64,000 bases of DNA from Zetaproteobacteria bacterium CG1_02_55_237. Its GTDB lineage: Bacteria > Pseudomonadota > Zetaproteobacteria > Mariprofundales > Mariprofundaceae. The stretch is taken from contig MNXA01000009.1 of assembly GCA_001871195.1 (NCBI GenBank), forward strand, positions 1 through 64,000, read 5' to 3'. The notes under the pieces were generated by a model. The model saw only the letters and a list, made by a program, of their open reading frames with translations. It was not told the DNA's origin and did not search any database. Both the position numbers and the translations under genes were made by a program. This document shows positions 1 through 64,000 of this stretch, in pieces. The stretch's first letter is position 1. Each line of letters starts with the position of its first letter.

Positions 1-206
1 TCGGTGAGTCGCAACACCTCGTCCACCGGGGCACACCGGCTGGATGCTTGCGTCAAACGCTTGTCCATCAACCCAGCTTCGCCTTCCCCCTGATAACGCT
101 CTACATAACGCCGGAAGTTACGCTCGCTCATGCCGAGCAGTCGTCCCGCCTCTTCCTGGGTCAACTGGCCTCTCTGCCAACCACCATATGCCTCATCAAA
201 TCTCAT
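1..206 (-). CDS. Transposase N-terminus, ISNCY/IS1202-like (cut by window edge)
   Basis: Reading leftwards from the ATG at 206, the first 68 codons give a protein that begins MRFDEAYGGWQRGQLTQEEA, followed by LLGMSERNFRRYVERYQ and DKRLTQASSR. This is the helix-turn-helix start of the transposases grouped under ISNCY/IS1202, in which an HTH precedes an rve-type integrase core. The core lies outside the window. A strong ribosome binding site, GGAGGT on the minus strand at 214-219, supports the start. The gene reads away from the truncated histidine kinase at 307, so the element's outer end must lie between about 230 and 330. The family call rests on remembered sequence similarity only. Confidence 0.75.
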   Translation of the reverse strand, partial: MRFDEAYGGWQRGQLTQEEAGRLLGMSERNFRRYVERYQGEGEAGLMDKRLTQASSRCAPVDEVLRLT

Positions 207-300
207 CTTCCTGACCTCCTGTAACACTGTCGTTCGTCTCATCTCTGATTACCTCTCGGGTAATCTTCAGACCGGACAACTTATGAGCTACTGATGAGGA
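1..300. mobile_element. End of an insertion sequence (boundary uncertain)
   Basis: The stretch holds the transposase start and about 100 bases of non-coding DNA that would contain the element's terminal inverted repeat. A short hairpin, GATTACC then 5 bases then GGTAATC, lies at 247-265. The right boundary is an estimate: the kinase frame is open from 298 onward, and only one end of the element is in the window, so the terminal repeats cannot be paired. Confidence 0.45.
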
Positions 301-306
301 CAGGTT

Positions 307-1641
307 ATGTGCTGCCGACACTACTGCATCCAGATGGATGACAGGGAGCAATGGTTCGGGGAAAATATTTGTCTGCATTATGCGAAGAGTGCTGTAAGCG
401 GAGAAAATGTTTTTGCAGGCTTGTTCGGCATCAGCAACGATATCACCAGGCGCAAGGCAGACGAGAGCATCATCCAGGGCATACAGCAGCAGACCCGGAA
501 GATGGAGGCCATCAGCACGCTGGTCGGTGGTATTGCCCACGAATTCAACAATATGCTGGCCGGCATCATCGGCAACATTTTCCTCCTCAAAACCGAGATC
601 AAGGCGGGTACAAAATCAGCTTCCCGACTCGATCGTATTGAGAAGCTCAGCAACCGTGCGGCCAGTCTTGTGGACCAACTGCTGGCTTTCGGTCGCAAGC
701 ATCGCATATCGATTCGCAACATTGACCTTATTCCCCTGCTGCAACAGGTCTATGGCATTGAATCCGCAGGGCTTCCTTCTTCTATCCGCCTGAATCTTGA
801 TACCAGTTCAATTGCATCGGATAAGCATGCCGTGGCCCGGGCGGATGCAGCCCAGCTCAGGCAGGTGCTGAGCAGTCTGATTAGCAATGCAGTCGATGCC
901 TGTGCGTTTAAAGCCACAGCCAAGATCGACATCACACTCACGGATGTCGGGGTCGATGCGAACCTTGCTTTTCATTTCCCACAGCTCAAGGACAAGGAAG
1001 TACTTTGCCTTTGTATTCGTGATAACGGCACAGGTATTCGCAACGACCTGCTGAATCGCGTATTCGATCCTTTTTTCACCACCAAGGAGGTTGGCCAGGG
1101 CACAGGCATGGGATTATCGATGGTCTACGGCCTGATGGAAAGCTTTGGCGGCGCGATTGACATCAAGAGTGAAGAAGGCTCCGGCACCTCGGTCTATCTC
1201 TACCTGCTACAAAGCGAACCTCTTGCAGACAATCACAGGCTTACAGCCTCCTCTTCCACCCTGCATTACGGTCAGGGCGAAACCATCCTTATTGCCGATG
1301 ACGAAAAGCTGCTGCGTGAAGCCGCGTCTGAAATGCTGATCAAGCTGAACTACAAGCCTGTTGCCGTGGAGGATGGAGAAGCGGCCCTGCACTATATTGA
1401 GGCACATGCAAAGGAAGTGTCCCTGGTGCTGCTCGACCTGATCATGCCGCTAATGGGGGGATCTGAAGCCGCAGGCAAAATCCGCAGTATCAGGCCCGAT
1501 TTACCCATCGTGTTCGTGACTGGATACAATCTGGATGAAATCGACAGCAAGGATCTGCAGCTGCCCTATACACAGATTGTCAGCAAACCATATCAGGTTG
1601 CGTATCTGAGTCAGGTTATAGCCGATTTTCTGCATCCATAG
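307..1641 (+). CDS. Hybrid histidine kinase with receiver domain, apparently 5'-truncated
   Basis: The product has 444 residues. It opens in the last strand of a PAS domain (GLFGISNDITRRK, residues 38-50). A dimerisation helix follows with the phospho-acceptor motif GGIAHEFNN (His78), then the ATP-binding domain: N-box SNAVDA near 195, G1 box DNGTGI 239-244, F-box DPFFTTK 254-260 and G2 box GTGMGLS 265-271. A C-terminal receiver domain (residues 325-444) has acidic DD 331-332, phospho-acceptor Asp377, Thr405 and Lys427. Such a kinase should have a whole PAS or sensor region. Here the reading frame closes at a TGA (295-297) right beside the IS end, so the sensor was probably removed by the IS insertion. 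ATG 307 may be only a fortuitous start. Kinase chemistry looks intact; the input is unknown. Confidence 0.8.
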   Translation: MCCRHYCIQMDDREQWFGENICLHYAKSAVSGENVFAGLFGISNDITRRKADESIIQGIQQQTRKMEAISTLVGGIAHEFNNMLAGIIGNIFLLKTEIKAGTKSASRLDRIEKLSNRAASLVDQLLAFGRKHRISIRNIDLIPLLQQVYGIESAGLPSSIRLNLDTSSIASDKHAVARADAAQLRQVLSSLISNAVDACAFKATAKIDITLTDVGVDANLAFHFPQLKDKEVLCLCIRDNGTGIRNDLLNRVFDPFFTTKEVGQGTGMGLSMVYGLMESFGGAIDIKSEEGSGTSVYLYLLQSEPLADNHRLTASSSTLHYGQGETILIADDEKLLREAASEMLIKLNYKPVAVEDGEAALHYIEAHAKEVSLVLLDLIMPLMGGSEAAGKIRSIRPDLPIVFVTGYNLDEIDSKDLQLPYTQIVSKPYQVAYLSQVIADFLHP

Positions 1642-1731
1642 CGAAACGCTTACCGGGCACGTCACTCGCACGACAGGCAATGAGCAATCAACTCAAAATC
1701 AGTCTAGAATTGGAACAAACGGAGGCCCGCC

Positions 1732-2190
1732 ATGCCTGCTTATCGTCATATCCTGATTCCAACCGATTTCTCGCCGGCTGCAGAATGTGCATTGCAGACG
1801 GCCGCTGAACTTGCGCGACAAAATGCTGCCGAACTGCATCTATTGCATATCGTCGCCCCCCAGCTCTATTACACTGAAATGCCGGATATCATGCTTCCTT
1901 CGATGGAGGATTTGACCGAACAGATGATTCAGTCCGCCGAACAGCGTCTGCAAAAAGCAGTCGGGCAACTTGGCAGTGATATTCCTGTTCACCACCATGT
2001 GCGTGAAGCCTTCACCCGCTCGGCAGATGCCATCGTCGAAGTGGCGAAAGAGTTGGCAATTGAGTTGATTGTCATCGGCAGTCACGGGCACAGCGGTCTG
2101 ATGCATGTGCTGCTCGGCTCTACCGCAGAGCGTGTTGTTCGTGAGGCTGCCTGCGATGTTCTGGTCGTCAAAAAGAAAAACAGCGCATAG
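1732..2190 (+). CDS. Universal stress protein (UspA family)
   Basis: This 152-residue protein is one full-length Usp domain. It starts with the typical first strand YRHILIPTDFS. It ends with the ATP-binding loop and last strand, GSHGHSGLMHVLLGST followed by CDVLVVKKK, which matches the G-x2-G-x9-G-S/T nucleotide motif of ATP-binding Usp proteins. GGAGGC lies 8 bases before the ATG. It stands alone between the kinase and pyrD on the same strand, so it may be transcribed from its own promoter in the 90-base gap. Usp proteins are cytoplasmic stress-survival factors; the particular role here is not visible. Confidence 0.9.
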   Translation: MPAYRHILIPTDFSPAAECALQTAAELARQNAAELHLLHIVAPQLYYTEMPDIMLPSMEDLTEQMIQSAEQRLQKAVGQLGSDIPVHHHVREAFTRSADAIVEVAKELAIELIVIGSHGHSGLMHVLLGSTAERVVREAACDVLVVKKKNSA

Positions 2191-2223
2191 ACCAAATAAC
2201 GGACAAGCCGCTATGCTTGCGCC

Positions 2224-3174
2224 ATGTCAGAACAACTGAATCCACCAACCCAAATCGATCTTTCCGCCTCCTTCGCCGGACTAAAACTGCAAACACCGCT
2301 TGTGCTGCTCTCCGGCTGTGTCGGTTTCGGTGAGGAATATACCCGCGTTGAGGGCTTCTCCAACGCTGATATCGGCGCTGTGATTCTCAAGGGAACAACC
2401 CTTGAGCCACGCATGGGCAATGCCCCGCACCGTGTGTATGAAACGCCATCCGGCATGCTCAATGCCATCGGTCTGCAAAACCCGGGCGCACGCCACGTCA
2501 TCGAGCATATCCTGCCGCATCTACCGCATCATGAAACGCAGTTCTGGGCCAATGCCAACGGCTCTACACTGGAGGAATATGCCGAGGTGGCACGATTGTT
2601 CGACGATTCGCCCGTCACGGCTATCGAAATCAATATCTCCTGCCCCAATGTGAAGGCAGGCGGCGTGCATTTCGGCAACAATGCTGAAATGGCAGCGCGC
2701 GTGGTCGCGGCCATGCGCCCGATGACCAAAAAGCCTCTGATTACCAAGCTTTCCCCGAACAATGCCGACATCGCTGAAATCGCTCGTTGCTGCATCGAGG
2801 CAGGCAGCGATGGTCTGTCAGTCATTAATACCCTGGTTGGCATGGCCATTGATATCGAAAGCCGCAGACCGGTTATCGGCAACATCTCCGGGGGTCTGTC
2901 GGGACCGGCCATCAAACCGGTGGCCTTATGGAAGATCCATCAGACACGAGCCGTAGCTGCCAAACACGACATCCCGATTCTCGGTCAGGGCGGCATCTGT
3001 TCGGCGCATGATGGTATCGAATTCGCCATTGCCGGTTCCGATGCACTGGGGCTTGGCACCGGCTTGTTCTATGACCCGCTACTGCCCGCCAAAATTCTGG
3101 GCGAACTGCGCACCTATCTTGGAAACCATGGCTTGTCGTCTTATCGGGAACTGGTCGGCACGCTTGAGGTTTAA
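2224..3174 (+). CDS. pyrD: Dihydroorotate dehydrogenase, class 1B catalytic subunit
   Basis: The protein has 316 residues and oxidises dihydroorotate to orotate in pyrimidine synthesis. It is an FMN-binding TIM barrel: substrate loop INISCPNVKAGG near residue 138, barrel motif INTLVGMAIDIESRRP, and phosphate-binding GNISGGLSGPAIKP. These strings are typical of class 1B (PyrDB) rather than the quinone-linked class 2 common in gammaproteobacteria. Class 1B normally works with the iron-sulphur/FAD subunit PyrK; no pyrK lies next to it, so it must be elsewhere or the enzyme uses another acceptor. The 3' end overlaps the nuclease gene that follows. Confidence 0.9.
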   Translation: MSEQLNPPTQIDLSASFAGLKLQTPLVLLSGCVGFGEEYTRVEGFSNADIGAVILKGTTLEPRMGNAPHRVYETPSGMLNAIGLQNPGARHVIEHILPHLPHHETQFWANANGSTLEEYAEVARLFDDSPVTAIEINISCPNVKAGGVHFGNNAEMAARVVAAMRPMTKKPLITKLSPNNADIAEIARCCIEAGSDGLSVINTLVGMAIDIESRRPVIGNISGGLSGPAIKPVALWKIHQTRAVAAKHDIPILGQGGICSAHDGIEFAIAGSDALGLGTGLFYDPLLPAKILGELRTYLGNHGLSSYRELVGTLEV

Positions 3175-3937
3175 AAAGCCCAGTCAGGCAGCGCTTGTTC
3201 TTCTTGCGCTGCTTTGCCTGACTTTCGGAACAGCAGCACACAGCGGCACCCTCACCGTTCTATCTCAGAGCCGCTGGGTGGATGTGGCCAATATCCTCGA
3301 CGGGGACACCTTCAAAACCACAAGGGGCGAACGTGTGCGCCTGCTCGGCATCAACACCCCCGAGGTGGCGCATGAAGCATCACCCGCACAAACCATGGGC
3401 AATGCAGCAAGCAAGGCCCTCGCCGATCTGATTGCCGGACAGACAGTGCGGCTTGATTTCGATACGCAGCGCAAGGATGACTACGGGCGCACGCTGGCAC
3501 AGGTCTATCTGCGCAATGGCACATGGGTGAACGGTGAAATGGTCCGTAGCGGCATGGCGCACGTTTATACATTCACGCCCAATCTGCACTGGGCCGAGCA
3601 GCTCATTCAACTGGAAGCATCGGCAAGACAGGAAAAACTCGGCATCTGGAGAACAGAGCGATTTAGCATGCTGGAAGCAAACAAGGTGAAGGCAGAGCAT
3701 CTGGGTCAGTTTCGTGTCATCCATGGACAGGTAAATCAACCCAGCCGCAATGGTTTTTCCTTCAAACTCGGCCGACTGAATATCAGCATCCCGAGAAAGT
3801 ATCGTTCCTATTTCCGCACGCCTCCGGATGTTAAGTCCGGCGACAGTGTTGTAGTACACGGCGTGGTGCGCGCCTCATCATCCGGCCTGTATGTAGCCTT
3901 GCATAGTCCCTTCGATATGGAGAAAATATCCCCATGA
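3128..3937 (+). CDS. Secreted thermonuclease-like (SNase) protein
   Basis: The 269-residue product has a signal peptide (QAALVLLALLCLTFGTAAHSG) and then a staphylococcal-nuclease domain. The catalytic pattern is complete: Ca-binding DGDTF, Arg in VRLLGINTPE with the Glu of TPE, and a second Arg in DDYGRTLAQV. A C-terminal extension of about 90 residues resembles an OB-type domain and has no known function. ATG 3128 gives the longest plausible N-terminus and overlaps the end of pyrD by 47 bases. A TTG at 3164 would leave a cleaner signal peptide; neither has a strong ribosome binding site. The gene ends in an ATGA overlap with the M48 lipoprotein, so the two are probably co-translated. Confidence 0.85.
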   Translation: MACRLIGNWSARLRFKKPSQAALVLLALLCLTFGTAAHSGTLTVLSQSRWVDVANILDGDTFKTTRGERVRLLGINTPEVAHEASPAQTMGNAASKALADLIAGQTVRLDFDTQRKDDYGRTLAQVYLRNGTWVNGEMVRSGMAHVYTFTPNLHWAEQLIQLEASARQEKLGIWRTERFSMLEANKVKAEHLGQFRVIHGQVNQPSRNGFSFKLGRLNISIPRKYRSYFRTPPDVKSGDSVVVHGVVRASSSGLYVALHSPFDMEKISP

Positions 3938-5430
3938 AAAATTCATCTATTACTTCTCTGATCCTGTGTTCCCGCCATCTTTTTGGGTTTTGTCTTATCG
4001 CTATGCTACTGGCTTCCTGTGCTGTTAATCCCGCCAGCAAAAAACAAGACTTCGTGATGATGAGCGAAAATCAGGAACTCGAACTGGGCCAGAAGGCTGC
4101 TGCACAGGTGGCCGCACAAATGAAACTGATGCCCGAAGACGATCCACTGGTGAAATATGTCAACAAGGTCGGTCAGCGCGTTGCCGCTGTGTCTGACCGT
4201 CCGGAACTGTTTTACCGTTTCCATGTGGTGGACGACACCACCATCAACGCCTTTGCCTTGCCCGGCGGCTATATCTATATCTACCGTGGCCTGCTCATCG
4301 ACATGAACAGCGAGGCGGAGCTGGCTGCTGTGCTGGCCCATGAAGTTGGTCATGTCACGGCTCGACACGCAGTACAGCGTTACACACAGGCACAGATGTA
4401 TCAGCTCGGCGCAATGGTCACATCCATTTTAGTGCCCGTACCGCAAGGAATGGGCATGATTTCCGATCTGGTCGCCAATGCCGTCATCTCAGGCTACGGG
4501 CGACAGGCAGAAACGCAGTCGGATGAACTTTCCATCCGCTACATCGCCAAGGCCGGATACGATGTGCACGCCACCGAACGCATTCTGGAGACCCTGGAAC
4601 GGGTGGATGACTTGAACAAAAAAATCAAGCAGGACGCTACGGGAAAAAGTCCGGAAACATACCACGGAGCCTTTGCCAGCCATCCTGAAACCAAGAAGCG
4701 CATTGAGGATGCAATCAAGGAATCCGAAGGGAAGTCATCAGCAGGACTTGGGGAAATTGGACACAATGCCATGCTGGCGGCGCTGGATGGTTACCCGTAT
4801 GGCGAAAGCCCGGAGGAAGGAGCCATGGTCGGACGCCGTTTTCTGCATCCGGAACTGGGTATTCAGCTGAAATTTCCAGAAGACTGGGTGGTCACCAACA
4901 CCCCGCAGGCCCTGACTGCCGTCAAGCGCCAGCAGAAGGCCTATTTTCAGCTGAAGCTCAAAGAAATGCAAAAGCGACAGAATGGCGAAGAGCTGCTGCG
5001 CGACATGGCAGGCAACCGGGCCGAAATCAGTGGTGTTAAGACAAGCCAGCGCGACGGTTATGACGTCACACAGGCAGAAATTAATCTGACTGTGAAAAAT
5101 GTCGGCTCGGCACGTATGCTGGCCACAGTATTCATGCGTGCACCAAAGGCCTATATGGTAGTCGGCTGGAGCAACCGCAAGACTTTTGAACAGTTCAAAG
5201 CCGATTTCATGGTCATCGCTGATTCCTTCCACAGCTACGATCCGAAGCGTGACGGCGATGTCCCGCGCATCGGCCTGCACACCTGGGCCAAGGGCGACAG
5301 CTGGAGCAAACTGGCTGGCCAAAGTAAGGAAATTCTGGGGCCGTTCACCACCGATAAACTGGCTGCCCTCAATGGTGAGGGACCTGATCAGGCTCCCGCT
5401 GTCGGCACGATTATCAAGATTGTGAAGTAG
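3934..5430 (+). CDS. M48-family metalloprotease, lipoprotein
   Basis: The product has 498 residues. A lipoprotein signal ends in lipobox LLASC (Cys29). The M48 peptidase domain carries HEVGH at 136-140 and the third zinc ligand probably Glu193 in RQAETQSD. This matches the BepA/LoiP type of periplasmic quality-control proteases. After residue 290 comes a second domain of about 200 residues (HPELGIQLKFPEDW) common in bacterial M48 lipoproteins, where it may bind substrate; that role is inferred. It overlaps the nuclease gene by 4 bases. Aspartate at residue 30 or 31, which would hold it in the inner membrane, is absent (A30, V31), so sorting to the outer membrane is expected. Confidence 0.88.
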   Translation: MKNSSITSLILCSRHLFGFCLIAMLLASCAVNPASKKQDFVMMSENQELELGQKAAAQVAAQMKLMPEDDPLVKYVNKVGQRVAAVSDRPELFYRFHVVDDTTINAFALPGGYIYIYRGLLIDMNSEAELAAVLAHEVGHVTARHAVQRYTQAQMYQLGAMVTSILVPVPQGMGMISDLVANAVISGYGRQAETQSDELSIRYIAKAGYDVHATERILETLERVDDLNKKIKQDATGKSPETYHGAFASHPETKKRIEDAIKESEGKSSAGLGEIGHNAMLAALDGYPYGESPEEGAMVGRRFLHPELGIQLKFPEDWVVTNTPQALTAVKRQQKAYFQLKLKEMQKRQNGEELLRDMAGNRAEISGVKTSQRDGYDVTQAEINLTVKNVGSARMLATVFMRAPKAYMVVGWSNRKTFEQFKADFMVIADSFHSYDPKRDGDVPRIGLHTWAKGDSWSKLAGQSKEILGPFTTDKLAALNGEGPDQAPAVGTIIKIVK

Positions 5431-5436
5431 GCCGTA

Positions 5437-6507
5437 ATGCCGCGCTGCATCGCGGTTTATATCAGCGGTCATGGTTATGGCCATCTGGCGCAGATTGCCC
5501 CTGTTCTGAACCAGTTGCCTAGACTGTGCCCGGACGTGACGCTGCTGCTGCGCACCGCCCTGCCAACAGAACTTCTTTCCCGCCGTATCCATGTTCCGTT
5601 TACCCTGCTTGCAGGTGCTGTGGATGTCGGCGTGGTACAGAAAGATGCCATCAGCGAGGACATCCCCGCCACCATCGTGGCCGCACACGCGTTTTACGAT
5701 GCTTTTACAGACCAGATCGAGCACGAAGTCGAACGGCTTAGTCCATACAATCCCATAGCCATCTTCTCCGATATCGCCCCGGTAGCTTTTCCCGCAGCCA
5801 AACAGCTTGGGATTCCATCCTTCGCGATTGCCAGCCTCGACTGGCATGACATCTATCGCGATTTCCTGCCTGCTGATGACCCCCTGCTAAGCACACTGCA
5901 ACAAGCCCATACCGACTGCGACCTGCTGATTCAGCCGCCCTTGTCCATGCCCATGAATACTTTTCCGAATCGCCGACAAGTGGCCGTGATTGTCGATCCC
6001 CTGCCAGCAACCGTGCCTGTCAAAGCGACATCTGCTTCTGAAGAGAAAACGGCACTGATTATGTTCGGCGGCGCGGGCGACCCCCCTTTTGATATCAACG
6101 CTCTTGGCAATATTCCTGATTGGCGCTTTCTGACCTTGAGTCCAGTGCATCATTCAGCACCTGCCAACATCCGTCAGGCATCCCTTAAGAACGGTACTGC
6201 CGCCGTGATGCAAGACTGTGATATCGTTATTACCAAACCCGGTTACGGCACCCTGGCCGAATGCTGGCAAACAGGGACGCCACTGGTTTATCTGCCGCGC
6301 AAATTCTTCTCCGAATACCCGTATCTGGACGCATGGTTACAGGAATTTGCGCCATCGGCACGATTGTCAGTGGAAGATTTTGTCAGCGGTAACTGGCTAC
6401 CCGCCATGCAGCAGGCACTGGACTGCCCGCGCACCTACCCGCACATCCCCGCCAGTGGCGCTGAACAGGCCGCTGCTCTGATAGCGCAGGCCCTGCCCCG
6501 CCCGTAG
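5437..6507 (+). CDS. Glycosyltransferase-like protein (GT-B fold, MurG/UGT type)
   Basis: The protein has 356 residues. The N-terminus YISGHGYGHLAQIAPV is the glycine-rich loop of GT-B transferases. The C-terminal half has the donor-site pattern CDIVITKPGYGTLAEC followed by GTPLVYLPR, as in MurG and in the N-terminal half of L-arabinokinases. No acceptor-specific motif is recognisable, so donor and acceptor sugars are unknown. It begins 6 bases after the M48 stop and is probably the last gene of a pyrD-nuclease-protease-transferase run. Confidence 0.7.
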   Translation: MPRCIAVYISGHGYGHLAQIAPVLNQLPRLCPDVTLLLRTALPTELLSRRIHVPFTLLAGAVDVGVVQKDAISEDIPATIVAAHAFYDAFTDQIEHEVERLSPYNPIAIFSDIAPVAFPAAKQLGIPSFAIASLDWHDIYRDFLPADDPLLSTLQQAHTDCDLLIQPPLSMPMNTFPNRRQVAVIVDPLPATVPVKATSASEEKTALIMFGGAGDPPFDINALGNIPDWRFLTLSPVHHSAPANIRQASLKNGTAAVMQDCDIVITKPGYGTLAECWQTGTPLVYLPRKFFSEYPYLDAWLQEFAPSARLSVEDFVSGNWLPAMQQALDCPRTYPHIPASGAEQAAALIAQALPRP

Positions 6508-6776
6508 AGACGCCATGTGACCGGCTCGAACCGGCCATAAACGGCCCTTCGGGCTAGTGACTAGGAAGCTCCATCTTCGGCCAGTCAGATTATTACTGAG
6601 CAACTCCAAAAAGTAGAGTATCCCTAGTTCTGCCCCTTGGTTTTTTTGGCGCATTGCGATGACGCTTGGGAACGGGACAGACCATCCCATTATGCCTGCC
6701 CCGTTATTTTAATTCGCGTTAAACTGACAATGGGTATACGCTGGAAATAACACCACGCTTCTGTGGCGGAGGTATC
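6508..6776. other. Intergenic region with short hairpins, no gene seen
   Basis: About 270 bases separate the transferase from the kaiC remnant. The left part is rich in short inverted repeats (CCGG-CTCGAA-CCGG near 6522; GACT...AGTC around a GAAG/CTTC stem near 6559-6587). These could form a folded 3' end for the upstream transcript. A run of seven T near 6640 is not preceded by a clear stem. No open frame of convincing composition was found. Confidence 0.3.
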
Positions 6777-6905
6777 ATGGTCAAGTCGAAGGAAACATCT
6801 CAAACAAGTTCGCCCGCAGGACTGAAAAAGATCCAGACCGGTATCACCGGTCTGGATCAGATTACGAACGGCGGAGCCGGCTGCAGCAAGATGCGGCTCG
6901 AATGA
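6777..6905 (+). pseudogene. KaiC-like ATPase remnant (42 codons)
   Basis: A strong ribosome binding site, GGAGGT, precedes ATG 6777. The short frame reads on to LKKIQTGITGLDQITNGG, which is how RecA-like KaiC proteins begin (TGI-GLDEIT-GGG). It is followed at once by AGCSKMRLE and a stop. In full-length KaiC proteins the first GG is followed by about 10-15 residues and then the Walker A motif (G-AGCGKT). The AGC here therefore looks like the far side of a deletion, and at least 450 codons are missing. The TGA overlaps the ATG of the next gene (ATGA), as expected of an old kaiC-PAS sensor operon. No ATPase activity is possible. Confidence 0.65.
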
Positions 6906-9130
6906 ACGATAAGCTCAAGGGCAGTGAAGATCCGAGACTTGCGCAGGCGCTCGAGTATGCCAACACGCTGCTCAGATCGAGCCCGGATGGCATTCTCGCC
7001 GTGGATCTCGACTTGCGGATCACGGAATGGAATCTGCTCATGGAGCAGATGTGCGGCAAGAGCAGGGACCAGGCTATCGGACAGGATCTGGCTGATATCC
7101 CGTTCATGAAGGAAACGGGCGAAGGCGACAGGATCAGGGAAGGCCTCGAAGGGAAAAGCATCGGGCTCAGGGAGGTCGCATACCGCATCCCCGGAGAGGA
7201 TACAGAGCGATTCTTCGAGTCTGTCATGGCGCCATTGCAGGGGCCCGCAGGGCAGATCACGGGCGCCGTGCTGCGCGTGCGCGACATCACAGAGCGCAAG
7301 CGGGTGGAAGAGGAAGAGGCGGTGATCGAAAGCGAGAACAGGCTGAGAGCGGTCCTGGAAACCGTGCAAGCCGGGATCGTCATCATCGATCCCGAGGCAC
7401 ACAGGATTGTCGACGTAAATCCCTTTGCCGCCCGCATGTTCGGGGCGCCGAAGGAGAGCATTATCGGTGCGGAATGTCACAAGTTCATCTGCCCGGCGGA
7501 AAGGAATCAATGCCCCATCACCGACCTTGATCAGACCATCGATCACTCGGAACGGGCGATGCTGACAGCTACCGGCGAAAGGCGCGAGATCATCAAGACC
7601 GTGACCAAAATTCAGATGGGCGGCCGACCGCACCTCCTTGAAAGTTTCATTGACAGCACCGAACGCAAGCAGTCGGCAGGAAAAATCCAGAATTTGAACC
7701 AGGCACTGGAAGAAAAGGTGCGGCAACTACTGGAAACCCGGGAAAAACTGGAACAGCACCGCGCACACCTGGAACAGGAGGTGGCCCGGCAGACTGCGGG
7801 CCTGACGGAAGCACAGCGCATCGCCCATCTCGGCAACTGGGAATGGGATATCACGAATGACACGCTGAGCTGGTCAGATGAAATCTACCGCATCTTCGGC
7901 CTCGAGCCACAGCAGTTCGACGCGAACTACGAGGCCTTCCTGAGCGCGGTGCATCCGGAAGACCGTCAGTTGCTGGAGGACAGCCTGCGCGAGGCTTTGG
8001 CGCGGCAGCCCACATACAGCATAGAGCACCGCATCCTGCAGCCGGATGGCACGCTACGCCATGTGCATGAGCAGGCCGAGGTCATCCGGGGGAAAGACGG
8101 TCAGCCCATCAGCATGCTGGGAACGGTTCTGGATATCACCGAGCGCAAGCAAGCGGAGCAGGCATTGCATGACAGCGAGAGCCGCTACCGCAACCTGATC
8201 GAAACCACCCTCGACTGGGTTTGGGAAGTCGACGAAAACGCGGTTTATACCTATGTGAGCCCAAGAGCGTTCGCCATCATCGGTTATCAGCCCGAAGAGC
8301 TGATCGGAAAAACACCTTTCGATCTGATGGCGCCAGAGGAGGCCGAACGGGTTGCGAACCTGTTTGGCCCGCTTATCGCGTCGCAACAACCCATCATAAA
8401 TCTGGAAAACACCTACACCCATAAAGATGGCCATCCAGTCGTGCTTGAAACCAGTGGCACGCCAGTCACAGACACTGATGGAAAATTCTGCGGTTACCGT
8501 GGCATAGATCGCGATATCACCGAGCGCAAGCAAATAGAAACCGAGCTGCGTAAAAGCGAATACGCCTATCGTACGTTGTCGCAGAACCTGCCCTGCATGG
8601 TCTACCGGGTGCATCTCCTCAAGAGCGGGCGTATGCAGTTTTATAACGACATGCCCGTTCAAATCACAGGCTACGGAGCGGATGAACTGACAACCGGCGA
8701 GGTATGCTCGATCGAGCCGCTGATCCTGGACGAGGACCGCTCCGGCGTAATGGCGGAGGTCAGGAGCGCGATTGCAGGGAAACGCGCCTTCGTAGTGGAG
8801 TACCGTCTGAGGCACAAGGACGGCGGCATACGCTGGCTGGCAGAACATGGTATGCCTGTTTACGAAACGGACGGTACACCACTTTATATCGATGGCGTGA
8901 TCTTTGATATCACGGAGCAGAAGCAGGCCGAAACCAAGCTCAAGCTGTTTCGAAGCCTTCTCGACAACTCCAGCGATGCGATTGAAGTGATGGATCCTGT
9001 CACCCTGCGCCTTCAGGACATAAACGAAACAGAATGCCGCAACTTGGGCTACAACCGGGAAGAACTACTGTCCATGAAGGTAACGGACATCGACGTGGGA
9101 TTTACTGCGGACCAGGTGAAAAAGATCTAG
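6902..9130 (+). CDS. Multi-PAS sensor part of a diguanylate cyclase, ended by an in-frame amber codon
   Basis: The frame encodes 742 residues made almost wholly of PAS repeats: about 17-132, 145-255, 305-415, 424-545, 551-675, and a sixth from 680 that is cut off by TAG at 9128-9130. A coiled coil spans 260-300. Most PAS units end in the DITERK linker. The second PAS has Cys192, Cys197 and Cys204 with His193, a pattern seen in other PAS proteins that may bind metal or haem (inference). The codons after the TAG continue the same PAS domain in the same frame and lead into a GGDEF domain ending at 9850. The whole gene was therefore one protein of about 982 residues. Alone, this part is a sensor without output. 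Confidence 0.8.
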   Translation: MNDKLKGSEDPRLAQALEYANTLLRSSPDGILAVDLDLRITEWNLLMEQMCGKSRDQAIGQDLADIPFMKETGEGDRIREGLEGKSIGLREVAYRIPGEDTERFFESVMAPLQGPAGQITGAVLRVRDITERKRVEEEEAVIESENRLRAVLETVQAGIVIIDPEAHRIVDVNPFAARMFGAPKESIIGAECHKFICPAERNQCPITDLDQTIDHSERAMLTATGERREIIKTVTKIQMGGRPHLLESFIDSTERKQSAGKIQNLNQALEEKVRQLLETREKLEQHRAHLEQEVARQTAGLTEAQRIAHLGNWEWDITNDTLSWSDEIYRIFGLEPQQFDANYEAFLSAVHPEDRQLLEDSLREALARQPTYSIEHRILQPDGTLRHVHEQAEVIRGKDGQPISMLGTVLDITERKQAEQALHDSESRYRNLIETTLDWVWEVDENAVYTYVSPRAFAIIGYQPEELIGKTPFDLMAPEEAERVANLFGPLIASQQPIINLENTYTHKDGHPVVLETSGTPVTDTDGKFCGYRGIDRDITERKQIETELRKSEYAYRTLSQNLPCMVYRVHLLKSGRMQFYNDMPVQITGYGADELTTGEVCSIEPLILDEDRSGVMAEVRSAIAGKRAFVVEYRLRHKDGGIRWLAEHGMPVYETDGTPLYIDGVIFDITEQKQAETKLKLFRSLLDNSSDAIEVMDPVTLRLQDINETECRNLGYNREELLSMKVTDIDVGFTADQVKKI

Positions 9131-9154
9131 GCACAGATTCTGGAACATGGAGAG

Positions 9155-9850
9155 GTGCGATTCGAAAGTGTGCATCGACGCAAGGACGATACTACCTTCC
9201 CGATAGAAGTCAGTTCGAAACTGCTCGAACTCGACAAACCCTATTTGCTGAGCATCGTGCGCGACATCACCGAGCGCAAGCGCGCCGAGGCGGAACTACA
9301 GATATTGCAGGAACAACTGCGCGAACAAGTTCTGCACGACCCGCTGACAGGTCTCTACAATCGGCGCTATCTCGACGAAACGATAAAACGCGAACTGACC
9401 CGTGCGGAGCGTAACAAGCAGCCGGTCGGGATCGTGATGTGCGACCTCGATCATTTCAAGCTCGTCAACGACACACATGGCCATTTGGCTGGCGACGAAG
9501 TATTGCGGGTGTTTGCCGAACTGTTGAAAAAACATGCTCGCGGCAGCGATATCGTTTGTCGCTTTGGCGGCGAGGAGTTTGTGATGTTTCTTCCGGAGAT
9601 GTCACCTGCTGTTGCGTATCAACGCGCCGAGCTCTTGCGTATGGAACTTGCGAAGAAGCGGATAACGCTGGGAGCAACCGTTATACAAGTGACCGCGTCC
9701 TTCGGTGTGGCGGCCTTCCCGGAGAATGGCGAGACGATGGATAGTTTGATCCGTGCTGTGGATGCAGCGATGTATCAGGCCAAGGAGGAAGGTCGCGATC
9801 GCATCGTGGTTTCATCGGTGCGCGCTGCAGATGGTTCAGCACCCACGTGA
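9155..9850 (+). CDS. GGDEF diguanylate cyclase, downstream part of the interrupted gene
   Basis: In the frame of the preceding gene, this stretch completes the last PAS (DITERKRAEAE) and then encodes a full GGDEF domain. Its features are HDPLTGLYNRRYLDE, the metal and substrate motif DLDHFKLVNDTHGHLAGD, active site GGEEF, and an RGSD five residues before it, which is the product-inhibition I-site (RxxD). The catalytic domain looks intact. Translation after the amber would need readthrough or a restart at GTG 9155, whose nearest purine run (GGAGAG) touches the start codon and is badly spaced. Expression is therefore doubtful. If made, it would synthesise c-di-GMP without its sensor. Confidence 0.75.
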   Translation: MRFESVHRRKDDTTFPIEVSSKLLELDKPYLLSIVRDITERKRAEAELQILQEQLREQVLHDPLTGLYNRRYLDETIKRELTRAERNKQPVGIVMCDLDHFKLVNDTHGHLAGDEVLRVFAELLKKHARGSDIVCRFGGEEFVMFLPEMSPAVAYQRAELLRMELAKKRITLGATVIQVTASFGVAAFPENGETMDSLIRAVDAAMYQAKEEGRDRIVVSSVRAADGSAPT

Positions 9851-10112
9851 AGGAGTAGTCCGGTAGATATATGGTGGAAATAAGAAGACTCATCCACAGT
9901 TCATTGGGGCCTTCCGGCATCAGATTGTCGATAAAGGTTGCTTCACCAAAGATCGATGAGAGCAGGAATGTTTCGAGCATTCAGAAATCCAGCACCAATA
10001 TACAGACACATAAGAACGTTGATGTTTGAACGTCCGAAAGTGGCCGCAAATCGTCATTTGGCTTTCGTAATCGGGTAAGCATTTACCGGAGCAGGCGTTA
10101 TGCTTCGCGGCG
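9851..10112. other. Intergenic region, nothing recognised
   Basis: Some 260 bases lie between the cyclase and hrpA. I see no gene with a credible start, no tRNA and no strong terminator. Promoter elements for hrpA presumably lie in the right half. Confidence 0.3.
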
Positions 10113-13100
10113 ATGGAATCAGAGGCAGATAAACAGCAGATCAACAGCGGTGATGCGAAGACGGAACTCGAGCAGCTAAAAGATAAGCTCGGCGAATGCA
10201 TGCTGCGCGACCGAATGCAGTTGAAGAAGCGGCTGCAAGGCCTGTTGCGTCGGGCCAAACAGGACCTGCCTGTCGATCGCTCATTGGGCGAGGTGCGCAG
10301 GCAGATTGAGCAATCCATCGCCATCGTCGCGGCCAGACAGTGTGCCCTGCCCAAGATTGAATACCCCGCATCCCTGCCTGTATCCGAACAGCGCCAGCGC
10401 ATTGCCGAAGCCATCAGAGAACACCCTGTGGTGATCGTTGCCGGTGAAACCGGCTCGGGGAAAACCACACAGCTACCGAAAATCTGTCTGGAGCTCGGGC
10501 GCGGCCTGTACGGACTGATCGGCCATACCCAGCCGCGCCGCATCGCTGCACGCAGCGTGGCAAGCCGCATTGCCCAGGAACTGGGCGGAGTGATCGGCGA
10601 TGTAGTCGGTTTCAAGGTGCGCTTCTCCGACCAGACCAAACGCGAGGGCAGTATCAAGCTGATGACCGACGGCATACTGCTGGCGGAAATCCGCTCCGAT
10701 CCGGAGCTTCTGTCCTACGACACCATCATCGTGGACGAGGCGCACGAGCGCAGCCTGAACATCGATTTCCTGCTCGGTTACCTCAAGCGCCTCATGCCCC
10801 GCCGCCCCGACCTGAAGATCATCATCACCTCGGCCACCATCAACACCGAAGCCTTCTCCCGCTTTTTCGGCGATGCGCCGGTCATCGAGGTCTCCGGGCG
10901 CAGCCATCCGGTGGAAATCATTTATGACCCGCTGAAAGGCGACGAGGATGATCAGGACCGCGACCTGCCGGAGGCCATCGTGCATGCGGTGGAGAAGCTC
11001 GACAGCATCGATGCCAGCGGCGACACGCTGGTCTTTCTGCCCGGCGAGCGCGAAATCCGCGAGGCAGCCGATGCACTGCATCATCACAGCCTACCGCACA
11101 CGGAGATCATCCCCCTGTTCTCCCGCCTCTCCATCGCCGAGCAGGACAAGGTATTCCAGCCGCATAAGGGGCGGCGCATCGTGCTGGCCACCAATGTAGC
11201 TGAAACCTCGCTCACCGTGCCGGGCATCCGCTTTGTGGTCGATTCAGGACTCGCACGCATCAGCCGCTACTCCCCGCGCACCAAGGTGCAACGCCTGCCC
11301 ATCGAGCCGATCTCGCAGGCCAGCGCCAGACAGCGCGCCGGACGATGCGGGCGTATCGCAGCCGGCACCTGCATCCGCCTGTATGCCGGGGATGATTTTA
11401 CCAAGCGCCCGGCGCAGACCGATCCGGAGATTCTGCGCACCAATCTGGCCAGCGTGATTTTACAAATGGCCAGCCTCGGCCTCGGTGATGTGGCTGCATT
11501 CCCGTTTATGGATGGCCCGGATTCCCGCGCTATAAGCGACGGCTATCGCCTGCTGGCCGAGCTCGGGGCTGTGGATGATGAAAAGCGGCTGACCGCGACC
11601 GGACGCAAGCTGGCCCACATGTCGCTGGATCCGCGCCTGGCACGCATGCTGATCGAGGCCGATGGCAAACGCTCCCTGCACGAGGTGCTGATCATCGTGG
11701 CAGCCCTTTCGGTGCAGGACCCGCGATTGCGTCCGGCCGAGGAGAGGCAGCAGGCCGACCAGAAACAGGCTCTGTTCAATGATGAGACCTCCGACTTTCT
11801 CACCTGGCTGAAGCTGTGGAACTGGTACCACGAACAGTCCCAGCATCTGTCCCGCGCCAAGCTGCGCAAGCTCTGCCACGATCACTTCTTGTCCTACGTG
11901 CGGCTGCGCGAGTGGCACGACCTGCACGGCCAGCTTCTGGCGCAGGCGCGTGAGCTGGGCATGCAGCCGAACCGGAAACCGGCCAGCAGCGACGACATCC
12001 ATCAGGCGCTGCTCGCTGGCCTGCTGAGCCATGTCGGCATGCAGGGCGAAGACAAGCAGTATCTCGGGGCGCGCGGCTTGAAGTTCGCCCTCTTCCCCGG
12101 CTCTTCCCTGCGCAGGAAACAGCCCAAGTGGCTGATGGCTGCCGAACTGGTCGAAACCTCGCGCCTCTTTGCCCGCACAGTGGCTGCCATCGATCCGGTC
12201 TGGCTGGAGGCACAGGCCGCCCACCTGATCAAGCGCGACTATGGCGAAGCTGTCTGGTCGGTAAAGCAGGCCCGGGTAATGGTCGGTGAGCGAATCACCC
12301 TGTTCGGACTCCCTGTTGCCGCGCGCAAGGCGCATTACGGGCCGATTAATCCGGTTGCATCGCGCGAGCTGTTCATTCGCCATGCACTGGTGCAGGGCGA
12401 ATACAAGACCTCCGGCCGCTTCGCCGCGCACAACAAGGGGCTGGTCGGCGACATTGAAGCGCAGGAGATCAAGTCGAGACGGCACGATCTGTTAATCAGT
12501 GAAGAGGAGCGTTTTGCCCTGTTCGATGCACTGATTCCCGAGGGTATCTACTCCGGCCAACTGTTTGAGCAGTGGCGTAAGGATGCAGAGGCAAGGGAAC
12601 CGAAACTGCTCTATCTCAGCCGTGAACAACTACTGCGCGGCGACAAGGCGCATAGCACCCGTGATTACCCTGACTTCTGGGAGAAGGCCGGCCTGAAACT
12701 GAAGCTGCGCTACCGCTTCGATACCACCCATCATGCCGATGGCGTGAGCCTGCTGGTGCCACGGCTTGCACTCGGCCAGCTGGAGGCTGCCGATTTCGAC
12801 TGGCTGGTGCCGGGCATGCTCAAGGAAAAGCTGACGCTGCTCATCAAGGGCTTGCCTAAACCCTTACGCGTGCACTTCGTACCCGCCCCCGCCTTTGCCG
12901 AGAGCGCCATGCAGGCCATGACATTCGGCAAGGGGCATCTTCTGCTGGCTTTTTCCAGAGAACTCAAACGCATGACCGGTGTGGATGTGCCACTGATGCA
13001 GTGGCAGACCCTGCAACTTCCCGCACATTTACAGATGAGTTTTCGTATCCTGGGGGACGACGGCAGGACACTGGCCGAGGATACCGATCTCGGCTTGCTC

Positions 13101-14021
13101 AAGATGCGCTTTGCCCAAGCGGACAACAGCATTGCCGGGGCAGAGGATGCATCGATTGAGCGGAGCGGCATGCGTAATTGGGATTTTGGCACCCTGCCGG
13201 AAAGCGTGGTCATCCGCCGTGGCAGGCTGCAATTACAGGCATGGCCGACCCTGATTGATGAGGGCGACAGCGTGGCGCTGCGCCTGCTTGAGAACAGGTT
13301 TGAATCCATTGCGGCCATGCGCGCAGGCATCTGCCGCCTGTTCATGCTGGCCATGCATCAGCAGATGGACGTGCTGAACAAGGATATGCCGGGGTTGAAA
13401 GAGCTGATGCTCTACTACGCCACGCTGGGCGATCCGAAGAGGCTCAAGGAAGAGCTGATCCGGGCAGCATTCATGCAGCAGTTTCTTGCCGATGGCCTGC
13501 CCCGCGAGCAGCAGGAGTTCGAAAACAGCCTGAATGCCGGGCGTGCAGGGCTGGTGACAACCGCGCATAAGCTGAGTCGCGGTATGTCTGAAGCCATCAA
13601 GGCCTTCGTGACGCTGCAACAGGAACTGGATGCCTCGCGTGCCGCAGCCCTCAAACCCGTGGTGGGCGATATCCGCAGCCAGATGACACGACTGTTCGAG
13701 CAGGGCTTCATGGTCCGCACACAGGCTTGCTGGCTGCAGCAATATCCACGCTACATCGAGGCGGCACGCCTTCGCCTGCAAAAAGCCGGCCGCAATATCG
13801 TGCAGGACCAGCGCCAACAGGCCGATGTGCAGCGCCTGTGGGACGCCTATATCAGCAGGCGCAATGACCTGGCCCAAAAGGGCATTGTGCAGCCGGAACT
13901 GGAATCCTTCCGCTGGCAGATCGAGGAGCTGCGCGTGGCTCTCTTCGCCCAGACCTTAAAATCTGCCGAGCCCGTTTCCGTGCAACGCCTGCAACGGCGC
14001 TGGGAGGAGCTGCAATTCTAG
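10113..14021 (+). CDS. hrpA: ATP-dependent RNA helicase HrpA (DEAH box)
   Basis: The protein has 1302 residues, the usual length for HrpA (E. coli 1300). Motifs in order: Walker A GETGSGKTTQ 111-120, TQPRRIAA 139-146, DEAH 208-211, SAT 240-242, then the second RecA domain ending with QRAGRCGR near 408. After it come the winged-helix/ratchet (HA2) and OB-fold domains and the long C-terminal DUF3418 region that marks HrpA rather than HrpB. HrpA unwinds RNA and rescues collided ribosomes in E. coli. The ribosome binding site is weak. It converges on the minus-strand radical SAM gene with only 28 bases between them. Confidence 0.95.
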   Translation: MESEADKQQINSGDAKTELEQLKDKLGECMLRDRMQLKKRLQGLLRRAKQDLPVDRSLGEVRRQIEQSIAIVAARQCALPKIEYPASLPVSEQRQRIAEAIREHPVVIVAGETGSGKTTQLPKICLELGRGLYGLIGHTQPRRIAARSVASRIAQELGGVIGDVVGFKVRFSDQTKREGSIKLMTDGILLAEIRSDPELLSYDTIIVDEAHERSLNIDFLLGYLKRLMPRRPDLKIIITSATINTEAFSRFFGDAPVIEVSGRSHPVEIIYDPLKGDEDDQDRDLPEAIVHAVEKLDSIDASGDTLVFLPGEREIREAADALHHHSLPHTEIIPLFSRLSIAEQDKVFQPHKGRRIVLATNVAETSLTVPGIRFVVDSGLARISRYSPRTKVQRLPIEPISQASARQRAGRCGRIAAGTCIRLYAGDDFTKRPAQTDPEILRTNLASVILQMASLGLGDVAAFPFMDGPDSRAISDGYRLLAELGAVDDEKRLTATGRKLAHMSLDPRLARMLIEADGKRSLHEVLIIVAALSVQDPRLRPAEERQQADQKQALFNDETSDFLTWLKLWNWYHEQSQHLSRAKLRKLCHDHFLSYVRLREWHDLHGQLLAQARELGMQPNRKPASSDDIHQALLAGLLSHVGMQGEDKQYLGARGLKFALFPGSSLRRKQPKWLMAAELVETSRLFARTVAAIDPVWLEAQAAHLIKRDYGEAVWSVKQARVMVGERITLFGLPVAARKAHYGPINPVASRELFIRHALVQGEYKTSGRFAAHNKGLVGDIEAQEIKSRRHDLLISEEERFALFDALIPEGIYSGQLFEQWRKDAEAREPKLLYLSREQLLRGDKAHSTRDYPDFWEKAGLKLKLRYRFDTTHHADGVSLLVPRLALGQLEAADFDWLVPGMLKEKLTLLIKGLPKPLRVHFVPAPAFAESAMQAMTFGKGHLLLAFSRELKRMTGVDVPLMQWQTLQLPAHLQMSFRILGDDGRTLAEDTDLGLLKMRFAQADNSIAGAEDASIERSGMRNWDFGTLPESVVIRRGRLQLQAWPTLIDEGDSVALRLLENRFESIAAMRAGICRLFMLAMHQQMDVLNKDMPGLKELMLYYATLGDPKRLKEELIRAAFMQQFLADGLPREQQEFENSLNAGRAGLVTTAHKLSRGMSEAIKAFVTLQQELDASRAAALKPVVGDIRSQMTRLFEQGFMVRTQACWLQQYPRYIEAARLRLQKAGRNIVQDQRQQADVQRLWDAYISRRNDLAQKGIVQPELESFRWQIEELRVALFAQTLKSAEPVSVQRLQRRWEELQF

Positions 14022-14034
14022 GCTCGAAAGAGCC
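14021..14034. terminator. Possible bidirectional terminator hairpin
   Basis: GGCTC-GAAA-GAGCC forms a 5-bp stem with a stable GAAA tetraloop right after the hrpA stop, between two convergent genes. The T-run is poor (GTTTAG), so termination strength is doubtful. Confidence 0.35.
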
Positions 14035-14049
14035 GTTTAGCCGAACAGA

Positions 14050-14913
14050 TTAAAGGCTTAAGCGAGCGCTGATGCCCAGAGATTCGATGCGCGTGCAGAT
14101 AGACTGCATCCATGCATCAGGAAGTTTGGAGAGGTGTATGGCCTCGGCTTGCAACGAGGGTCGCGCCAGGCCATAGAGCAGCACGCCTTCGAGCCTGATG
14201 CCGCGCGATTTTGCCTCGTTCAGAAAATCGAGATAGGCGGCGATCTCCTCTTCCGCCGGTTCCTTAGCGTCCCAGGCGAACATGCAGGTCTGAATCCATG
14301 TCGGGCAAAGACCTGCGACCGCTTCCAGCTGTTGCATCTGGCGCTCTACAGTCAGGTTCACACCGTTGATGCGTGCTATCGCATCATCCGTACCGGCATC
14401 CAGCTTGAACCACACCTGCCCGCGATGCTTTGCCATCAGATCAAGCCCGCGCTTCACCTCAGGACGATGCACATAGGAACCATTGGTGATCAGCACGATA
14501 TTGATCCGGTCCAGCAACTCGGCCTGCCGCAGGCGCGATACGATGCACGCCACCACCTGCTCGAACTGCCGACTGCTCGTTGGTTCGCCATTGCCCGAGA
14601 TGGCCACATCGGCAATCGTTCGGCAATCTTCCGGAACGTGTTCCTGCATGAAGTCGCCATGCGTCAGAACATGAATAAAAGACTCCAACTCACTGTTTAA
14701 TTGGAATATATCAACTTCCGGAGCGCTGCCGCGCACAAGCTGGGGTACCTGACAATAAGCACAATGCCAGTTGCAGGCATTGTTCGGATTCAGGTTCACC
14801 CCAACCGATACCCCACCGGCACGACGCGACACCACGGGATAGACATAGGTCATACCCGCCGCGTCGCGGTCGTGGTTGGAGGTGCTCAACATGGCCTGCT
14901 TGCTATCGGACAT
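14050..14913 (-). CDS. Radical SAM protein
   Basis: From ATG 14913 the product has 287 residues. The iron-sulphur/SAM motif CxxxCxxC is Cys47, Cys51 and Cys54 (ACNWHCAYC). SAM-binding strands with SGNGEPT and VLITNGS follow, and there is no extra iron-sulphur domain. The layout resembles small radical SAM proteins related to the pyruvate-formate-lyase-activase/wybutosine group, but I cannot name a substrate. A start 37 codons further upstream is possible, but that stretch has no fold-like sequence and would run across the presumed mfd promoter. It is divergent from mfd. Confidence 0.75.
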   Translation of the reverse strand: MSDSKQAMLSTSNHDRDAAGMTYVYPVVSRRAGGVSVGVNLNPNNACNWHCAYCQVPQLVRGSAPEVDIFQLNSELESFIHVLTHGDFMQEHVPEDCRTIADVAISGNGEPTSSRQFEQVVACIVSRLRQAELLDRINIVLITNGSYVHRPEVKRGLDLMAKHRGQVWFKLDAGTDDAIARINGVNLTVERQMQQLEAVAGLCPTWIQTCMFAWDAKEPAEEEIAAYLDFLNEAKSRGIRLEGVLLYGLARPSLQAEAIHLSKLPDAWMQSICTRIESLGISARLSL

Positions 14914-14983
14914 ACTGCCAAGCCTAGGGATTCTCTGAGAAACTATACATAGGTCGCGTTGCTGTGAGAGAGAGGGATTGCGT

Positions 14984-17900
14984 ATGGCTGGGAAATGTCC
15001 TTTGCGGCATGATTCGCCGCCCATGCAATCACCTGTGCAATCAAACCCTCCCGGACTGGCATTTCAACTGGCTGCGCTTGCCCGCACAGGCGGGCTGCAT
15101 GTCTATATCTGCGAGGATCTGCGCAGCTATCGTCTGCTCTCCGAAGAGTTGTCTTTTTTTCTGCAGGATGAACCACAGCTTCTCTGGCGCTTTCCGGCCT
15201 GGGAGGTGCTGCCCTACGATCGGGTCAGCCCGCATCACGCCATTGTCGGTGAGCGTTTCTCCACCCTCGCCCGCCTGTTGCGCGATAGGCCATCGCAAGG
15301 CTTGCTGCTCACCGCCCTGCCCGCCTGGCTGCAACGCATCGCCCCTCCCGCTTCGGTGGCAGCGCATGTCTGGCAACTAAAGACCGGTGATACGCTGGAT
15401 ATCACCCTGCTCAAGGATCGGCTGTCGCTGGCCGGTATGCAGAGCACTGAACGCGTACTCGATCGTGGCGAATTTGCGGCAAGAGGCGGCATCCTCGATG
15501 TGTGGCCTGCCACTGAGGATCAGCCGCTGCGGCTGGATATGTTCGGCGATACCGTTGATTCCATCCGGCGTTTCGATGTGGAAACCCAACGTTCGGGCGA
15601 ATTGCTGGATCACTTCATCTCCGTACCGGTACGCGAGGTGATTCTTGATGATACAGGCAAGCAAACCTTTGCCGCCGCCTTCAGGGCGCGCTTCCCGCAT
15701 CTGCGCAAGCATCCGATGCTGACTTCAGCCGAAGCCGGGCGGCCGCATCCGGGCATCGAATCCCTGCTGCCGCTGGCCTATGAACAAACCGCCCGACTGG
15801 CCGATTATCTGCCGTCTGCAGCGAAGGTAATCGCAACTGCAGATGTCGAGGCAGCACGCCTCGGCTTTGCCGCACAGGTGCGCAACCAGTTCGATATGGT
15901 CCGTACCAGTACCGAGCCGCTGATAAGTCCGCAGGAATTGTTTGCGGTGGAAACGCCGATTCATGCGAATGGATTGCCACAGAGTGTTGGGATACTACCC
16001 CCGCCATCCCTGTCCGATTTCCAGCAGGAAAGACAGCCGCTGCATGCCATGCATCGCGCCCTGGCCGAATCTATGGATGCAGGCTGGCGGCTGTTGCTGG
16101 TGGCGCATGGGCCGGGACAGCAGGAACGTATGCTGGAGACCTGCGCAGGACTGCCGGGTGCCGATAAAGCCATGCATTGCCGCGGGCTGTTTGACCTTCC
16201 GGCCAAGGGCATCGCAGCCTGCATCGGCTTTCTTGATCAGGGCCTGCTGCTCGAAAAGGAAAAGATTGTCCTGCTGACCGGCCGTGAGTTGCTCGGCCAA
16301 CGCCTGCCGCGCAAGCGCGGGCGCAGCGCAGCTCTGGTGCGCGCCAACGTCTTTTCCTCGCTGCAGGAGCTGAATACCGGTGATGCCGTGGTACACGAAG
16401 ATCATGGTGTGGGTCGCTACAAGGGCTTAATAAGCCTGCCATCCGGTGATATCGATGCCGACTTCCTGCACATCGAATACGACGGCGCCAGCATCTATGT
16501 GCCGGTGGAGGACCTCGACCGGCTGCATCGCTACACAGGTGAAGATAACCCGGCACTCAACAGGCTCGGTTCGGATAAATGGAAACGCACCCGCCAGCGT
16601 GTCGAGCGCGACCTGCTGGAAATGGCGCATGAACTGATTGATACCGAGGCTGCACGCAAACAGGTGAAGCGTCCGCCCTGCCTGCTCAGCGGCGAGGCTG
16701 CGGGCGACTACGACGAATTTGCCGCCCTTTTCCCCTTTGAGGAAACCGATGACCAGGTGGAGGCCATTGACGCGGTCCTGCGCGATCTGGCGGCCGATAC
16801 ACCGATGGATCGCGTGGTATGCGGCGATGTCGGGTTTGGTAAAACCGAGGTAGCCATGCGTGCCGCCTTCTGTGTGGCGCGCTGCGGGCGACAGGTGGCC
16901 ATCATGGCGCCGACCACAGTGCTGGCCAATCAACATTTTGCCAATTTCGTCGAGCGTTTTTCAGGTTCAGGCTTCGGCATCGAAATGATGACCCGCTTGC
17001 AGGGCAAGAAGGAAGCCGAGCGCATCACGCGCGAGCTGAAGAACGGCAAAACCCGCATTATCATCGGCACGCATCGCCTGCTTTCCGAAACCTTTGAATT
17101 CGCCGATCTCGGTCTGGTGATTGTCGATGAGGAGCAGCGTTTCGGGGTAAAGCACAAGGAAAAACTCAAGGCTCTGCATGCTGCCTGCGATCTTTTGACC
17201 CTCACCGCCACACCGATTCCACGCACCTTGCACCAGACCCTCTCCGGCCTGCGCAGTGTGTCCATCATCAGCACGCCGCCTGCCGAGCGCGAACCGATTC
17301 GCACCATGGTGAGCAGCTTCGATCCGCATCTGGCCAACGAGGCAATTCGCCGCGAGATGTATCGTGGCGGACAGGTGTATTACCTGCACAACCATGTGAA
17401 GAGCATCGACCGCATTGCCGCCCGCCTGCGTGAGGAGGTTCCCGAGGCCGAGATTGGCATTGCCCATGGTCAGATGAGCCCGACGGAACTGGATCGGCAG
17501 ATGATGCATTTCTATGAAGGCCGCCTGCATGTGCTGGTATGCACAACGATTATCGAATCGGGTCTGGATGTGCCCAATGCCAATACACTGATTGTCGAGC
17601 GCGCCGATATGCTGGGCTTGGCCCAGCTACACCAGATTCGCGGCCGTGTCGGGCGCAGTCATCATCAGGCCTATGCCTATCTGTTCACCCCCGATGCCCG
17701 TGCCATGACCGCCGATGCCCGCGAACGCCTGCAAGCCATCGCCCAGCATACCGAGCTTGGCGCAGGCTTTATGCTGGCCCGCCACGACATGGAAATACGC
17801 GGCGCCGGCAATCTTCTGGGCGAACAGCAATCCGGCCAGATCGAAGCCATCGGTCTTGATCTCTATCTCGATATGCTGTCGCGCGCGGTGGCCGAATCGC

Positions 17901-18364
17901 GTGGCGCCCCGAAGAAACCGAAAACACGCGTGGAAATGCGTCTGAACGCCAACACCATCCTGCCGCCGGACTATATTCCGCAGATCGGCGAACGGCTGAG
18001 CATGTATCGCCGCATCGCACGCATTGAGAGCGACGAACAGGCCAGTCTGCTGTTCGAGGAGATGACCGACCGCTTCGGCAAGCTGCCGGATGCAGCCAGA
18101 ATGGCTCTGGAGGCTGCACGGCTGCGCTGGCGTACGGCAGAGTTGTGTATCAGCCGGCTGGATATCAGCGACAACGGTATCCGCTTCGGCTTCACCGCAG
18201 CCTCACCCATCGATATCGGCAAACTGCTGCAACGCGTGCAGCGCGAGCCGAAACGCTTCCGCCTGAGCCCGGATGGCAACCTGACGCTGTTAAAATGCTG
18301 GGATAATCAACGCGCGAGTTTTCAGACCGCATCCGATTTTCTCGACGAATTGCTTGCCGCCTAA
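14984..18364 (+). CDS. mfd: Transcription-repair coupling factor Mfd
   Basis: The product has 1126 residues. Mfd removes stalled RNA polymerase from DNA lesions and recruits UvrA. The UvrB-like N-terminal module comes first, then the RNA-polymerase-interacting CarD-like domain near residue 465 (VVHEDHGVGRYKGL). The RecG-like translocase follows with Walker A GDVGFGKTE near 613 and DEEQRFG near 714, then the motif VI region IRGRVGRS, and finally the C-terminal TRCF domain. ATG 14984 follows GAGAGAGG at 8 bases. ATG 15023 is an alternative that would shorten the protein by 13 residues. All core motifs are present. Confidence 0.95.
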   Translation: MAGKCPLRHDSPPMQSPVQSNPPGLAFQLAALARTGGLHVYICEDLRSYRLLSEELSFFLQDEPQLLWRFPAWEVLPYDRVSPHHAIVGERFSTLARLLRDRPSQGLLLTALPAWLQRIAPPASVAAHVWQLKTGDTLDITLLKDRLSLAGMQSTERVLDRGEFAARGGILDVWPATEDQPLRLDMFGDTVDSIRRFDVETQRSGELLDHFISVPVREVILDDTGKQTFAAAFRARFPHLRKHPMLTSAEAGRPHPGIESLLPLAYEQTARLADYLPSAAKVIATADVEAARLGFAAQVRNQFDMVRTSTEPLISPQELFAVETPIHANGLPQSVGILPPPSLSDFQQERQPLHAMHRALAESMDAGWRLLLVAHGPGQQERMLETCAGLPGADKAMHCRGLFDLPAKGIAACIGFLDQGLLLEKEKIVLLTGRELLGQRLPRKRGRSAALVRANVFSSLQELNTGDAVVHEDHGVGRYKGLISLPSGDIDADFLHIEYDGASIYVPVEDLDRLHRYTGEDNPALNRLGSDKWKRTRQRVERDLLEMAHELIDTEAARKQVKRPPCLLSGEAAGDYDEFAALFPFEETDDQVEAIDAVLRDLAADTPMDRVVCGDVGFGKTEVAMRAAFCVARCGRQVAIMAPTTVLANQHFANFVERFSGSGFGIEMMTRLQGKKEAERITRELKNGKTRIIIGTHRLLSETFEFADLGLVIVDEEQRFGVKHKEKLKALHAACDLLTLTATPIPRTLHQTLSGLRSVSIISTPPAEREPIRTMVSSFDPHLANEAIRREMYRGGQVYYLHNHVKSIDRIAARLREEVPEAEIGIAHGQMSPTELDRQMMHFYEGRLHVLVCTTIIESGLDVPNANTLIVERADMLGLAQLHQIRGRVGRSHHQAYAYLFTPDARAMTADARERLQAIAQHTELGAGFMLARHDMEIRGAGNLLGEQQSGQIEAIGLDLYLDMLSRAVAESRGAPKKPKTRVEMRLNANTILPPDYIPQIGERLSMYRRIARIESDEQASLLFEEMTDRFGKLPDAARMALEAARLRWRTAELCISRLDISDNGIRFGFTAASPIDIGKLLQRVQREPKRFRLSPDGNLTLLKCWDNQRASFQTASDFLDELLAA

Positions 18365-18404
18365 ACACGTCAAACTCAAGCCAACCTCAGCCCCTGACGG
18401 CCAA

Positions 18405-20003
18405 TCAAGTCGTAAAAGCAAATCTTTTCTCTGCAAAAAGCTTCAGACAGGCATCAACAACAACCGGATCATAAAACTTACCCCGCTGTTTTCTGATTTC
18501 ATCAAGAGCCGCTTCAAGGCCCAAGCCGGCCCTGTATGGCCGGTGACTGGAAATGGCCTCAACCACATCGGCCACAGCTACAATGCGTGCTTGCAGAGAT
18601 ATCTCATCCCCTTTCAATCCTTGCGGATAACCGGAACCATCCATGCGTTCATGATGCTGATAGACGATATCCGCCACCGGCCACGGGAATTCAACATCCT
18701 GGAGAATGTCATAACCCACCTGGCAATGAGTCTGGACCATGAGATATTCGAGATCCGTCACCCTGCCTGGTTTGCTCAATATTTCGGCCGGCAACTGAAT
18801 CTTGCCGATATCATGGATGAACGCCCCCATTCTTATTCCCTCGACTACGTCCTTATCAAGCCTCATCTCCTGAGCAAGGGATCTGGCAAGGTGGGATACT
18901 TGTTGTTGATGGCCTGCCGTATACGGATCTCTGGCCTCAACAGCTTTAGCAATGGCCAGCACAGTACCGATAAGGCTTTTTCGTAAACTTTTTGCACTTC
19001 TCACAAGCTTTTCCCTGTCGGCGTTTCTTTCAGTCAGATCCCGAATAAATGCATTGAATGTAACTGAGTCATCCTCCCTTAAGGGTACAATGGATAGTTC
19101 TACAGAAAGCGTATTGCCATTTTTATGCAATGCGGAAATTTCCATGAGCTTGTTAAGTGCCTTATGCTCACCTGTCTCAACGTAATGCTTTAATCCTGCT
19201 GTATGCGCTTTCCTGAATTTCGCCGGGATAATGGTATCCGCCAAATTTCTTCCTATGGCTTCCTTTTTGGTAAAGCCAAACATGCTTACTGCTTCAGGAT
19301 TCCAATCAATAATATTGCCTTGTGCATCCATGACAATAAATGCATCCCTGGCATTCGCGATGACGTTTAAGGCATGGGCCTCTGAACTTTCCAGAAGACC
19401 CTTAGCTGTCTTGCGTGCTGCACTCTGAAATTTTTCTAAAATAGCTTCAGCCGTCTTGCGTTCAGTAATTTCCATAATCGATAAAAACAGGCCGTCGCAA
19501 CCGGTATCTTTGTCTTTCTTAACAGTCGTTTGAAGGGCTACCCAGAATATACTTTTATCGGTTTTTTTAAGTCGAATGCCTATGCTGTGATTCTGATGCT
19601 TTGCTGTAAATGCTGACTTGCCGTAAAGGTAATATTTGTCCTGATCCTCACCTGCAATAAAGGATGGAAAGCTTTTTTTTATCAATCTGCTGCGCTCTAC
19701 GCCCAGCAGGCGGGCCAAGGTAAGATTAGCCTGCATGATGATGCCCTCGGCACTAATACTGGCGTAACCGACTGGCGAAAAGTCGTAGAGCTCGATGAAC
19801 CTGTCGCGGGCCTCACTTAATTCTAACTCGGTTTTACGCAGCTCTTCATTCTGCATCTCCAGCTCAATCTGATGGATACGCAGTTCATGGATCAGCTTCC
19901 GGGTATCATCAGGGGAAAGTTCCGGCTCTTGCTCACCCAATCCTGCAAGTTGGGCCTCAGCCCGTTGGCGAATATCGTTCTTCCCGCCCTGCTCTTTCTT
20001 CAA
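18405..20003 (-). CDS. PAS-PAS-HD-GYP c-di-GMP phosphodiesterase
   Basis: From a TTG at 20003 (GGAG 8 bases upstream) the product has 532 residues. A TTG at 20033 would add 10. A helical region of HELRIHQIELEMQNEEL type leads into two PAS domains (about 65-185 and 205-335). The C-terminus is an HD-GYP domain with HDIGK (His397-Asp398) and HHERMDGSGYPQG (450-462), the full signature of enzymes that break c-di-GMP to GMP. No transmembrane segment is seen, so it is a cytoplasmic sensor. It stands alone and converges on mfd. Confidence 0.88.
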   Translation of the reverse strand: MKKEQGGKNDIRQRAEAQLAGLGEQEPELSPDDTRKLIHELRIHQIELEMQNEELRKTELELSEARDRFIELYDFSPVGYASISAEGIIMQANLTLARLLGVERSRLIKKSFPSFIAGEDQDKYYLYGKSAFTAKHQNHSIGIRLKKTDKSIFWVALQTTVKKDKDTGCDGLFLSIMEITERKTAEAILEKFQSAARKTAKGLLESSEAHALNVIANARDAFIVMDAQGNIIDWNPEAVSMFGFTKKEAIGRNLADTIIPAKFRKAHTAGLKHYVETGEHKALNKLMEISALHKNGNTLSVELSIVPLREDDSVTFNAFIRDLTERNADREKLVRSAKSLRKSLIGTVLAIAKAVEARDPYTAGHQQQVSHLARSLAQEMRLDKDVVEGIRMGAFIHDIGKIQLPAEILSKPGRVTDLEYLMVQTHCQVGYDILQDVEFPWPVADIVYQHHERMDGSGYPQGLKGDEISLQARIVAVADVVEAISSHRPYRAGLGLEAALDEIRKQRGKFYDPVVVDACLKLFAEKRFAFTT

Positions 20004-20149
20004 TTGACCACTCCATCTTAAAGACAACAACAATCTTTCATTATTCTCATCTTAGCAGGTTTTAGACCTTTAAGAGGATGCGCTGCAGGCTTTCTTCCTG
20101 TTGATTTGCAGCGATATCCGCAATCGCCATCAGAATAGACACGATTTTA

Positions 20150-20163
20150 TTGATTTAGATCAA
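20150..20163. promoter_or_regulatory. FNR/Dnr-type operator in front of the nor genes
   Basis: TTGAT-TTAG-ATCAA is a perfect palindrome of the FNR/Dnr/NnrR class (TTGAT-N4-ATCAA). It lies 56 bases before the ATG at 20220. A Dnr-like regulator is encoded just after norB, so control of nor by that protein, or by FNR, is likely. The position would fit an activator site upstream of a -10 element, but no -10 is obvious. Confidence 0.8.
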
Positions 20164-20219
20164 GGTGGCTCGCCCACCATGCGCATACCATTCCGGAAAA
20201 ATTGGCGGCAGGTATGCAT

Positions 20220-20543
20220 ATGATTGATCCGGTTGAGATGCAGAACTTCTTTGCAGCGTTCTTTTCAGGGGCGTTGGTGATTGTTTTCGGGGCGGTTTAT
20301 GCCCTGCTTCTCGCCTGGGGCCGCCTTAAAGCAAGCCGGGGCTTTGTGCTGGCCGCCTATGGCTCCTACGCCATGCTTGCAGCATCTGTGCTGGTGCTCT
20401 CCGAAACGATGAACTTCAGCGGCTTCTGGAATGTTCTTACCGCGCTCATGTTGCTCGGCTATCTGCTTGCACCGCAAGGCATCTGGATGCTCAGTCGCGA
20501 TACGCACAGCCACGACGAACCCGATTCACCGATTCAGCCATAA
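20220..20543 (+). CDS. Small membrane protein upstream of norC
   Basis: The protein has 107 residues and three hydrophobic stretches: FFAAFFSGALVIVFGAVYAL, VLAAYGSYAMLAASVLVL and a weaker one near the end. A His- and Asp-rich hydrophilic tail (DTHSHDEPD) follows. I do not recognise a named family. ATG 20220 is chosen because GGCAGG lies about 8 bases before it; ATG 20214 and TTG 20202 are alternatives. It is the first gene after the FNR-type site and 33 bases before norC, so it is probably an accessory of nitric oxide reductase assembly or function (inference from position). Confidence 0.65.
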   Translation: MIDPVEMQNFFAAFFSGALVIVFGAVYALLLAWGRLKASRGFVLAAYGSYAMLAASVLVLSETMNFSGFWNVLTALMLLGYLLAPQGIWMLSRDTHSHDEPDSPIQP

Positions 20544-20576
20544 CAAATCAACCCTAACAAAACGACGGAGGTAACT

Positions 20577-21167
20577 ATGACATCCAAATGGTGGGCAAAT
20601 GAAGAATCCTGGCGAAAGGCAGCGATATGGGTGACAGCATTCATGCTTGTCGTTCTTATCGTCCTCACCTTCGATACGATCCCCAAGATTTCGGTGGGTT
20701 CCGAACGCGTTCCCGCCTACAGCGTGATCAATCAGCGTATTGACTACGTATTCAACGAACAGCGCAATTTTCAGGTGCCTGTCATCGGCACTGAACAACC
20801 TCTATTCGGCACGATATTGAACGAAGATGAAGCCGAAGCACTGGTCACCTGGGGCAAGAAGATCACCCAGGGCCGCAACTGCATGAACTGCCACACCCTG
20901 CTCGGCAACGGTGCCTATTACGCGCCCGATCTGACCAAGTCCTGGCTCGACCCCAACTGGGGCGACAGCAGTATGCGCGAGGCCATGATGATCCGCTTCC
21001 TGATGGACCCGCCGAACAACTACATGAACGACTCAGGGCGCAAGATGCCGAATATGCATATCAGCGAGGATGAGGCCAAGGCCGTCATCGCTTTCCTGAA
21101 GTGGATGTCGTCGATCGATACCAATGGCTTCCCCTACAACTTTAAACCAATCGATCAGGAGGGCTGA
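20577..21167 (+). CDS. norC: Nitric oxide reductase subunit C (membrane cytochrome c)
   Basis: The protein has 196 residues. One N-terminal membrane anchor (residues 17-32) precedes a periplasmic monohaem cytochrome c domain with the haem site CMNCH (Cys102, Cys105, His106). GRKMPNM near 155-160 supplies the likely axial methionine. LLGNGAYYAPDLTKSW after the haem site is typical of NorC. It passes electrons to NorB for 2 NO to N2O. GGAGGT precedes the ATG. The stop is immediately followed by the norB ribosome binding site. Confidence 0.93.
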   Translation: MTSKWWANEESWRKAAIWVTAFMLVVLIVLTFDTIPKISVGSERVPAYSVINQRIDYVFNEQRNFQVPVIGTEQPLFGTILNEDEAEALVTWGKKITQGRNCMNCHTLLGNGAYYAPDLTKSWLDPNWGDSSMREAMMIRFLMDPPNNYMNDSGRKMPNMHISEDEAKAVIAFLKWMSSIDTNGFPYNFKPIDQEG

Positions 21168-21168
21168 G

Positions 21169-22623
21169 ATGAGTCTCGGAATCATGGATAGCAACAATCT
21201 AAACGGTGGTCAGAAACTTGCCGTCAAGTATTTCAGCGTCGCGGTCATCCTGTTTGTGGCCCAGATTCTGTTCGGGCTGATTGCCGGCCTGCAGTTCATC
21301 ATGCCGGAGCTGTTCTTCAACGTGCTGGATTTCAACGTCACGCGCATGGTGCACATCAACGCCATGGTGGTCTGGCTGCTCATGGGCTTTATCGGCTCGG
21401 TCTACTGGCTGCTGGAGGATGAGGCAGGTGTTGAAACCGTCGGCCTGAAACTCGGCAACATTGCCTTCTGGGTGCTGACGGCAGCGGTTACCGTAGTCGT
21501 GCTTGTTTACCTGTTCATTCAGGTAGGTCCGGGCGACGATTTTACCCGCTGGTTCATCAATGAGGGCCGCGAATATATCGAGGCGCCACGTTGGGCTGAC
21601 ATCGGCATCGTGGTCTGCGTACTGATCTTCTTCTACAACGCAGCAGCCACCTTCATGAAGGGTCGCTGGAGCGGCATCAGCGGCGTGCTGATTCTCGATC
21701 TGGTGGCTCTGGCAGGCATCTATCTGGCCGGCATGTTCTATACCACCAACATCTCCGTTGATCAGTTCTGGTGGTGGTGGGTCATTCATCTGTGGGTGGA
21801 AGCGACCTGGGAAGTGCTGGTTGGCTGCATCATGGCCTGGGGCCTGATTAAACTGCTCGGTGTGCGCCGTAAGATCGTCACCACCTGGTTGTATATCGAA
21901 GTGGCGCTGATGTTCGGTTCGGGCATTCTGGGCCTCGGTCATCACTACTTCTGGATCGGCACACCTGAATACTGGCTGTCCATCGGCGGCCTGTTCTCAG
22001 CCCTTGAGCCTATTCCGCTGGTCGCCATGGTGGTGCATTCGATCTACGACTCCGGCGTGCATAAATTCAAGAGTGCGAATCACCCGGCCATGGCCTGGCT
22101 GATTGCACACACCTTCGGTAACTTCTTCGGTGCCGGTGTGTGGGGCTTCATGCATACCTTGCCGCAGATCAATCTCTACACGCACGGCACGCAGTGGTCG
22201 GCATCGCATGGCCACCTCGCCTTCTTCGGTGCCTATGCCACCATCGTCATCGCTGTGTTCTACATTGCTGTGCAGCAATGGCGCGGCGGCGTATGGATGT
22301 CGGGTAATCTCCCGGGAAATGGCTGGAAATGGAAATGGGCGTTGGGCCTGTTGAACTTCGGCGTGGTTGGCATGACCGTGGCCCTGCTGATTTCCGGCTA
22401 TGAGCAATCGTTCATCGAGCGCGCCATCGAAGGCTCCACCTGGTCTGGCTATTTCGCGGCTCAGATTCACCCGTGGTTCGTGCAGGGCATGCAGTGGCGC
22501 ATGGTGTTCGGCCTGGTCACCACGGCGGGCATTGTGCTGCTGGTTTGGGACCTGTTGACCATCGGCAAGGGCGAAAGCCGGCCCCGGCAGAAAGTTGGAG
22601 AGGCAATCGGGCAACAAGCCTGA
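21169..22623 (+). CDS. norB: Nitric oxide reductase subunit B (catalytic)
   Basis: The product has 484 residues with about 12 membrane helices and is the cNOR member of the haem-copper oxidase family. Ligands in view: His62 (MVHINAMVVW), His207 with Glu211 (HLWVEATWE), His258-His259 (GLGHHYFW), and His347 and His349 (ASHGHLAFFG); Glu280 is also present. The Glu next to the active-site His replaces the oxidase tyrosine system, as expected for NO reduction at a haem b3/non-haem iron centre. ATG 21169 follows AGGAGGG, so the longer in-frame extension is not used. No norQ or norD lies in the window. Confidence 0.95.
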   Translation: MSLGIMDSNNLNGGQKLAVKYFSVAVILFVAQILFGLIAGLQFIMPELFFNVLDFNVTRMVHINAMVVWLLMGFIGSVYWLLEDEAGVETVGLKLGNIAFWVLTAAVTVVVLVYLFIQVGPGDDFTRWFINEGREYIEAPRWADIGIVVCVLIFFYNAAATFMKGRWSGISGVLILDLVALAGIYLAGMFYTTNISVDQFWWWWVIHLWVEATWEVLVGCIMAWGLIKLLGVRRKIVTTWLYIEVALMFGSGILGLGHHYFWIGTPEYWLSIGGLFSALEPIPLVAMVVHSIYDSGVHKFKSANHPAMAWLIAHTFGNFFGAGVWGFMHTLPQINLYTHGTQWSASHGHLAFFGAYATIVIAVFYIAVQQWRGGVWMSGNLPGNGWKWKWALGLLNFGVVGMTVALLISGYEQSFIERAIEGSTWSGYFAAQIHPWFVQGMQWRMVFGLVTTAGIVLLVWDLLTIGKGESRPRQKVGEAIGQQA

Positions 22624-22642
22624 TAGCTGTCAAACGCTACAC

Positions 22643-22676
22643 ACAGGGCCGGCTTGACGCCGGCCCTGTTGTTTTT
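22643..22676 (+). terminator. Rho-independent terminator after norB
   Basis: An 11-bp perfect GC-rich stem (ACAGGGCCGGC / GCCGGCCCTGT) with a 5-base loop is followed by TGTTTTT. It ends the nor transcript before the regulator gene. Confidence 0.92.
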
Positions 22677-22753
22677 ATGCTCCCAGCATAACAACCGGCA
22701 GGGAGTCCATTATCAATAGTGCCTATATCCGCAAGCTGATTACTGGCCTTGCC

Positions 22754-23401
22754 ATGTTTCGGACCACCCAGCCAGCCGAACTCGATGTAATTGCCTCCGG
22801 CTCAAAAATTATCAGCGTCGCCAAGGGAAATCCCCTGTTTCATCAGGGTGATCCATGCACCGGCTTTTATCTGGTGCTCTCAGGCGGCATCCGGCTTGCC
22901 TTCACCTCACCCGATGGTCGCGAACACACCGCCAAGATTGCCGTTGCCGGCGATCATTTCGCCGAAGCCGTGATGTTTCTCGGTCAACCCTACCCTCTTA
23001 ACGCCTGCGCCATGCAGGATGCTGATGTGCTGTTTATCGGCAAGGATGCGGTGGATACCTGCCTCAGACAAAACCCCGATTTCTCGCGCATCCTTATCGC
23101 CAACCTGAGTATCCAGCTACATAATCTTGCCAACAAGATTGCCACCCTCACCCTGCACAATGCCACGCAACGGGTTATCGGCTATCTGTTGCGTTATATC
23201 GAAAAAGGCGAACAGGCCGGAGGCGGCGTACACTTCAGACTGCCGGCCAGCAAACACGTTATTGCCTCACATTTGAATATTTCTCCGGAAACGCTGTCGC
23301 GCACCCTGCGCCAGCTCGAAGATGTGGGACTGATGAGCGTTGAAGGGAAAAAGATCTGTATCCCGGATATCGAAAAATTCAGGAACTTCGATACCCTGTA
23401 A
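22754..23401 (+). CDS. Crp/Fnr-family regulator, Dnr-like
   Basis: From ATG 22754 the product has 215 residues. A cyclic-nucleotide-type sensor barrel (FHQGDPCTGFYLVLSGGI, then HFAEAVMFLGQPYP) and a dimer helix lead to a C-terminal helix-turn-helix with HVIASHLNISPETLSRTL. The recognition helix has E-x2-SR, as in FNR and DNR, which fits TTGAT half-sites like that at 20150. There is no FNR-type N-terminal cysteine cluster, so haem/NO sensing like DNR is more likely than an iron-sulphur switch (inference). Fifteen codons upstream of ATG 22754 read as a typical first helix (AYIRKLITGLA), but no ATG, GTG or TTG opens them; an ATT at 22709 might. Confidence 0.85.
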   Translation: MFRTTQPAELDVIASGSKIISVAKGNPLFHQGDPCTGFYLVLSGGIRLAFTSPDGREHTAKIAVAGDHFAEAVMFLGQPYPLNACAMQDADVLFIGKDAVDTCLRQNPDFSRILIANLSIQLHNLANKIATLTLHNATQRVIGYLLRYIEKGEQAGGGVHFRLPASKHVIASHLNISPETLSRTLRQLEDVGLMSVEGKKICIPDIEKFRNFDTL

Positions 23402-23456
23402 GGATGACAGCCTTGATGGCCATGACCCAAACAACACCCGATAAGGACAGACAAAC

Positions 23457-24545
23457 ATGCTGACTAATTTCCTGCTTCCCCCATCCTTTGAACTGCCTAT
23501 TCAGGTGAACTCCCCTGTGTTTGCCACGCCGGGTGGCGGGCAGCTGCTGGTATGCAGCACGCATGATGCCTACAAGCTGCGCGAGCATTATGGCTGTGCC
23601 ACGCTGCAGGAGGTGCAGATACGTATCAGCATGCAGGAGGGTAAACGGCTGGATATCTGGCCTTCCGAACTGGATGCCGCACACATGAATGCCCATATCC
23701 ACGGCTGCAACGATTTCAACACCTTCAAGGAACTATGTGAGTCCCTGATGCTGGAACGCATCGGCGTGCTTCAGGTCAGCACACGCGAGGGCCATTGCCG
23801 CATGCAGCTTACCGGCTCAGTGGATGCCAAAACCATGACCGCACGTCTGCGCCCGCTTTCCGAACGCCTGCAGGTCGATATTGCTATTACCGCCCTGAAG
23901 CCTTCCCCTCGTCTCTCTGAGCCCGGCCTGCTGCTGATGGATATGGATTCCACACTGATCCGCAACGAATGCATTGACGAAATCGCCGATTTCATGGGCA
24001 TCAAGGCGCAGGTCGCCGCCATTACCCAGCTTTCCATGGAGGGCAAACTCGATTTTGTCGCCTCCTTCACCGAACGCGTCAAACTGCTCAAGGGGCTGGA
24101 TGCCGGTGTGCTGCAAACTGTACTGGATGAACGCATCGAGCTGACCGAGGGTGCCGAAGCGCTGATCAAGGGCTTACAGGCGCATGGTTGGAAAACAGGC
24201 CTTGTATCCGGCGGCTTCACCTTCTTCACCAGCTATTTCGAGCAACGCCTCGGCCTCGATTTTTCAATGGGTAACGTACTGGAGATCGTGGACGGCAAAC
24301 TCACCGGCGGATTCATCGGTGAGATTGTGGATGCCAACAGCAAGCGCACAGCACTGCTTGGCAAAGCAAAGGAATGGAATATTCCCATGTCGCAAACCAT
24401 CGCCATCGGCGATGGTGCCAACGATCTGCCGATGATCGAAGCCGCCGGCATGGGCATCGCCTTCCACGCCAAACCCCGCGTGCGCGAACTGGCCCCCTAC
24501 GCCCTCTCCCACGGTGGCCTCGACCGCACCCTAGACCTGCTATAA
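23457..24545 (+). CDS. serB: Phosphoserine phosphatase
   Basis: The protein has 362 residues and performs the last step of serine synthesis. An ACT-like N-terminal half (to about residue 150) is followed by the HAD phosphatase domain with nucleophile motif DMDSTLI (Asp162 and Asp164), the LVSGGFT loop, and IGDGANDLPM with its metal-binding Asp residues. All catalytic motifs are intact. The last 29 codons occur a second time at 29073-29159, beyond the next two genes. That suggests the 3' end of serB was the site where the 4.5-kb module downstream entered. Confidence 0.93.
   Translation: MLTNFLLPPSFELPIQVNSPVFATPGGGQLLVCSTHDAYKLREHYGCATLQEVQIRISMQEGKRLDIWPSELDAAHMNAHIHGCNDFNTFKELCESLMLERIGVLQVSTREGHCRMQLTGSVDAKTMTARLRPLSERLQVDIAITALKPSPRLSEPGLLLMDMDSTLIRNECIDEIADFMGIKAQVAAITQLSMEGKLDFVASFTERVKLLKGLDAGVLQTVLDERIELTEGAEALIKGLQAHGWKTGLVSGGFTFFTSYFEQRLGLDFSMGNVLEIVDGKLTGGFIGEIVDANSKRTALLGKAKEWNIPMSQTIAIGDGANDLPMIEAAGMGIAFHAKPRVRELAPYALSHGGLDRTLDLL
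24456..24542 (+). repeat. Direct repeat, copy A: 3' end of intact serB
   Basis: These 87 bases match 29073-29159 in the same orientation. The first 62 (to 24517) are identical. The remaining 25 differ at six places, all third-codon (synonymous) changes. Copy A carries the functional end of serB. Confidence 0.95.
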
Positions 24546-24561
24546 GGAGAAGCTTCCGGCC

Positions 24562-26859
24562 TTAACGCGGCGGCTCCGGAAGCAACATCCCGGGCGGTTC
24601 CGGCTGCAGCAACGGTTCTTCTATCAACGGCTGTACCGGCATCTCGGGCGCCATACCCGCCTCCATCTCCGGATTAAAGTTGGGATTGTTTGCGATAAAT
24701 TCGTCACAACCTCGCTGAAAATTCTTCTCCGCTGAGGAGAACCAGGGAGATGCTCCTTTCAACCAGTGGAGCACTTCTCCGTTGATAGGACGTGCGGCCG
24801 TACCACACTCGATCATCGAAAGCGGGATCGTGTATTTGCCGAATAGGTTATTGTTGGCGAAATGGAAGCTCGCCTGCACCCATTGATCCATTGGCTGTTC
24901 CCATTTGCATTCGAGCGGTTTCATGCCGGGCGGTGTGACTAGCCGTGATACCTTTTTCATTCGCAACCGCCCTTCAATGCCATCACCGCTGCCCGTTCCC
25001 TCAAGGAAAGCATCCCCGATGGAAAAATTATCCATATCAAGCCCCTGGAGAGCATGGCAAACATCAACCACCTCCCCGCGGATACGGGAGCCTTCCACAG
25101 TCAGTCTGACCAACTGCCCTCCGAAAGAGTAAAGCCCGGCATGTTCTGGATCGATGGGCGTTCCCGTGGGTGCTGGTGACTCAGTCGAAGATCCGGTGGT
25201 CACCTTTTCCTTCGGCTTTCCGCATCCATCCTGCGAATAGGTAATTTTAACCGCTTTCAATGCTGCCAGAGCATCGTCCTGGGTTTTGAGGGCATATGCC
25301 AACAATTCATCGAGCACAGCCTCACCCTGCCCTGCCGCGCTATTACCTCCGGCCCGTTTCCCTGCCGCGGCCGGCGCGATCTCCAGACAGGCACGCACCT
25401 TGCGCAGTGCATCGTTCTGCGCGAATTCCATAGCCATCTGGCCCTGCTCAATGGCCTGTTCCAGAGCCAGTCGTGCCTGATCCAGAGGCCACGCGAATTC
25501 GCTGTCTATCGCCGCCTCGTGGCTTCGTAACGCCAGGAGCTCGTCCTCTACGGCGCGCTCGGCCATGTCCCTGGATTCGCGGTAGCTGTCCGCTGCGGAT
25601 GAACCATCCTTTCTTGCCTGGGCGTATTTCCGGTTCCATTCCCCGGCCTTCTTTTCATTTGCGGCAATCTTTGCGCGCAACTCATCCAGCGTCTTCAACC
25701 TTGCTTCGTAGTCCTTGCGGACATCCTTGAGCTTGCTGCTGGCCGCTTCGATGCGTGCCTGATACTTGTCCGATACCGCCTTCAGGTCCGTTTCCGCCTC
25801 CGCCCGGCACTCCTTGAGACGCTGGCGCTTGATGCGGCAAGTAACGGCCAGACCCTCGAATTCTTCCAGCAGGGTCCCTGCCTGCTTTTCGGCTTTGCGC
25901 AGATGGATGTAGAGCCTTTGCGACAAGCGCCATTGCAAAATCCACAGCATGCGGTTGCGCTCATTTTCCGATAACTGCTGTTTCAAGGCCGAGAGCCTGT
26001 CTTGTCGTTGTTTCAGCTTTTCCTTGGCGATCCCCTCCAGCCCGGCGCGCAATACACCCAGGCCGATAGTGGACGGGGACAGCTCGATTTTTCCACTCGG
26101 GTTCGCCAGATAGGCGTTGTAGGCCTGAGCGGTGAGTGCATCGATGGCCTGATTCAACACCTCGTTGGTGGTGCTCGACACAAGATTCGGGTCCTTAACC
26201 CCCTTGGAGAAGATGGTGTTGATGTCTTCCTGCAGACTCTGGCTAAGGGCCGTGGCGACCAGCTTGCGCAAGGTGGCTTTGCTGGAGTCCAGCATCATCG
26301 AATTGCCGGTCCGCCCGGCGGTGTTGGCAGCAGACACAGTGAAGTCGCCGAGTGCAAGATTCAGGCGCTTGCTCAAGGTGCCGATATTACCGGTGATAAT
26401 CTGATTGAAATCGATCAGCGCATCGGAAACGGCTACCGCCATTTCCTGGTCGTTCAGTCCACCTTTGCTCTCCAGCAATAACCCCTCGGTATCCACCATG
26501 ATACCAGCCATGCGATGCATCTGCTTGCGCAGCGCCTCAGTGGACGACAGCACGGCCTGCAAGGCCTGCAGATACTTCGCCAGAGCCGTGGCGGCGACCT
26601 CGGCACCCTCGCAGTTCATCTCCCCGCACATCGCCTTGTCTTCGGACGCCGCCTTTGAAGCCGCAGCAAGCTGTGTCCTGATGCGTTGCATTTCCTCGCT
26701 AAGCATTTCGCCCTGATATTCGATGCTCATGCTTTGTCCGGCGCGCTCGGCGAACTGTTGCCGGACCTGCGTTTCGGGGCTGGATGCGGCATATGCGCCG
26801 GCTGGAAGCAGGCCAAAAAACATAAAAAGAAGAGAAAATGTCGCAGAAATGCGTTTCAT
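24562..26859 (-). CDS. Secreted coiled-coil protein of unknown function
   Basis: From ATG 26859 (AGGGAG upstream) the product has 765 residues. A signal peptide (KRISATFSLLFMFFGLLPAG to AYA) shows export. Residues roughly 30-330 are helical, with one Cys pair (CGEMNC). Residues 330-540 are a long coiled coil with further cysteines (TCRIKRQRLKEC). Then a linker leads to a C-terminal beta-rich domain (HAGLYSFGGQLVRLTVEG), and the protein ends in a Pro/Glu-rich tail (EPLLQPEPPGMLLPEPP). I do not recognise a family. It is transcribed away from the VWA gene across a shared 157-base promoter region, and both lie inside the serB-repeat bracket, so they probably act together in the periplasm. Confidence 0.75.
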   Translation of the reverse strand: MKRISATFSLLFMFFGLLPAGAYAASSPETQVRQQFAERAGQSMSIEYQGEMLSEEMQRIRTQLAAASKAASEDKAMCGEMNCEGAEVAATALAKYLQALQAVLSSTEALRKQMHRMAGIMVDTEGLLLESKGGLNDQEMAVAVSDALIDFNQIITGNIGTLSKRLNLALGDFTVSAANTAGRTGNSMMLDSSKATLRKLVATALSQSLQEDINTIFSKGVKDPNLVSSTTNEVLNQAIDALTAQAYNAYLANPSGKIELSPSTIGLGVLRAGLEGIAKEKLKQRQDRLSALKQQLSENERNRMLWILQWRLSQRLYIHLRKAEKQAGTLLEEFEGLAVTCRIKRQRLKECRAEAETDLKAVSDKYQARIEAASSKLKDVRKDYEARLKTLDELRAKIAANEKKAGEWNRKYAQARKDGSSAADSYRESRDMAERAVEDELLALRSHEAAIDSEFAWPLDQARLALEQAIEQGQMAMEFAQNDALRKVRACLEIAPAAAGKRAGGNSAAGQGEAVLDELLAYALKTQDDALAALKAVKITYSQDGCGKPKEKVTTGSSTESPAPTGTPIDPEHAGLYSFGGQLVRLTVEGSRIRGEVVDVCHALQGLDMDNFSIGDAFLEGTGSGDGIEGRLRMKKVSRLVTPPGMKPLECKWEQPMDQWVQASFHFANNNLFGKYTIPLSMIECGTAARPINGEVLHWLKGASPWFSSAEKNFQRGCDEFIANNPNFNPEMEAGMAPEMPVQPLIEEPLLQPEPPGMLLPEPPR

Positions 26860-27016
26860 GTGCGTCTCCCTGTTACCCTCGGCATCATCATTTAATCCCG
26901 ATTTCCAGCCCGGAGCAAGCATTTCGTGCACAGGGAAGCGCATGATTTTTGCAATCGACATATGTGCAGGTAATTCACTAGACTGTTTGCAATCGCCAAC
27001 CTTGGGGAGGTCGGAA
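26860..27016. promoter_or_regulatory. Divergent promoter region with repeated TTTGCAATCG
   Basis: The 157 bases between the two divergent genes contain TTTGCAATCG twice in direct orientation (26948-26957 and 26986-26995), 38 bases apart. This spacing, close to four helical turns, would suit a regulator binding one face of the DNA. No known operator consensus is claimed. Confidence 0.4.
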
Positions 27017-29047
27017 ATGATGAAACGTTACCTGATATTCGCATTGGCTTTGAGCATGTTTCTCCCGTTAACCGCACGCGCCGAGGGACAGCAGGCCATG
27101 CTGGTACTCGATGCCTCGGGCAGCATGTGGGGACAGATCAATGGTAAGTCCAAGATTGAGATCGCCCGCGAGGTGATCGCCGATGTGCTCAAGGGATGGA
27201 ATCCCGACACACGTCTAGGCCTGATCGCCTACGGTCACCGCAACAAGAGCGACTGTGAGGACATCGAAACACTGATTCGTACAGGACCGCTTGATGCCAC
27301 AGCCTTCAACAAGGTCGTAGCCGGCATCCAGCCCAAGGGCATGACGCCGATCTCCGCCGCCGTGATCCGTGCCGCCGATGCGCTGCAGTACAGCCGCGAG
27401 AAGGCCACTGTCATTCTGGTCTCCGACGGACAGGAAACCTGCCATGCCGATCCCTGCAAGACGGCTAGCGAGCTCGAAAAACGTGGCGTGGATTTCACCA
27501 TGCACGTCATCGGCTTCGATGTCTCCGACAAGCAAGGGCAACAGCAACTGCGCTGCATGGCCGACAACACTGGCGGGCGTTTCTTCACTGCCGCCAATGC
27601 AGCCGATCTGAAGCAGGCTCTGAGCACAGCCGTCAAGCAGGTGGAAGAAGCCAAGCCGGACCCGAACGCACCGGGCAACCTGCTGCTAACCACCGTTCTG
27701 GCCGAGGGGACGCCACCGCTCAATGTCAGCGAATGCAGTATATACAGCCAGCAGGGAGATGCAGGACGGCAGCAAGTGGATCGTCATGTAACGCATGCGA
27801 CCGAGCACGTGTTCAAATTGCCACCGGGACAATACATCGCCACCTGCAGTTATGGCTCCGCCTCGGCGGAAAAACAGGTGAGCATCATGGCTGGCAAGGG
27901 TGTGGGCGAACAACTTGTGCTCAATGCTGGCGAGCTCAATATGCACGGCGTGCTGCATGCAGGTGGAGACCCGGTCAACAGCGACGATTACCGTATCTAT
28001 CGTGAAACGACCGACGCATCCGGTAAGACGATCCGCCAGCAGTTTGCCTTCAGCAACCTGCATAATACCAAAGTCCATTTCACACTGCCGGCCGGCGACT
28101 ACATCGCGGCCATGAGCTACGGCAAAACCTCGGCTGAACAAAAGATACACATCGAAGCAGGTAAGACAGAGGAAATCGAACTGAACCTGCATGCCGGCAC
28201 ACTTCGCTTGCACGGCGTGCTGCATGCGGGCGGCGACCCACTCAACAGCGACGACTACCGCATCTATCGTGAAACCACCGACGCATCCGGCAAGACGGTT
28301 CGCCAGCAGATCGCCTTCGTCAACCTGCATTATACCAACGTTACCTTCACATTATCGGCCGGCGACTACATCGCCTTCATGGGCTACGGTCAGGCTTCGG
28401 CAGAACAAAAGGTACACGTCGAGGAAGGCAAGGCGCAGGAGATCGAACTGAACCTGCATGCCGGCAGACTGCATATCACCCCACTCGATGCTCCCGGCGG
28501 CAAGCCATTGAATATCGACGACTACCGCATCTACCGCGAAACCACCGACGAGTTTGGCAAAACGGCCCGCCGTCAGGTTTCCTACGTCAACATGCACTAT
28601 ACCAATGTCACCTTCACGCTACCCGACGGAGACTATATCGCCGTCGTCAGCCACAGAGGTCTTGAGGTCGAAAAAGCAGTGCATGTCGAAGAGGGCAAGA
28701 GCGTTGATGTGGAAATCGTACTGGCCCGAAAACATTACGACAGCCCTGTTGGCACCTGGAACAGCAGCGGAGGAAGGCTGGAACTCAATGCTAAGAGCGG
28801 AGATCGGTTCGAAGGCCACTACAGCACCGACAACGGCCGACTTATCCTGCAACGCGATGGCAGCCGCATGTCCGGGTACTGGGTCGAGGACGGCTCCAGC
28901 CAAACCTGTGCATCGAAACGTGACGGCAGCCTTCACTGGGGCCGCATCGAGTTGCAATTCAATAGTGACAACAACGGCTTTTCCGGCTGGTGGTCGTATT
29001 GCGATAGCAGCGAACATAGTGGTGACTGGGGCGGCGAGCGTAACTGA
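27017..29047 (+). CDS. Secreted von Willebrand A protein with three 89-residue repeats
   Basis: From ATG 27017 (GGGGAGG upstream) the product has 676 residues. A signal peptide precedes a VWA domain (about 24-210) with a full metal-ion-dependent adhesion site: DASGS (Asp32, Ser34, Ser36), the Thr of KGMTP, and the Asp of VSDGQE. Its cysteines (SDCED, ETCHADPC, RCMADN) suggest disulphides. A degenerate unit is followed by three tandem 89-residue beta-rich repeats, each with DDYRIYRETTD near residues 323, 412 and 501. A C-terminal domain (about 575-676) is rich in Gly, Ser and Trp. It is likely periplasmic or surface-bound and may bind protein or carbohydrate ligands; the target is unknown. Confidence 0.85.
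   Translation: MMKRYLIFALALSMFLPLTARAEGQQAMLVLDASGSMWGQINGKSKIEIAREVIADVLKGWNPDTRLGLIAYGHRNKSDCEDIETLIRTGPLDATAFNKVVAGIQPKGMTPISAAVIRAADALQYSREKATVILVSDGQETCHADPCKTASELEKRGVDFTMHVIGFDVSDKQGQQQLRCMADNTGGRFFTAANAADLKQALSTAVKQVEEAKPDPNAPGNLLLTTVLAEGTPPLNVSECSIYSQQGDAGRQQVDRHVTHATEHVFKLPPGQYIATCSYGSASAEKQVSIMAGKGVGEQLVLNAGELNMHGVLHAGGDPVNSDDYRIYRETTDASGKTIRQQFAFSNLHNTKVHFTLPAGDYIAAMSYGKTSAEQKIHIEAGKTEEIELNLHAGTLRLHGVLHAGGDPLNSDDYRIYRETTDASGKTVRQQIAFVNLHYTNVTFTLSAGDYIAFMGYGQASAEQKVHVEEGKAQEIELNLHAGRLHITPLDAPGGKPLNIDDYRIYRETTDEFGKTARRQVSYVNMHYTNVTFTLPDGDYIAVVSHRGLEVEKAVHVEEGKSVDVEIVLARKHYDSPVGTWNSSGGRLELNAKSGDRFEGHYSTDNGRLILQRDGSRMSGYWVEDGSSQTCASKRDGSLHWGRIELQFNSDNNGFSGWWSYCDSSEHSGDWGGERN
27950..28715 (+). 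repeat. Three tandem 267-bp coding repeats
   Basis: The DNA segment around the DDYRIYRETTD codons recurs at exact 267-base steps (27977, 28244, 28511). Copies 1 and 2 are close to identical over long runs; copy 3 is more diverged. A period of 89 codons without frame change points to duplication of a folded domain. Confidence 0.9.
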
Positions 29048-29064
29048 CCCGGATTGAACGGCTG

Positions 29065-29195
29065 GCATAAGAATCGCCTTCCACGCCAAACCCCGCGTGC
29101 GCGAACTGGCCCCCTACGCCCTCTCCCACGGTGGTCTCGATCGCACCCTTGATCTTCTTTGCGTATTTTTAATACGGACCAGACAGACACCTTGA
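29065..29195 (+). pseudogene. serB 3' fragment
   Basis: In frame, this piece encodes the serB C-terminus (IAFHAKPRVREL to GLDRTLDLL). Instead of the stop found in serB it continues CVFLIRTRQTP to TGA at 29193-29195. The six differences from serB are silent, so this fragment was under protein-coding selection until recently. It may be the original chromosomal 3' end, displaced when the module inserted. There is no start codon or ribosome binding site. Confidence 0.8.
29073..29159 (+). repeat. Direct repeat, copy B: displaced serB 3' end
   Basis: This is the second copy of the repeat at 24456-24542, 4617 bases away. Its left flank (GGCATAAGA) resembles the serB codons before the repeat (GGCATGGGC) for only a few bases. 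Confidence 0.95.
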
Positions 29196-29256
29196 AACAA
29201 TCGTACGTATAACGTTCTGAATATATAACCTGTAGCCAAATTATGGGAGAGCAAAC

Positions 29257-29766
29257 ATGACAACACATGGTTTACACGCCAATGCACATCGCCATGATCC
29301 ATATCGAACATTCAAGTTCCAGGTCTTGATTGACGGAAAACCAGTTGCTGGCTTGAAGAAAATGAGCGCGTTAATGAAGCCGTCGCGGGACATGGGCTGG
29401 CGCGCCGGCGGCGATAAACCTCATATGCGCACACTTCCGGGCGGCACCATGTATGAGGCGATTACACTCGAACAGGGCCTGACACATGACCCGGTTTTTG
29501 AGGCATGGGTTAACAAGGTGAACAGCTACGATGAAAATAGTGCTGCGTCTCTCAAGGACTTCCGCAAGGACATCGTAATCAATGTTCTTAACCTTCAGGG
29601 GCAAGTGGCAATATCCTACAAAGTCTATCGCGCCTGGGTTTCAGCATATCAGGCGCTGCCGGATTTCGATGCAAGCAGCACGAATGCGGTTGGCATCCAA
29701 AGCATCAAGCTGGAGCATGAGGGATGGGAGCGCGACACAGCAGTAAGCGAGCCTGCCGAAAGCTGA
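29257..29766 (+). CDS. Contractile-tail tube protein-like (gp19/TIGR02241 family), orphan
   Basis: The protein has 169 residues. The sequence YRTFKFQVLIDGKPVAGLKK, then RAGGDKPHMRTLPG and YEAITLEQGLTHDPVFEAWV, follows the pattern of tail-tube proteins of myophages and of extracellular contractile injection systems (Afp/PVC/MAC). There the family forms hexameric rings of the inner tube, and RxLPG...LxRGLTxD is the core signature. GGGAG lies about 8 bases before the ATG. No sheath, baseplate or spike gene is near, so it is an orphan. It may supply a distant injection system, or it may have been adopted for another use. The call is from remembered family pattern. Confidence 0.65.
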   Translation: MTTHGLHANAHRHDPYRTFKFQVLIDGKPVAGLKKMSALMKPSRDMGWRAGGDKPHMRTLPGGTMYEAITLEQGLTHDPVFEAWVNKVNSYDENSAASLKDFRKDIVINVLNLQGQVAISYKVYRAWVSAYQALPDFDASSTNAVGIQSIKLEHEGWERDTAVSEPAES

Positions 29767-29825
29767 AATCGCGAAGTATCTTGCTTCGCTCGGCATGCAG
29801 TCGTTCAACAGCTTCGTTTTTTGTC

Positions 29826-29855
29826 TCGTCCCACGTCTTCGCGGGAATGACGAAA
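29826..29855. repeat. Imperfect palindrome of the CGTCATTCCCGCG type
   Basis: On the minus strand the bases read TCGTCATTCCCGCGAAG and then an imperfect complement. This resembles the short dispersed intergenic repeat that begins CGTCATTCCCGC and is found in many proteobacteria. Only one copy is in the window, so its repeat nature is inferred. Confidence 0.4.
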
Positions 29856-29957
29856 TAAAAGCCGGTTTTTCAGATTCGTTTAAGAATCGATGCCTATTGT
29901 GCGCCGTCTAAATAAAACGGCCCCGGCAACGCGGCCATAATTCGGGAGACACATTAA

Positions 29958-30539
29958 ATGAAAAAGATGATCGCTACAGCAGCACTCGCACTGGCCATCA
30001 CCGGCGCAGCCTCTTCGGCAAAAGCACAGGACATTTCCTACTACACCGGCCTGGGCCTGGGCACGCTTAACACCGAGTACAAGGCCACTGGCGTTGACCA
30101 GACCAAGACAACCCTCGGCGGCTTTGTTAAATTCGGTGCGGATTTCAATGAGTACTTCGCTGCAGAATTGCGTCTTGGCATGAGCGGCAAGAACAAGAAG
30201 GTCATCGGTGGAACCGAGCGCACTTTCTCCAGCCCGTTCTTCGTCTCCTACCTGGCCAAGGGCAAGTACCCGGTCACATCTGACATCGATGTGTTCATGC
30301 TGGCTGGTGCCACCACCGCACGCATTAAGGGCACGTCCGCAGGCCTTACCCAGACCAAGACCAAGACCGGCCTGAGCCTGGGTGCTGGTATGGATTACAA
30401 GCTCGACAGCAATGTCTCCGTCGGTGCTGAGTGGACCCAGTACATGTTCCCGGTCAAGCTGGCCGCGGGTTCCGTGTTCGGCACTGATGCCAAGGCCCGT
30501 ATGTGGGGCGCGACTGTCAACACCACCTACCACTTCTAA
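29958..30539 (+). CDS. Outer-membrane beta-barrel protein
   Basis: The protein has 193 residues. A signal peptide (MKKMIATAALALAITGAASS, cut after AKA) is followed by alternating amphipathic strands typical of a small eight-strand OmpA-like barrel. It ends in the outer-membrane assembly signal with terminal Phe (TYHF). GGGAG lies upstream, and a strong terminator follows, so it is a single-gene transcript. Codon choice is strongly biased (AAG, GGC, CTG), as in highly expressed genes. No ligand can be named. Confidence 0.85.
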   Translation: MKKMIATAALALAITGAASSAKAQDISYYTGLGLGTLNTEYKATGVDQTKTTLGGFVKFGADFNEYFAAELRLGMSGKNKKVIGGTERTFSSPFFVSYLAKGKYPVTSDIDVFMLAGATTARIKGTSAGLTQTKTKTGLSLGAGMDYKLDSNVSVGAEWTQYMFPVKLAAGSVFGTDAKARMWGATVNTTYHF

Positions 30540-30561
30540 AATAAAGAATCTCTGGTACAAC

Positions 30562-30604
30562 AAACAGGGAGGCAATTGCCTCCCTGTTTTATTTTATTTT
30601 TCCA
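30562..30604 (+). terminator. Rho-independent terminator of the barrel gene
   Basis: A perfect palindrome, left arm AAACAGGGAGGCAA at 30562-30575 and its complement at 30576-30589, is followed by TATTTTATTTTT. Allowing for a small loop in the centre, the stem has about 12 pairs. It may also terminate transcripts arriving from the sucrose operon on the other strand. Confidence 0.93.
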
Positions 30605-30692
30605 TATATTAAACACTAATTCTACATAAGAAATTTAACAGCACAGAGCCCCTTGAGGTGTCTCCAAGAATCTAGGGCCTGTTAACACTAAA

Positions 30693-32654
30693 TCATGTCA
30701 TGGAATCGCTTAACCAGTAAAAACTATACGCCGGGATCACCAACTGATCCTTGAATAACTGCGGCGATTCGCCGGAATAGAGATCGCGCAATCTGCCAAG
30801 TTCAAAGCTGACGTTCTTGCCAAGTTCACCAAGTGTGAGCGACTGCGGCGAGGCATCAAAATTACCCACAACCAGAACATTGTCGCCTAACTGGAACGGA
30901 TTGCTGCGCATGAATGCAAAGAGATGGATGTTTTCGGTCTGCAGCAGATCGCGATTGTTGTAATCGGCGAAAGCAGGGATGCATTTGCGCACAGAAATCA
31001 TCTTTTTCAGGCCATCGAAAATACGCTGTTCCGGCGTACCCCGCTTGTATCGCATGTCAGCCCGTTCCCAATCGATGACCGGACGGTGTATCCAGCGACT
31101 GTCCCCTCCCTTGTTTTCATCCTGCATGATGGCGTAATTATTCAGCGTACCGATTTCATCGCCGTAATAGAGCAACGGGATGCCACCGAAGGACATCACC
31201 ATGCTGTGCAACAACAGAATCAGGTTGATACTGTGGTCAATGCCTTCCTGATCGCCTTGCTCCAGCGCAACCTCCAACCCCACCAGCGAAGCCAGTTCGC
31301 CGGAAATGCGGGCGTCCCCGGTCCTTTCATTTTGACCGAAGGGTTGACCGCGAGCCGTTGACTCGTCGAATTTACCGGTAAAATAATCAACCAGAAATCG
31401 CCGATGCGAAAACGGTTCGTAACCGACCTGCACGATATCAGCGTCGTCAAATCCGAGGCCGATATCATCATGACAACGCACGTAATTCAACCAGGTCGCC
31501 CGATCAAGCTTGCTCGGTAGATTGAGAATACCCTGATTGAGCAACTTGGCGTTCTTGGTCGCCATCGCATCCCATAGCAGAGCCATGAAGGTGGCGTTGT
31601 AGGCAATTTCGCACTCCTTGGCGATCACCGCGTCCTCGCCGAAATACTTGGTGATTTCGACAGGTGCAACAATCGCCTCGGCAATAAACAGCACGCCCGG
31701 CGCAGTTACCTGACAACAGTCCTTCATCATCTGCAGAATCAAATGCGCTTCCCGCTCATTCTGGCAAAGCGTTCCGATCTTTTTCCATAAAAAGGCAACG
31801 GCATCCAGACGCAGGATATCCGCCCCCTGATTGGCCCAAAATAGAATGATATCGATCATCTCGATGAATACTGCAGGATTGCTGTAATTGAGGTCCCACT
31901 GGTAATTGTTGAATACCGTCATCACCCACTTATCCATGGTTTCATTTAAGGTGAAGTTGCCCGGTGAGGTTTCCGGAAAAATCTCAGGCATGGTCTCCTC
32001 AAACATGTCGGGAATATCGCGGTTATCGAAGATGTAATAGTAATCCTGATATTTCTTCTCGCCGGCCCGTGCACGTGCAGCCCAGTCATGCTCGTCGGAG
32101 GTGTGGTTCACGACTACATCAAGGGTCAGCAGGATGTTGCGGCGGCGCATATCTGAGGACAATGCGCGCAGATCGTCCAGTGTGCCGATACGCTCATCAA
32201 CATCACGGAAATTGCTTACCGCATAGCCGCCATCACTGGCTCCCTGCGGGCATTGCAGGATAGGCATGACATGCACCATATTGACGCCGAGTTCCTGCAA
32301 ATAGCTCAGGCGACCACGCATACCCTGCAGATTGCCTGCAAAGCCATCGCTATACAGGGCCATACCCACCCACTCCTGGCTGAGAAACCAGTTATGATTG
32401 CGTTCGCGTTCGATATCGAGCTTCTTCAGCGCTTTGTCGCGTCTGAGGTAGTTGATGGCCATCACCTCGACAAGGCGGACCATCTGGCGCTCAATATCCT
32501 CGCGTTTGCCATATAATTGATAAAACAACGAATAAATCGCATAAAAATTGGCGCCGAGACGCGTATAGAAATGGCGCAGGTCGCGAGCGCGAATTTCAGG
32601 CTTTAGTTCATCCAGGATGCGGTTGAGCATCGAATGGGATATCTGTTCATACAT
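30693..32654 (-). CDS. ams: Amylosucrase (GH13)
   Basis: The product has 653 residues, the size of Neisseria amylosucrase. This enzyme transfers glucose from sucrose to an alpha-1,4-glucan and releases fructose. The N-terminal helical domain is followed by the GH13 barrel: DVVVNHTSDEHDW, nucleophile Asp284 in LRLDAVAF, acid/base Glu326 in FIAEAIV and Asp396 in CHDDIG. No signal peptide is seen, so it acts in the cytoplasm on the sucrose made by the same operon. It is last of the operon and its start overlaps the fructokinase end by 8 bases. Sucrose hydrolase or trehalose synthase activity is a less likely alternative. Confidence 0.88.
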   Translation of the reverse strand: MYEQISHSMLNRILDELKPEIRARDLRHFYTRLGANFYAIYSLFYQLYGKREDIERQMVRLVEVMAINYLRRDKALKKLDIERERNHNWFLSQEWVGMALYSDGFAGNLQGMRGRLSYLQELGVNMVHVMPILQCPQGASDGGYAVSNFRDVDERIGTLDDLRALSSDMRRRNILLTLDVVVNHTSDEHDWAARARAGEKKYQDYYYIFDNRDIPDMFEETMPEIFPETSPGNFTLNETMDKWVMTVFNNYQWDLNYSNPAVFIEMIDIILFWANQGADILRLDAVAFLWKKIGTLCQNEREAHLILQMMKDCCQVTAPGVLFIAEAIVAPVEITKYFGEDAVIAKECEIAYNATFMALLWDAMATKNAKLLNQGILNLPSKLDRATWLNYVRCHDDIGLGFDDADIVQVGYEPFSHRRFLVDYFTGKFDESTARGQPFGQNERTGDARISGELASLVGLEVALEQGDQEGIDHSINLILLLHSMVMSFGGIPLLYYGDEIGTLNNYAIMQDENKGGDSRWIHRPVIDWERADMRYKRGTPEQRIFDGLKKMISVRKCIPAFADYNNRDLLQTENIHLFAFMRSNPFQLGDNVLVVGNFDASPQSLTLGELGKNVSFELGRLRDLYSGESPQLFKDQLVIPAYSFYWLSDSMT

Positions 32655-33543
32655 CAGCTAACTCCTGTCGCCCGTCCATCTGCCAGGCAGCCATGACATC
32701 ATCGTAGAAATGCGGATCATGCACGGTTGCACCACGCTGGCCGACCATCCTGGAAGCAAAGCTCTGGGCTCGCTCGGCGGTCAGCTGTAATGGCCAGTTT
32801 CTGAGCAAGCCCAACAGCATAACGGAGGCAAAGGCATCGCCGGCGCCCACGGTATCAACAACATTTAAATTTTTAGCGGGCAGAACCCGAACTGTCCGGC
32901 CACCGGGTGTAACGATCTCAGCACCCTTGGCACCATGCGTCAGAATCAAACCCTGTAGTTTATGTTCAACGATAAAAGCCTGCGCATCGCTGGGTGTAGG
33001 GGCCAGCAAGCGCATCTCATCAGTATTGAGCTTGACCCAGTCGGCATCATCCAGCAGTTGGGCTACATGCTCTTTTCGCCACCATGGCACACGCAGATTG
33101 ACATCGACAAACGCCTTGGTGGCTAACCGCCTCTTCAGGTGCACAAGCGCATGGCTGGAGGCCGCATCACGCAAGGCCAGTGAACCGTGATAGATCATGC
33201 TGCAATGGCCGGCGACGTCATCAGGCGTAATCGCATCGTACGCGCTGGGGTGAACAATGTTGTAGGCCGGCTCACCTGCCGCATTGAAGGTGATATCGAC
33301 ACGACCGGTCGGCAAGTCCTCATCGATCTGCACGCCATCGGTGCGCATACCCCATTTAAGCATGGCATCCAGAATCGAATTTCCATCTCTATCATTGCCC
33401 ACCCTGCTGATGAAACGTGGAGCCTCACCGAAAGCCTGTAAATGCCAGGCTACATTGAAGGGAGCACCACCAAGCACGCGCTCTCCGGTCGGGAAACAGT
33501 CGAACAGAACTTCTCCGAAAATGTAGGGGCTCGCGGAGTCCAT
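32647..33543 (-). CDS. Fructokinase (PfkB family)
   Basis: From ATG 33543 the product has 298 residues. The N-terminus GEVLFDCFPTGERVLGGAPFNVAWHL is the sugar-binding part of ribokinase/PfkB fructokinases. VDTVGAGDAFASVML carries the catalytic Asp and anion hole. It sits between the sucrose phosphatase and amylosucrase genes, so fructose released by amylosucrase is the natural substrate, returning fructose-6-phosphate to sucrose-phosphate synthase. The ATG overlaps the stop of the phosphatase (ATGA). Twelve further codons upstream are open but would lie within that gene. Confidence 0.87.
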   Translation of the reverse strand: MDSASPYIFGEVLFDCFPTGERVLGGAPFNVAWHLQAFGEAPRFISRVGNDRDGNSILDAMLKWGMRTDGVQIDEDLPTGRVDITFNAAGEPAYNIVHPSAYDAITPDDVAGHCSMIYHGSLALRDAASSHALVHLKRRLATKAFVDVNLRVPWWRKEHVAQLLDDADWVKLNTDEMRLLAPTPSDAQAFIVEHKLQGLILTHGAKGAEIVTPGGRTVRVLPAKNLNVVDTVGAGDAFASVMLLGLLRNWPLQLTAERAQSFASRMVGQRGATVHDPHFYDDVMAAWQMDGRQELADV

Positions 33544-34409
33544 CAGGAAAGTTCCGGCAATGCGGGCAACTGCATCCATGCGATGGTTTCAGGGTGATAA
33601 TGAGCAATACCTTCAAGCATACCGGCGGCATAGTTGCCGTTCATGCCCATCAGTCCGCCATGGGCGACATAAAGGTTCTCCAACTGTCCGCCAGCTTTGG
33701 CTTTGCTGAGCGTCTCCAGACGCACCTCATCGGAACAGTTGGCCACCAACACCGATGGAACCGGACTGACCAGCACCTCAATATCATTGCCGCTGTCGCC
33801 GCAGAAAACAGTTCCCCCAAGATCAAACCCTCTGCCTCTCATTAAAGCTCTAACAGCGTGATACTTACTTGCCCTTCTGGGCAGAATGTCGAGCAGACCG
33901 ATATTTGCAGGTTCATCAACACTCCATATCAGACGACACTGTGCTCCTGCACCTTCCAGACGCGCTTCGATCACCTGCGACAGCGCAATAGTATCGGCCT
34001 GCAGCTGCACGTAGAAACTTAGTTTACAGCGATTCTGCTTTTCAGCCTCCTGCAACTGCAATTGCTCAAGGTCAGCAAGCAAGTCCGCCAATCCGGCGTG
34101 AGTGTTACCAGCCCAATCAAGAGCTATCTCATCCTCCCAAACATCATCTTGTTGCCAGTCCCGTCCGGCAACGACCCGGTAAATCGTGGTACCGACATCG
34201 CCGATAACAAAATCCGGTACAGGAAGCTGAAAATCGGTGATGGCCTGCTCCACCAGAGAACGATGCCGACCGCTAACATAAGCAAGGCTAACCTCCGCAC
34301 GGCTTACAAGGGCGGCGAAATATTCTCTCGCTAATGGAGACTCGGGCTGCGGACCATTGGGGATCAGCGTCCGGTCAAGATCGGTGCAGATGAGCAGATG
34401 CCCGCTCAT
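33543..34409 (-). CDS. spp: Sucrose-6-phosphate phosphatase (HAD family)
   Basis: The protein has 288 residues. The HAD nucleophile motif TDLDRTLIP starts at residue 9. SGRH near 46 and GDSGNDIEVL near 200 are the motifs II and IV of the S6PP/Cof subfamily. It removes phosphate from sucrose-6-phosphate, making synthesis irreversible. Overlaps of 4 bases on one side and 3 on the other tie it to sucrose-phosphate synthase before it and fructokinase after it. All catalytic residues expected for the family are present, unlike in the HAD domain of its neighbour. Confidence 0.87.
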   Translation of the reverse strand: MSGHLLICTDLDRTLIPNGPQPESPLAREYFAALVSRAEVSLAYVSGRHRSLVEQAITDFQLPVPDFVIGDVGTTIYRVVAGRDWQQDDVWEDEIALDWAGNTHAGLADLLADLEQLQLQEAEKQNRCKLSFYVQLQADTIALSQVIEARLEGAGAQCRLIWSVDEPANIGLLDILPRRASKYHAVRALMRGRGFDLGGTVFCGDSGNDIEVLVSPVPSVLVANCSDEVRLETLSKAKAGGQLENLYVAHGGLMGMNGNYAAGMLEGIAHYHPETIAWMQLPALPELS

Positions 34410-36601
34410 TCCGCCTCCGGGGCCGCGCAGCGATTAAAGAAATCGTAATAGTCCACTGCTTCCAGTATGCCTGCCGCATGCGATTGATTGGCAAAATAAA
34501 TACCTTCAAGATTTTCAAGTTGCGACAACTCTTCATGATGCCGATTGGCCACCACCACAGCCAACGTATTCCCTCTCATCATATCCTCATCGGCACCTGA
34601 TCCGCCTGCCACCAGCACGTGATCAAGCGCAATATCAAAGCGCTGCATCACATAACGCAGAGCCTGCCCCTTGGAGGCTCGCGACGGCACGATGTCGATA
34701 TACTGACCGAAGGAATAAACCACGTTGGCGGTAATCTCCTTCTTCCTCAGCAAGGCGGTAATCTCCTCGATCGATGGTGCGTGTTGCGGATCATAAAAAT
34801 ACGAAATCTTGAACTCGCTCTGTTCGACATTGGGCTGAAGCTTCAAACCGGGCAAGCCGGACATCACCCTGCGCACACGATGCCGTTTCCAGTCGTGATC
34901 GATATGTTCAATCCAGAAATCGTCCTCGGTCAACGACTTACCGTAATGGATGCGTGTACCCATGCTGCTGATCAGAATATCCGGCTGCGGGATATGATAT
35001 TTTTTGATGACGGCCAGAGCCGAATCGATACGACGACCTGTCGCGATACCGAAGCTCACGCGCTTGCGGTTTTCTCTTACAGCATCGGAAAACCGTTGCA
35101 GGGATTCAGGATCACCCATCAGGTTCTGATCCATATCAGAAAAGATTGCCCGATCACGATAGTGCAGCGTGGCCGGCACCGGTTTCTGACTGGATGGTGA
35201 TTGATATTCAGCCTGAACATCCCCGATACAGCGAAGATACTTATCGGTATGAGCCCGCCAGGTATAGTGACGACCCACCCCATCTATGCCGTTGCGGGAA
35301 GCCTGCAACCAGCGATTGCGATCATTGAGCAGCTTCAACAGGGCATCGCGAATGGCATGGCTGTCGAGCGGATCAACCAGTTCGCCATTCTGGCAGTTGC
35401 CGATGATGTCAACCGGTCCGCCATTTTCAGTCGCCACCACGGGCAGCCCACTGGCGGCCGCTTCCAGAATAGTCAAACCGAAAGGCTCGGTCAGCGCCGG
35501 ATTCACAAAAACACCACCCGTGGATGCCGCCAGGCGATAAATATCCGGTACTTCCTCAGAGCCATGATGTTTGGGTACGGCGACCTTGCCGTAGAGATCA
35601 TAGGCGTCAATCAACACCAGAATGTTGGTCAACACCTTCTGCGCCCCCAACTCCATCTCACGGATATCGTCACGCGTGCCGGCAACGATGATCAGGTTGG
35701 CTAGCTCTTGCAGTTCCTGCGATTCGCCATAGGCCTCAAGCAACATCAGAATGTTCTTCCGATCGTCCGGTCTCGACAGAGCCAGAATCATCGGCTTCTC
35801 CGGCTGTTTCAGATAGCGCTGCAGCTGCCCGGCAAATGCAATCTTCTCGTTCTTGACCGGTGGATGGAACTGTTTCATATCCGTACCCGGAGGAATCACC
35901 TCCATGCGCTTGGGATCATAGTAGTGATAGAGCTCGTACTGCTCCTCGATTTCGTTGCGGGTACTGGTGACAACCAGTGCTGCATGGGCCAGCACCTCCT
36001 CTTCAGCATCGATGCGGCGTTTGATGTTGTAAGTGCTCTCAATCTCTTCGTGTGACAACCCCTTGGCCAACAACTGCTTACGCTTGTCACGACCCAGCGA
36101 ATGTCCGGTATGGATGAGCGGAACGCCCAACAGGTTGGCAAGTCTGACGCCGACGTAACCGGCATCGGCATAATGGCTGTGGATCGCATCCGGCATGCGC
36201 TCCTGCTCATTCAGCCACAGGAGAAGATTGTCCATGAAGCTATCGAGATGATCCCACAACTGTTCTTTCGCAAGGTACCCCTCGGGACCGGCATCGATGC
36301 GCACAATACGTGCCTTGGGAGAAAGTACTTCGACGGGAGCGGCATAATCCTCGCTGACGCCGGCATCAACGATGCGGCGTGTGACCAGATCCACCCTTTC
36401 GACTTCATCATGCTCGGCAAGGCTGCGGGCCAGATCGAGGACATACTTGGTCTGTCCGCCGGTATCGGCATCGCGACCAAGTTCAAGGTCATGGCCGCGA
36501 ATCAATCCGTGTATGCTGATCAGCAGCAGATATTGTTTGTCTTTAACGGTCTTCAATCTCTCCTCCCGTATGGGGTGAATACACGCAACATCAGGTTTCA
36601 A
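34406..36601 (-). CDS. sps: Sucrose-phosphate synthase with degenerate HAD domain
   Basis: The protein has 731 residues. The GT4 glycosyltransferase domain (about 20-460) has the N-terminal loop HGLIRGHDLELGRDADTGGQ typical of SPS, HSHYADAGYVG and GHSLGRDK, and the donor motif EPFGLTILEAAASGLPVVAT. It joins UDP-glucose to fructose-6-phosphate. Residues 480-720 are a sucrose-phosphatase-like domain in which the usual DxDxT is DMDQN (Asp489, Asp491, Asn493). The Thr is lost, so this domain is probably structural, as in plant SPS, with real phosphatase activity supplied by the next gene. Translation is coupled by overlaps to galU and to the phosphatase. Confidence 0.9.
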   Translation of the reverse strand: MKPDVACIHPIREERLKTVKDKQYLLLISIHGLIRGHDLELGRDADTGGQTKYVLDLARSLAEHDEVERVDLVTRRIVDAGVSEDYAAPVEVLSPKARIVRIDAGPEGYLAKEQLWDHLDSFMDNLLLWLNEQERMPDAIHSHYADAGYVGVRLANLLGVPLIHTGHSLGRDKRKQLLAKGLSHEEIESTYNIKRRIDAEEEVLAHAALVVTSTRNEIEEQYELYHYYDPKRMEVIPPGTDMKQFHPPVKNEKIAFAGQLQRYLKQPEKPMILALSRPDDRKNILMLLEAYGESQELQELANLIIVAGTRDDIREMELGAQKVLTNILVLIDAYDLYGKVAVPKHHGSEEVPDIYRLAASTGGVFVNPALTEPFGLTILEAAASGLPVVATENGGPVDIIGNCQNGELVDPLDSHAIRDALLKLLNDRNRWLQASRNGIDGVGRHYTWRAHTDKYLRCIGDVQAEYQSPSSQKPVPATLHYRDRAIFSDMDQNLMGDPESLQRFSDAVRENRKRVSFGIATGRRIDSALAVIKKYHIPQPDILISSMGTRIHYGKSLTEDDFWIEHIDHDWKRHRVRRVMSGLPGLKLQPNVEQSEFKISYFYDPQHAPSIEEITALLRKKEITANVVYSFGQYIDIVPSRASKGQALRYVMQRFDIALDHVLVAGGSGADEDMMRGNTLAVVVANRHHEELSQLENLEGIYFANQSHAAGILEAVDYYDFFNRCAAPEAE

Positions 36602-37473
36602 TTCGCCGGCTTCACATGCTCGAAAAAGAAATTGGTGGCCTCGATAAAACCCTCAATACTGCCGCAATCAAATCGACGTCCCTTAAAACGGTAGCCGATC
36701 ACCCTCCCCTCACGGGCTTGCTCCATGAGTGCATCGGTAAGCTGCACCTCTCCGCCCTTCCCCTTTGGGGTGGCCCGCAGAATATCGAAGATGTCCGGGG
36801 TCAAAATGTAGCGCCCAATGACGGCCAGATTGGAAGGTGCTTCATCAATGGATGGCTTTTCCACCATACCGTTGATGCGAATGAGTCCATCATCCATCTC
36901 ATCCCCACTGATAATGCCGTACTTGCTGACATCTTCCGCTGGAACTTCCTCAATGGCCACAATGCTGCACCTGTATTGTTCATAGAGCTTTGCCATCTGG
37001 CCCATCACGCCATCACCGGCGTTGTAGCAAAGATCATCGGCCAGAATCACGCCGAACGGCTGGTTACCGATCAGCGGTTCACCTGTGAGGACGGCATCTC
37101 CGAGACCGCGCATCTGGGTCTGACGCACATAGGTGAATGTGCATTGGTCGATCAGCAAACGAATACTCTTCAGGTAAAGCTCCTTGCTCGTGCCGCTGAT
37201 CTGGTCTTCCAGTTCATAGGTAACATCAAAATGATCCTCTATCGCACGTTTGTTGCGCCCTGTCACAAAGGCCATATTGCTCATTCCGGCTTGCAGCGCT
37301 TCCTCAACCCCGTATTGGATCAAGGGTGTGGTAACCACGGGCAACATCTCCTTGGGCTGCGCCTTGGTGGCGGGAAGAAAGCGTGTGCCGTAACCGGCAA
37401 CGGGAAACAGGCATTTGCGGATCAATCCGCCCGACCGTTCATTTTGCGTTCGTGTGTCATCTGAATGTGCCAT
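36598..37473 (-). CDS. galU: UTP-glucose-1-phosphate uridylyltransferase
   Basis: The protein has 291 residues and makes UDP-glucose, the donor for sucrose-phosphate synthase. The N-terminus KCLFPVAGYGTRFLPATKAQPKEM carries the nucleotide loop and catalytic Arg/Lys; the rest follows GalU closely (FGVILADDL, EKPS, DCGSIEGF). It is the first intact gene of the sucrose operon. Its ribosome binding site (GGAAGAAGG) lies inside the last codons of the ectA remnant, 3 bases before the ATG region, so both share a transcript. A second housekeeping galU could exist elsewhere. Confidence 0.93.
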   Translation of the reverse strand: MAHSDDTRTQNERSGGLIRKCLFPVAGYGTRFLPATKAQPKEMLPVVTTPLIQYGVEEALQAGMSNMAFVTGRNKRAIEDHFDVTYELEDQISGTSKELYLKSIRLLIDQCTFTYVRQTQMRGLGDAVLTGEPLIGNQPFGVILADDLCYNAGDGVMGQMAKLYEQYRCSIVAIEEVPAEDVSKYGIISGDEMDDGLIRINGMVEKPSIDEAPSNLAVIGRYILTPDIFDILRATPKGKGGEVQLTDALMEQAREGRVIGYRFKGRRFDCGSIEGFIEATNFFFEHVKPAN

Positions 37474-37476
37474 CGT

Positions 37477-37752
37477 TCACCTTCTTCCAATCAGGGTTTT
37501 TCTAACCGAATCGATCATTCGCTCAGGGAGAATGTGGGCTGACATAAAGGCAACAATGTTATTGCCTTGTTCGGCCACCACGCAGGTTGAAGCGAAATGT
37601 TCGCAGAGAATCAGATAACATTGCCGGGAACTGATGCCCACTCCCCCACACAGCTGAAAAAGCTTACGGACTACCTGGCTGTCGTTGGCAGTCGGTGAGC
37701 GGAAGATAAAACGGTCCGTTTCCCCAATGGTCTGATGACTTTCGGCAAGCAT
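37477..37752 (-). pseudogene. ectA: ectA (diaminobutyrate acetyltransferase) 5' remnant
   Basis: The frame has 91 codons. Residues 14-78 follow EctA: FIFRSPTANDSQVV, then CYLILCEHFASTCVVAEQ and FMSAHILPER. EctA carries out the second step of ectoine synthesis and is normally about 170-190 residues; after PER the expected acetyl-CoA-binding half is missing, and the frame runs through unrelated codons to a stop just before galU. The acetyl-CoA site is lost, so it cannot work as EctA. AGAGG precedes the ATG. The remnant keeps the start and probably the promoter of an old osmotically controlled ectoine operon, now used for galU and the sucrose genes (inference). Confidence 0.72.
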
Positions 37753-37755
37753 TAA

Positions 37756-37770
37756 CCTCTAGCTTAGAGG
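37756..37770. promoter_or_regulatory. Inverted repeat over the ectA-remnant ribosome binding site
   Basis: CCTCTA-GCT-TAGAGG is a perfect 6-bp inverted repeat ending 3 bases from the remnant's ATG. It could be an operator for the sucrose operon, or a small RNA hairpin masking the ribosome binding site. It matches no consensus I can name. Confidence 0.4.
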
Positions 37771-37824
37771 CTGAATCCCATAATGCAATATGAAGGCCCT
37801 GTACTGGAAATAATACAAAGGTAA

Positions 37825-39066
37825 TCAATCCAGCATGTGTGAAACCACCCCATCAGCAAGTTTGGGCTCAAACCAGGTGGATTTCGGCGGCATGACCTCA
37901 CCCGAATCGGCCACAGCCATCAGATCGGTCATCGAGGTCGGGAACATGGAGAAGGCGACGGCCATCTCGCCGCTGTCCACGCGCTTTTCAAGCTCCTCCA
38001 GCCCACGAATGCCACCGATGAAATCGATGCGTGTATCGCGGCGCGGGTCGGAGATACCCAGTAGCGGTTCGATCAGATTGGCAGCCAGCAGGCTTACATC
38101 AAGGCGCGCCACCGGGTCGTCATGCGGAATAAGTTCGTCCCAGATGGACAGTGCATACCAGTTGCCGGCCAGATACATACCGAACGTCCCTGCTCCCTGC
38201 GGATGCACCGGTACATCGGATAACTCGATATCGAAAGACTCTGCAACCTTGGCGAGAAAACCGTTGGGCTGCATGCCTTTCAGATCGCGAATCACGCGGT
38301 TGTAATCGAGAATATGCATCTGATCATGCGGGAAAATAACACTTAAAAAATAGCTATATAGCTCATCTCCTGAATGTTTCGGATTAGAGGCCTTGCGGGA
38401 TGCGGCAACGCGCGAAGCTGCTGCGGAACGGTGATGCCCATCGGCCACATAAAGCGCATCCATAGCCTCAAATGCCGTGCTGATGGCTTCTATCTGAACT
38501 GCATCGCGAATCACCCACAAGGTATGCTGCACACCGCTGTCGGCGGTAACATCCATGTCGGGTGCACCCTTGGCAACATCGGCAAGGATACCATCCACAA
38601 CCGCATTGGCCGGATAGACAAGGAACACCGGGCCGGTTTGCGCGCCTAGAGCCTCAATCTGCCTCACACGGTCATCTTCCTTGGCCGGGCGGGTAAACTC
38701 ATGCTTCTTGATGCGTTCCGCGTCGTAGGCCTCTACAGAGGCTGCTGCGGCAATGCCTGTCTGCACATGACTGCCCATCACCAGACGATAGACGTAGTAG
38801 CACGGTGCATCATCCTGAACGAGCACGCCTTGTGACATCATGCGCTGAAAATTCTCGGCCGACTTGGCATACACCGATGCATCGTAGGGATCGATATCCT
38901 CCGGCAGATCAATCTCGGCCTTGGAAACATGCAGGAAGCTCCATGGCTTGCCGACCGTCCGCTCCCTCGCCTCACCGCTGCTTAATACATCATAGGGCGG
39001 TGCAAGCACTGCATCGGCGTGCTCAGGTGCCGGTCTGAGAGCTGCAAAGGGACGAATTAACGGCAT
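37825..39066 (-). CDS. DUF1015 family protein
   Basis: From ATG 39066 (GAGGAG 5 bases upstream) the product has 413 residues. It begins PLIRPFAALRPAPEHADAVLAPPYDV and contains ADGHHRSAAA, the two hallmarks of DUF1015. The family is widespread and has been linked by some annotations to a HipA-like or SpoIID-unrelated fold, without an established reaction. No signal peptide or membrane segment is seen. It is divergent in sense from nothing nearby and follows the DUF455 gene on the same strand at 89 bases. I cannot say what it does. Confidence 0.85.
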   Translation of the reverse strand: MPLIRPFAALRPAPEHADAVLAPPYDVLSSGEARERTVGKPWSFLHVSKAEIDLPEDIDPYDASVYAKSAENFQRMMSQGVLVQDDAPCYYVYRLVMGSHVQTGIAAAASVEAYDAERIKKHEFTRPAKEDDRVRQIEALGAQTGPVFLVYPANAVVDGILADVAKGAPDMDVTADSGVQHTLWVIRDAVQIEAISTAFEAMDALYVADGHHRSAAASRVAASRKASNPKHSGDELYSYFLSVIFPHDQMHILDYNRVIRDLKGMQPNGFLAKVAESFDIELSDVPVHPQGAGTFGMYLAGNWYALSIWDELIPHDDPVARLDVSLLAANLIEPLLGISDPRRDTRIDFIGGIRGLEELEKRVDSGEMAVAFSMFPTSMTDLMAVADSGEVMPPKSTWFEPKLADGVVSHMLD

Positions 39067-39155
39067 GGGAACTCCTCGAATCTTCAAACAACGGGTGTGC
39101 TGTGGGTGGGCCCGACAAGCGGCGGGATGATAGCAGAGTGCTTCAGACAGACCAC

Positions 39156-39944
39156 TTAAATCAACCTGTCCAATTCAGACTTGCTGAAGCCTGCCTGTTC
39201 GCGTGCCTCAAGATTAAAAGGTCCGAACAAACCCCTCGGATAATAATGTTCAAGCAGTGTAAAAAAGGTTTGTTCAGCATCCAGACCACGTTGCTCGCAG
39301 CAATAGCGAAACCAGCGGTTACCGATCTCCACATGACCGATTTCATCGCGCAGGATGATGCCCAGCAAACTTACCGCATGATGGTCGCCCGCCTGGGTAA
39401 GCTTCTCCATGATACCAGGGGTGACATCAAGACCACGGGCTTCGAGCACCCTTGGCACCAACGCCATGCGATGCAACACATCATGTGCAGTTCTTTCGCA
39501 CATCTCCCACAAGCTGCCATGCGCATCGAAATCACCGTAATCGGCACCAAGATGTCGCAAATGGGCACGAATCAACTCAAAGTGATAGGCCTCCTCCTGC
39601 GCCACCCGCATCCAGTCACGGTAAAAGGTCTCCGGCATGTCTGGGAAGCGCTGCACTGCGTCCAGCGCCAGATTGATGGCATTGAACTCGATGTGGCCGA
39701 TGGCATGCATCATGATAACCCGACCTTCCAGCGTGCCGAAGCCGCGCTTGGCCACCTTAGCGCCGCCAACCAGTCTCGGTCGCTCCGGCCTGCCCGGCGA
39801 TGCAACAGGTAAGGGGTTTCCGAAATCAGCAAGCTCGAGCGAACCATCAGACAAACCGCGTGCGGCAAGGCGAGTGAGGTGGATTTTTTCATCCACATCG
39901 GGGGTTTGCAGAGCTTGCCTGACGAGGCTAAAAAAACTGCTCAT
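39156..39944 (-). CDS. DUF455 ferritin-like protein
   Basis: From ATG 39944 the product has 262 residues. Helices with EFNAINLALDAV, AQEEAYHFELIRAHL and LRDEIGHVEIGNRWF supply the Glu/His pattern of a ferritin-like di-iron four-helix bundle, as in DUF455 proteins and distantly MiaE, the tRNA hydroxylase. An oxidase or hydroxylase role is plausible but unproven. AGAGAG lies upstream of the start; an in-frame start 13 codons earlier is less supported. It is divergent from tolB across 111 bases. Confidence 0.8.
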   Translation of the reverse strand: MSSFFSLVRQALQTPDVDEKIHLTRLAARGLSDGSLELADFGNPLPVASPGRPERPRLVGGAKVAKRGFGTLEGRVIMMHAIGHIEFNAINLALDAVQRFPDMPETFYRDWMRVAQEEAYHFELIRAHLRHLGADYGDFDAHGSLWEMCERTAHDVLHRMALVPRVLEARGLDVTPGIMEKLTQAGDHHAVSLLGIILRDEIGHVEIGNRWFRYCCEQRGLDAEQTFFTLLEHYYPRGLFGPFNLEAREQAGFSKSELDRLI

Positions 39945-40055
39945 ACGCGCATCTCTCTTGCCTGATTCCCAGATATGGCGCAACGAATAAAGCGCGCGCC
40001 TTTTACTCCTGAATGGCGCTTGCTTTCTCCCTGCTTGCTGGCTAGAAAACGGCCC

Positions 40056-41315
40056 ATGCGAATTATCGGTTTCCTGTTACTCATCCTTATCCCTTTCCTC
40101 TCCCCTGCTGCGGAATTTGAAATTTTCCAGTCCGGCTATCAACCCCTGAAGCTTGCCTGGATGAGCGATGCTGATGGCGCCGATGCCGCTGATCTGAAAA
40201 CCATCCATGGCATCGTGGCAAATGATCTGCAATCCAGCCGCTCCTTTATGGTGCTTAATCCATTCAGTTATCTGGCCGATATCGGGCAGGTCCGTAAAAG
40301 CGTGGATTATGGCGACTGGCGCATCATCGGCACAGACATTCTGGCCTTTACCCATCTCAGAAAGGCTGGCGCACAATGGAATGCCGATATCGAGGTACAC
40401 GACCCTTTCCGCAACAAGCTACTGTCGAAAATCACCTTGACCTACAACGGCGCCTCTATACGCCCACTGGCCCACTACATCGCCAACTATATCTATCGCG
40501 CTGCCACGGGCATTCCGGGTTACTTCGACAGCCATATCCTGTATGTCAGCAAGCATGGCAAAACAGCCGATCTTGTCTACATGGATCAGGACAGTGCGAA
40601 CCGCCAACTGGTCGGCCGAAACTTCACCCTGCTGCTGTCGCCCGACCTTTCGCCGGACAACAATCTGGTCGCCCTGAACACCTATGTCGATAATCATCCT
40701 CGCCTTGAGACCTTCGACCTTAGCCTCGGGCAGCGCCGTACCTTTGGCGATTTTCAGGGCCTGAACAGCACCCCTGCATGGTCTCCCGACGGACGCTATA
40801 TTGCCGCCACGCTATCCTATACGGGTTACACGCAACTTCACTTGTTCGACACCAAAACACGCAAGTGGAGCCAGTTGACCCATCACAAGGGCATCGACAC
40901 CTCGCCAAGCTGGTCACCGGATGGAAAACACATCGCATTTACCAGCGACCGCAGCGGCACACCGCAGGTCTATAAAATACGCCTGAGCGATGGCAAGGTG
41001 GATCGTATCTCGATGGAGGGCCCTTACAACACCTCTCCTGCCTGGTCACCAACCGGTGATCGCATCGCATTTATCGCCCTGAAAAACTGGCAGTACGCCC
41101 TGGCCACCATGCGCGATGACGGCAGCGATGTGCACTATCTGATCACGGGCGGACAGGTGGACTCGCCGACATGGGCACCGAATGCACAGATGCTGTTGTT
41201 TTCGCGTACTGTTGAGGGTGTACGCAGGGTGTACCGGGTACCGAGCTGGGGGGGCGTGGCAGAACCATTGACCAGCGCGAGGGAGGATGCATCCGATCCT
41301 GTCTGGTCACATTAA
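40056..41315 (+). CDS. tolB: Tol-Pal system beta-propeller protein TolB
   Basis: From ATG 40056 the product has 419 residues. A signal peptide (RIIGFLLLILIPFLSPA) leads to the TolB N-terminal domain and then a six-bladed propeller with the repeated SWSPDGKHIAFTSDRSG motif (blades from about residue 205). TolB is periplasmic, binds Pal, and helps keep the outer membrane attached during division. It is followed by pal and cpoB in the classical order; tolQRA are not in the window. The earlier in-frame start at 39975 would hide the signal peptide and is rejected. Confidence 0.93.
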   Translation: MRIIGFLLLILIPFLSPAAEFEIFQSGYQPLKLAWMSDADGADAADLKTIHGIVANDLQSSRSFMVLNPFSYLADIGQVRKSVDYGDWRIIGTDILAFTHLRKAGAQWNADIEVHDPFRNKLLSKITLTYNGASIRPLAHYIANYIYRAATGIPGYFDSHILYVSKHGKTADLVYMDQDSANRQLVGRNFTLLLSPDLSPDNNLVALNTYVDNHPRLETFDLSLGQRRTFGDFQGLNSTPAWSPDGRYIAATLSYTGYTQLHLFDTKTRKWSQLTHHKGIDTSPSWSPDGKHIAFTSDRSGTPQVYKIRLSDGKVDRISMEGPYNTSPAWSPTGDRIAFIALKNWQYALATMRDDGSDVHYLITGGQVDSPTWAPNAQMLLFSRTVEGVRRVYRVPSWGGVAEPLTSAREDASDPVWSH

Positions 41316-41470
41316 CTGTATCCGCGGGGTGATGCTTCATCGCACATTGAGCATGTCACCAAAGCCGTGCTAGGGTGGCAAGTTGGTGGATGATAAAACC
41401 ACAAAAGCGTTGTATGATGCGGTAATTAACGCCGCACGGTTTGAACAGGTTTAAATAAATGGAGGAAATT
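41316..41470. promoter_or_regulatory. tolB-pal gap, possible pal promoter
   Basis: These 155 bases contain TTGTATGAT near 41409-41417, whose TATGAT part would suit a -10 hexamer. No convincing -35 is seen. A strong GGAGGAAATT ribosome binding site ends the gap before pal. Confidence 0.3.
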
Positions 41471-41959
41471 ATGAAATTCAACAAGTATTCCACACTGGCT
41501 ATTGCCGTGTTTGCAGCAGCCGGCCTGATGATGGGCGGTTGTGCCAAGAAGACCGTAGAAGGTGGCGGCCACGGAGGCGCCAGCGTGAACAAAGTACAAA
41601 CGGGCGACAATGGTGATATGAGCGGCCTTCCGGCTGAGCGTGCAGTCTATTTTGCCTTTGATAAATCCGAGATTACAGATCAGGGCGCAAGCATCCTTAA
41701 TGCCAATGCAGCATGGCTCAAAGCCCACCCACAGCGTACCGCAACCGTCGAAGGCAACTGTGACGAACGTGGCGAACGCGAATACAACCTGGCCCTGGGT
41801 CAGCGTCGTGCAGATTCCGTGAAGGCCTATCTGGTCGCACATGGTGTCGCAGCAGGCAATATCAACACTGTGTCTTTCGGAGAAGAGAATCCGGTTTGCC
41901 GTGGTACAGGCGATAACTGCTGGAGCCAGAACAGGCGCGCCGACATTGTTGTTCGCTGA
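41471..41959 (+). CDS. pal: Peptidoglycan-associated lipoprotein Pal
   Basis: From ATG 41471 (GGAGGAAATT just upstream) the product has 162 residues. Lipobox MMGGC sets the lipid-anchored Cys. A flexible Gly-rich linker is followed by the OmpA-like peptidoglycan-binding domain: YFAFDKSEI, VEGNCDERGEREYNLALGQRRAD and the conserved RRADIVV end. It anchors the outer membrane to the wall and partners TolB. An ATG 12 bases earlier is part of the ribosome binding site and is not used. Confidence 0.95.
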   Translation: MKFNKYSTLAIAVFAAAGLMMGGCAKKTVEGGGHGGASVNKVQTGDNGDMSGLPAERAVYFAFDKSEITDQGASILNANAAWLKAHPQRTATVEGNCDERGEREYNLALGQRRADSVKAYLVAHGVAAGNINTVSFGEENPVCRGTGDNCWSQNRRADIVVR

Positions 41960-42014
41960 GTTTATAGCGATCTGAGCCGGTTTCATTTCATTGCTTTTGG
42001 CTAAGCAAAGCGGA

Positions 42015-42815
42015 ATGTCCAAACAGCAGCGGCCATCGGTTTTTCCGGTGGCCGCTTTTGCTGTGTGTCTGATTCTATCCAGCTGCGTCACAGATCAGAA
42101 GGAAGTTGAACCCTGGCATCAGGACAAGCAGATGGTGATGCAATCCATCGAACAACTGCAAGCGCAGCAGAAACAATTGCTCGAAAGGCTGACGCTGGCT
42201 GAGAAGCAACTGGCCGACGAGAAGGTTGCAAACAGGCAGCAGTATGCCGTTTATGCCGCTCAGCAGGAGCAGATTGCCCAGCTTAAGGATAAAATCCGCA
42301 GGCTGCAGAACACCACGGCCCAACTGAATGAATCGCGCAAATTAACCAAGCAGAATCTGGACAAAAAGATCGAAAAGATTGCTCAGGCCATCAAGCCGGC
42401 AGATCCTGTCGAAGTTCCCGGCAGCAGCGTGGAAGAAGAAAAAGATCATTACACCGCCGCCTATCTCGCCCTTAAAAGCGGGCGTTACGAAGAAGCGATC
42501 AATAATTTCCGTGACTTGCTGAAAGCCCATCCCAACAGCGCATACAGTGATCAGGCCTATTACTGGCTGGGTGAAAGCTATCTGGCCCAGAACAATATTG
42601 CGCGCGCCATCGGCAATTTTGAGTGGATGGTTTCGCATTATCCGGAGAGCACCAAACATGCAGTTGCCATGCTTAAACTTGGCATGGCCTACCAAACCCA
42701 GGGCCGTTCCGGGGAAGCACGCGACATATTGCGCCGCCTGATCGACACACATGGCGATTCCCCGTCTGCGGAAGAAGCAAGAGTACTGCTACAATCCATC
42801 ACTGAAGCTCAGTAA
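42015..42815 (+). CDS. cpoB: Cell division coordinator CpoB (YbgF)
   Basis: From ATG 42015 the product has 266 residues. The N-terminal signal ends in LILSSC, so it may be a lipoprotein here, unlike soluble E. coli CpoB. A coiled coil (about 35-125, QLQAQQKQLLERLTLAEKQL) matches the trimerisation domain. Three TPR-like units follow (YEEAINNFRDLLKAHPNS, IARAIGNFEWMVSHYPES, REARDILRRLI region). CpoB links Tol-Pal to septal peptidoglycan synthesis. A terminator-like hairpin lies in its first codons (42028-42059). Confidence 0.9.
   Translation: MSKQQRPSVFPVAAFAVCLILSSCVTDQKEVEPWHQDKQMVMQSIEQLQAQQKQLLERLTLAEKQLADEKVANRQQYAVYAAQQEQIAQLKDKIRRLQNTTAQLNESRKLTKQNLDKKIEKIAQAIKPADPVEVPGSSVEEEKDHYTAAYLALKSGRYEEAINNFRDLLKAHPNSAYSDQAYYWLGESYLAQNNIARAIGNFEWMVSHYPESTKHAVAMLKLGMAYQTQGRSGEARDILRRLIDTHGDSPSAEEARVLLQSITEAQ
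42028..42059 (+). terminator. Terminator-like hairpin inside the cpoB 5' coding region
   Basis: AGCGGCCATCGG and CCGGTGGCCGCT pair over 12 bases (one G-T) around a loop of five T, followed by TTTG. It starts 13 bases after the cpoB ATG. It could terminate most pal transcripts and so lower cpoB expression, or control its translation. Confidence 0.6.
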
Positions 42816-42829
42816 GGACTGCTCCAACC

Positions 42830-43495
42830 ATGTCAGTTAGGGCGCGTGTCCGCATTCACGAAATATACGACTGCATTCAGGGTGAAAGTACACTCGCCGG
42901 CATGCCATGCACCTTGGTTCGTCTGGCTGGCTGCCCATTGAATTGCACCTATTGCGACACCCCTGAAGCCATCCCTTTCGACAGTGGCGAGTGGATGAAT
43001 ATCGCCGACATTGTTGCCGAAGTCAGCAAACGCAAGCGCCCCCTGACACTGGTTAGTGGCGGTGAACCGCTGGCCCAGAAAGGCTGCGCCCGCCTGCTTG
43101 AAGCACTGGCCGATGTCTCTCCCCTGCTGCAACTGGAAACATCGGGCTCCTTCGATATCGGTAGCTTGCATCCGGCCGTACGGCGCATCATCGACATCAA
43201 AACACCGGACAGTGGTGAAGAATCTCGCAACCGCTGGGAGAACATCGCACATCTTAAATCCGGCGACGAGCTGAAAATCGTGCTGTGCAGTCGTGCCGAT
43301 TATGCATGGGCACTGCAAACACTGAGCCGCCTGGGGAATACCCTCGCCCAAGATATCCCGGTGCTTTTCTCGCCGGTTGAAAGTCGCCTACCCGCCACCG
43401 ATCTGGCTGAATGGATGCTGCAGGATAATCCTCCGGCACGCCTCCAGTTGCAGATGCATAAACATATCTGGGGCGCAGAGGCCACGCATGTCTGA
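42830..43495 (+). CDS. queE: 7-carboxy-7-deazaguanine synthase
   Basis: The protein has 221 residues. It is a radical SAM enzyme that contracts the ring of carboxytetrahydropterin in queuosine synthesis. IHEIYDCIQGESTLAGMPCTL is the QueE start, and the iron-sulphur site CPLNCTYCD has CxxxCxx-C spacing with the cap loop short. SGGEPLAQ and HKHIWG near the end are family motifs. It begins 14 bases after cpoB and overlaps queC by 8 bases, so the pair is probably in the tol-pal transcript, an arrangement known in several proteobacteria. Confidence 0.92.
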   Translation: MSVRARVRIHEIYDCIQGESTLAGMPCTLVRLAGCPLNCTYCDTPEAIPFDSGEWMNIADIVAEVSKRKRPLTLVSGGEPLAQKGCARLLEALADVSPLLQLETSGSFDIGSLHPAVRRIIDIKTPDSGEESRNRWENIAHLKSGDELKIVLCSRADYAWALQTLSRLGNTLAQDIPVLFSPVESRLPATDLAEWMLQDNPPARLQLQMHKHIWGAEATHV

Positions 43496-44180
43496 GCAAA
43501 AGCCCTGTATGGCTGTGGTGCTGCTTTCAGGCGGTCTGGATTCGAGCACCGCGCTGGCATGGGCGGTCCGGGAAATGGGCTGGGAGTGTGCAACCATTGC
43601 CTTCGACTACGGCCAGCGCCACCGCATCGAGCTTGAAGCATCGGCACGAGTCGCCGCCGCTCTCGGTGTGCGTGATCACCGGGTATTGCATGTTGATCTG
43701 GATGCCATCGGCGGTTCAGCCCTGACCAGCAAGCAAGCCGTCCCCAAGGATCATCAGGACAAAAGCGTTATCCCCGCGACCTATGTTCCGGCACGCAATC
43801 TTATTTTCCTGTCCATGGCAGCAGCTTTTGCCGAGTCGAGACAGGCTACGAAGCTGGTCATCGGTGCCAATATCGTCGATTACTCCGGTTATCCCGATTG
43901 CCGACCCGAATTTTTCACATCCTTTGCCAACACGCTGAAGCTGGGGACCAAGGCAGGCGTAGAGGGCCATGAAACGGTTATCGAAACGCCATTGATCCAC
44001 CTGAAAAAATCAGAAATCATCGCCATGGGGCTAAAGCTTGGGTTGGACTATTCCCTTACCCACTCCTGCTACGACCCTTCGCCGGATGGAAATCCATGCG
44101 GTCATTGCGACTCATGTCTTTACCGTCGCCAGGGTTTTGCCGAGCTCAATCTGGAAGATCCTATTTCCTACGCGGCCTAA
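43488..44180 (+). CDS. queC: 7-cyano-7-deazaguanine synthase
   Basis: From ATG 43488 the product has 230 residues. It converts the QueE product to preQ0 using ATP and ammonia. VVLLSGGLDSSTALAWA is the PP-loop, YVPARNLIFLSMA follows, and the C-terminal zinc site is C-x8-C-x2-C-x2-C (HSCYDPSPDGNPCGHCDSC). The start inside queE's last codons is supported by the perfect QueC N-terminus. The rest of the pathway (folE, queD, queF) is not in the window. Confidence 0.94.
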   Translation: MSEQKPCMAVVLLSGGLDSSTALAWAVREMGWECATIAFDYGQRHRIELEASARVAAALGVRDHRVLHVDLDAIGGSALTSKQAVPKDHQDKSVIPATYVPARNLIFLSMAAAFAESRQATKLVIGANIVDYSGYPDCRPEFFTSFANTLKLGTKAGVEGHETVIETPLIHLKKSEIIAMGLKLGLDYSLTHSCYDPSPDGNPCGHCDSCLYRRQGFAELNLEDPISYAA

Positions 44181-44260
44181 GCTCCAACAAAGACACAACT
44201 GTTCAATAATATGCAACCTGCTGTAGCCACCTGCCTGTGAGCCTATTAGGATTGCCGCCA

Positions 44261-45244
44261 ATGACTACTTCCAGCACCGCGCCAAAAAGACGACCTGCAA
44301 CACCACGCTGCGATTTATGCGGTGGCGGCGATTTCAGTATTGTCTCCGCCACCGACAGACACGGCGAGTCCCTGCAAACAGGACTTTGTCGCGGCTGCGG
44401 TCTGGTTATGCATCTTCCGGTGCCCTCCGAGGCGGAGGTCGCCGACTATTATGCCAATCGCTACCGTCAGGATTATCATGGGGAGCAGGAACCGTCGCCT
44501 CGGCGTGTCATGCGCGCCTGGAACAATGGTGAGCGCATATATCGACAGCTCACCCCCTATCTGACGGGTGAGGAAGCAGTATTTGAAATCGGTGCCGGCA
44601 TCGGCTGCACGGTCAAGGCATTCGAAACCCACGGACACAAAGCGTCCGGCATCGAACCCAACCACGATTTCAATACCTATTCCAGGACACGACTGCTCAC
44701 GCGTATCGAAAATACCAACCTATATGACCTGAAGGATGCAGGCTCACCTGGGTTGATTCTGTTGATTCATGTCATTGAGCACTTTTCATCACCAAGCCGG
44801 GCACTGAAGCATATTCATAAACTGCTGGCCGAGGGTGGTCTGTTTTATGTCGAATGCCCGAACCTGACCGGCCCGTTCGCCACCTTCGATCGCTTGTTTC
44901 ACTACGCGCACATCTACAATTTCAGCCCGCAAACCCTGCAGGTGCTGGCCGAGAAATGCGGCTTTGAAATGGTTGCTTCCCTCACCTCGGAGAATGAACC
45001 TGACATTCACATGCTGTTCCGCAAGGCAAAAGCCAAACCGACTGCTATGCCGCTCGGCAGCCACGCCGTAAAGGTTGAAGCAGCCCTTTATGGGCACAAT
45101 GCGCTGACCTATCATCTGCGCCCGGCCTATCTGCTTCGCCGCGTACGCAAGCTGTGGTCCTATCTGGTTGAGGGTCTTACTGCCAAATCATTTGTCGATA
45201 AATTACTTGCTCGTTTGCAGGCAAAGGAACGCCCGAAAGCTTAG
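44261..45244 (+). CDS. SAM-dependent methyltransferase with N-terminal zinc ribbon
   Basis: From ATG 44261 (AGGA about 8 bases upstream; GTG 44237 is possible) the product has 327 residues. CDLCGGG and LCRGCGLV form a four-Cys zinc ribbon (residues 17-53). A class I methyltransferase follows with SAM loop FEIGAGIGCTV near 105, acidic IEPN and HVIEHFSSP. The combination matches the family annotated as class I SAM methyltransferases in surface-polysaccharide or sugar modification clusters. No such cluster is adjacent, so the substrate is open. Confidence 0.78.
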   Translation: MTTSSTAPKRRPATPRCDLCGGGDFSIVSATDRHGESLQTGLCRGCGLVMHLPVPSEAEVADYYANRYRQDYHGEQEPSPRRVMRAWNNGERIYRQLTPYLTGEEAVFEIGAGIGCTVKAFETHGHKASGIEPNHDFNTYSRTRLLTRIENTNLYDLKDAGSPGLILLIHVIEHFSSPSRALKHIHKLLAEGGLFYVECPNLTGPFATFDRLFHYAHIYNFSPQTLQVLAEKCGFEMVASLTSENEPDIHMLFRKAKAKPTAMPLGSHAVKVEAALYGHNALTYHLRPAYLLRRVRKLWSYLVEGLTAKSFVDKLLARLQAKERPKA

Positions 45245-45264
45245 GCATCTCGGTGTCTAATTGT

Positions 45265-45873
45265 TTAAGGCCACTCTCCAGCCCCCTGACGGGTCAACTC
45301 GGGCACATCTCCACACAGATCAATCACCGTTGTCGGCTCCACGCCGCTCCAGCCGGCATCCAGCACCAATAGATTCAGTCCCTTAAGCCGACCAACAAAT
45401 TCATCCGGATCGACTGCCGCATCTTTTTCACCGGGAAATCTCAATGTCGTGGCAAACAATGGTTCGCCCAGTTCCTGTAAAAGCATCTGGCAAACAGCAT
45501 GTTGCGGTATGCGAATACCCACATCGCGCCGCTTGCCGAAGACACGCTTGGGAAGCTGTGAATTGGCCGGCAGGATGAATGTGTACGGCCCGGGGAGGCA
45601 GCGGCGCAAAATTCTGTGCGCCTCATTATCCATGCGTACATAGGTTGCCGCCTGCGACAGGTCGCTGCAAATCAGCGACCACATATGTTGTGCATCCAGC
45701 CTGCGCAGGGCGGTAAATTCGGAGAGCACATCATGTGCTGTGGTCAGGGCCATCAGTGCATACGTGGTATCGGTCGGTACCACAGCACCTGCGCCCTTGC
45801 GGATGTATTCGGCAGCATGGCTGACCAGTCGCGCCTGCGGTCGGTCGGGATGCAATCGCAGACGCTCAAACAT
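45265..45873 (-). CDS. Sua5/YciO/YrdC-family protein (YciO type)
   Basis: The protein has 202 residues and one YrdC domain: KGAGAVVPTDTTYALM near residue 26, then PGPYTFILPA and VGIRIPQHAVC. This is the threonylcarbamoyl-AMP synthase fold. The short length and the sequence PTDTTYALMAL place it with YciO rather than TsaC; YciO makes t6A only weakly in E. coli, and its true role is unclear. It follows the AsmA gene by 3 bases on the same strand. Confidence 0.82.
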   Translation of the reverse strand: MFERLRLHPDRPQARLVSHAAEYIRKGAGAVVPTDTTYALMALTTAHDVLSEFTALRRLDAQHMWSLICSDLSQAATYVRMDNEAHRILRRCLPGPYTFILPANSQLPKRVFGKRRDVGIRIPQHAVCQMLLQELGEPLFATTLRFPGEKDAAVDPDEFVGRLKGLNLLVLDAGWSGVEPTTVIDLCGDVPELTRQGAGEWP

Positions 45874-45876
45874 CGC

Positions 45877-48288
45877 CTAAAACCTTGGCAATACCTGATT
45901 CAGCAGCTGTTCAAGCGGCTTGGCAGGCTGTGCCGGGGGAGGCGTTTGCTGCTGTGGGTCTGTGCGCGCTGGTGCTGGCGACTGTGCACCCTGATTACTG
46001 GCAGGCTGCCCCGGCAGCGCCCCACCAAGCAGGCCCCTCAACACAGCTTTGGGATCCTTGATGATTTCCCGGATAGCTTCCCGATTACCCAACAGGCTCT
46101 CAATGCTGACCTCAAGCTTCACCTGTGGTTTATCCAATGGCCCGATCAGGCGCAACGGCACTTCCAGCCCCTTGCGTACAGCTTCCGAATCACCCTGCCC
46201 TACAGCCGTACCGACCAGACGTGGCTTGAGGTGGTAATCCATCTGCTTGCTCAGAAGATTCACCACACCGTAACCGGTTAAGCGGAACAGTGGAGAAGCA
46301 ACAAACAGATCGTCATTTTTAGCCACGCCATTGGTGATCTTGAAGCTACCCGACATCTGCGAGAAATCGGTTTTCTTCTGTTCGCCACTGCCCATCCCGA
46401 GGTTCTGGATATTGCGCAGCATGGCGGCAATATCAAAACCCTTGATGCTACCATCGCGCAGCAACACATTGCCGGTTCCGTTCAGCCGCGCCATGGCCGC
46501 CTCGGGCAACAAACCTCTTCCGCCAAGACGGGTGTCCATTTGCAGACTGCCGCTCAGCATATCGTTATCAGACAGTGCTTTGAGCACCGGTTGCAACTGG
46601 ACATCGCGCACCTTCACGGACTCGGTCCATGTGGCCGGATACACGCCAACATTGATACTGGCCTGCTCCTCGACACGACCACCAGCCAGCTCGAAACGCA
46701 AGGGATCCATACTGATCACCCCGTTTCTGCCGTTCACATCGGCGCGTAAGCGGCCTATATCAAGACCGCGCAGTAAAAGCTGGTCTACCTGCATGACCAC
46801 CGCAATCTTCCATGGTTTGAGGAAACGCAGATCCGGCTCCACCGGTTTATCTTCTACCTTCTCAACAGCCATATCCCCTGCATGGGCATCAGAAATCAAC
46901 GCCATGCCATCCGCCGGCCCTGCTGTAACAGACGGTGCAGGAGCGAGCGCCGAATTACCGGAGCCTTCGGCAGCCGGTTGCGGCAACCAGGGGTCAGCAT
47001 GCAGCAGATGTGAGGCCAAACGCAGTCGGATATCGGGGTCTGCGGCAAAATTGATATTGCCGGACACCTGAACCAGTTCGCCATTGAGCAGAAGCTGCAG
47101 GTCGCGGATATCCACCGCCTGTGTATCGCCGGCGACCAACATACCCAGCTTCAGGGTCTTCCATGGGGCTGGATGTGCGGCATACATACTTTGCAATTCA
47201 GGCAACCACTGACTCAGCTGCAGGCGCGTCAGCTCGGGCGTGTTAACGCGCAACTGATATTGCACTGCCCCACCTATACCGGTCAGATTGCCGTTCACAT
47301 CAGCCAGTTCGACACCGTCCATGCGGGCCAGCAACTGTTCGATCTGCATGCGTTTCGCGTCCGGCATCTGCGCCTTCACATTCAGCAGCAAATCATGCGC
47401 CGCATGCAGATTCAGCGAGCCGGCCATCACGCGCACACCATTGGGGCGCTGTTCAAACTGAACATCAAGCCCCAGTGTCCCCTCACCCAAGGCCTCAAGT
47501 CCCGAGACCAGCTTGCTCAGATTGGCCATACCGGCTGCCGGCACTGTAAGGTGCCCTTTAAACGGCAGATGGGCGGCATCAAGTGCGCTGACATCCCCCA
47601 CAGGGCCGACCATGCCATCGAGTGCAAAATCATCGCCGCCCAGCTTGCCTGAAGCGCGTAGCGCCACAGGCCGCTGCATCTGCACATCATCCACCTGGAT
47701 GTTGAGCGCGGTAAGATGGATGTTCTGCCCACTCTGCGCATCAACAAAATGTACTTCACCATCATTCATGTGCAGCGACTGTGCACTGAGTGCCGCCAGA
47801 ATACCGCCACCAGCCTGCTGCTCCACAACTGGCGCCTGGGCTGTGCCAGACGATGCAGCAGTCTTATCACCTGCCAGAGCGGCATCTCTGGGCAACAAAT
47901 CCTCCCAGTTGTTGAAACCATCGGCGGCGCGATTCAGCTGCACCTTCGGGGTATCGAGTACAAAACGCTCAATCTGATACTTGCCACCCAACAAGGGTAT
48001 GAAGGCGACCTGCACGTCGAGACTTTTCACCTGTAACAGATCACCCTTGGCAAAGCCCTTCGGGTTGGCGATATGCACATCCTCGATGCGCAGCCCTACC
48101 CAGGGGAACAGTGAAGCATGCAACTGACCGATTTCAATATGTCGCCCGGTGGCCTTTTCGGCCTGATCGACAATCAGTGATTTGTATTGATTGGCATCAA
48201 TAAAGAAGGGGGCCGCGACCAGCAGGGCACACACCACGGCAAGGAAAATAAGGCTGTAACGAACGGTTTTCTTTGCTGAAATATTCAT
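45877..48288 (-). CDS. AsmA-family protein
   Basis: The product has 803 residues. One N-terminal membrane helix (RYSLIFLAVVCALLVAAPFF) is followed by the AsmA start pattern (KSLIVDQAEKATGRHIEIG, then LRIEDVHIANPKGF) and a long repetitive beta structure typical of bridge-like lipid-transport proteins spanning the periplasm. The C-terminal AsmA domain carries LSGSLQMDTRLGGRGL and ends in a Pro/Gln-rich tail. A role in phospholipid traffic to the outer membrane is known for E. coli relatives and is inferred here. Its ATG overlaps the stop of the HAD gene before it (TAATG). Confidence 0.87.
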   Translation of the reverse strand: MNISAKKTVRYSLIFLAVVCALLVAAPFFIDANQYKSLIVDQAEKATGRHIEIGQLHASLFPWVGLRIEDVHIANPKGFAKGDLLQVKSLDVQVAFIPLLGGKYQIERFVLDTPKVQLNRAADGFNNWEDLLPRDAALAGDKTAASSGTAQAPVVEQQAGGGILAALSAQSLHMNDGEVHFVDAQSGQNIHLTALNIQVDDVQMQRPVALRASGKLGGDDFALDGMVGPVGDVSALDAAHLPFKGHLTVPAAGMANLSKLVSGLEALGEGTLGLDVQFEQRPNGVRVMAGSLNLHAAHDLLLNVKAQMPDAKRMQIEQLLARMDGVELADVNGNLTGIGGAVQYQLRVNTPELTRLQLSQWLPELQSMYAAHPAPWKTLKLGMLVAGDTQAVDIRDLQLLLNGELVQVSGNINFAADPDIRLRLASHLLHADPWLPQPAAEGSGNSALAPAPSVTAGPADGMALISDAHAGDMAVEKVEDKPVEPDLRFLKPWKIAVVMQVDQLLLRGLDIGRLRADVNGRNGVISMDPLRFELAGGRVEEQASINVGVYPATWTESVKVRDVQLQPVLKALSDNDMLSGSLQMDTRLGGRGLLPEAAMARLNGTGNVLLRDGSIKGFDIAAMLRNIQNLGMGSGEQKKTDFSQMSGSFKITNGVAKNDDLFVASPLFRLTGYGVVNLLSKQMDYHLKPRLVGTAVGQGDSEAVRKGLEVPLRLIGPLDKPQVKLEVSIESLLGNREAIREIIKDPKAVLRGLLGGALPGQPASNQGAQSPAPARTDPQQQTPPPAQPAKPLEQLLNQVLPRF

Positions 48289-48986
48289 TACCGCATCGTG
48301 AGTGATGGGGGCTGTTGCTGCAAGTGCGGAAAGTGCTCCAGAAGTTCGGAAAAATGATCCACCACATGGGCCGCCCCGGCCTCAAACAGGGTCGCGTGGT
48401 CTGCCACACCGAAAGAAACCCCGAGCCCCTTCGTTCCGCTGGCACAGGCCATTTGCATATCCAGTGCGGTATCACCGATCACCGTTGTTTGAGCACTGCC
48501 CACCCCCATTTCACGCATGCATTCGTTGACCATGGCAGGATGGGGTTTGGAGGGGCAGTGATCCGCTGTGCGCATAACCAGAAAATAATGGGCCAGAGCA
48601 AACTCGGCTAACACCCGCTGCAATCCGGCATGCGATTTACCAGTCACAACTCCTAGCCAGTAACCTCGCCCTTTAAGGGCATCGAGCGTTTCGCGCACCC
48701 CGGCGTACAGCACATAATCGCCGGGCAAATCCCGGTACAGTCGACGATAGGTCTCTGTAACAGCTGCAGTCAGTTCGGCTTCTTTACCCGACAACAACTG
48801 CTGCACAGCCGTTGAAAGAGACAAGCCGACAACCGCGGACACTGCCGTCACCGACGGCTGTGGCAAAGCATGCTCGGCAAAGGCCAGCTGCATCACCCGG
48901 ATAATATGGTGATGTGAATTCATCAACGTGCCATCGCAATCGAATAGAATAAGCCGTATCCGATCCATGGCCTGCGTATCCGGCAT
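48288..48986 (-). CDS. HAD phosphatase, phosphoglycolate-phosphatase-like
   Basis: From ATG 48986 (GGAGG 4-5 bases upstream) the product has 232 residues. HAD motif I LFDCDGTLMNS, motif II VVTGKS, Lys in CPSKPHP and motif IV GDTALDMQMA are all there. The cap is the small helical type of Gph/PpaX proteins. It most resembles Gph-like enzymes found between rluC and other genes, but the substrate is not certain. It is first of a three-gene run with the AsmA and YciO genes. Confidence 0.85.
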   Translation of the reverse strand: MPDTQAMDRIRLILFDCDGTLMNSHHHIIRVMQLAFAEHALPQPSVTAVSAVVGLSLSTAVQQLLSGKEAELTAAVTETYRRLYRDLPGDYVLYAGVRETLDALKGRGYWLGVVTGKSHAGLQRVLAEFALAHYFLVMRTADHCPSKPHPAMVNECMREMGVGSAQTTVIGDTALDMQMACASGTKGLGVSFGVADHATLFEAGAAHVVDHFSELLEHFPHLQQQPPSLTMR

Positions 48987-49176
48987 GCATCCTCCAGCGA
49001 CAGGAAGCGGGCAAACCCACTCCCTTCTCCATGATAAAGTCAGATAATCATTCGAGCAGCAAGACGCATATAAGGTCTTCCCGCCAACGCACAATGCTAT
49101 CTTCAATCACGTTTGTATGACTATACTGCGGATAGTGAATATGCACAGGGGGAATATAAAATATAAGGTGAGGTAC

Positions 49177-50424
49177 ATGCCTGACACGCTAAACGAATTG
49201 AATTTCATGGTTGTAGAAGATGATGACTTTCAGCGGAAGGTGGTCACGGAGATGCTGCTATCGCTGGGCGCGACCATGGTATGCGATGCGAGCAACGGCA
49301 GGCAGGCACTTGATATCCTGCGTAGAGAAAAGCATAAGCAGATAGATATCGTCATTTGCGACCTGAACATGCCGGAAATGGACGGGATGGAGTTTCTGAG
49401 ACACCTGGGGGAAGAGCGTCAGCATGTTTCAATCATCATTACCAGCTCGCTGGATAAAAAGCTGATCGACTCGGTTGGGAAAATGGCCGACATGCATGAC
49501 ATTCATCTGCTCGGCAAGATTGAAAAACCTGTAACACCATCGACCCTTAAAGTCCTGATTTCTCAATATAGGAGCCCAGAGAACAAACGACGTCAGCAAA
49601 TTATTGCTCAAACCTCGCCTTTCACACTTTATGAAATCCTGGACGGCGTCCGTGCTAAGCAGATCGAACCGTTTTATCAACCCAAATTGAATATTGCATC
49701 AGGAGCAGTTGTCGGCGCTGAGGCGCTGGCCCGGTGGATTCATCCGCAGCATGGCGTGATTACCCCGGATGCATTTATTCCACAACTTGAGCAAAGCGGC
49801 AATATCGATGGCCTGACTTTTCTCATGCTCGAAAAAGCAGCCTCTGCATGCAGAATGTTTCACAACAAAGGCTTTCAAATTTCCATATCGGTCAATCTTT
49901 CGCTGGTCTCGCTGGATGATACCAATTTGGCAGACAGGATCATGAAAGTAGTCAAAGCTGCGGAAGCCGATCCCGAACACATTATTCTGGAAATAACCGA
50001 ATCGGCAGCTATGACCAATGTTGCTCATTCGCTGGAAAATCTGGCGCGTTTGCGCATGTACGGCTTCGGACTTTCCATCGACGATTATGGAACCGGTTAT
50101 GCCAGCATGCAGCAACTCACCCGCATTCCCTTTAGCGAGCTGAAGATCGACCGCTCCTTTGTGAAAGATGTTTCCGATAACGAGGCCTTGCGTGTTGTTG
50201 TCGAACAAAGCATCCAGATGGCGCGCAAGTTGGGGGTCAAGACAGTTGCCGAGGGGGTGGAAAACCGCCAGGACTGGGATGTACTGAAAGAGATCGGATG
50301 CGATACCGGGCAAGGATTTTTTATTGCCAAACCGATGAATCTCGAATCTTTTCTCGATTTTTTACTGTGGGCTTCAATGCCTGGAAAGGATGCCCCCGGA
50401 CCGGAGCAGCCAGGCGTATCCTAG
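49177..50424 (+). CDS. Response regulator with EAL c-di-GMP phosphodiesterase domain
   Basis: From ATG 49177 (AAGGTGAGG upstream) the product has 415 residues. A receiver domain (1-130) has acidic VVEDDD and phospho-acceptor Asp62 (CDLNMPEMDG). The EAL domain (about 155-405) has EAL at 182-184, the Asn of SVNLS near 240, the Glu of ILEITES, DDYGTGY 302-308, KIDRSF and AEGVE. This is a complete catalytic set for breaking c-di-GMP to pGpG. The kinase partner is not adjacent. Upstream DNA is divergent from the HAD gene. Confidence 0.92.
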   Translation: MPDTLNELNFMVVEDDDFQRKVVTEMLLSLGATMVCDASNGRQALDILRREKHKQIDIVICDLNMPEMDGMEFLRHLGEERQHVSIIITSSLDKKLIDSVGKMADMHDIHLLGKIEKPVTPSTLKVLISQYRSPENKRRQQIIAQTSPFTLYEILDGVRAKQIEPFYQPKLNIASGAVVGAEALARWIHPQHGVITPDAFIPQLEQSGNIDGLTFLMLEKAASACRMFHNKGFQISISVNLSLVSLDDTNLADRIMKVVKAAEADPEHIILEITESAAMTNVAHSLENLARLRMYGFGLSIDDYGTGYASMQQLTRIPFSELKIDRSFVKDVSDNEALRVVVEQSIQMARKLGVKTVAEGVENRQDWDVLKEIGCDTGQGFFIAKPMNLESFLDFLLWASMPGKDAPGPEQPGVS

Positions 50425-50497
50425 AAATACAGTAGAGAATACCGATTCTTCTTGTCGGCACTCCGATTGCGGCTATCATCCAGCGCAAGGAAATAAT

Positions 50498-50573
50498 GGG
50501 GCCGTAGCTCAGTTGGGAGAGCGTTACGTTCGCAATGTAAAGGCCGCCGGTTCGATCCCGGCCGGCTCCACCA
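50498..50573 (+). tRNA. tRNA-Ala (anticodon CGC)
   Basis: A 76-base cloverleaf with CCA encoded. The acceptor stem GGGGCCG/CGGCTCC contains the G3-U70 wobble pair that marks alanine tRNAs. The D arm is GCTC-AGTTGGGA-GAGC. The anticodon stem TTACG/TGTAA carries loop TTCGCAA, giving anticodon CGC for GCG codons. The T arm GCCGG-TTCGATC-CCGGC is perfect. The CGC alanine isoacceptor is less common than TGC or GGC. Confidence 0.95.
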
Positions 50574-50626
50574 GCTTCCGATTCCCTAATCTTTCCAGTG
50601 AAGATTCCATGTGTTTCAACACCCCA

Positions 50627-51958
50627 TCAAGGGCTCTTGGATAAGACTGACGCAACCTCATTCATGGCATTCGTAATAACACGCAACTCCTTGGAATCAA
50701 CAATGAAAGGAGGCATGGTGTAAATCAGCTTGCCGAATGGACGTAACCATACGCCGAGCTCAACGAACATCGGCTGCACGAGCGCCATATCCACTGGTTC
50801 ACACATTTCAACAACACCGATGGCACCCAATACCCGCACATCACTCACCCCCGGCAAGGCCCGACAAGGCTCAAGCTCCCTTTTCAGTTGCGCCTCGATT
50901 TCTGCGACCCGCTGCTGCCATGGTGAAGCCAGCAGAAGATTGATACTGGCCAGCGCCACTGCACAGGCCAGCGGATTGGCCATGAAGGTCGGTCCGTGCA
51001 TAAGCACCGCTCCTTCCCCATTGGCATCAGCGTGCACGCCCTGTACCACCCGCGCTGTGGTCAACACAGCAGCCATGGTCATGTAACCACCGGTCAGCGC
51101 TTTGCCAACGCACATGATATCCGGCTCAATACCCGCGAACTCACAGGCAAACATGCGGCCTGTTCGCCCAAACCCCGTGGCAATTTCATCAAGGATTAGA
51201 AGTACGTCATTGGCATCGCAGAGGGTACGTACCCGGCGCAGGAACTCGGGCGCATAAAAACGCATGCCCCCTGCCCCCTGTACGATCGGTTCAAGGATAA
51301 CGGCCGCCAACTCACCCCTGTGCGTTTCAATTTTATCTCTGAAGTCAGCGATCTGGGCTTCATCCCCCCCTTTGGTATCCCAGTCTGCATCCGTGCATGC
51401 CGTCGGCGCATCAGCGAAAAGATGTTCGGGAAGCATCCTGGCAAACAGATGGTGCATGCCACTAACCGGATCACACACCCCCATCGCCCCGAAGGTGTCA
51501 CCATGATAACCATGGCGAATGGTCAGCAGACGGGATTTCTGTTCACACCCCTGCGCCTGCCAGAATTGCAGCGCCATCTTGATGGCCACCTCAACCGATA
51601 CCGAACCGGAATCGGCAAAAAATACATGCTGCATACAGTCCGGCGCTATCTCAAGAAGACGGGCTGCCAACCGGGCCGCCGGCTCATGCGTCAGGCCTCC
51701 GAACATCACATGCGACATCTTCTGCATTTGCGCCGTGGCAGCAGCATTGAGTTCGGGCACATTGTAGCCATGAATGGCACACCACCAGGAAGACATCCCG
51801 TCAATAAGTACGCGCCCGTCCTCAAGAAACAGCCGCACACCCTCAGCCCGCTGCACGGCAAACATCGGTGCTGGCGAAACCATCGAGGCATAGGGATGCC
51901 AGACATGTTTGCGCTCGAAATCCTGCCAGTCGTCACCCGCAATCTGCTGCAGTGTCAT
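50627..51958 (-). CDS. bioA: Adenosylmethionine-8-amino-7-oxononanoate aminotransferase
   Basis: From ATG 51958 the product has 443 residues and makes 7,8-diaminopelargonate in biotin synthesis, with PLP as cofactor. HVWHPYASM, DGMSSWWCAIHGYN, RHGYHGDTFGAMGVCDP, DEIATGFGRTGRMFA and the PLP lysine in CVGKALTGGYM follow BioA. An earlier in-frame start adds 16 residues of no family match. It is the last gene of leuS-lptE-holA-bioA, 4 bases from holA; no other bio gene is in the window. Confidence 0.94.
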   Translation of the reverse strand: MTLQQIAGDDWQDFERKHVWHPYASMVSPAPMFAVQRAEGVRLFLEDGRVLIDGMSSWWCAIHGYNVPELNAAATAQMQKMSHVMFGGLTHEPAARLAARLLEIAPDCMQHVFFADSGSVSVEVAIKMALQFWQAQGCEQKSRLLTIRHGYHGDTFGAMGVCDPVSGMHHLFARMLPEHLFADAPTACTDADWDTKGGDEAQIADFRDKIETHRGELAAVILEPIVQGAGGMRFYAPEFLRRVRTLCDANDVLLILDEIATGFGRTGRMFACEFAGIEPDIMCVGKALTGGYMTMAAVLTTARVVQGVHADANGEGAVLMHGPTFMANPLACAVALASINLLLASPWQQRVAEIEAQLKRELEPCRALPGVSDVRVLGAIGVVEMCEPVDMALVQPMFVELGVWLRPFGKLIYTMPPFIVDSKELRVITNAMNEVASVLSKSP

Positions 51959-51962
51959 GCCT

Positions 51963-52940
51963 TCACCCGGATACCAACTCAAGCACAAAACGCTCCAGCA
52001 CCACACCTTTCTGCTCCGTGCTGGCCCCCTTGAGCAGCATTTCCACCTGCATCATGCGCTGCATGGCGCGCATCAGTTCCTGCGGCTTCCAGTTCCTGGC
52101 CTCATGCGGCACAAGCTGTCGCGCCTCGCCGAATACGCCGGCATTCTGAGCTGCACTGCGCTTGTCGCTGGCTGCATACCAGACATACAGCAGGAGCTGT
52201 TGCAGGCGAATCGAAATCCAGCTCAGCACCTGCACCTCGGCCACCTGCTGTTCTCGCAGCAGGCCGCGCAGCAGACCGATGGCAGAAGGGGAACGTTCGG
52301 CGACAGCCCGGCACAAGGCCGACAAATCCCCCGGACTACGCTCACCAAGCAGATCTCCGACCACGTCGACGTTCAAGGTATTGCCTTCACCTGCATCAAA
52401 CAGGCGCAAGCGCTCGATGGCCTGACGTGTTGCCATGCGCATTCCCAGCAGGTGTTCGCTCATCATGGCCAAGGCTTCGTCACTTAACCTGAGCCCTGCA
52501 TCCTTTGCAAGTTGGGTCAACCAGCGGCCAAAAGCAGCTTCATCCATGCGTTCCAGCGTGCAACAGGCTACTTCGGGCAATGCGCTGATACGCTTGTGCA
52601 GGGCTTTTTTGCTGTCGATACCTGCAGCACAAATCACCAGACGCAGCCCGGCAGGCGGTTGTGCAGCCAGCTTTTCCAGTTGATCGATCTGATTGGGGCG
52701 TGCGCTGCCGGCATTGCGTACCATGGCATGGCAGCGGACTTCGCCGAATAATCCCGGTTGCAATTGCTGATGAATCAGCGCCAGTTCGTTGACATCGACA
52801 CGCAGCACCGTGCTGCCGTCGGCCCCCTCGGCGAGCAGTTGCTCAGCCGTTTCGAATACGCCGTCGCTGTCGTCGCCACTCAGATAGTAGCAGGCATGTG
52901 ATGCGGGAAGCAGCTTGGCGGCAGACAGGCGAAGCGACAT
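51963..52940 (-). CDS. holA: DNA polymerase III delta subunit
   Basis: The protein has 325 residues. It is the clamp-loader wrench that opens the sliding clamp. The typical start is ACYYLSGDDSDGVFETAEQLL, followed by a RecA-like domain without Walker A (as in delta) and LSDEALAMMSEHLLGMRMATRQAIERL in the middle domain. It lies between lptE and bioA, the usual lptE-holA neighbourhood of proteobacteria. Sequence conservation of HolA is low, but context makes the call safe. Confidence 0.92.
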   Translation of the reverse strand: MSLRLSAAKLLPASHACYYLSGDDSDGVFETAEQLLAEGADGSTVLRVDVNELALIHQQLQPGLFGEVRCHAMVRNAGSARPNQIDQLEKLAAQPPAGLRLVICAAGIDSKKALHKRISALPEVACCTLERMDEAAFGRWLTQLAKDAGLRLSDEALAMMSEHLLGMRMATRQAIERLRLFDAGEGNTLNVDVVGDLLGERSPGDLSALCRAVAERSPSAIGLLRGLLREQQVAEVQVLSWISIRLQQLLLYVWYAASDKRSAAQNAGVFGEARQLVPHEARNWKPQELMRAMQRMMQVEMLLKGASTEQKGVVLERFVLELVSG

Positions 52941-52956
52941 CGTGCCTATAAGCCTG

Positions 52957-53448
52957 TTAAAACCCGGAAGAAAGCTTGAGCCAGGCCTGCCTCATCCATT
53001 GCGTCTCAAGATCGGAGCGAATACGAGTCTTGGCCGATTCGATGGTTGTCGGACCGCCACTTACGTCAATATCTTCATAGGACGATATCGCACCACTGTT
53101 CCATATCCTCTCGCCGTTCTGCCAAAGACTGACTTCACCGCTTAAGGTCATGCGGTCTACAGTAACGATACCACTGGTATCGTAAGTAATCGGTGTCAGT
53201 GATTCACTGAGTCTGCCGAGACGCAATTCAGCGCCGGCTTCTTTTTCCGAAGCTGCGGGAATCACCTCGTAGGTGGCATTGTCACGCAAATAGGCTATCC
53301 AGTTGCTGATAAATTGGTCGCTATGATCGTTACCAATCACGCGCACCACGTCTACATCGGCTGGCACCACACCGCGCCCCATGCCCATCAGGTGATATCC
53401 GCAAGATGAAAGCATCAGGCAGAGTGACAACACAATCAGGCGCTTCAT
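52957..53448 (-). CDS. lptE: LPS-assembly lipoprotein LptE
   Basis: From ATG 53448 the product has 163 residues. The lipoprotein signal ends MLSSC, followed by GYHLMGMGRGVVPADVDVVRV, the LptE start. LptE plugs the LptD barrel that inserts lipopolysaccharide into the outer membrane. The leuS stop and lptE start share ATGA, and holA follows at 16 bases, as in many proteobacteria. Confidence 0.9.
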   Translation of the reverse strand: MKRLIVLSLCLMLSSCGYHLMGMGRGVVPADVDVVRVIGNDHSDQFISNWIAYLRDNATYEVIPAASEKEAGAELRLGRLSESLTPITYDTSGIVTVDRMTLSGEVSLWQNGERIWNSGAISSYEDIDVSGGPTTIESAKTRIRSDLETQWMRQAWLKLSSGF

Positions 53449-55907
53449 GCCGGACGCACCACAATATTGAGCAGGCGACCCGGAACCAGCACCACCTTGA
53501 CGATTTGCATGCCATCCATCCATTTCGCGATACTGGCATCGGATTGGGCCAGTGCCAATGCATCATCCTGGGAAGCATCCTTGGCGAGGATAATCTCGCC
53601 ACGCTTCTTGCCCTGCACCTGCACCACCAGTGTAATCTCATCCTGCACCAATGCAGTTTCATCCACCTTGGGCCAGCCGGCCACGACGGCCACCTGATCC
53701 ATACCCAGTTTCTCTGCAAATTCGCAGGCAAAGTGCGGCACAAACGGCGCAAGCATGGTCGCCAGGGCCTCGACACCTTCACGATAAACAGCCTTGCCCA
53801 CGGCACACCTTATCTGGAAATCCTGTAATGCATTGGCCAGTTCCATCAGGGCAGCAATGGCAACATTAAAGGCAAAGCCATGCTCAAAGGCATGAGTGAC
53901 GCGCTGAATCGTGGTGTGAATGGTGAAGCGCAATGCCTTCACAGCTGCAGCATCCTCATCACCACCCGTTTCGGCATCCAGCTTCTCAAGCAAGCGCCAA
54001 ACGCGTTTCAGGAAGCGGTAGCCGCCCTCGACACCGGCATCGTTCCACTCAAGCTCCTTCTCGGGCGGTGCGGCAAACAGGGTGAACAGGCGTGCCGTAT
54101 CGGCTCCGAATCTTTCGATAATCGCCTTCGGATCAACCGTGTTGCCCTTGGATTTGGACATCTTGCTGCCGTCCTTAAGTACCATACCCTGGGTCAGCAG
54201 ATTGATGAAGGGTTCGTCCCCGCCCTGCTCGGAGGTAAACAGGCCGGCATCGCGCATCAGCTTATGATAGAAACGGGCATAAAGCAGATGCAGCACAGCA
54301 TGCTCCACACCGCCGATGTACTGATCCACAGGCGCCCAGCGCTCAATAGCAGCGCTATCAAGCATGGCCTCATTACTGCGCGGAGAGGTATAGCGACTCA
54401 TGTACCAGGATGATTCCATAAAGGTATCGAAGGTATCCAGCTCGCGCCGGGCGGGCTTGCCGCAAGTCGGACAATCGGCATGCACAAAGGCTTCGCATTG
54501 ACTCAAAGGCGAGGCGCCGCCTGTCGGTTGCAGATCGGTCGGTAATTCAACCGGTAGCTGATCATCCGGTACGGGGACAGCACCACAATCCTCGCAGTGG
54601 ATCACCGGAATCGGCGCGCCCCAGTATCGCTGCCGAGATACCAGCCAGTCGCGCAGGCGGTACTGAACACGCTCACTACCCTTACCCTGCTTGCTCAGGT
54701 GTTCGGTAATTGCCTGTTTGGCGGTGACAGAGTCAAGTCCGTCGAAATCTGCAGAGTTGATCAACACACCCTGTTCAGTGAATGCTGTTGACTCGATATC
54801 CCAATCACCCTCTGTGGGCCTGATAACCTGCCTGATCGGCAGATCGTATTTCTTGGCAAAGGCATAATCGCGCTCATCATGAGCCGGCACGCTCATCACT
54901 GCACCCGTGCCATATCCCATCAACACAAAGTTGGCGACCCACACCGGAACTAGGCCCCCGGTGATTGGATGCACGGCATTGAAACCGGTCGGCATGCCCT
55001 TCTTTTCCATCGTTTCGACGTCGGCTTCCTTGGTGGACATCTTGCTGCACTCGGTAATGAATGCGGCCAACTCAGCATTGCTCTCCGCCGCCTTCTTCGC
55101 CAGCGGATGACCAGCCGCAACCGCCATATAAGTCACACCCATCAGCGTATCCGGTCGGGTGGTAAAGATATCCAGGGTCTCATCGGAGCTTTCAAGCCCG
55201 AAGGAAACTTCGGCGCCGGTCGATTTACCGATCCAGTTGCGCTGCATGCCGACTACTTTCTCGGGCCAGCCATCCAGCTTATCCAGATCGGCCAACAGCT
55301 CCTCTGCATAGGCAGTGATCTTGATAAACCATTGTTTCAGATTCTTGCGCACCACCGGCGTATCGCAGCGCCAGCAAACGCCATCCACCACCTGTTCATT
55401 GGCCAGCACCGTATGGCATGGATCGCACCAGTTCACCTCGGCATTGGATTGATAAGCCAGCCCCTTCTGCATGAGCCGGGTAAAGAGCCACTGTTCCCAG
55501 CGGTAGTATTCAGGTCTGCAGGTGGCAATTTCACGGCTCCAGTCGTAAGACAAACCCAGCCTTTTGAGCTGTTCACGCATCTGGTCGATATTGGCATAGG
55601 TCCACTCTGCCGGCGGACGGTTGTTTTTGATGGCCGCATTTTCAGCAGGCAGGCCGAAGGCATCCCAACCGATGGGATGCAACACATTGAAGCCCTGCAT
55701 GCGCTTGTAGCGCGCCACCGCGTCGCCAAGGCAGTAATTGCGCACATGCCCCATATGCAGATTGCCGGAGGGGTACGGAAACATCACCAGACAGTAGTAT
55801 TTCGGACGCTGATCCTGTGCATCATCCGAGGCTGCATCGATGCCGGACATCTCCCAGCGCTGCTGCCATTTCTGCTCTATTTCCTGTGCTTCGTAACGTT
55901 CTTCCAC
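53445..55907 (-). CDS. leuS: Leucyl-tRNA synthetase
   Basis: The product has 820 residues. It is a class I synthetase with the HIGH-type motif HMGHVRNY near 52 and KMSKSKGNT near 580. Between them lies the CP1 editing domain (TTRPDTLMGVTYMAVA, MSVPAHDERDY), and a C4 zinc site CEDCGA...CPTCGKPA sits near 430-475. The C-terminal tRNA-binding end VQVQGKKRGEI is intact. It is the first gene of the operon; no T-box or other leader is seen upstream. Confidence 0.96.
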   Translation of the reverse strand: MEERYEAQEIEQKWQQRWEMSGIDAASDDAQDQRPKYYCLVMFPYPSGNLHMGHVRNYCLGDAVARYKRMQGFNVLHPIGWDAFGLPAENAAIKNNRPPAEWTYANIDQMREQLKRLGLSYDWSREIATCRPEYYRWEQWLFTRLMQKGLAYQSNAEVNWCDPCHTVLANEQVVDGVCWRCDTPVVRKNLKQWFIKITAYAEELLADLDKLDGWPEKVVGMQRNWIGKSTGAEVSFGLESSDETLDIFTTRPDTLMGVTYMAVAAGHPLAKKAAESNAELAAFITECSKMSTKEADVETMEKKGMPTGFNAVHPITGGLVPVWVANFVLMGYGTGAVMSVPAHDERDYAFAKKYDLPIRQVIRPTEGDWDIESTAFTEQGVLINSADFDGLDSVTAKQAITEHLSKQGKGSERVQYRLRDWLVSRQRYWGAPIPVIHCEDCGAVPVPDDQLPVELPTDLQPTGGASPLSQCEAFVHADCPTCGKPARRELDTFDTFMESSWYMSRYTSPRSNEAMLDSAAIERWAPVDQYIGGVEHAVLHLLYARFYHKLMRDAGLFTSEQGGDEPFINLLTQGMVLKDGSKMSKSKGNTVDPKAIIERFGADTARLFTLFAAPPEKELEWNDAGVEGGYRFLKRVWRLLEKLDAETGGDEDAAAVKALRFTIHTTIQRVTHAFEHGFAFNVAIAALMELANALQDFQIRCAVGKAVYREGVEALATMLAPFVPHFACEFAEKLGMDQVAVVAGWPKVDETALVQDEITLVVQVQGKKRGEIILAKDASQDDALALAQSDASIAKWMDGMQIVKVVLVPGRLLNIVVRPA

Positions 55908-56071
55908 CGCTCATTGCTCCTGACTTTTCTTGGCTTGCGCATCATGCTGGCATCGACCTCGAATGAAAAGGGGCAGGCGGACAGGAAAGATGCCGGCGAG
56001 TGTAGAGATTTCCCAGTGCAAGCCTGTGCGGCATATCCTAATGTTGCAGCCATGCGATGGCTGAGCACACG

Positions 56072-56242
56072 ATGAGCACCAAACTGCTGATCCTCGATCT
56101 GGACGAAACCCTGTTTCACGCCTGCGAAAAACTGCTGCTTCTGATGCCTTATCTGGAACAACTAAAGGAGGCAGACAACATCCGTAGGATGGAAAAGCGA
56201 AGCTGGCGAAGAGGAACTCCCGGAGCACCATCCATCGATTAA
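56072..56242 (+). pseudogene. HAD (NLI-interacting-factor type) phosphatase, internally deleted
   Basis: The frame begins MSTKLLILDLDETLFHA, the nucleophile motif of NIF/FCP1-like HAD phosphatases. It then jumps directly to EKLLLLMPYLEQL and ADNIRRMEKRSWRR, which is the C-terminal end of that family. The middle of the protein, roughly 100 or more residues with the remaining catalytic motifs, is gone. A second, diverged copy of the same C-terminal end is found beyond the efflux operon at 61183. It is not expected to be active. Confidence 0.7.
56126..56208 (+). repeat. Direct repeat of HAD-gene 3' end, left copy
   Basis: These 83 bases match 61183-61265 at 70 positions, same orientation and same reading frame. 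The two copies bracket the efflux operon, 5057 bases apart. Confidence 0.88.
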
Positions 56243-56430
56243 AACACATCGGCACGGGTCACGATGCGCATTTGCTTTCATCAGCTTATAGAACATTTCA
56301 ACCAACATCGTAATACCCGTATCTAAACTAGGCGTTCAGATTCACTTCAGCTTGGTTTACTATCATGACTCCGCTTCGGAATTTACCAGGGCTTTTGAGA
56401 AGTCATATTCTACTCTTCAAGGGGAAAGAA
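56243..56430. promoter_or_regulatory. Presumed promoter region of the efflux operon
   Basis: This 188-base gap is AT-richer than its flanks and leads into the efflux operon. No named operator is recognised. An in-frame ATG at 56365 precedes the chosen start of the first gene but lacks a ribosome binding site. Confidence 0.3.
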
Positions 56431-57714
56431 ATGATCATAAAATTCGGCGATTTTGGCTGGCGCCTGCTGCAAATAATTGCGATTCTTTTGTTGGCCGGTC
56501 AACCGGCCAGTGCAACGGAAACGTGGACGCTGGCAAAAAGCGTGCAGCGCGCCATGGACGTCGCACCGGAACAACAGGAAGCGCTTGCCGGCATTGCCGT
56601 CCGCCAGAGTGAACTCAACCAGTCCACCAAGTGGCCCAACCCGACTGTCAGCCTGCGTGCCCAGAACCGGCTCGGCTTGCAGGACGGGCGGGGAGGCTAT
56701 AACGTCGATCAGTTGATCATCAACCAGCCCTTACCTTTATTGCGCCTGCAAAAGCAAGAGGCCGTTGCCGCCAAGCAGCTATCGGCAGAACAAGCTCTGG
56801 CCGATCAGTCCCGGTTGACCCTGCAATATGACATCTCCCGCTTCTACTATGCGCTTCTTCTCAGCCACGAAAAGCTTCTCCTTGCTGAACAGCGACAGCG
56901 CTTTACCCACAGTATCCAGCAGGCCCAGTCTCGCCGCACCACCCCGGTCATTCAGTACATCAATCCGCTGGATCGCCATCGCATCGAACTGCTCGATGAG
57001 ATGGCAGGACGAGCTCTGCTCAATGCCAGAACCGTGTTCACCGACACCCTGCACATGTTTCGCCTGCGCCTGGAGTTACCTGATCAGGAAAGTGTCGACT
57101 TGCCTGATCTGCAACCCGCGCCCGCCCCGCGACCATTGACCACATTGCGGCAGAGGCTGAAGAAATCGTCGGCTTCGCTGAAACAATTGCATTATCAGGT
57201 AGAAGCAACACAGGCTGGCGTCGATCTTGAAAGGTTCAGAAAATACGGTGATCCTGTAGTAAGCCTGATTCACGAACGAGACGTTCTGGCCGGTCGGCGC
57301 CAGAACTTCAACGGCATCATGATCAGTGTGCCGGTACCGCTATGGGACTACAATCAAGCCAATGTCGCCCGTGCAGAAGCTGAAGTCATGCGCAATAAGT
57401 CGCGCCTACGGATCACCCAGCGCAATCTCCATGCACAGCTTGAACAAAGCTATCTAAACCTGTCCCAGTTGCTCGAACAGTTGCGCTCCATCAACAAACG
57501 CATGCTTGAACCCGCCGAAAAGCTGTTGGCACTGACCCGCCAAAGCTACGCCGTCGGAGAAGTAAACAGCCTGAACCTGATTGATGCCTATAATACTTAT
57601 TTCGATACCCGCAACAGCGCTCTAGACATGATGTTCCAGTCGCAAATTGCCGCCGTCGACCTGCACATGGCCGTCGGCGATCCGCTGCTTGCTCAGGCAG
57701 AGGTGCAGCCATGA
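56431..57714 (+). CDS. Outer-membrane efflux factor (TolC/CusC family)
   Basis: From ATG 56431 (AGGGGAAAG upstream) the product has 427 residues. A signal peptide ending in ASATETWTL leads to the paired OMF helical repeats: NQSTKWPNPTVSLRAQ with QPLPLLRLQKQE, and later IMISVPVPLWDYNQANVARAEAEV. Such proteins form the trimeric exit duct for RND pumps. No lipobox is seen, unlike CusC. The stop overlaps the pump start (ATGA), so the two are co-translated. Confidence 0.85.
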   Translation: MIIKFGDFGWRLLQIIAILLLAGQPASATETWTLAKSVQRAMDVAPEQQEALAGIAVRQSELNQSTKWPNPTVSLRAQNRLGLQDGRGGYNVDQLIINQPLPLLRLQKQEAVAAKQLSAEQALADQSRLTLQYDISRFYYALLLSHEKLLLAEQRQRFTHSIQQAQSRRTTPVIQYINPLDRHRIELLDEMAGRALLNARTVFTDTLHMFRLRLELPDQESVDLPDLQPAPAPRPLTTLRQRLKKSSASLKQLHYQVEATQAGVDLERFRKYGDPVVSLIHERDVLAGRRQNFNGIMISVPVPLWDYNQANVARAEAEVMRNKSRLRITQRNLHAQLEQSYLNLSQLLEQLRSINKRMLEPAEKLLALTRQSYAVGEVNSLNLIDAYNTYFDTRNSALDMMFQSQIAAVDLHMAVGDPLLAQAEVQP

Positions 57715-60700
57715 TCGCCGCACTGGTTCGCTTTTCCCTGATTCAGCGGCTGATGCTTATGCTGTTGGCCGTGGCATTGACTGCAACCGGCATCGTGGCA
57801 TTCCAGAACCTGCCGATCGATGCCTTTCCGGATGTTTCGTCGCCACAGGTGCGCATTATCGCCAAGGCGCCGGGCATGGCTCCTGAAGAGGTCGAAAGCA
57901 GGATCACCTTCCCGATCGAAATCGAGATGCAGGGCTTGCCGAACTATACGGTTCTGCGTTCGACAACCAAGAATGGCCTGTCCAGCATCGTGATCGATTT
58001 CAAGGAAGGAACCGATATCTTCTGGGCGCGCCAACAGGTTACCGAGCGTCTCACCCAAGTCTGGAACAGCCTTCCTGCCGGCGTTCAGGGAGGTCTGGCG
58101 CCCATCACGACCCCTCTGGGCGACATCTTCATGTATCGCATCTCCGGCAAGGACTACAGCAACCGCGAACTGCGCAGCCTGCAGGATTGGGTCATCCGTC
58201 CCCGCCTGAGGACCGTCCCCGGTATCGCCGACATCAATTCGCTTGGTGGCGAGGTGCGCGCCTATCATGTAACCCCCGATCCTGAAAAGCTGATGGCCAA
58301 TGGCGTGGGCCTGAACGAACTGCAGGCCGCCCTGACACAGAACAACCGCAATGCAGGCGGCGACCGCATTGATATGCAGTCCGGCATCTTTTATGTGCGT
58401 AGTATCGGACAGATTCATGACATCGAGGACATCAGGAATATCACCCTCGCAACACGCCACGGCAAGCCGATTCATATCCGCGACATTGCCAAGGTCGAAC
58501 TCGGCGCCCTGACCCGCTACGGTGCCGTCACGGCCGACGGCGAGGGTGAAATTGTCACCGGCCTGGCACTTCTGGCCCGCGATGCCAACAGCCGAACCGC
58601 CATCAAGGGGCTCAAACAGGAACTAGCCTCCCTGCAGCATATCCTTCCGGAAGGCATCACCATCACACCGTTTTATGACCGCAGCGAGCTTGTCACCAAG
58701 GCAGTGTGGACTGTTCAGAAGGCATTGGGCGAAGCGGTGGTGCTGGTCCTGCTGGTGCTGATCATTATGCTCGGCGATCTGCGCAGTGCCCTGACCGTTG
58801 CCCTGATCCTGCCGCTATCCGTACTGTTTACCTTCACGCTGATGTATCTCTTCGGCATCAGCGCCAATCTTATGTCGCTGGGTGGACTGGCCATCGCTAT
58901 CGGCATCCTCGTCGATGCCGCCGTGGTGGTGGTCGAAAACATCCACTCCCGCCTCTCCCAAAATATCCGCGGCGTGGACAAGCTGCATGTGATCTATCGT
59001 GCCGTTCTGGAAGTGGCGACCCCGGTTATCGCAGGCATCAGCATTATCATTCTCGTCTTTCTGCCCCTGTTCAGTCTCTCCGGGCTGGAAGGCAAGATGT
59101 TCAAACCCTTGGCCATTACCATTTCATTCGCCCTGGTCAGCTCCCTGGTCCTGTCGCTGACGATCATCCCCGTGCTGGCAAGTATCATCATGAAGCATCG
59201 CGCGGGGCAGGATTCCGAACATGAACAGGATGGATGGATGGTCCGTCAACTCAAGGGCCTGTATCGGCCGCTCATGCTCCTGACGCTGCGTTATCGCGTG
59301 GCGGCACTCGCCATCGCCCTGTCTGCGTTGCTTGGTGCCGGCCTGTTGTTCCCCAAGATCGGCAAGGAGTTCATGCCGGTGATGGATGAAGGAACCACCG
59401 TGGTCATTGTGGAGAAAGATTCGAACATCACGCTGGCCGATTCCCTGGCCATGGATAACCCAATCCAGAAAGCACTCATGGAAGTGCCGGAGGTCACCGG
59501 TGTCGTGTCGCGTACCGGTGCCGACGAGTTGCGCATGGACCCGATGGGCCTCTACCAGACGGATAACTTCCTGATCACCAAGCCGCGCGAGCAATGGACC
59601 CGCCCCGTGAGCGAATTCCAGGACGACCTGCGCAGCAAGCTGCAGCGCTTCGAGCATATCCAGTTCGCCTTCACGCAACCCATCGACATGCGCGTTTCGG
59701 AAATGCTGACCGGCGTCCGCGCCGCCATGGCCATCAAACTCTACGGCGATGACCTGAATACCCTTGAACACCTTTCGGCACAAATCGAGAAGGTTCTTTC
59801 CACGATCCCCGGTGCAGTGGACATCTTCCGCAGCCGACTCTCCGGCCAGAATTACCTGCAGATCGACATGAAAACTGATCGTATGGCGCTTTACGGCATC
59901 AATGCCGAGGACATCAACCGGGTTATCGAAACGGCCGTCGCCGGCCAGGTGATGACCGAAGTCATCGAAGGCAACCGCCGTGCCGGCATCCTGCTGCGTT
60001 TTCCGGAGGCTGCACGCAACTCGCCGAAGGCAATCGGAGACTTGCTAGTTGAAACCCCCAGTCGCGCCAAGGTGCCGTTGCACCTGCTGGCCGACATTCA
60101 GCCGACCAAGGGCCCAGTGGAGATCAATCGCCAGTCGGCACAACGCCAGGTGGTCATTCAGGCCAACGTCAAGGGACGCGACGTGGTCGGCTTCGTCAAC
60201 GAAGTCCAGAATGCCATCGCCGCGAATGTTAAATTTCCCGCCGGCTATTTCGTTACCTATGGCGGTCAGTTTGAAAACCAGCAGCGTGCCGCAGCCCGGC
60301 TGGCACTGGTTGTTCCGGTATCCATCGTGCTGATCTTCCTGATGCTCTTCCTCACATTCCGTTCCATGCGGCAGGCGGGACTGATCCTGCTAAACATCCC
60401 GTTTGCCATGATCGGCGGTGTTGTCAGCCTCTACCTTTCGGGACTTTATCTCTCCGTGCCCGCCTCTGTCGGGTTCATCACCCTGTTCGGCGTCGCTGTG
60501 CTCAACGGTGTGGTCATGGTCAGCTACTTCAACCAGTTGCGCGAGTCGGGTTACAACGTCGCCGATGCAGTACGATCCGGCGCCGAACGACGTCTTCGCC
60601 CCGTCTTGATGACCGCCATGATCGCCAGCCTTGGCCTGTTGCCGCTGCTCACCGCCACGGGTATCGGCTCGGAGCTTCAACGCCCGCTTGCCGTCGTGGT

Positions 60701-60818
60701 CATCGGTGGCTTGGTCACTTCGACCCTGCTGACCCTGCTTTTACTGCCCATGCTTTATGACTGGATCGAAGGACGTTGCGAACGCAGCTTGCAAGCTGAC
60801 AAGGAGGTTCGGACATGA
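57711..60818 (+). CDS. RND efflux pump, heavy-metal type (CusA/CzcA-like)
   Basis: The product has 1035 residues. It has the RND plan of a first helix, a large periplasmic domain, helices 2-6, a second periplasmic domain and helices 8-12. PIDAFPDVSSPQVRI and GMAPEEVESRITFPIE near the start are typical of the HME (metal) branch. The proton-relay helix 4 reads IAIGILVDAAVVVVENI, with one Asp where CusA-type pumps have the DD/E pattern. The metal cannot be told from sequence here. It is flanked by the outer-membrane factor before it and the P-II-like gene after it, with overlaps on both sides and no adaptor gene. Confidence 0.92.
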   Translation: MIAALVRFSLIQRLMLMLLAVALTATGIVAFQNLPIDAFPDVSSPQVRIIAKAPGMAPEEVESRITFPIEIEMQGLPNYTVLRSTTKNGLSSIVIDFKEGTDIFWARQQVTERLTQVWNSLPAGVQGGLAPITTPLGDIFMYRISGKDYSNRELRSLQDWVIRPRLRTVPGIADINSLGGEVRAYHVTPDPEKLMANGVGLNELQAALTQNNRNAGGDRIDMQSGIFYVRSIGQIHDIEDIRNITLATRHGKPIHIRDIAKVELGALTRYGAVTADGEGEIVTGLALLARDANSRTAIKGLKQELASLQHILPEGITITPFYDRSELVTKAVWTVQKALGEAVVLVLLVLIIMLGDLRSALTVALILPLSVLFTFTLMYLFGISANLMSLGGLAIAIGILVDAAVVVVENIHSRLSQNIRGVDKLHVIYRAVLEVATPVIAGISIIILVFLPLFSLSGLEGKMFKPLAITISFALVSSLVLSLTIIPVLASIIMKHRAGQDSEHEQDGWMVRQLKGLYRPLMLLTLRYRVAALAIALSALLGAGLLFPKIGKEFMPVMDEGTTVVIVEKDSNITLADSLAMDNPIQKALMEVPEVTGVVSRTGADELRMDPMGLYQTDNFLITKPREQWTRPVSEFQDDLRSKLQRFEHIQFAFTQPIDMRVSEMLTGVRAAMAIKLYGDDLNTLEHLSAQIEKVLSTIPGAVDIFRSRLSGQNYLQIDMKTDRMALYGINAEDINRVIETAVAGQVMTEVIEGNRRAGILLRFPEAARNSPKAIGDLLVETPSRAKVPLHLLADIQPTKGPVEINRQSAQRQVVIQANVKGRDVVGFVNEVQNAIAANVKFPAGYFVTYGGQFENQQRAAARLALVVPVSIVLIFLMLFLTFRSMRQAGLILLNIPFAMIGGVVSLYLSGLYLSVPASVGFITLFGVAVLNGVVMVSYFNQLRESGYNVADAVRSGAERRLRPVLMTAMIASLGLLPLLTATGIGSELQRPLAVVVIGGLVTSTLLTLLLLPMLYDWIEGRCERSLQADKEVRT

Positions 60819-61126
60819 AAAAGAATCTTGTGCTGGTAGTTCATGCCAATATGCAGCATGGCCTGGCCGACCAGCTGCGCAGCATGGCGTGCGTCAGCGG
60901 CTTCACCTTTAGCGATGTGCAGGGACATGGTGCCAGGGATGCCAGAGATGCCTTCCTCTCCATGCGCGACAAGGTGGTGGGTTATACCCCGCATATCCGG
61001 GTGGAAATCCTGCTTGAGGATGAAGACATCCCGACCGTGCTGGAGCAATTGCAGAATGCCGTCAAGCATGCACGGGACCAGGGTATCTACTGGGTCATGC
61101 CCGTCGAACAGTCAGGGCGACTGTAG
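60815..61126 (+). CDS. P-II-like protein associated with metal efflux (DUF3240/CzcP type)
   Basis: The protein has 103 residues. VLVVHANMQHGLADQLRSMACVSG, then HGARDARDAFLSMRDKVVGYTPHIRVEILLEDED, is the ferredoxin-like fold found beside CusA-type pumps and related to P-II and CutA proteins. It may sense metal or nucleotide and tune the pump (inference). It overlaps the pump gene by 4 bases and is the last gene of the operon. Confidence 0.78.
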   Translation: MKKNLVLVVHANMQHGLADQLRSMACVSGFTFSDVQGHGARDARDAFLSMRDKVVGYTPHIRVEILLEDEDIPTVLEQLQNAVKHARDQGIYWVMPVEQSGRL

Positions 61127-61134
61127 CGTCATAA

Positions 61135-61293
61135 CTATGCGATAGATCGTTCCATCATTACGTTTTTGGAAATCCAAAGGACGAAGAACTGCTGCTTCTG
61201 ATACCTTATCTGGAACAGCTAAGGAATGCAGACAACATTCGCCGGATGGAAAAACGCGGTTGGCGTAGCAGTCAAAGGGAAATCAAACATTAG
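61135..61293 (+). pseudogene. HAD-phosphatase 3' fragment beyond the efflux operon
   Basis: The frame open from 61135 to TAG 61291-61293 encodes VFGNPKDEELLLL and IPYLEQLRNADNIRRMEKRGWR, the last third of a NIF-type HAD phosphatase. The GNPKDEEL stretch is the part lost from the left copy at 56072. There is no start codon in context. It is probably the original 3' end of the gene that the efflux module interrupted. Confidence 0.72.
61183..61265 (+). repeat. Direct repeat of HAD-gene 3' end, right copy
   Basis: This matches 56126-56208 at 70 of 83 bases. Most differences fall in third codon positions, so both were protein-coding when they diverged. Confidence 0.88.
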
Positions 61294-61343
61294 GCCATTT
61301 CTGAAATGAGGCAGCCCGGAATAGATCTATTTGAACGCCCCTG

Positions 61344-63599
61344 CTAAGAATCGGATTCCATATCATGCGTGGACAATAACGGCATGACATAGGCCAGATT
61401 GATCGCGCCCTCCCTGGCTTTTCCAAGGGCCATTTCAGCCATTGAAGTCATCCCTGCCTGGCGTGCAGCCTTATTGATCTGCGCCTCCGAGCTGTTGAGC
61501 GAAATCAGGCGGGCAATATCCTCATTCACCAGCAACAGTTCATAGACGAGCACGCGCCCGCCCACACCACTGTTATGGCAGGCCTTACAGCCCTCGGATT
61601 TGTACGCAGGCCCATCATAGTCGAATCCATATCTGTTCAGTTGCGCAATCAGATCATCTTCCGGCGCAATCTCAATGCGGCACTCCGTGCAAAGACGGGG
61701 GAGCAAATGCTGCGCCATTACCCCTTTAACCGTATCGGCAACCAGGAAGGGCTCCACCCCCATATTAATCAGGCGCGGGAAAGCCCCCGCCGCATCATTG
61801 GTGTGCAGGGATGACAGCATCATGTGCCCGGTCATCGCTGCCTCAACGGCAATCTGCGCCGTTTCCTGATCGCGTATTTCACCGACCATCAGAATATCCG
61901 GGTCGTGGCGCAACAGGTTGCGCAGTGCGCGCGCGAAGGTGAAACCAATCGCTGAATTGATCTGGACCTGATTAATGCCGGGAATCTTGCCTTCGACAGG
62001 ATCTTCAACCGAAATTAACCTGCGAGGCAGGGTTGTCAAACTGGCCATGGCTGCCAGCAGGGTTGTTGATTTGCCACTTCCTGTAGGCCCCGTGACCAGA
62101 AAAAACCCATTTGCACTTCGGATAATCTGGTTGATCGCTTTCGCATGCGCATCGCTAAGCCCCAACTCCTCCAGACGCATCGGTTTGTTTCCCTTATCGA
62201 GAATACGCAGGACAGCCGATTGACCGAGAAGCCCCGGCATAACGGAAACGCGGAATTCCACCTCTCGCCCGCTGGCGCGCATCTGAATGCGGCCATCCTG
62301 AGGCAGGCGATGCTCGGAAATATCCATGCCGGCCACAATCTTGATGCGCGAAAGCATCGGCCTGAGCGCCATCTCAGACACCAACATGTATTGCTGCAAC
62401 AGGCCATTGACCCTGAAATCAATACGCGTGGCGCCTTCTACGGGGAAGATATGAATATCGCTGGCCTTGGCGGCAACACCATCAAGAATCGTACGGTTGA
62501 CCAACCGGACAATAGGCGCCTTTTCCGCCTCGCTAACCTGGGTCTGCTCCAGTTCACTTGCATCATCCTCAGCAACACTGGTCAGCTCAACATCCAGTTC
62601 ATCATCATCCTGACCCTCAGGTCCATAAAGCTCCTCAATCAGGCCGGTCACCTGCTCTCTGGTTGCAAACACCGGGATAACACGATGATTCGAGTGGAAG
62701 GAAATATCTTCGATGATACCCAGATTCCCCGGGTCGGTAAGGGCTACAATCAGCTTTTTATCGTCCACGAATATGGGTAGCAGAAAATGTTTTCTGGCCA
62801 TGGAAGGCGCAACCATATTGCGGGCTTCAAGACTCGGTGTGATATGCGCCAAATCGATGAAACGCATCCTCAGCTTAATGGCCATGGCGATTAACATCGC
62901 CTCTTCTGTAATCACACCTGATTCAACTAGAATCTCGCCGAGGCGTTTGCCTTTTGCCTTCTTCTGTTTTTCCAGCGCGTCCAGTAATTGAGCCTCGGTG
63001 ATCAGGCCCTCGGCAACGAGCACCTCACCGACCATAAGACGTTGCTTCTTGTTCTTGCCGGATGTAGGCACATCAAGGATACTTTCTTCCAGGTCCTGCT
63101 TGCTGATCTTGCCATCATCAACAAGGATATCGCCCACTCGACGGGCACGTAGCGCCTTCTGCTCCTGAACAGCCTTCTCAATGCTGGCGGTATCCGCGAG
63201 ATTTTCCTTATCAAGAATCGTCCCGATCAAATCTGTGAGCTCTCGGGACTTCACACCCTCCGAGACAAAATAAATCCTCTGGATGGGCGAATTGTCTTCC
63301 TGCGGCGTGGCCATAAAGCCTTCAAATTCGACTTCATTGGGCAATACCCGCATAACGAATTCGTCTCCGCTGACGGTGACGATGCGCTCAATCACTTCAC
63401 TGGGAAGTCTTTTATAACGGGGTAAACCAGCCTGCACCAGGAAGGAAACGCAACAAACATCCTTCAGGGAAATATTCTCCACCTCACCCCTGCGGATAAT
63501 CGAGACCTGTCCCTGCTGCGGATTAAAGGCGTTATGCAAGCTCCCTTTAAGCTTTGTCCCGTCCCTGAGCAGTATGACCACATCCTGTAATTTAGACAT
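61344..63599 (-). CDS. GspE/PilB-family secretion ATPase with MshEN domains
   Basis: From ATG 63599 (GGAAGGG upstream) the product has 751 residues. An unusual N-terminal domain of about 130 residues (VVILLRDGTKLKGSL) precedes two MshEN-type units (RRVGDILVDDGKI and GEVLVAEGLI with KRLGEILVESGVI), which in MshE bind c-di-GMP. Then comes the ATPase: Walker A GPTGSGKST near 515, Asp box LRHDPDILMVGEIRD, His box MLSSLHTND, and a C4 zinc site (LCTEC...CKAC). It powers type II secretion or type IV pilus assembly. No partner pil or gsp gene is in the window. Confidence 0.9.
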   Translation of the reverse strand: MSKLQDVVILLRDGTKLKGSLHNAFNPQQGQVSIIRRGEVENISLKDVCCVSFLVQAGLPRYKRLPSEVIERIVTVSGDEFVMRVLPNEVEFEGFMATPQEDNSPIQRIYFVSEGVKSRELTDLIGTILDKENLADTASIEKAVQEQKALRARRVGDILVDDGKISKQDLEESILDVPTSGKNKKQRLMVGEVLVAEGLITEAQLLDALEKQKKAKGKRLGEILVESGVITEEAMLIAMAIKLRMRFIDLAHITPSLEARNMVAPSMARKHFLLPIFVDDKKLIVALTDPGNLGIIEDISFHSNHRVIPVFATREQVTGLIEELYGPEGQDDDELDVELTSVAEDDASELEQTQVSEAEKAPIVRLVNRTILDGVAAKASDIHIFPVEGATRIDFRVNGLLQQYMLVSEMALRPMLSRIKIVAGMDISEHRLPQDGRIQMRASGREVEFRVSVMPGLLGQSAVLRILDKGNKPMRLEELGLSDAHAKAINQIIRSANGFFLVTGPTGSGKSTTLLAAMASLTTLPRRLISVEDPVEGKIPGINQVQINSAIGFTFARALRNLLRHDPDILMVGEIRDQETAQIAVEAAMTGHMMLSSLHTNDAAGAFPRLINMGVEPFLVADTVKGVMAQHLLPRLCTECRIEIAPEDDLIAQLNRYGFDYDGPAYKSEGCKACHNSGVGGRVLVYELLLVNEDIARLISLNSSEAQINKAARQAGMTSMAEMALGKAREGAINLAYVMPLLSTHDMESDS

Positions 63600-63678
63600 A
63601 TTCCCTTCCATCGGTTTGCTTCATAGGTGTGATGTAGCATGAATGACAAGGAACCGCAACCTGAAGCCCCCCTGCAGA

Positions 63679-63984
63679 TCACATATCCGAGCGTGATGTA
63701 ATCTCGATCAGGTGATAACCGAATTGGGTTTTCACCGGTCCATGCACCTTGTGCAATTCGCCGGTAAAGACCACATCGTTGAACTCCTTAACCATCTGTC
63801 GCTCACGGAAGGTGCCCAGATCGCCACCCTTCTTGCCCGAAGGACAACTGGAATGTTGTTTGGCCAGTTCTGCAAAATCGGCGCCTTGTTCAATCTCCGC
63901 CTTCAGCGCTTCACACTGCTCACGATCCTTGACCAGAATATGCCGTGCCGATGCAGTTTTTCGCTTACCACCCCAACCGAACAT
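63679..63984 (-). CDS. Parvulin-type peptidyl-prolyl isomerase
   Basis: The protein has 101 residues, a single rotamase domain close to PpiC of E. coli (93 residues): SARHILVKDREQCEALKAEIEQG, SSCPSGKKGGDLGTF and FGYHLIEI. It lacks a signal peptide, so it acts in the cytoplasm on proline isomerisation. A short basic leader (FGWGGKRKT) precedes the domain. It lies 80 bases before the secretion ATPase on the same strand, possibly one transcript. Confidence 0.9.
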   Translation of the reverse strand: MFGWGGKRKTASARHILVKDREQCEALKAEIEQGADFAELAKQHSSCPSGKKGGDLGTFRERQMVKEFNDVVFTGELHKVHGPVKTQFGYHLIEITSRSDM

Positions 63985-64000
63985 AAAACCCTCCTTGGTT

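Follow-up and report, generated by a model that had tools for sequence, protein, structure and literature searches.

The intact serB gene of Zetaproteobacteria bacterium CG1_02_55_237, a genome that its named relatives place in the iron-oxidizing Mariprofundaceae (Zetaproteobacteria), is followed downstream by a second copy of its own 3'-end, and two further genes of foreign appearance lie in between. The locus therefore raises the question of how these two genes arrived and which of the two serB ends is the original one. The initial annotation of the stretch, which comprises 64,000 nucleotides and is referred to here as the window, suggested a mobile element that uses serB as its attachment site. 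Our analysis indicates a real and well-marked insertion, which looks like the result of an ordinary, one-off recombination rather than a demonstrable mobile element.

The serB gene (23457..24545, plus strand) encodes a phosphoserine phosphatase of 362 amino acids, an enzyme of serine synthesis, and matched TIGR00338 above the cut-off. Sequence comparison confirmed that its final 87 coding bases are present again at 29073-29159, at a spacing of 4617 nt, and that 62 identical bases are followed by six silent differences in 25. The identical core is found at 24456..24517 within serB and at 29073..29134 in the displaced copy, and the respective tails follow at 24518..24545 and 29135..29162, all on the plus strand. 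Overall, the repeat extends over 98 nt with 91% identity (24444-24541 and 29061-29158). To the right of the core, all six mismatches in 25 nt are third-position and silent. To the left, the last 12 nt of the unstranded junction segment between the upstream VWA gene and the displaced serB end (29048..29072) match serB at only 8 positions, and the changes are non-silent, including ATG>ATA and GGC>AGA, which alter a conserved SerB motif. The core and its flanks differ in their mismatch content by more than chance (0/62 versus 6/25 mismatches on the right, Fisher p=3.5e-4; 0/62 versus 4/12 on the left, Fisher p=4.3e-4).

The long-form serB genes of relatives provide the scale for these differences. 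In 45 pairs, the same 62 nt differed at 1-14 positions (median near 8) and the last 25 nt typically at about 6; the G079 row was left out of the tail comparison and its zeros were not counted. Therefore, the tails of the two copies differ as alleles would, whereas the cores do not. In the displaced copy, LDLL is followed by TGC instead of one of the stop codons of relatives (TGA, TAA or TAG), and this copy consequently reads 10 codons further. It is a fragment and not a functional serB end. A whole-genome search retrieved only these two copies of the serB end, and a degenerate third one elsewhere in the 64-kb window was not convincingly found. When the 37-aa serB end was searched in 74 genomes of the family, 64 gave a match and two copies occurred only here; none of the other 63 has a second serB end. 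SerB proteins of the family come in two forms, one of 362 aa and one of 222-240 aa, the latter being present in two genomes of the same genus, G001 and G003 (about 65% identity).

Exactly two divergent genes are enclosed by the copies, as had been annotated, and both products are predicted to be secreted. One is a coiled-coil protein of 764 aa, counted from the ATG at 26856 (24562..26856, minus strand; the ORF is open to 26961). The other, encoded at 27017..29047 on the plus strand, contains a VWA domain, three repeats of 89 aa (27962-28654), and a C-terminal region. Above the cut-off, Pfam recognized VWA in the latter and nothing in the coiled-coil protein. AlphaFold runs without alignment gave models of low confidence for both proteins (mean pLDDT 38 and 49), and that of the coiled-coil protein, at this low confidence, would consist of long helices and a beta-rich end. 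Both N-termini read as signal-peptide-like and one protein has a VWA domain; therefore, our guess from the domains is that the cargo probably acts in the periplasm or at the cell surface. At the DNA level, the VWA repeats are three in-frame units of 267 bp with 77-83% identity, which suggests repeat expansion. The stretch between the copies has a GC content of 57%, compared with 55% for the window, and searches with Pfam, PHROGs, NCBIfam and PADLOC did not identify a recombinase in it, in agreement with the annotation that an integrase or transposase is lacking.

Relatives of the two genes were scarce. Searches of the family, the phylum (399 genomes), GTDB patterns, plasmids, phages, and viral contigs returned none for the coiled-coil protein. 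Those of the VWA gene within Mariprofundaceae are all distant, and the pairing of this gene with a coiled-coil gene was not found among relatives; in G027, G030 and G007, the VWA gene lies next to other large genes, one of which is BcsB-like. The VWA protein had no match in viral contigs and two distant matches in phages, both to the VWA domain. Plasmid-borne alphaproteobacterial VWA proteins (e.g., of Maritalea, Ruegeria and Paracoccus) share about 50% identity over the signal peptide and the VWA domain, but the match stops after that domain, and no coiled-coil homologue lies beside the Maritalea gene.

The flanking genes indicate which DNA is the newcomer. Relatives in the family lack the module. 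Here, the displaced serB end is followed by a lone tail-tube-like gene (29257..29766, plus strand; Phage_T4_gp19 / TIGR02241), a beta-barrel OMP gene (29958..30539, plus strand), sucrose genes, and a gene, W_37825, that we take to be DUF1015-like. The order in G079 is serB, the OMP gene, another gene, and then the DUF1015-like gene, and several Mariprofundus genomes also have the latter downstream of serB. Because this OMP gene, which in our genome lies past the displaced copy, comes after serB in G079, the displaced end is probably original. It has kept a neighbor that is probably ancestral and, therefore, the DNA preceding it would be the newcomer. The empty site that had been expected in relatives was found only approximately: serB of G079 does run into the OMP gene, but the tail-tube-like gene is absent there, too, and the spacer between serB and the OMP gene is not alignable with the DNA of this genome. 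In G002, the nearest relative, serB is followed by other genes and the OMP block has moved 80 kb away from it, so that G002 cannot serve as an empty site. The tail-tube-like gene is outside the insertion proper. It is of the contractile-tail inner-tube type, and its sole relative in the family (78%) was found in G082 (L108, about 4864-18840) within a contractile-injection-like cluster; the sheath gene of the genome under study maps to a different contig (C13), with a similarity of only 44%.

The tails themselves point in the same direction. The intact tail is nearest to G002 (3 differences, versus 8 to G020), whereas the displaced tail is nearest to G020 (4 differences, versus 7 to G002), as is the body of serB. 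On 25 nt this is weak and no more than suggestive, but it agrees with the substitution pattern in marking the intact tail as donor-type. Taken together, an identical core with exclusively silent differences on its right, the relatives without the module, and the serB-OMP order of G079 argue well for an insertion by which serB gained a new tail and the old one was displaced by 4.6 kb, and to that extent the annotated idea of a newly supplied serB end is borne out. Accordingly, we infer that the last 25 coding bases of serB and its stop codon are incoming DNA. A housekeeping gene can thus serve as a landing place and yet stay functional, its end having been swapped with silent changes only.

With moderate confidence, we favor host recombination, either a RecA-dependent single crossover or homology-facilitated recombination, as the route by which the module came in. 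Both genes would have entered as one piece of foreign DNA from a related bacterium, with a homologous serB 3'-end at one edge. An exchange via the conserved 62-bp stretch near the 3'-end, the presumed crossover zone, would have linked the incoming DNA to the chromosome; serB would have kept its own body and gained the donor's last 25 bases, with their silent differences, as well as its stop codon, and the original tail, no longer coding, would have moved 4.6 kb downstream. In our view, the host RecA probably mediated either a single crossover with a circularized, non-replicating fragment or, if the fragment was linear, homology-facilitated illegitimate recombination. Direction, donor and the role of RecA are what we infer from the pattern, and the same outcome results from any exchange inside the core, provided that the DNA recombining with the chromosome contains a second serB end. 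A core with a silent-only side and a non-silent side is what would be expected if a functional allele had recombined with a non-functional copy. The homologous end is present as a direct duplication, one copy of which shows donor-type divergence, and host recombination is also favored by the 62-bp identical stretch and by a locus with other gene gains. Decayed serB homology may be represented by the 12 nt that precede the displaced core, and these possibly mark a short-homology edge; they fit a circularized fragment and an attP-like site equally well. A genome with serB beside these two genes was not found, and the donor may be unsampled. Against host recombination we count that an exact break at a gene 3'-end with a restored frame is also a hallmark of tyrosine-recombinase att sites, and that the serB-OMP spacer of G079 cannot be aligned.

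Similar footprints have been described. In E. coli, circularized fragments were integrated by a single crossover, and sequenced clones contained direct duplications of the homologous end of 109-950 bp (PMC3240628). As here, the insert is flanked by a duplicated homologous gene end and there is no site-specific recombinase; in contrast to that experiment, the event is deduced from one genome, and the repeat is about 87-98 bp long and diverged on one side. At T6SS/Rhs loci, including T6SS loci of V. cholerae, displaced gene 3'-ends have been attributed to homology-facilitated recombination (PMC5361080). There, too, new genes arrive with a new 3'-end and the old end is orphaned downstream, but serB is a housekeeping gene and not a polymorphic toxin, and a single displacement event is seen. 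A displaced gene 3'-end alone is thus no proof of an integrase.

The upstream side of serB bears on a different explanation, in which a block with its own serB, perhaps together with nor-fnr genes, replaced the resident serB except for the last ~100 bp, and the 62 bp of identity in the remnant arose by subsequent gene conversion. Where a relative with a long serB has mfd and serB on one contig, the gap between the two is 27-72 bp. In this genome alone, a PAS/HD gene lies between them, together with a norX-norC-norB-fnr block (18405-23401), which agrees with the arrival of such a block. In addition, the distances of serB disagree with those of mfd: identity to G002 is 81% for serB versus 87% for mfd, and identity to Mariprofundus is 86% versus 68%. 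Therefore, an exchange of serB between lineages has probably happened at least once. The serB protein tree was mostly unresolved. The mfd-serB locus is, by these comparisons, prone to exchange, and for Zetaproteobacteria the region is marked as a place of gene gain. However, a replacement of serB requires the additional gene-conversion event, and the serB leader (AAGGACA before ATG) is closer to that of G002 than to that of Mariprofundus, which suggests that the 5'-end of serB is resident. Furthermore, the closest family match of norB (91% identity) is in G087, where the block lies divergently beside mfd, on its other side, and G087 has a different, short serB. We consider replacement to be quite improbable. 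A tandem duplication of the serB 3'-end followed by decay, with no donor, would account for the existence of a direct repeat, but leaves the two inserted genes unexplained, and decay cannot readily produce 0/62 differences beside six silent ones in 25. The silent-only divergence implies that both tails evolved while coding. The substitution pattern thus largely excludes this possibility, and we give it hardly any credence.

The annotated interpretation as an attL/attR pair stood in part: direct repeats of a gene 3'-end do flank cargo, but RecA-type integration leaves the same footprint. If serB were an attachment site, the locus could be a decayed CIME, i.e., an element at the serB 3'-end that once depended on a tyrosine recombinase and has lost its integrase and transfer genes, leaving the serB end as attL, the displaced end as attR, and two cargo genes between them. 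The position at a gene 3'-end with a restored frame and cargo between direct repeats fit this layout, and CIMEs without an integrase are a described class, in which cargo likewise lies between a reconstituted and a displaced gene 3'-end (PMC5704250). In contrast to these, a related ICE, IME or integrase at serB was present in no genome examined, and there is no tandem element. Recurrent use of an att site is not apparent in the other 63 matched genomes, none of which has the second serB end; the serB end was not matched in plasmids, phages, or viral contigs, so that an attP was not found; and the literature search returned no report of serB as an att site. Together with the negative recombinase searches in the module, these results speak against the mobile element that had been proposed, and we regard a decayed CIME as unlikely. 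A joint claim that goes further, namely that Mariprofundaceae possess a recombinase-less cassette system that moves pairs of secreted-protein genes into the serB 3'-end with an integrase supplied in trans, and that serB is a new att site, seems very improbable to us.

The two non-Xer-like integrases of this genome adjoin groEL and tRNA-Ser, without a serB-like core nearby, which is a further point against a CIME at serB. One of the genes lies 217 bp past groEL on contig C28, and a second copy of the final 18 bases of groEL lies 6.9 kb downstream (L160 5502-5519 and 12415-12432). This probably represents an integrase-bearing element at the groEL 3'-end, which is, however, repetitive in sequence. 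The other adjoins tRNA-Ser(CGA) at the end of contig C52 (L159 6547-8033) and is probably the edge of another integrated element.
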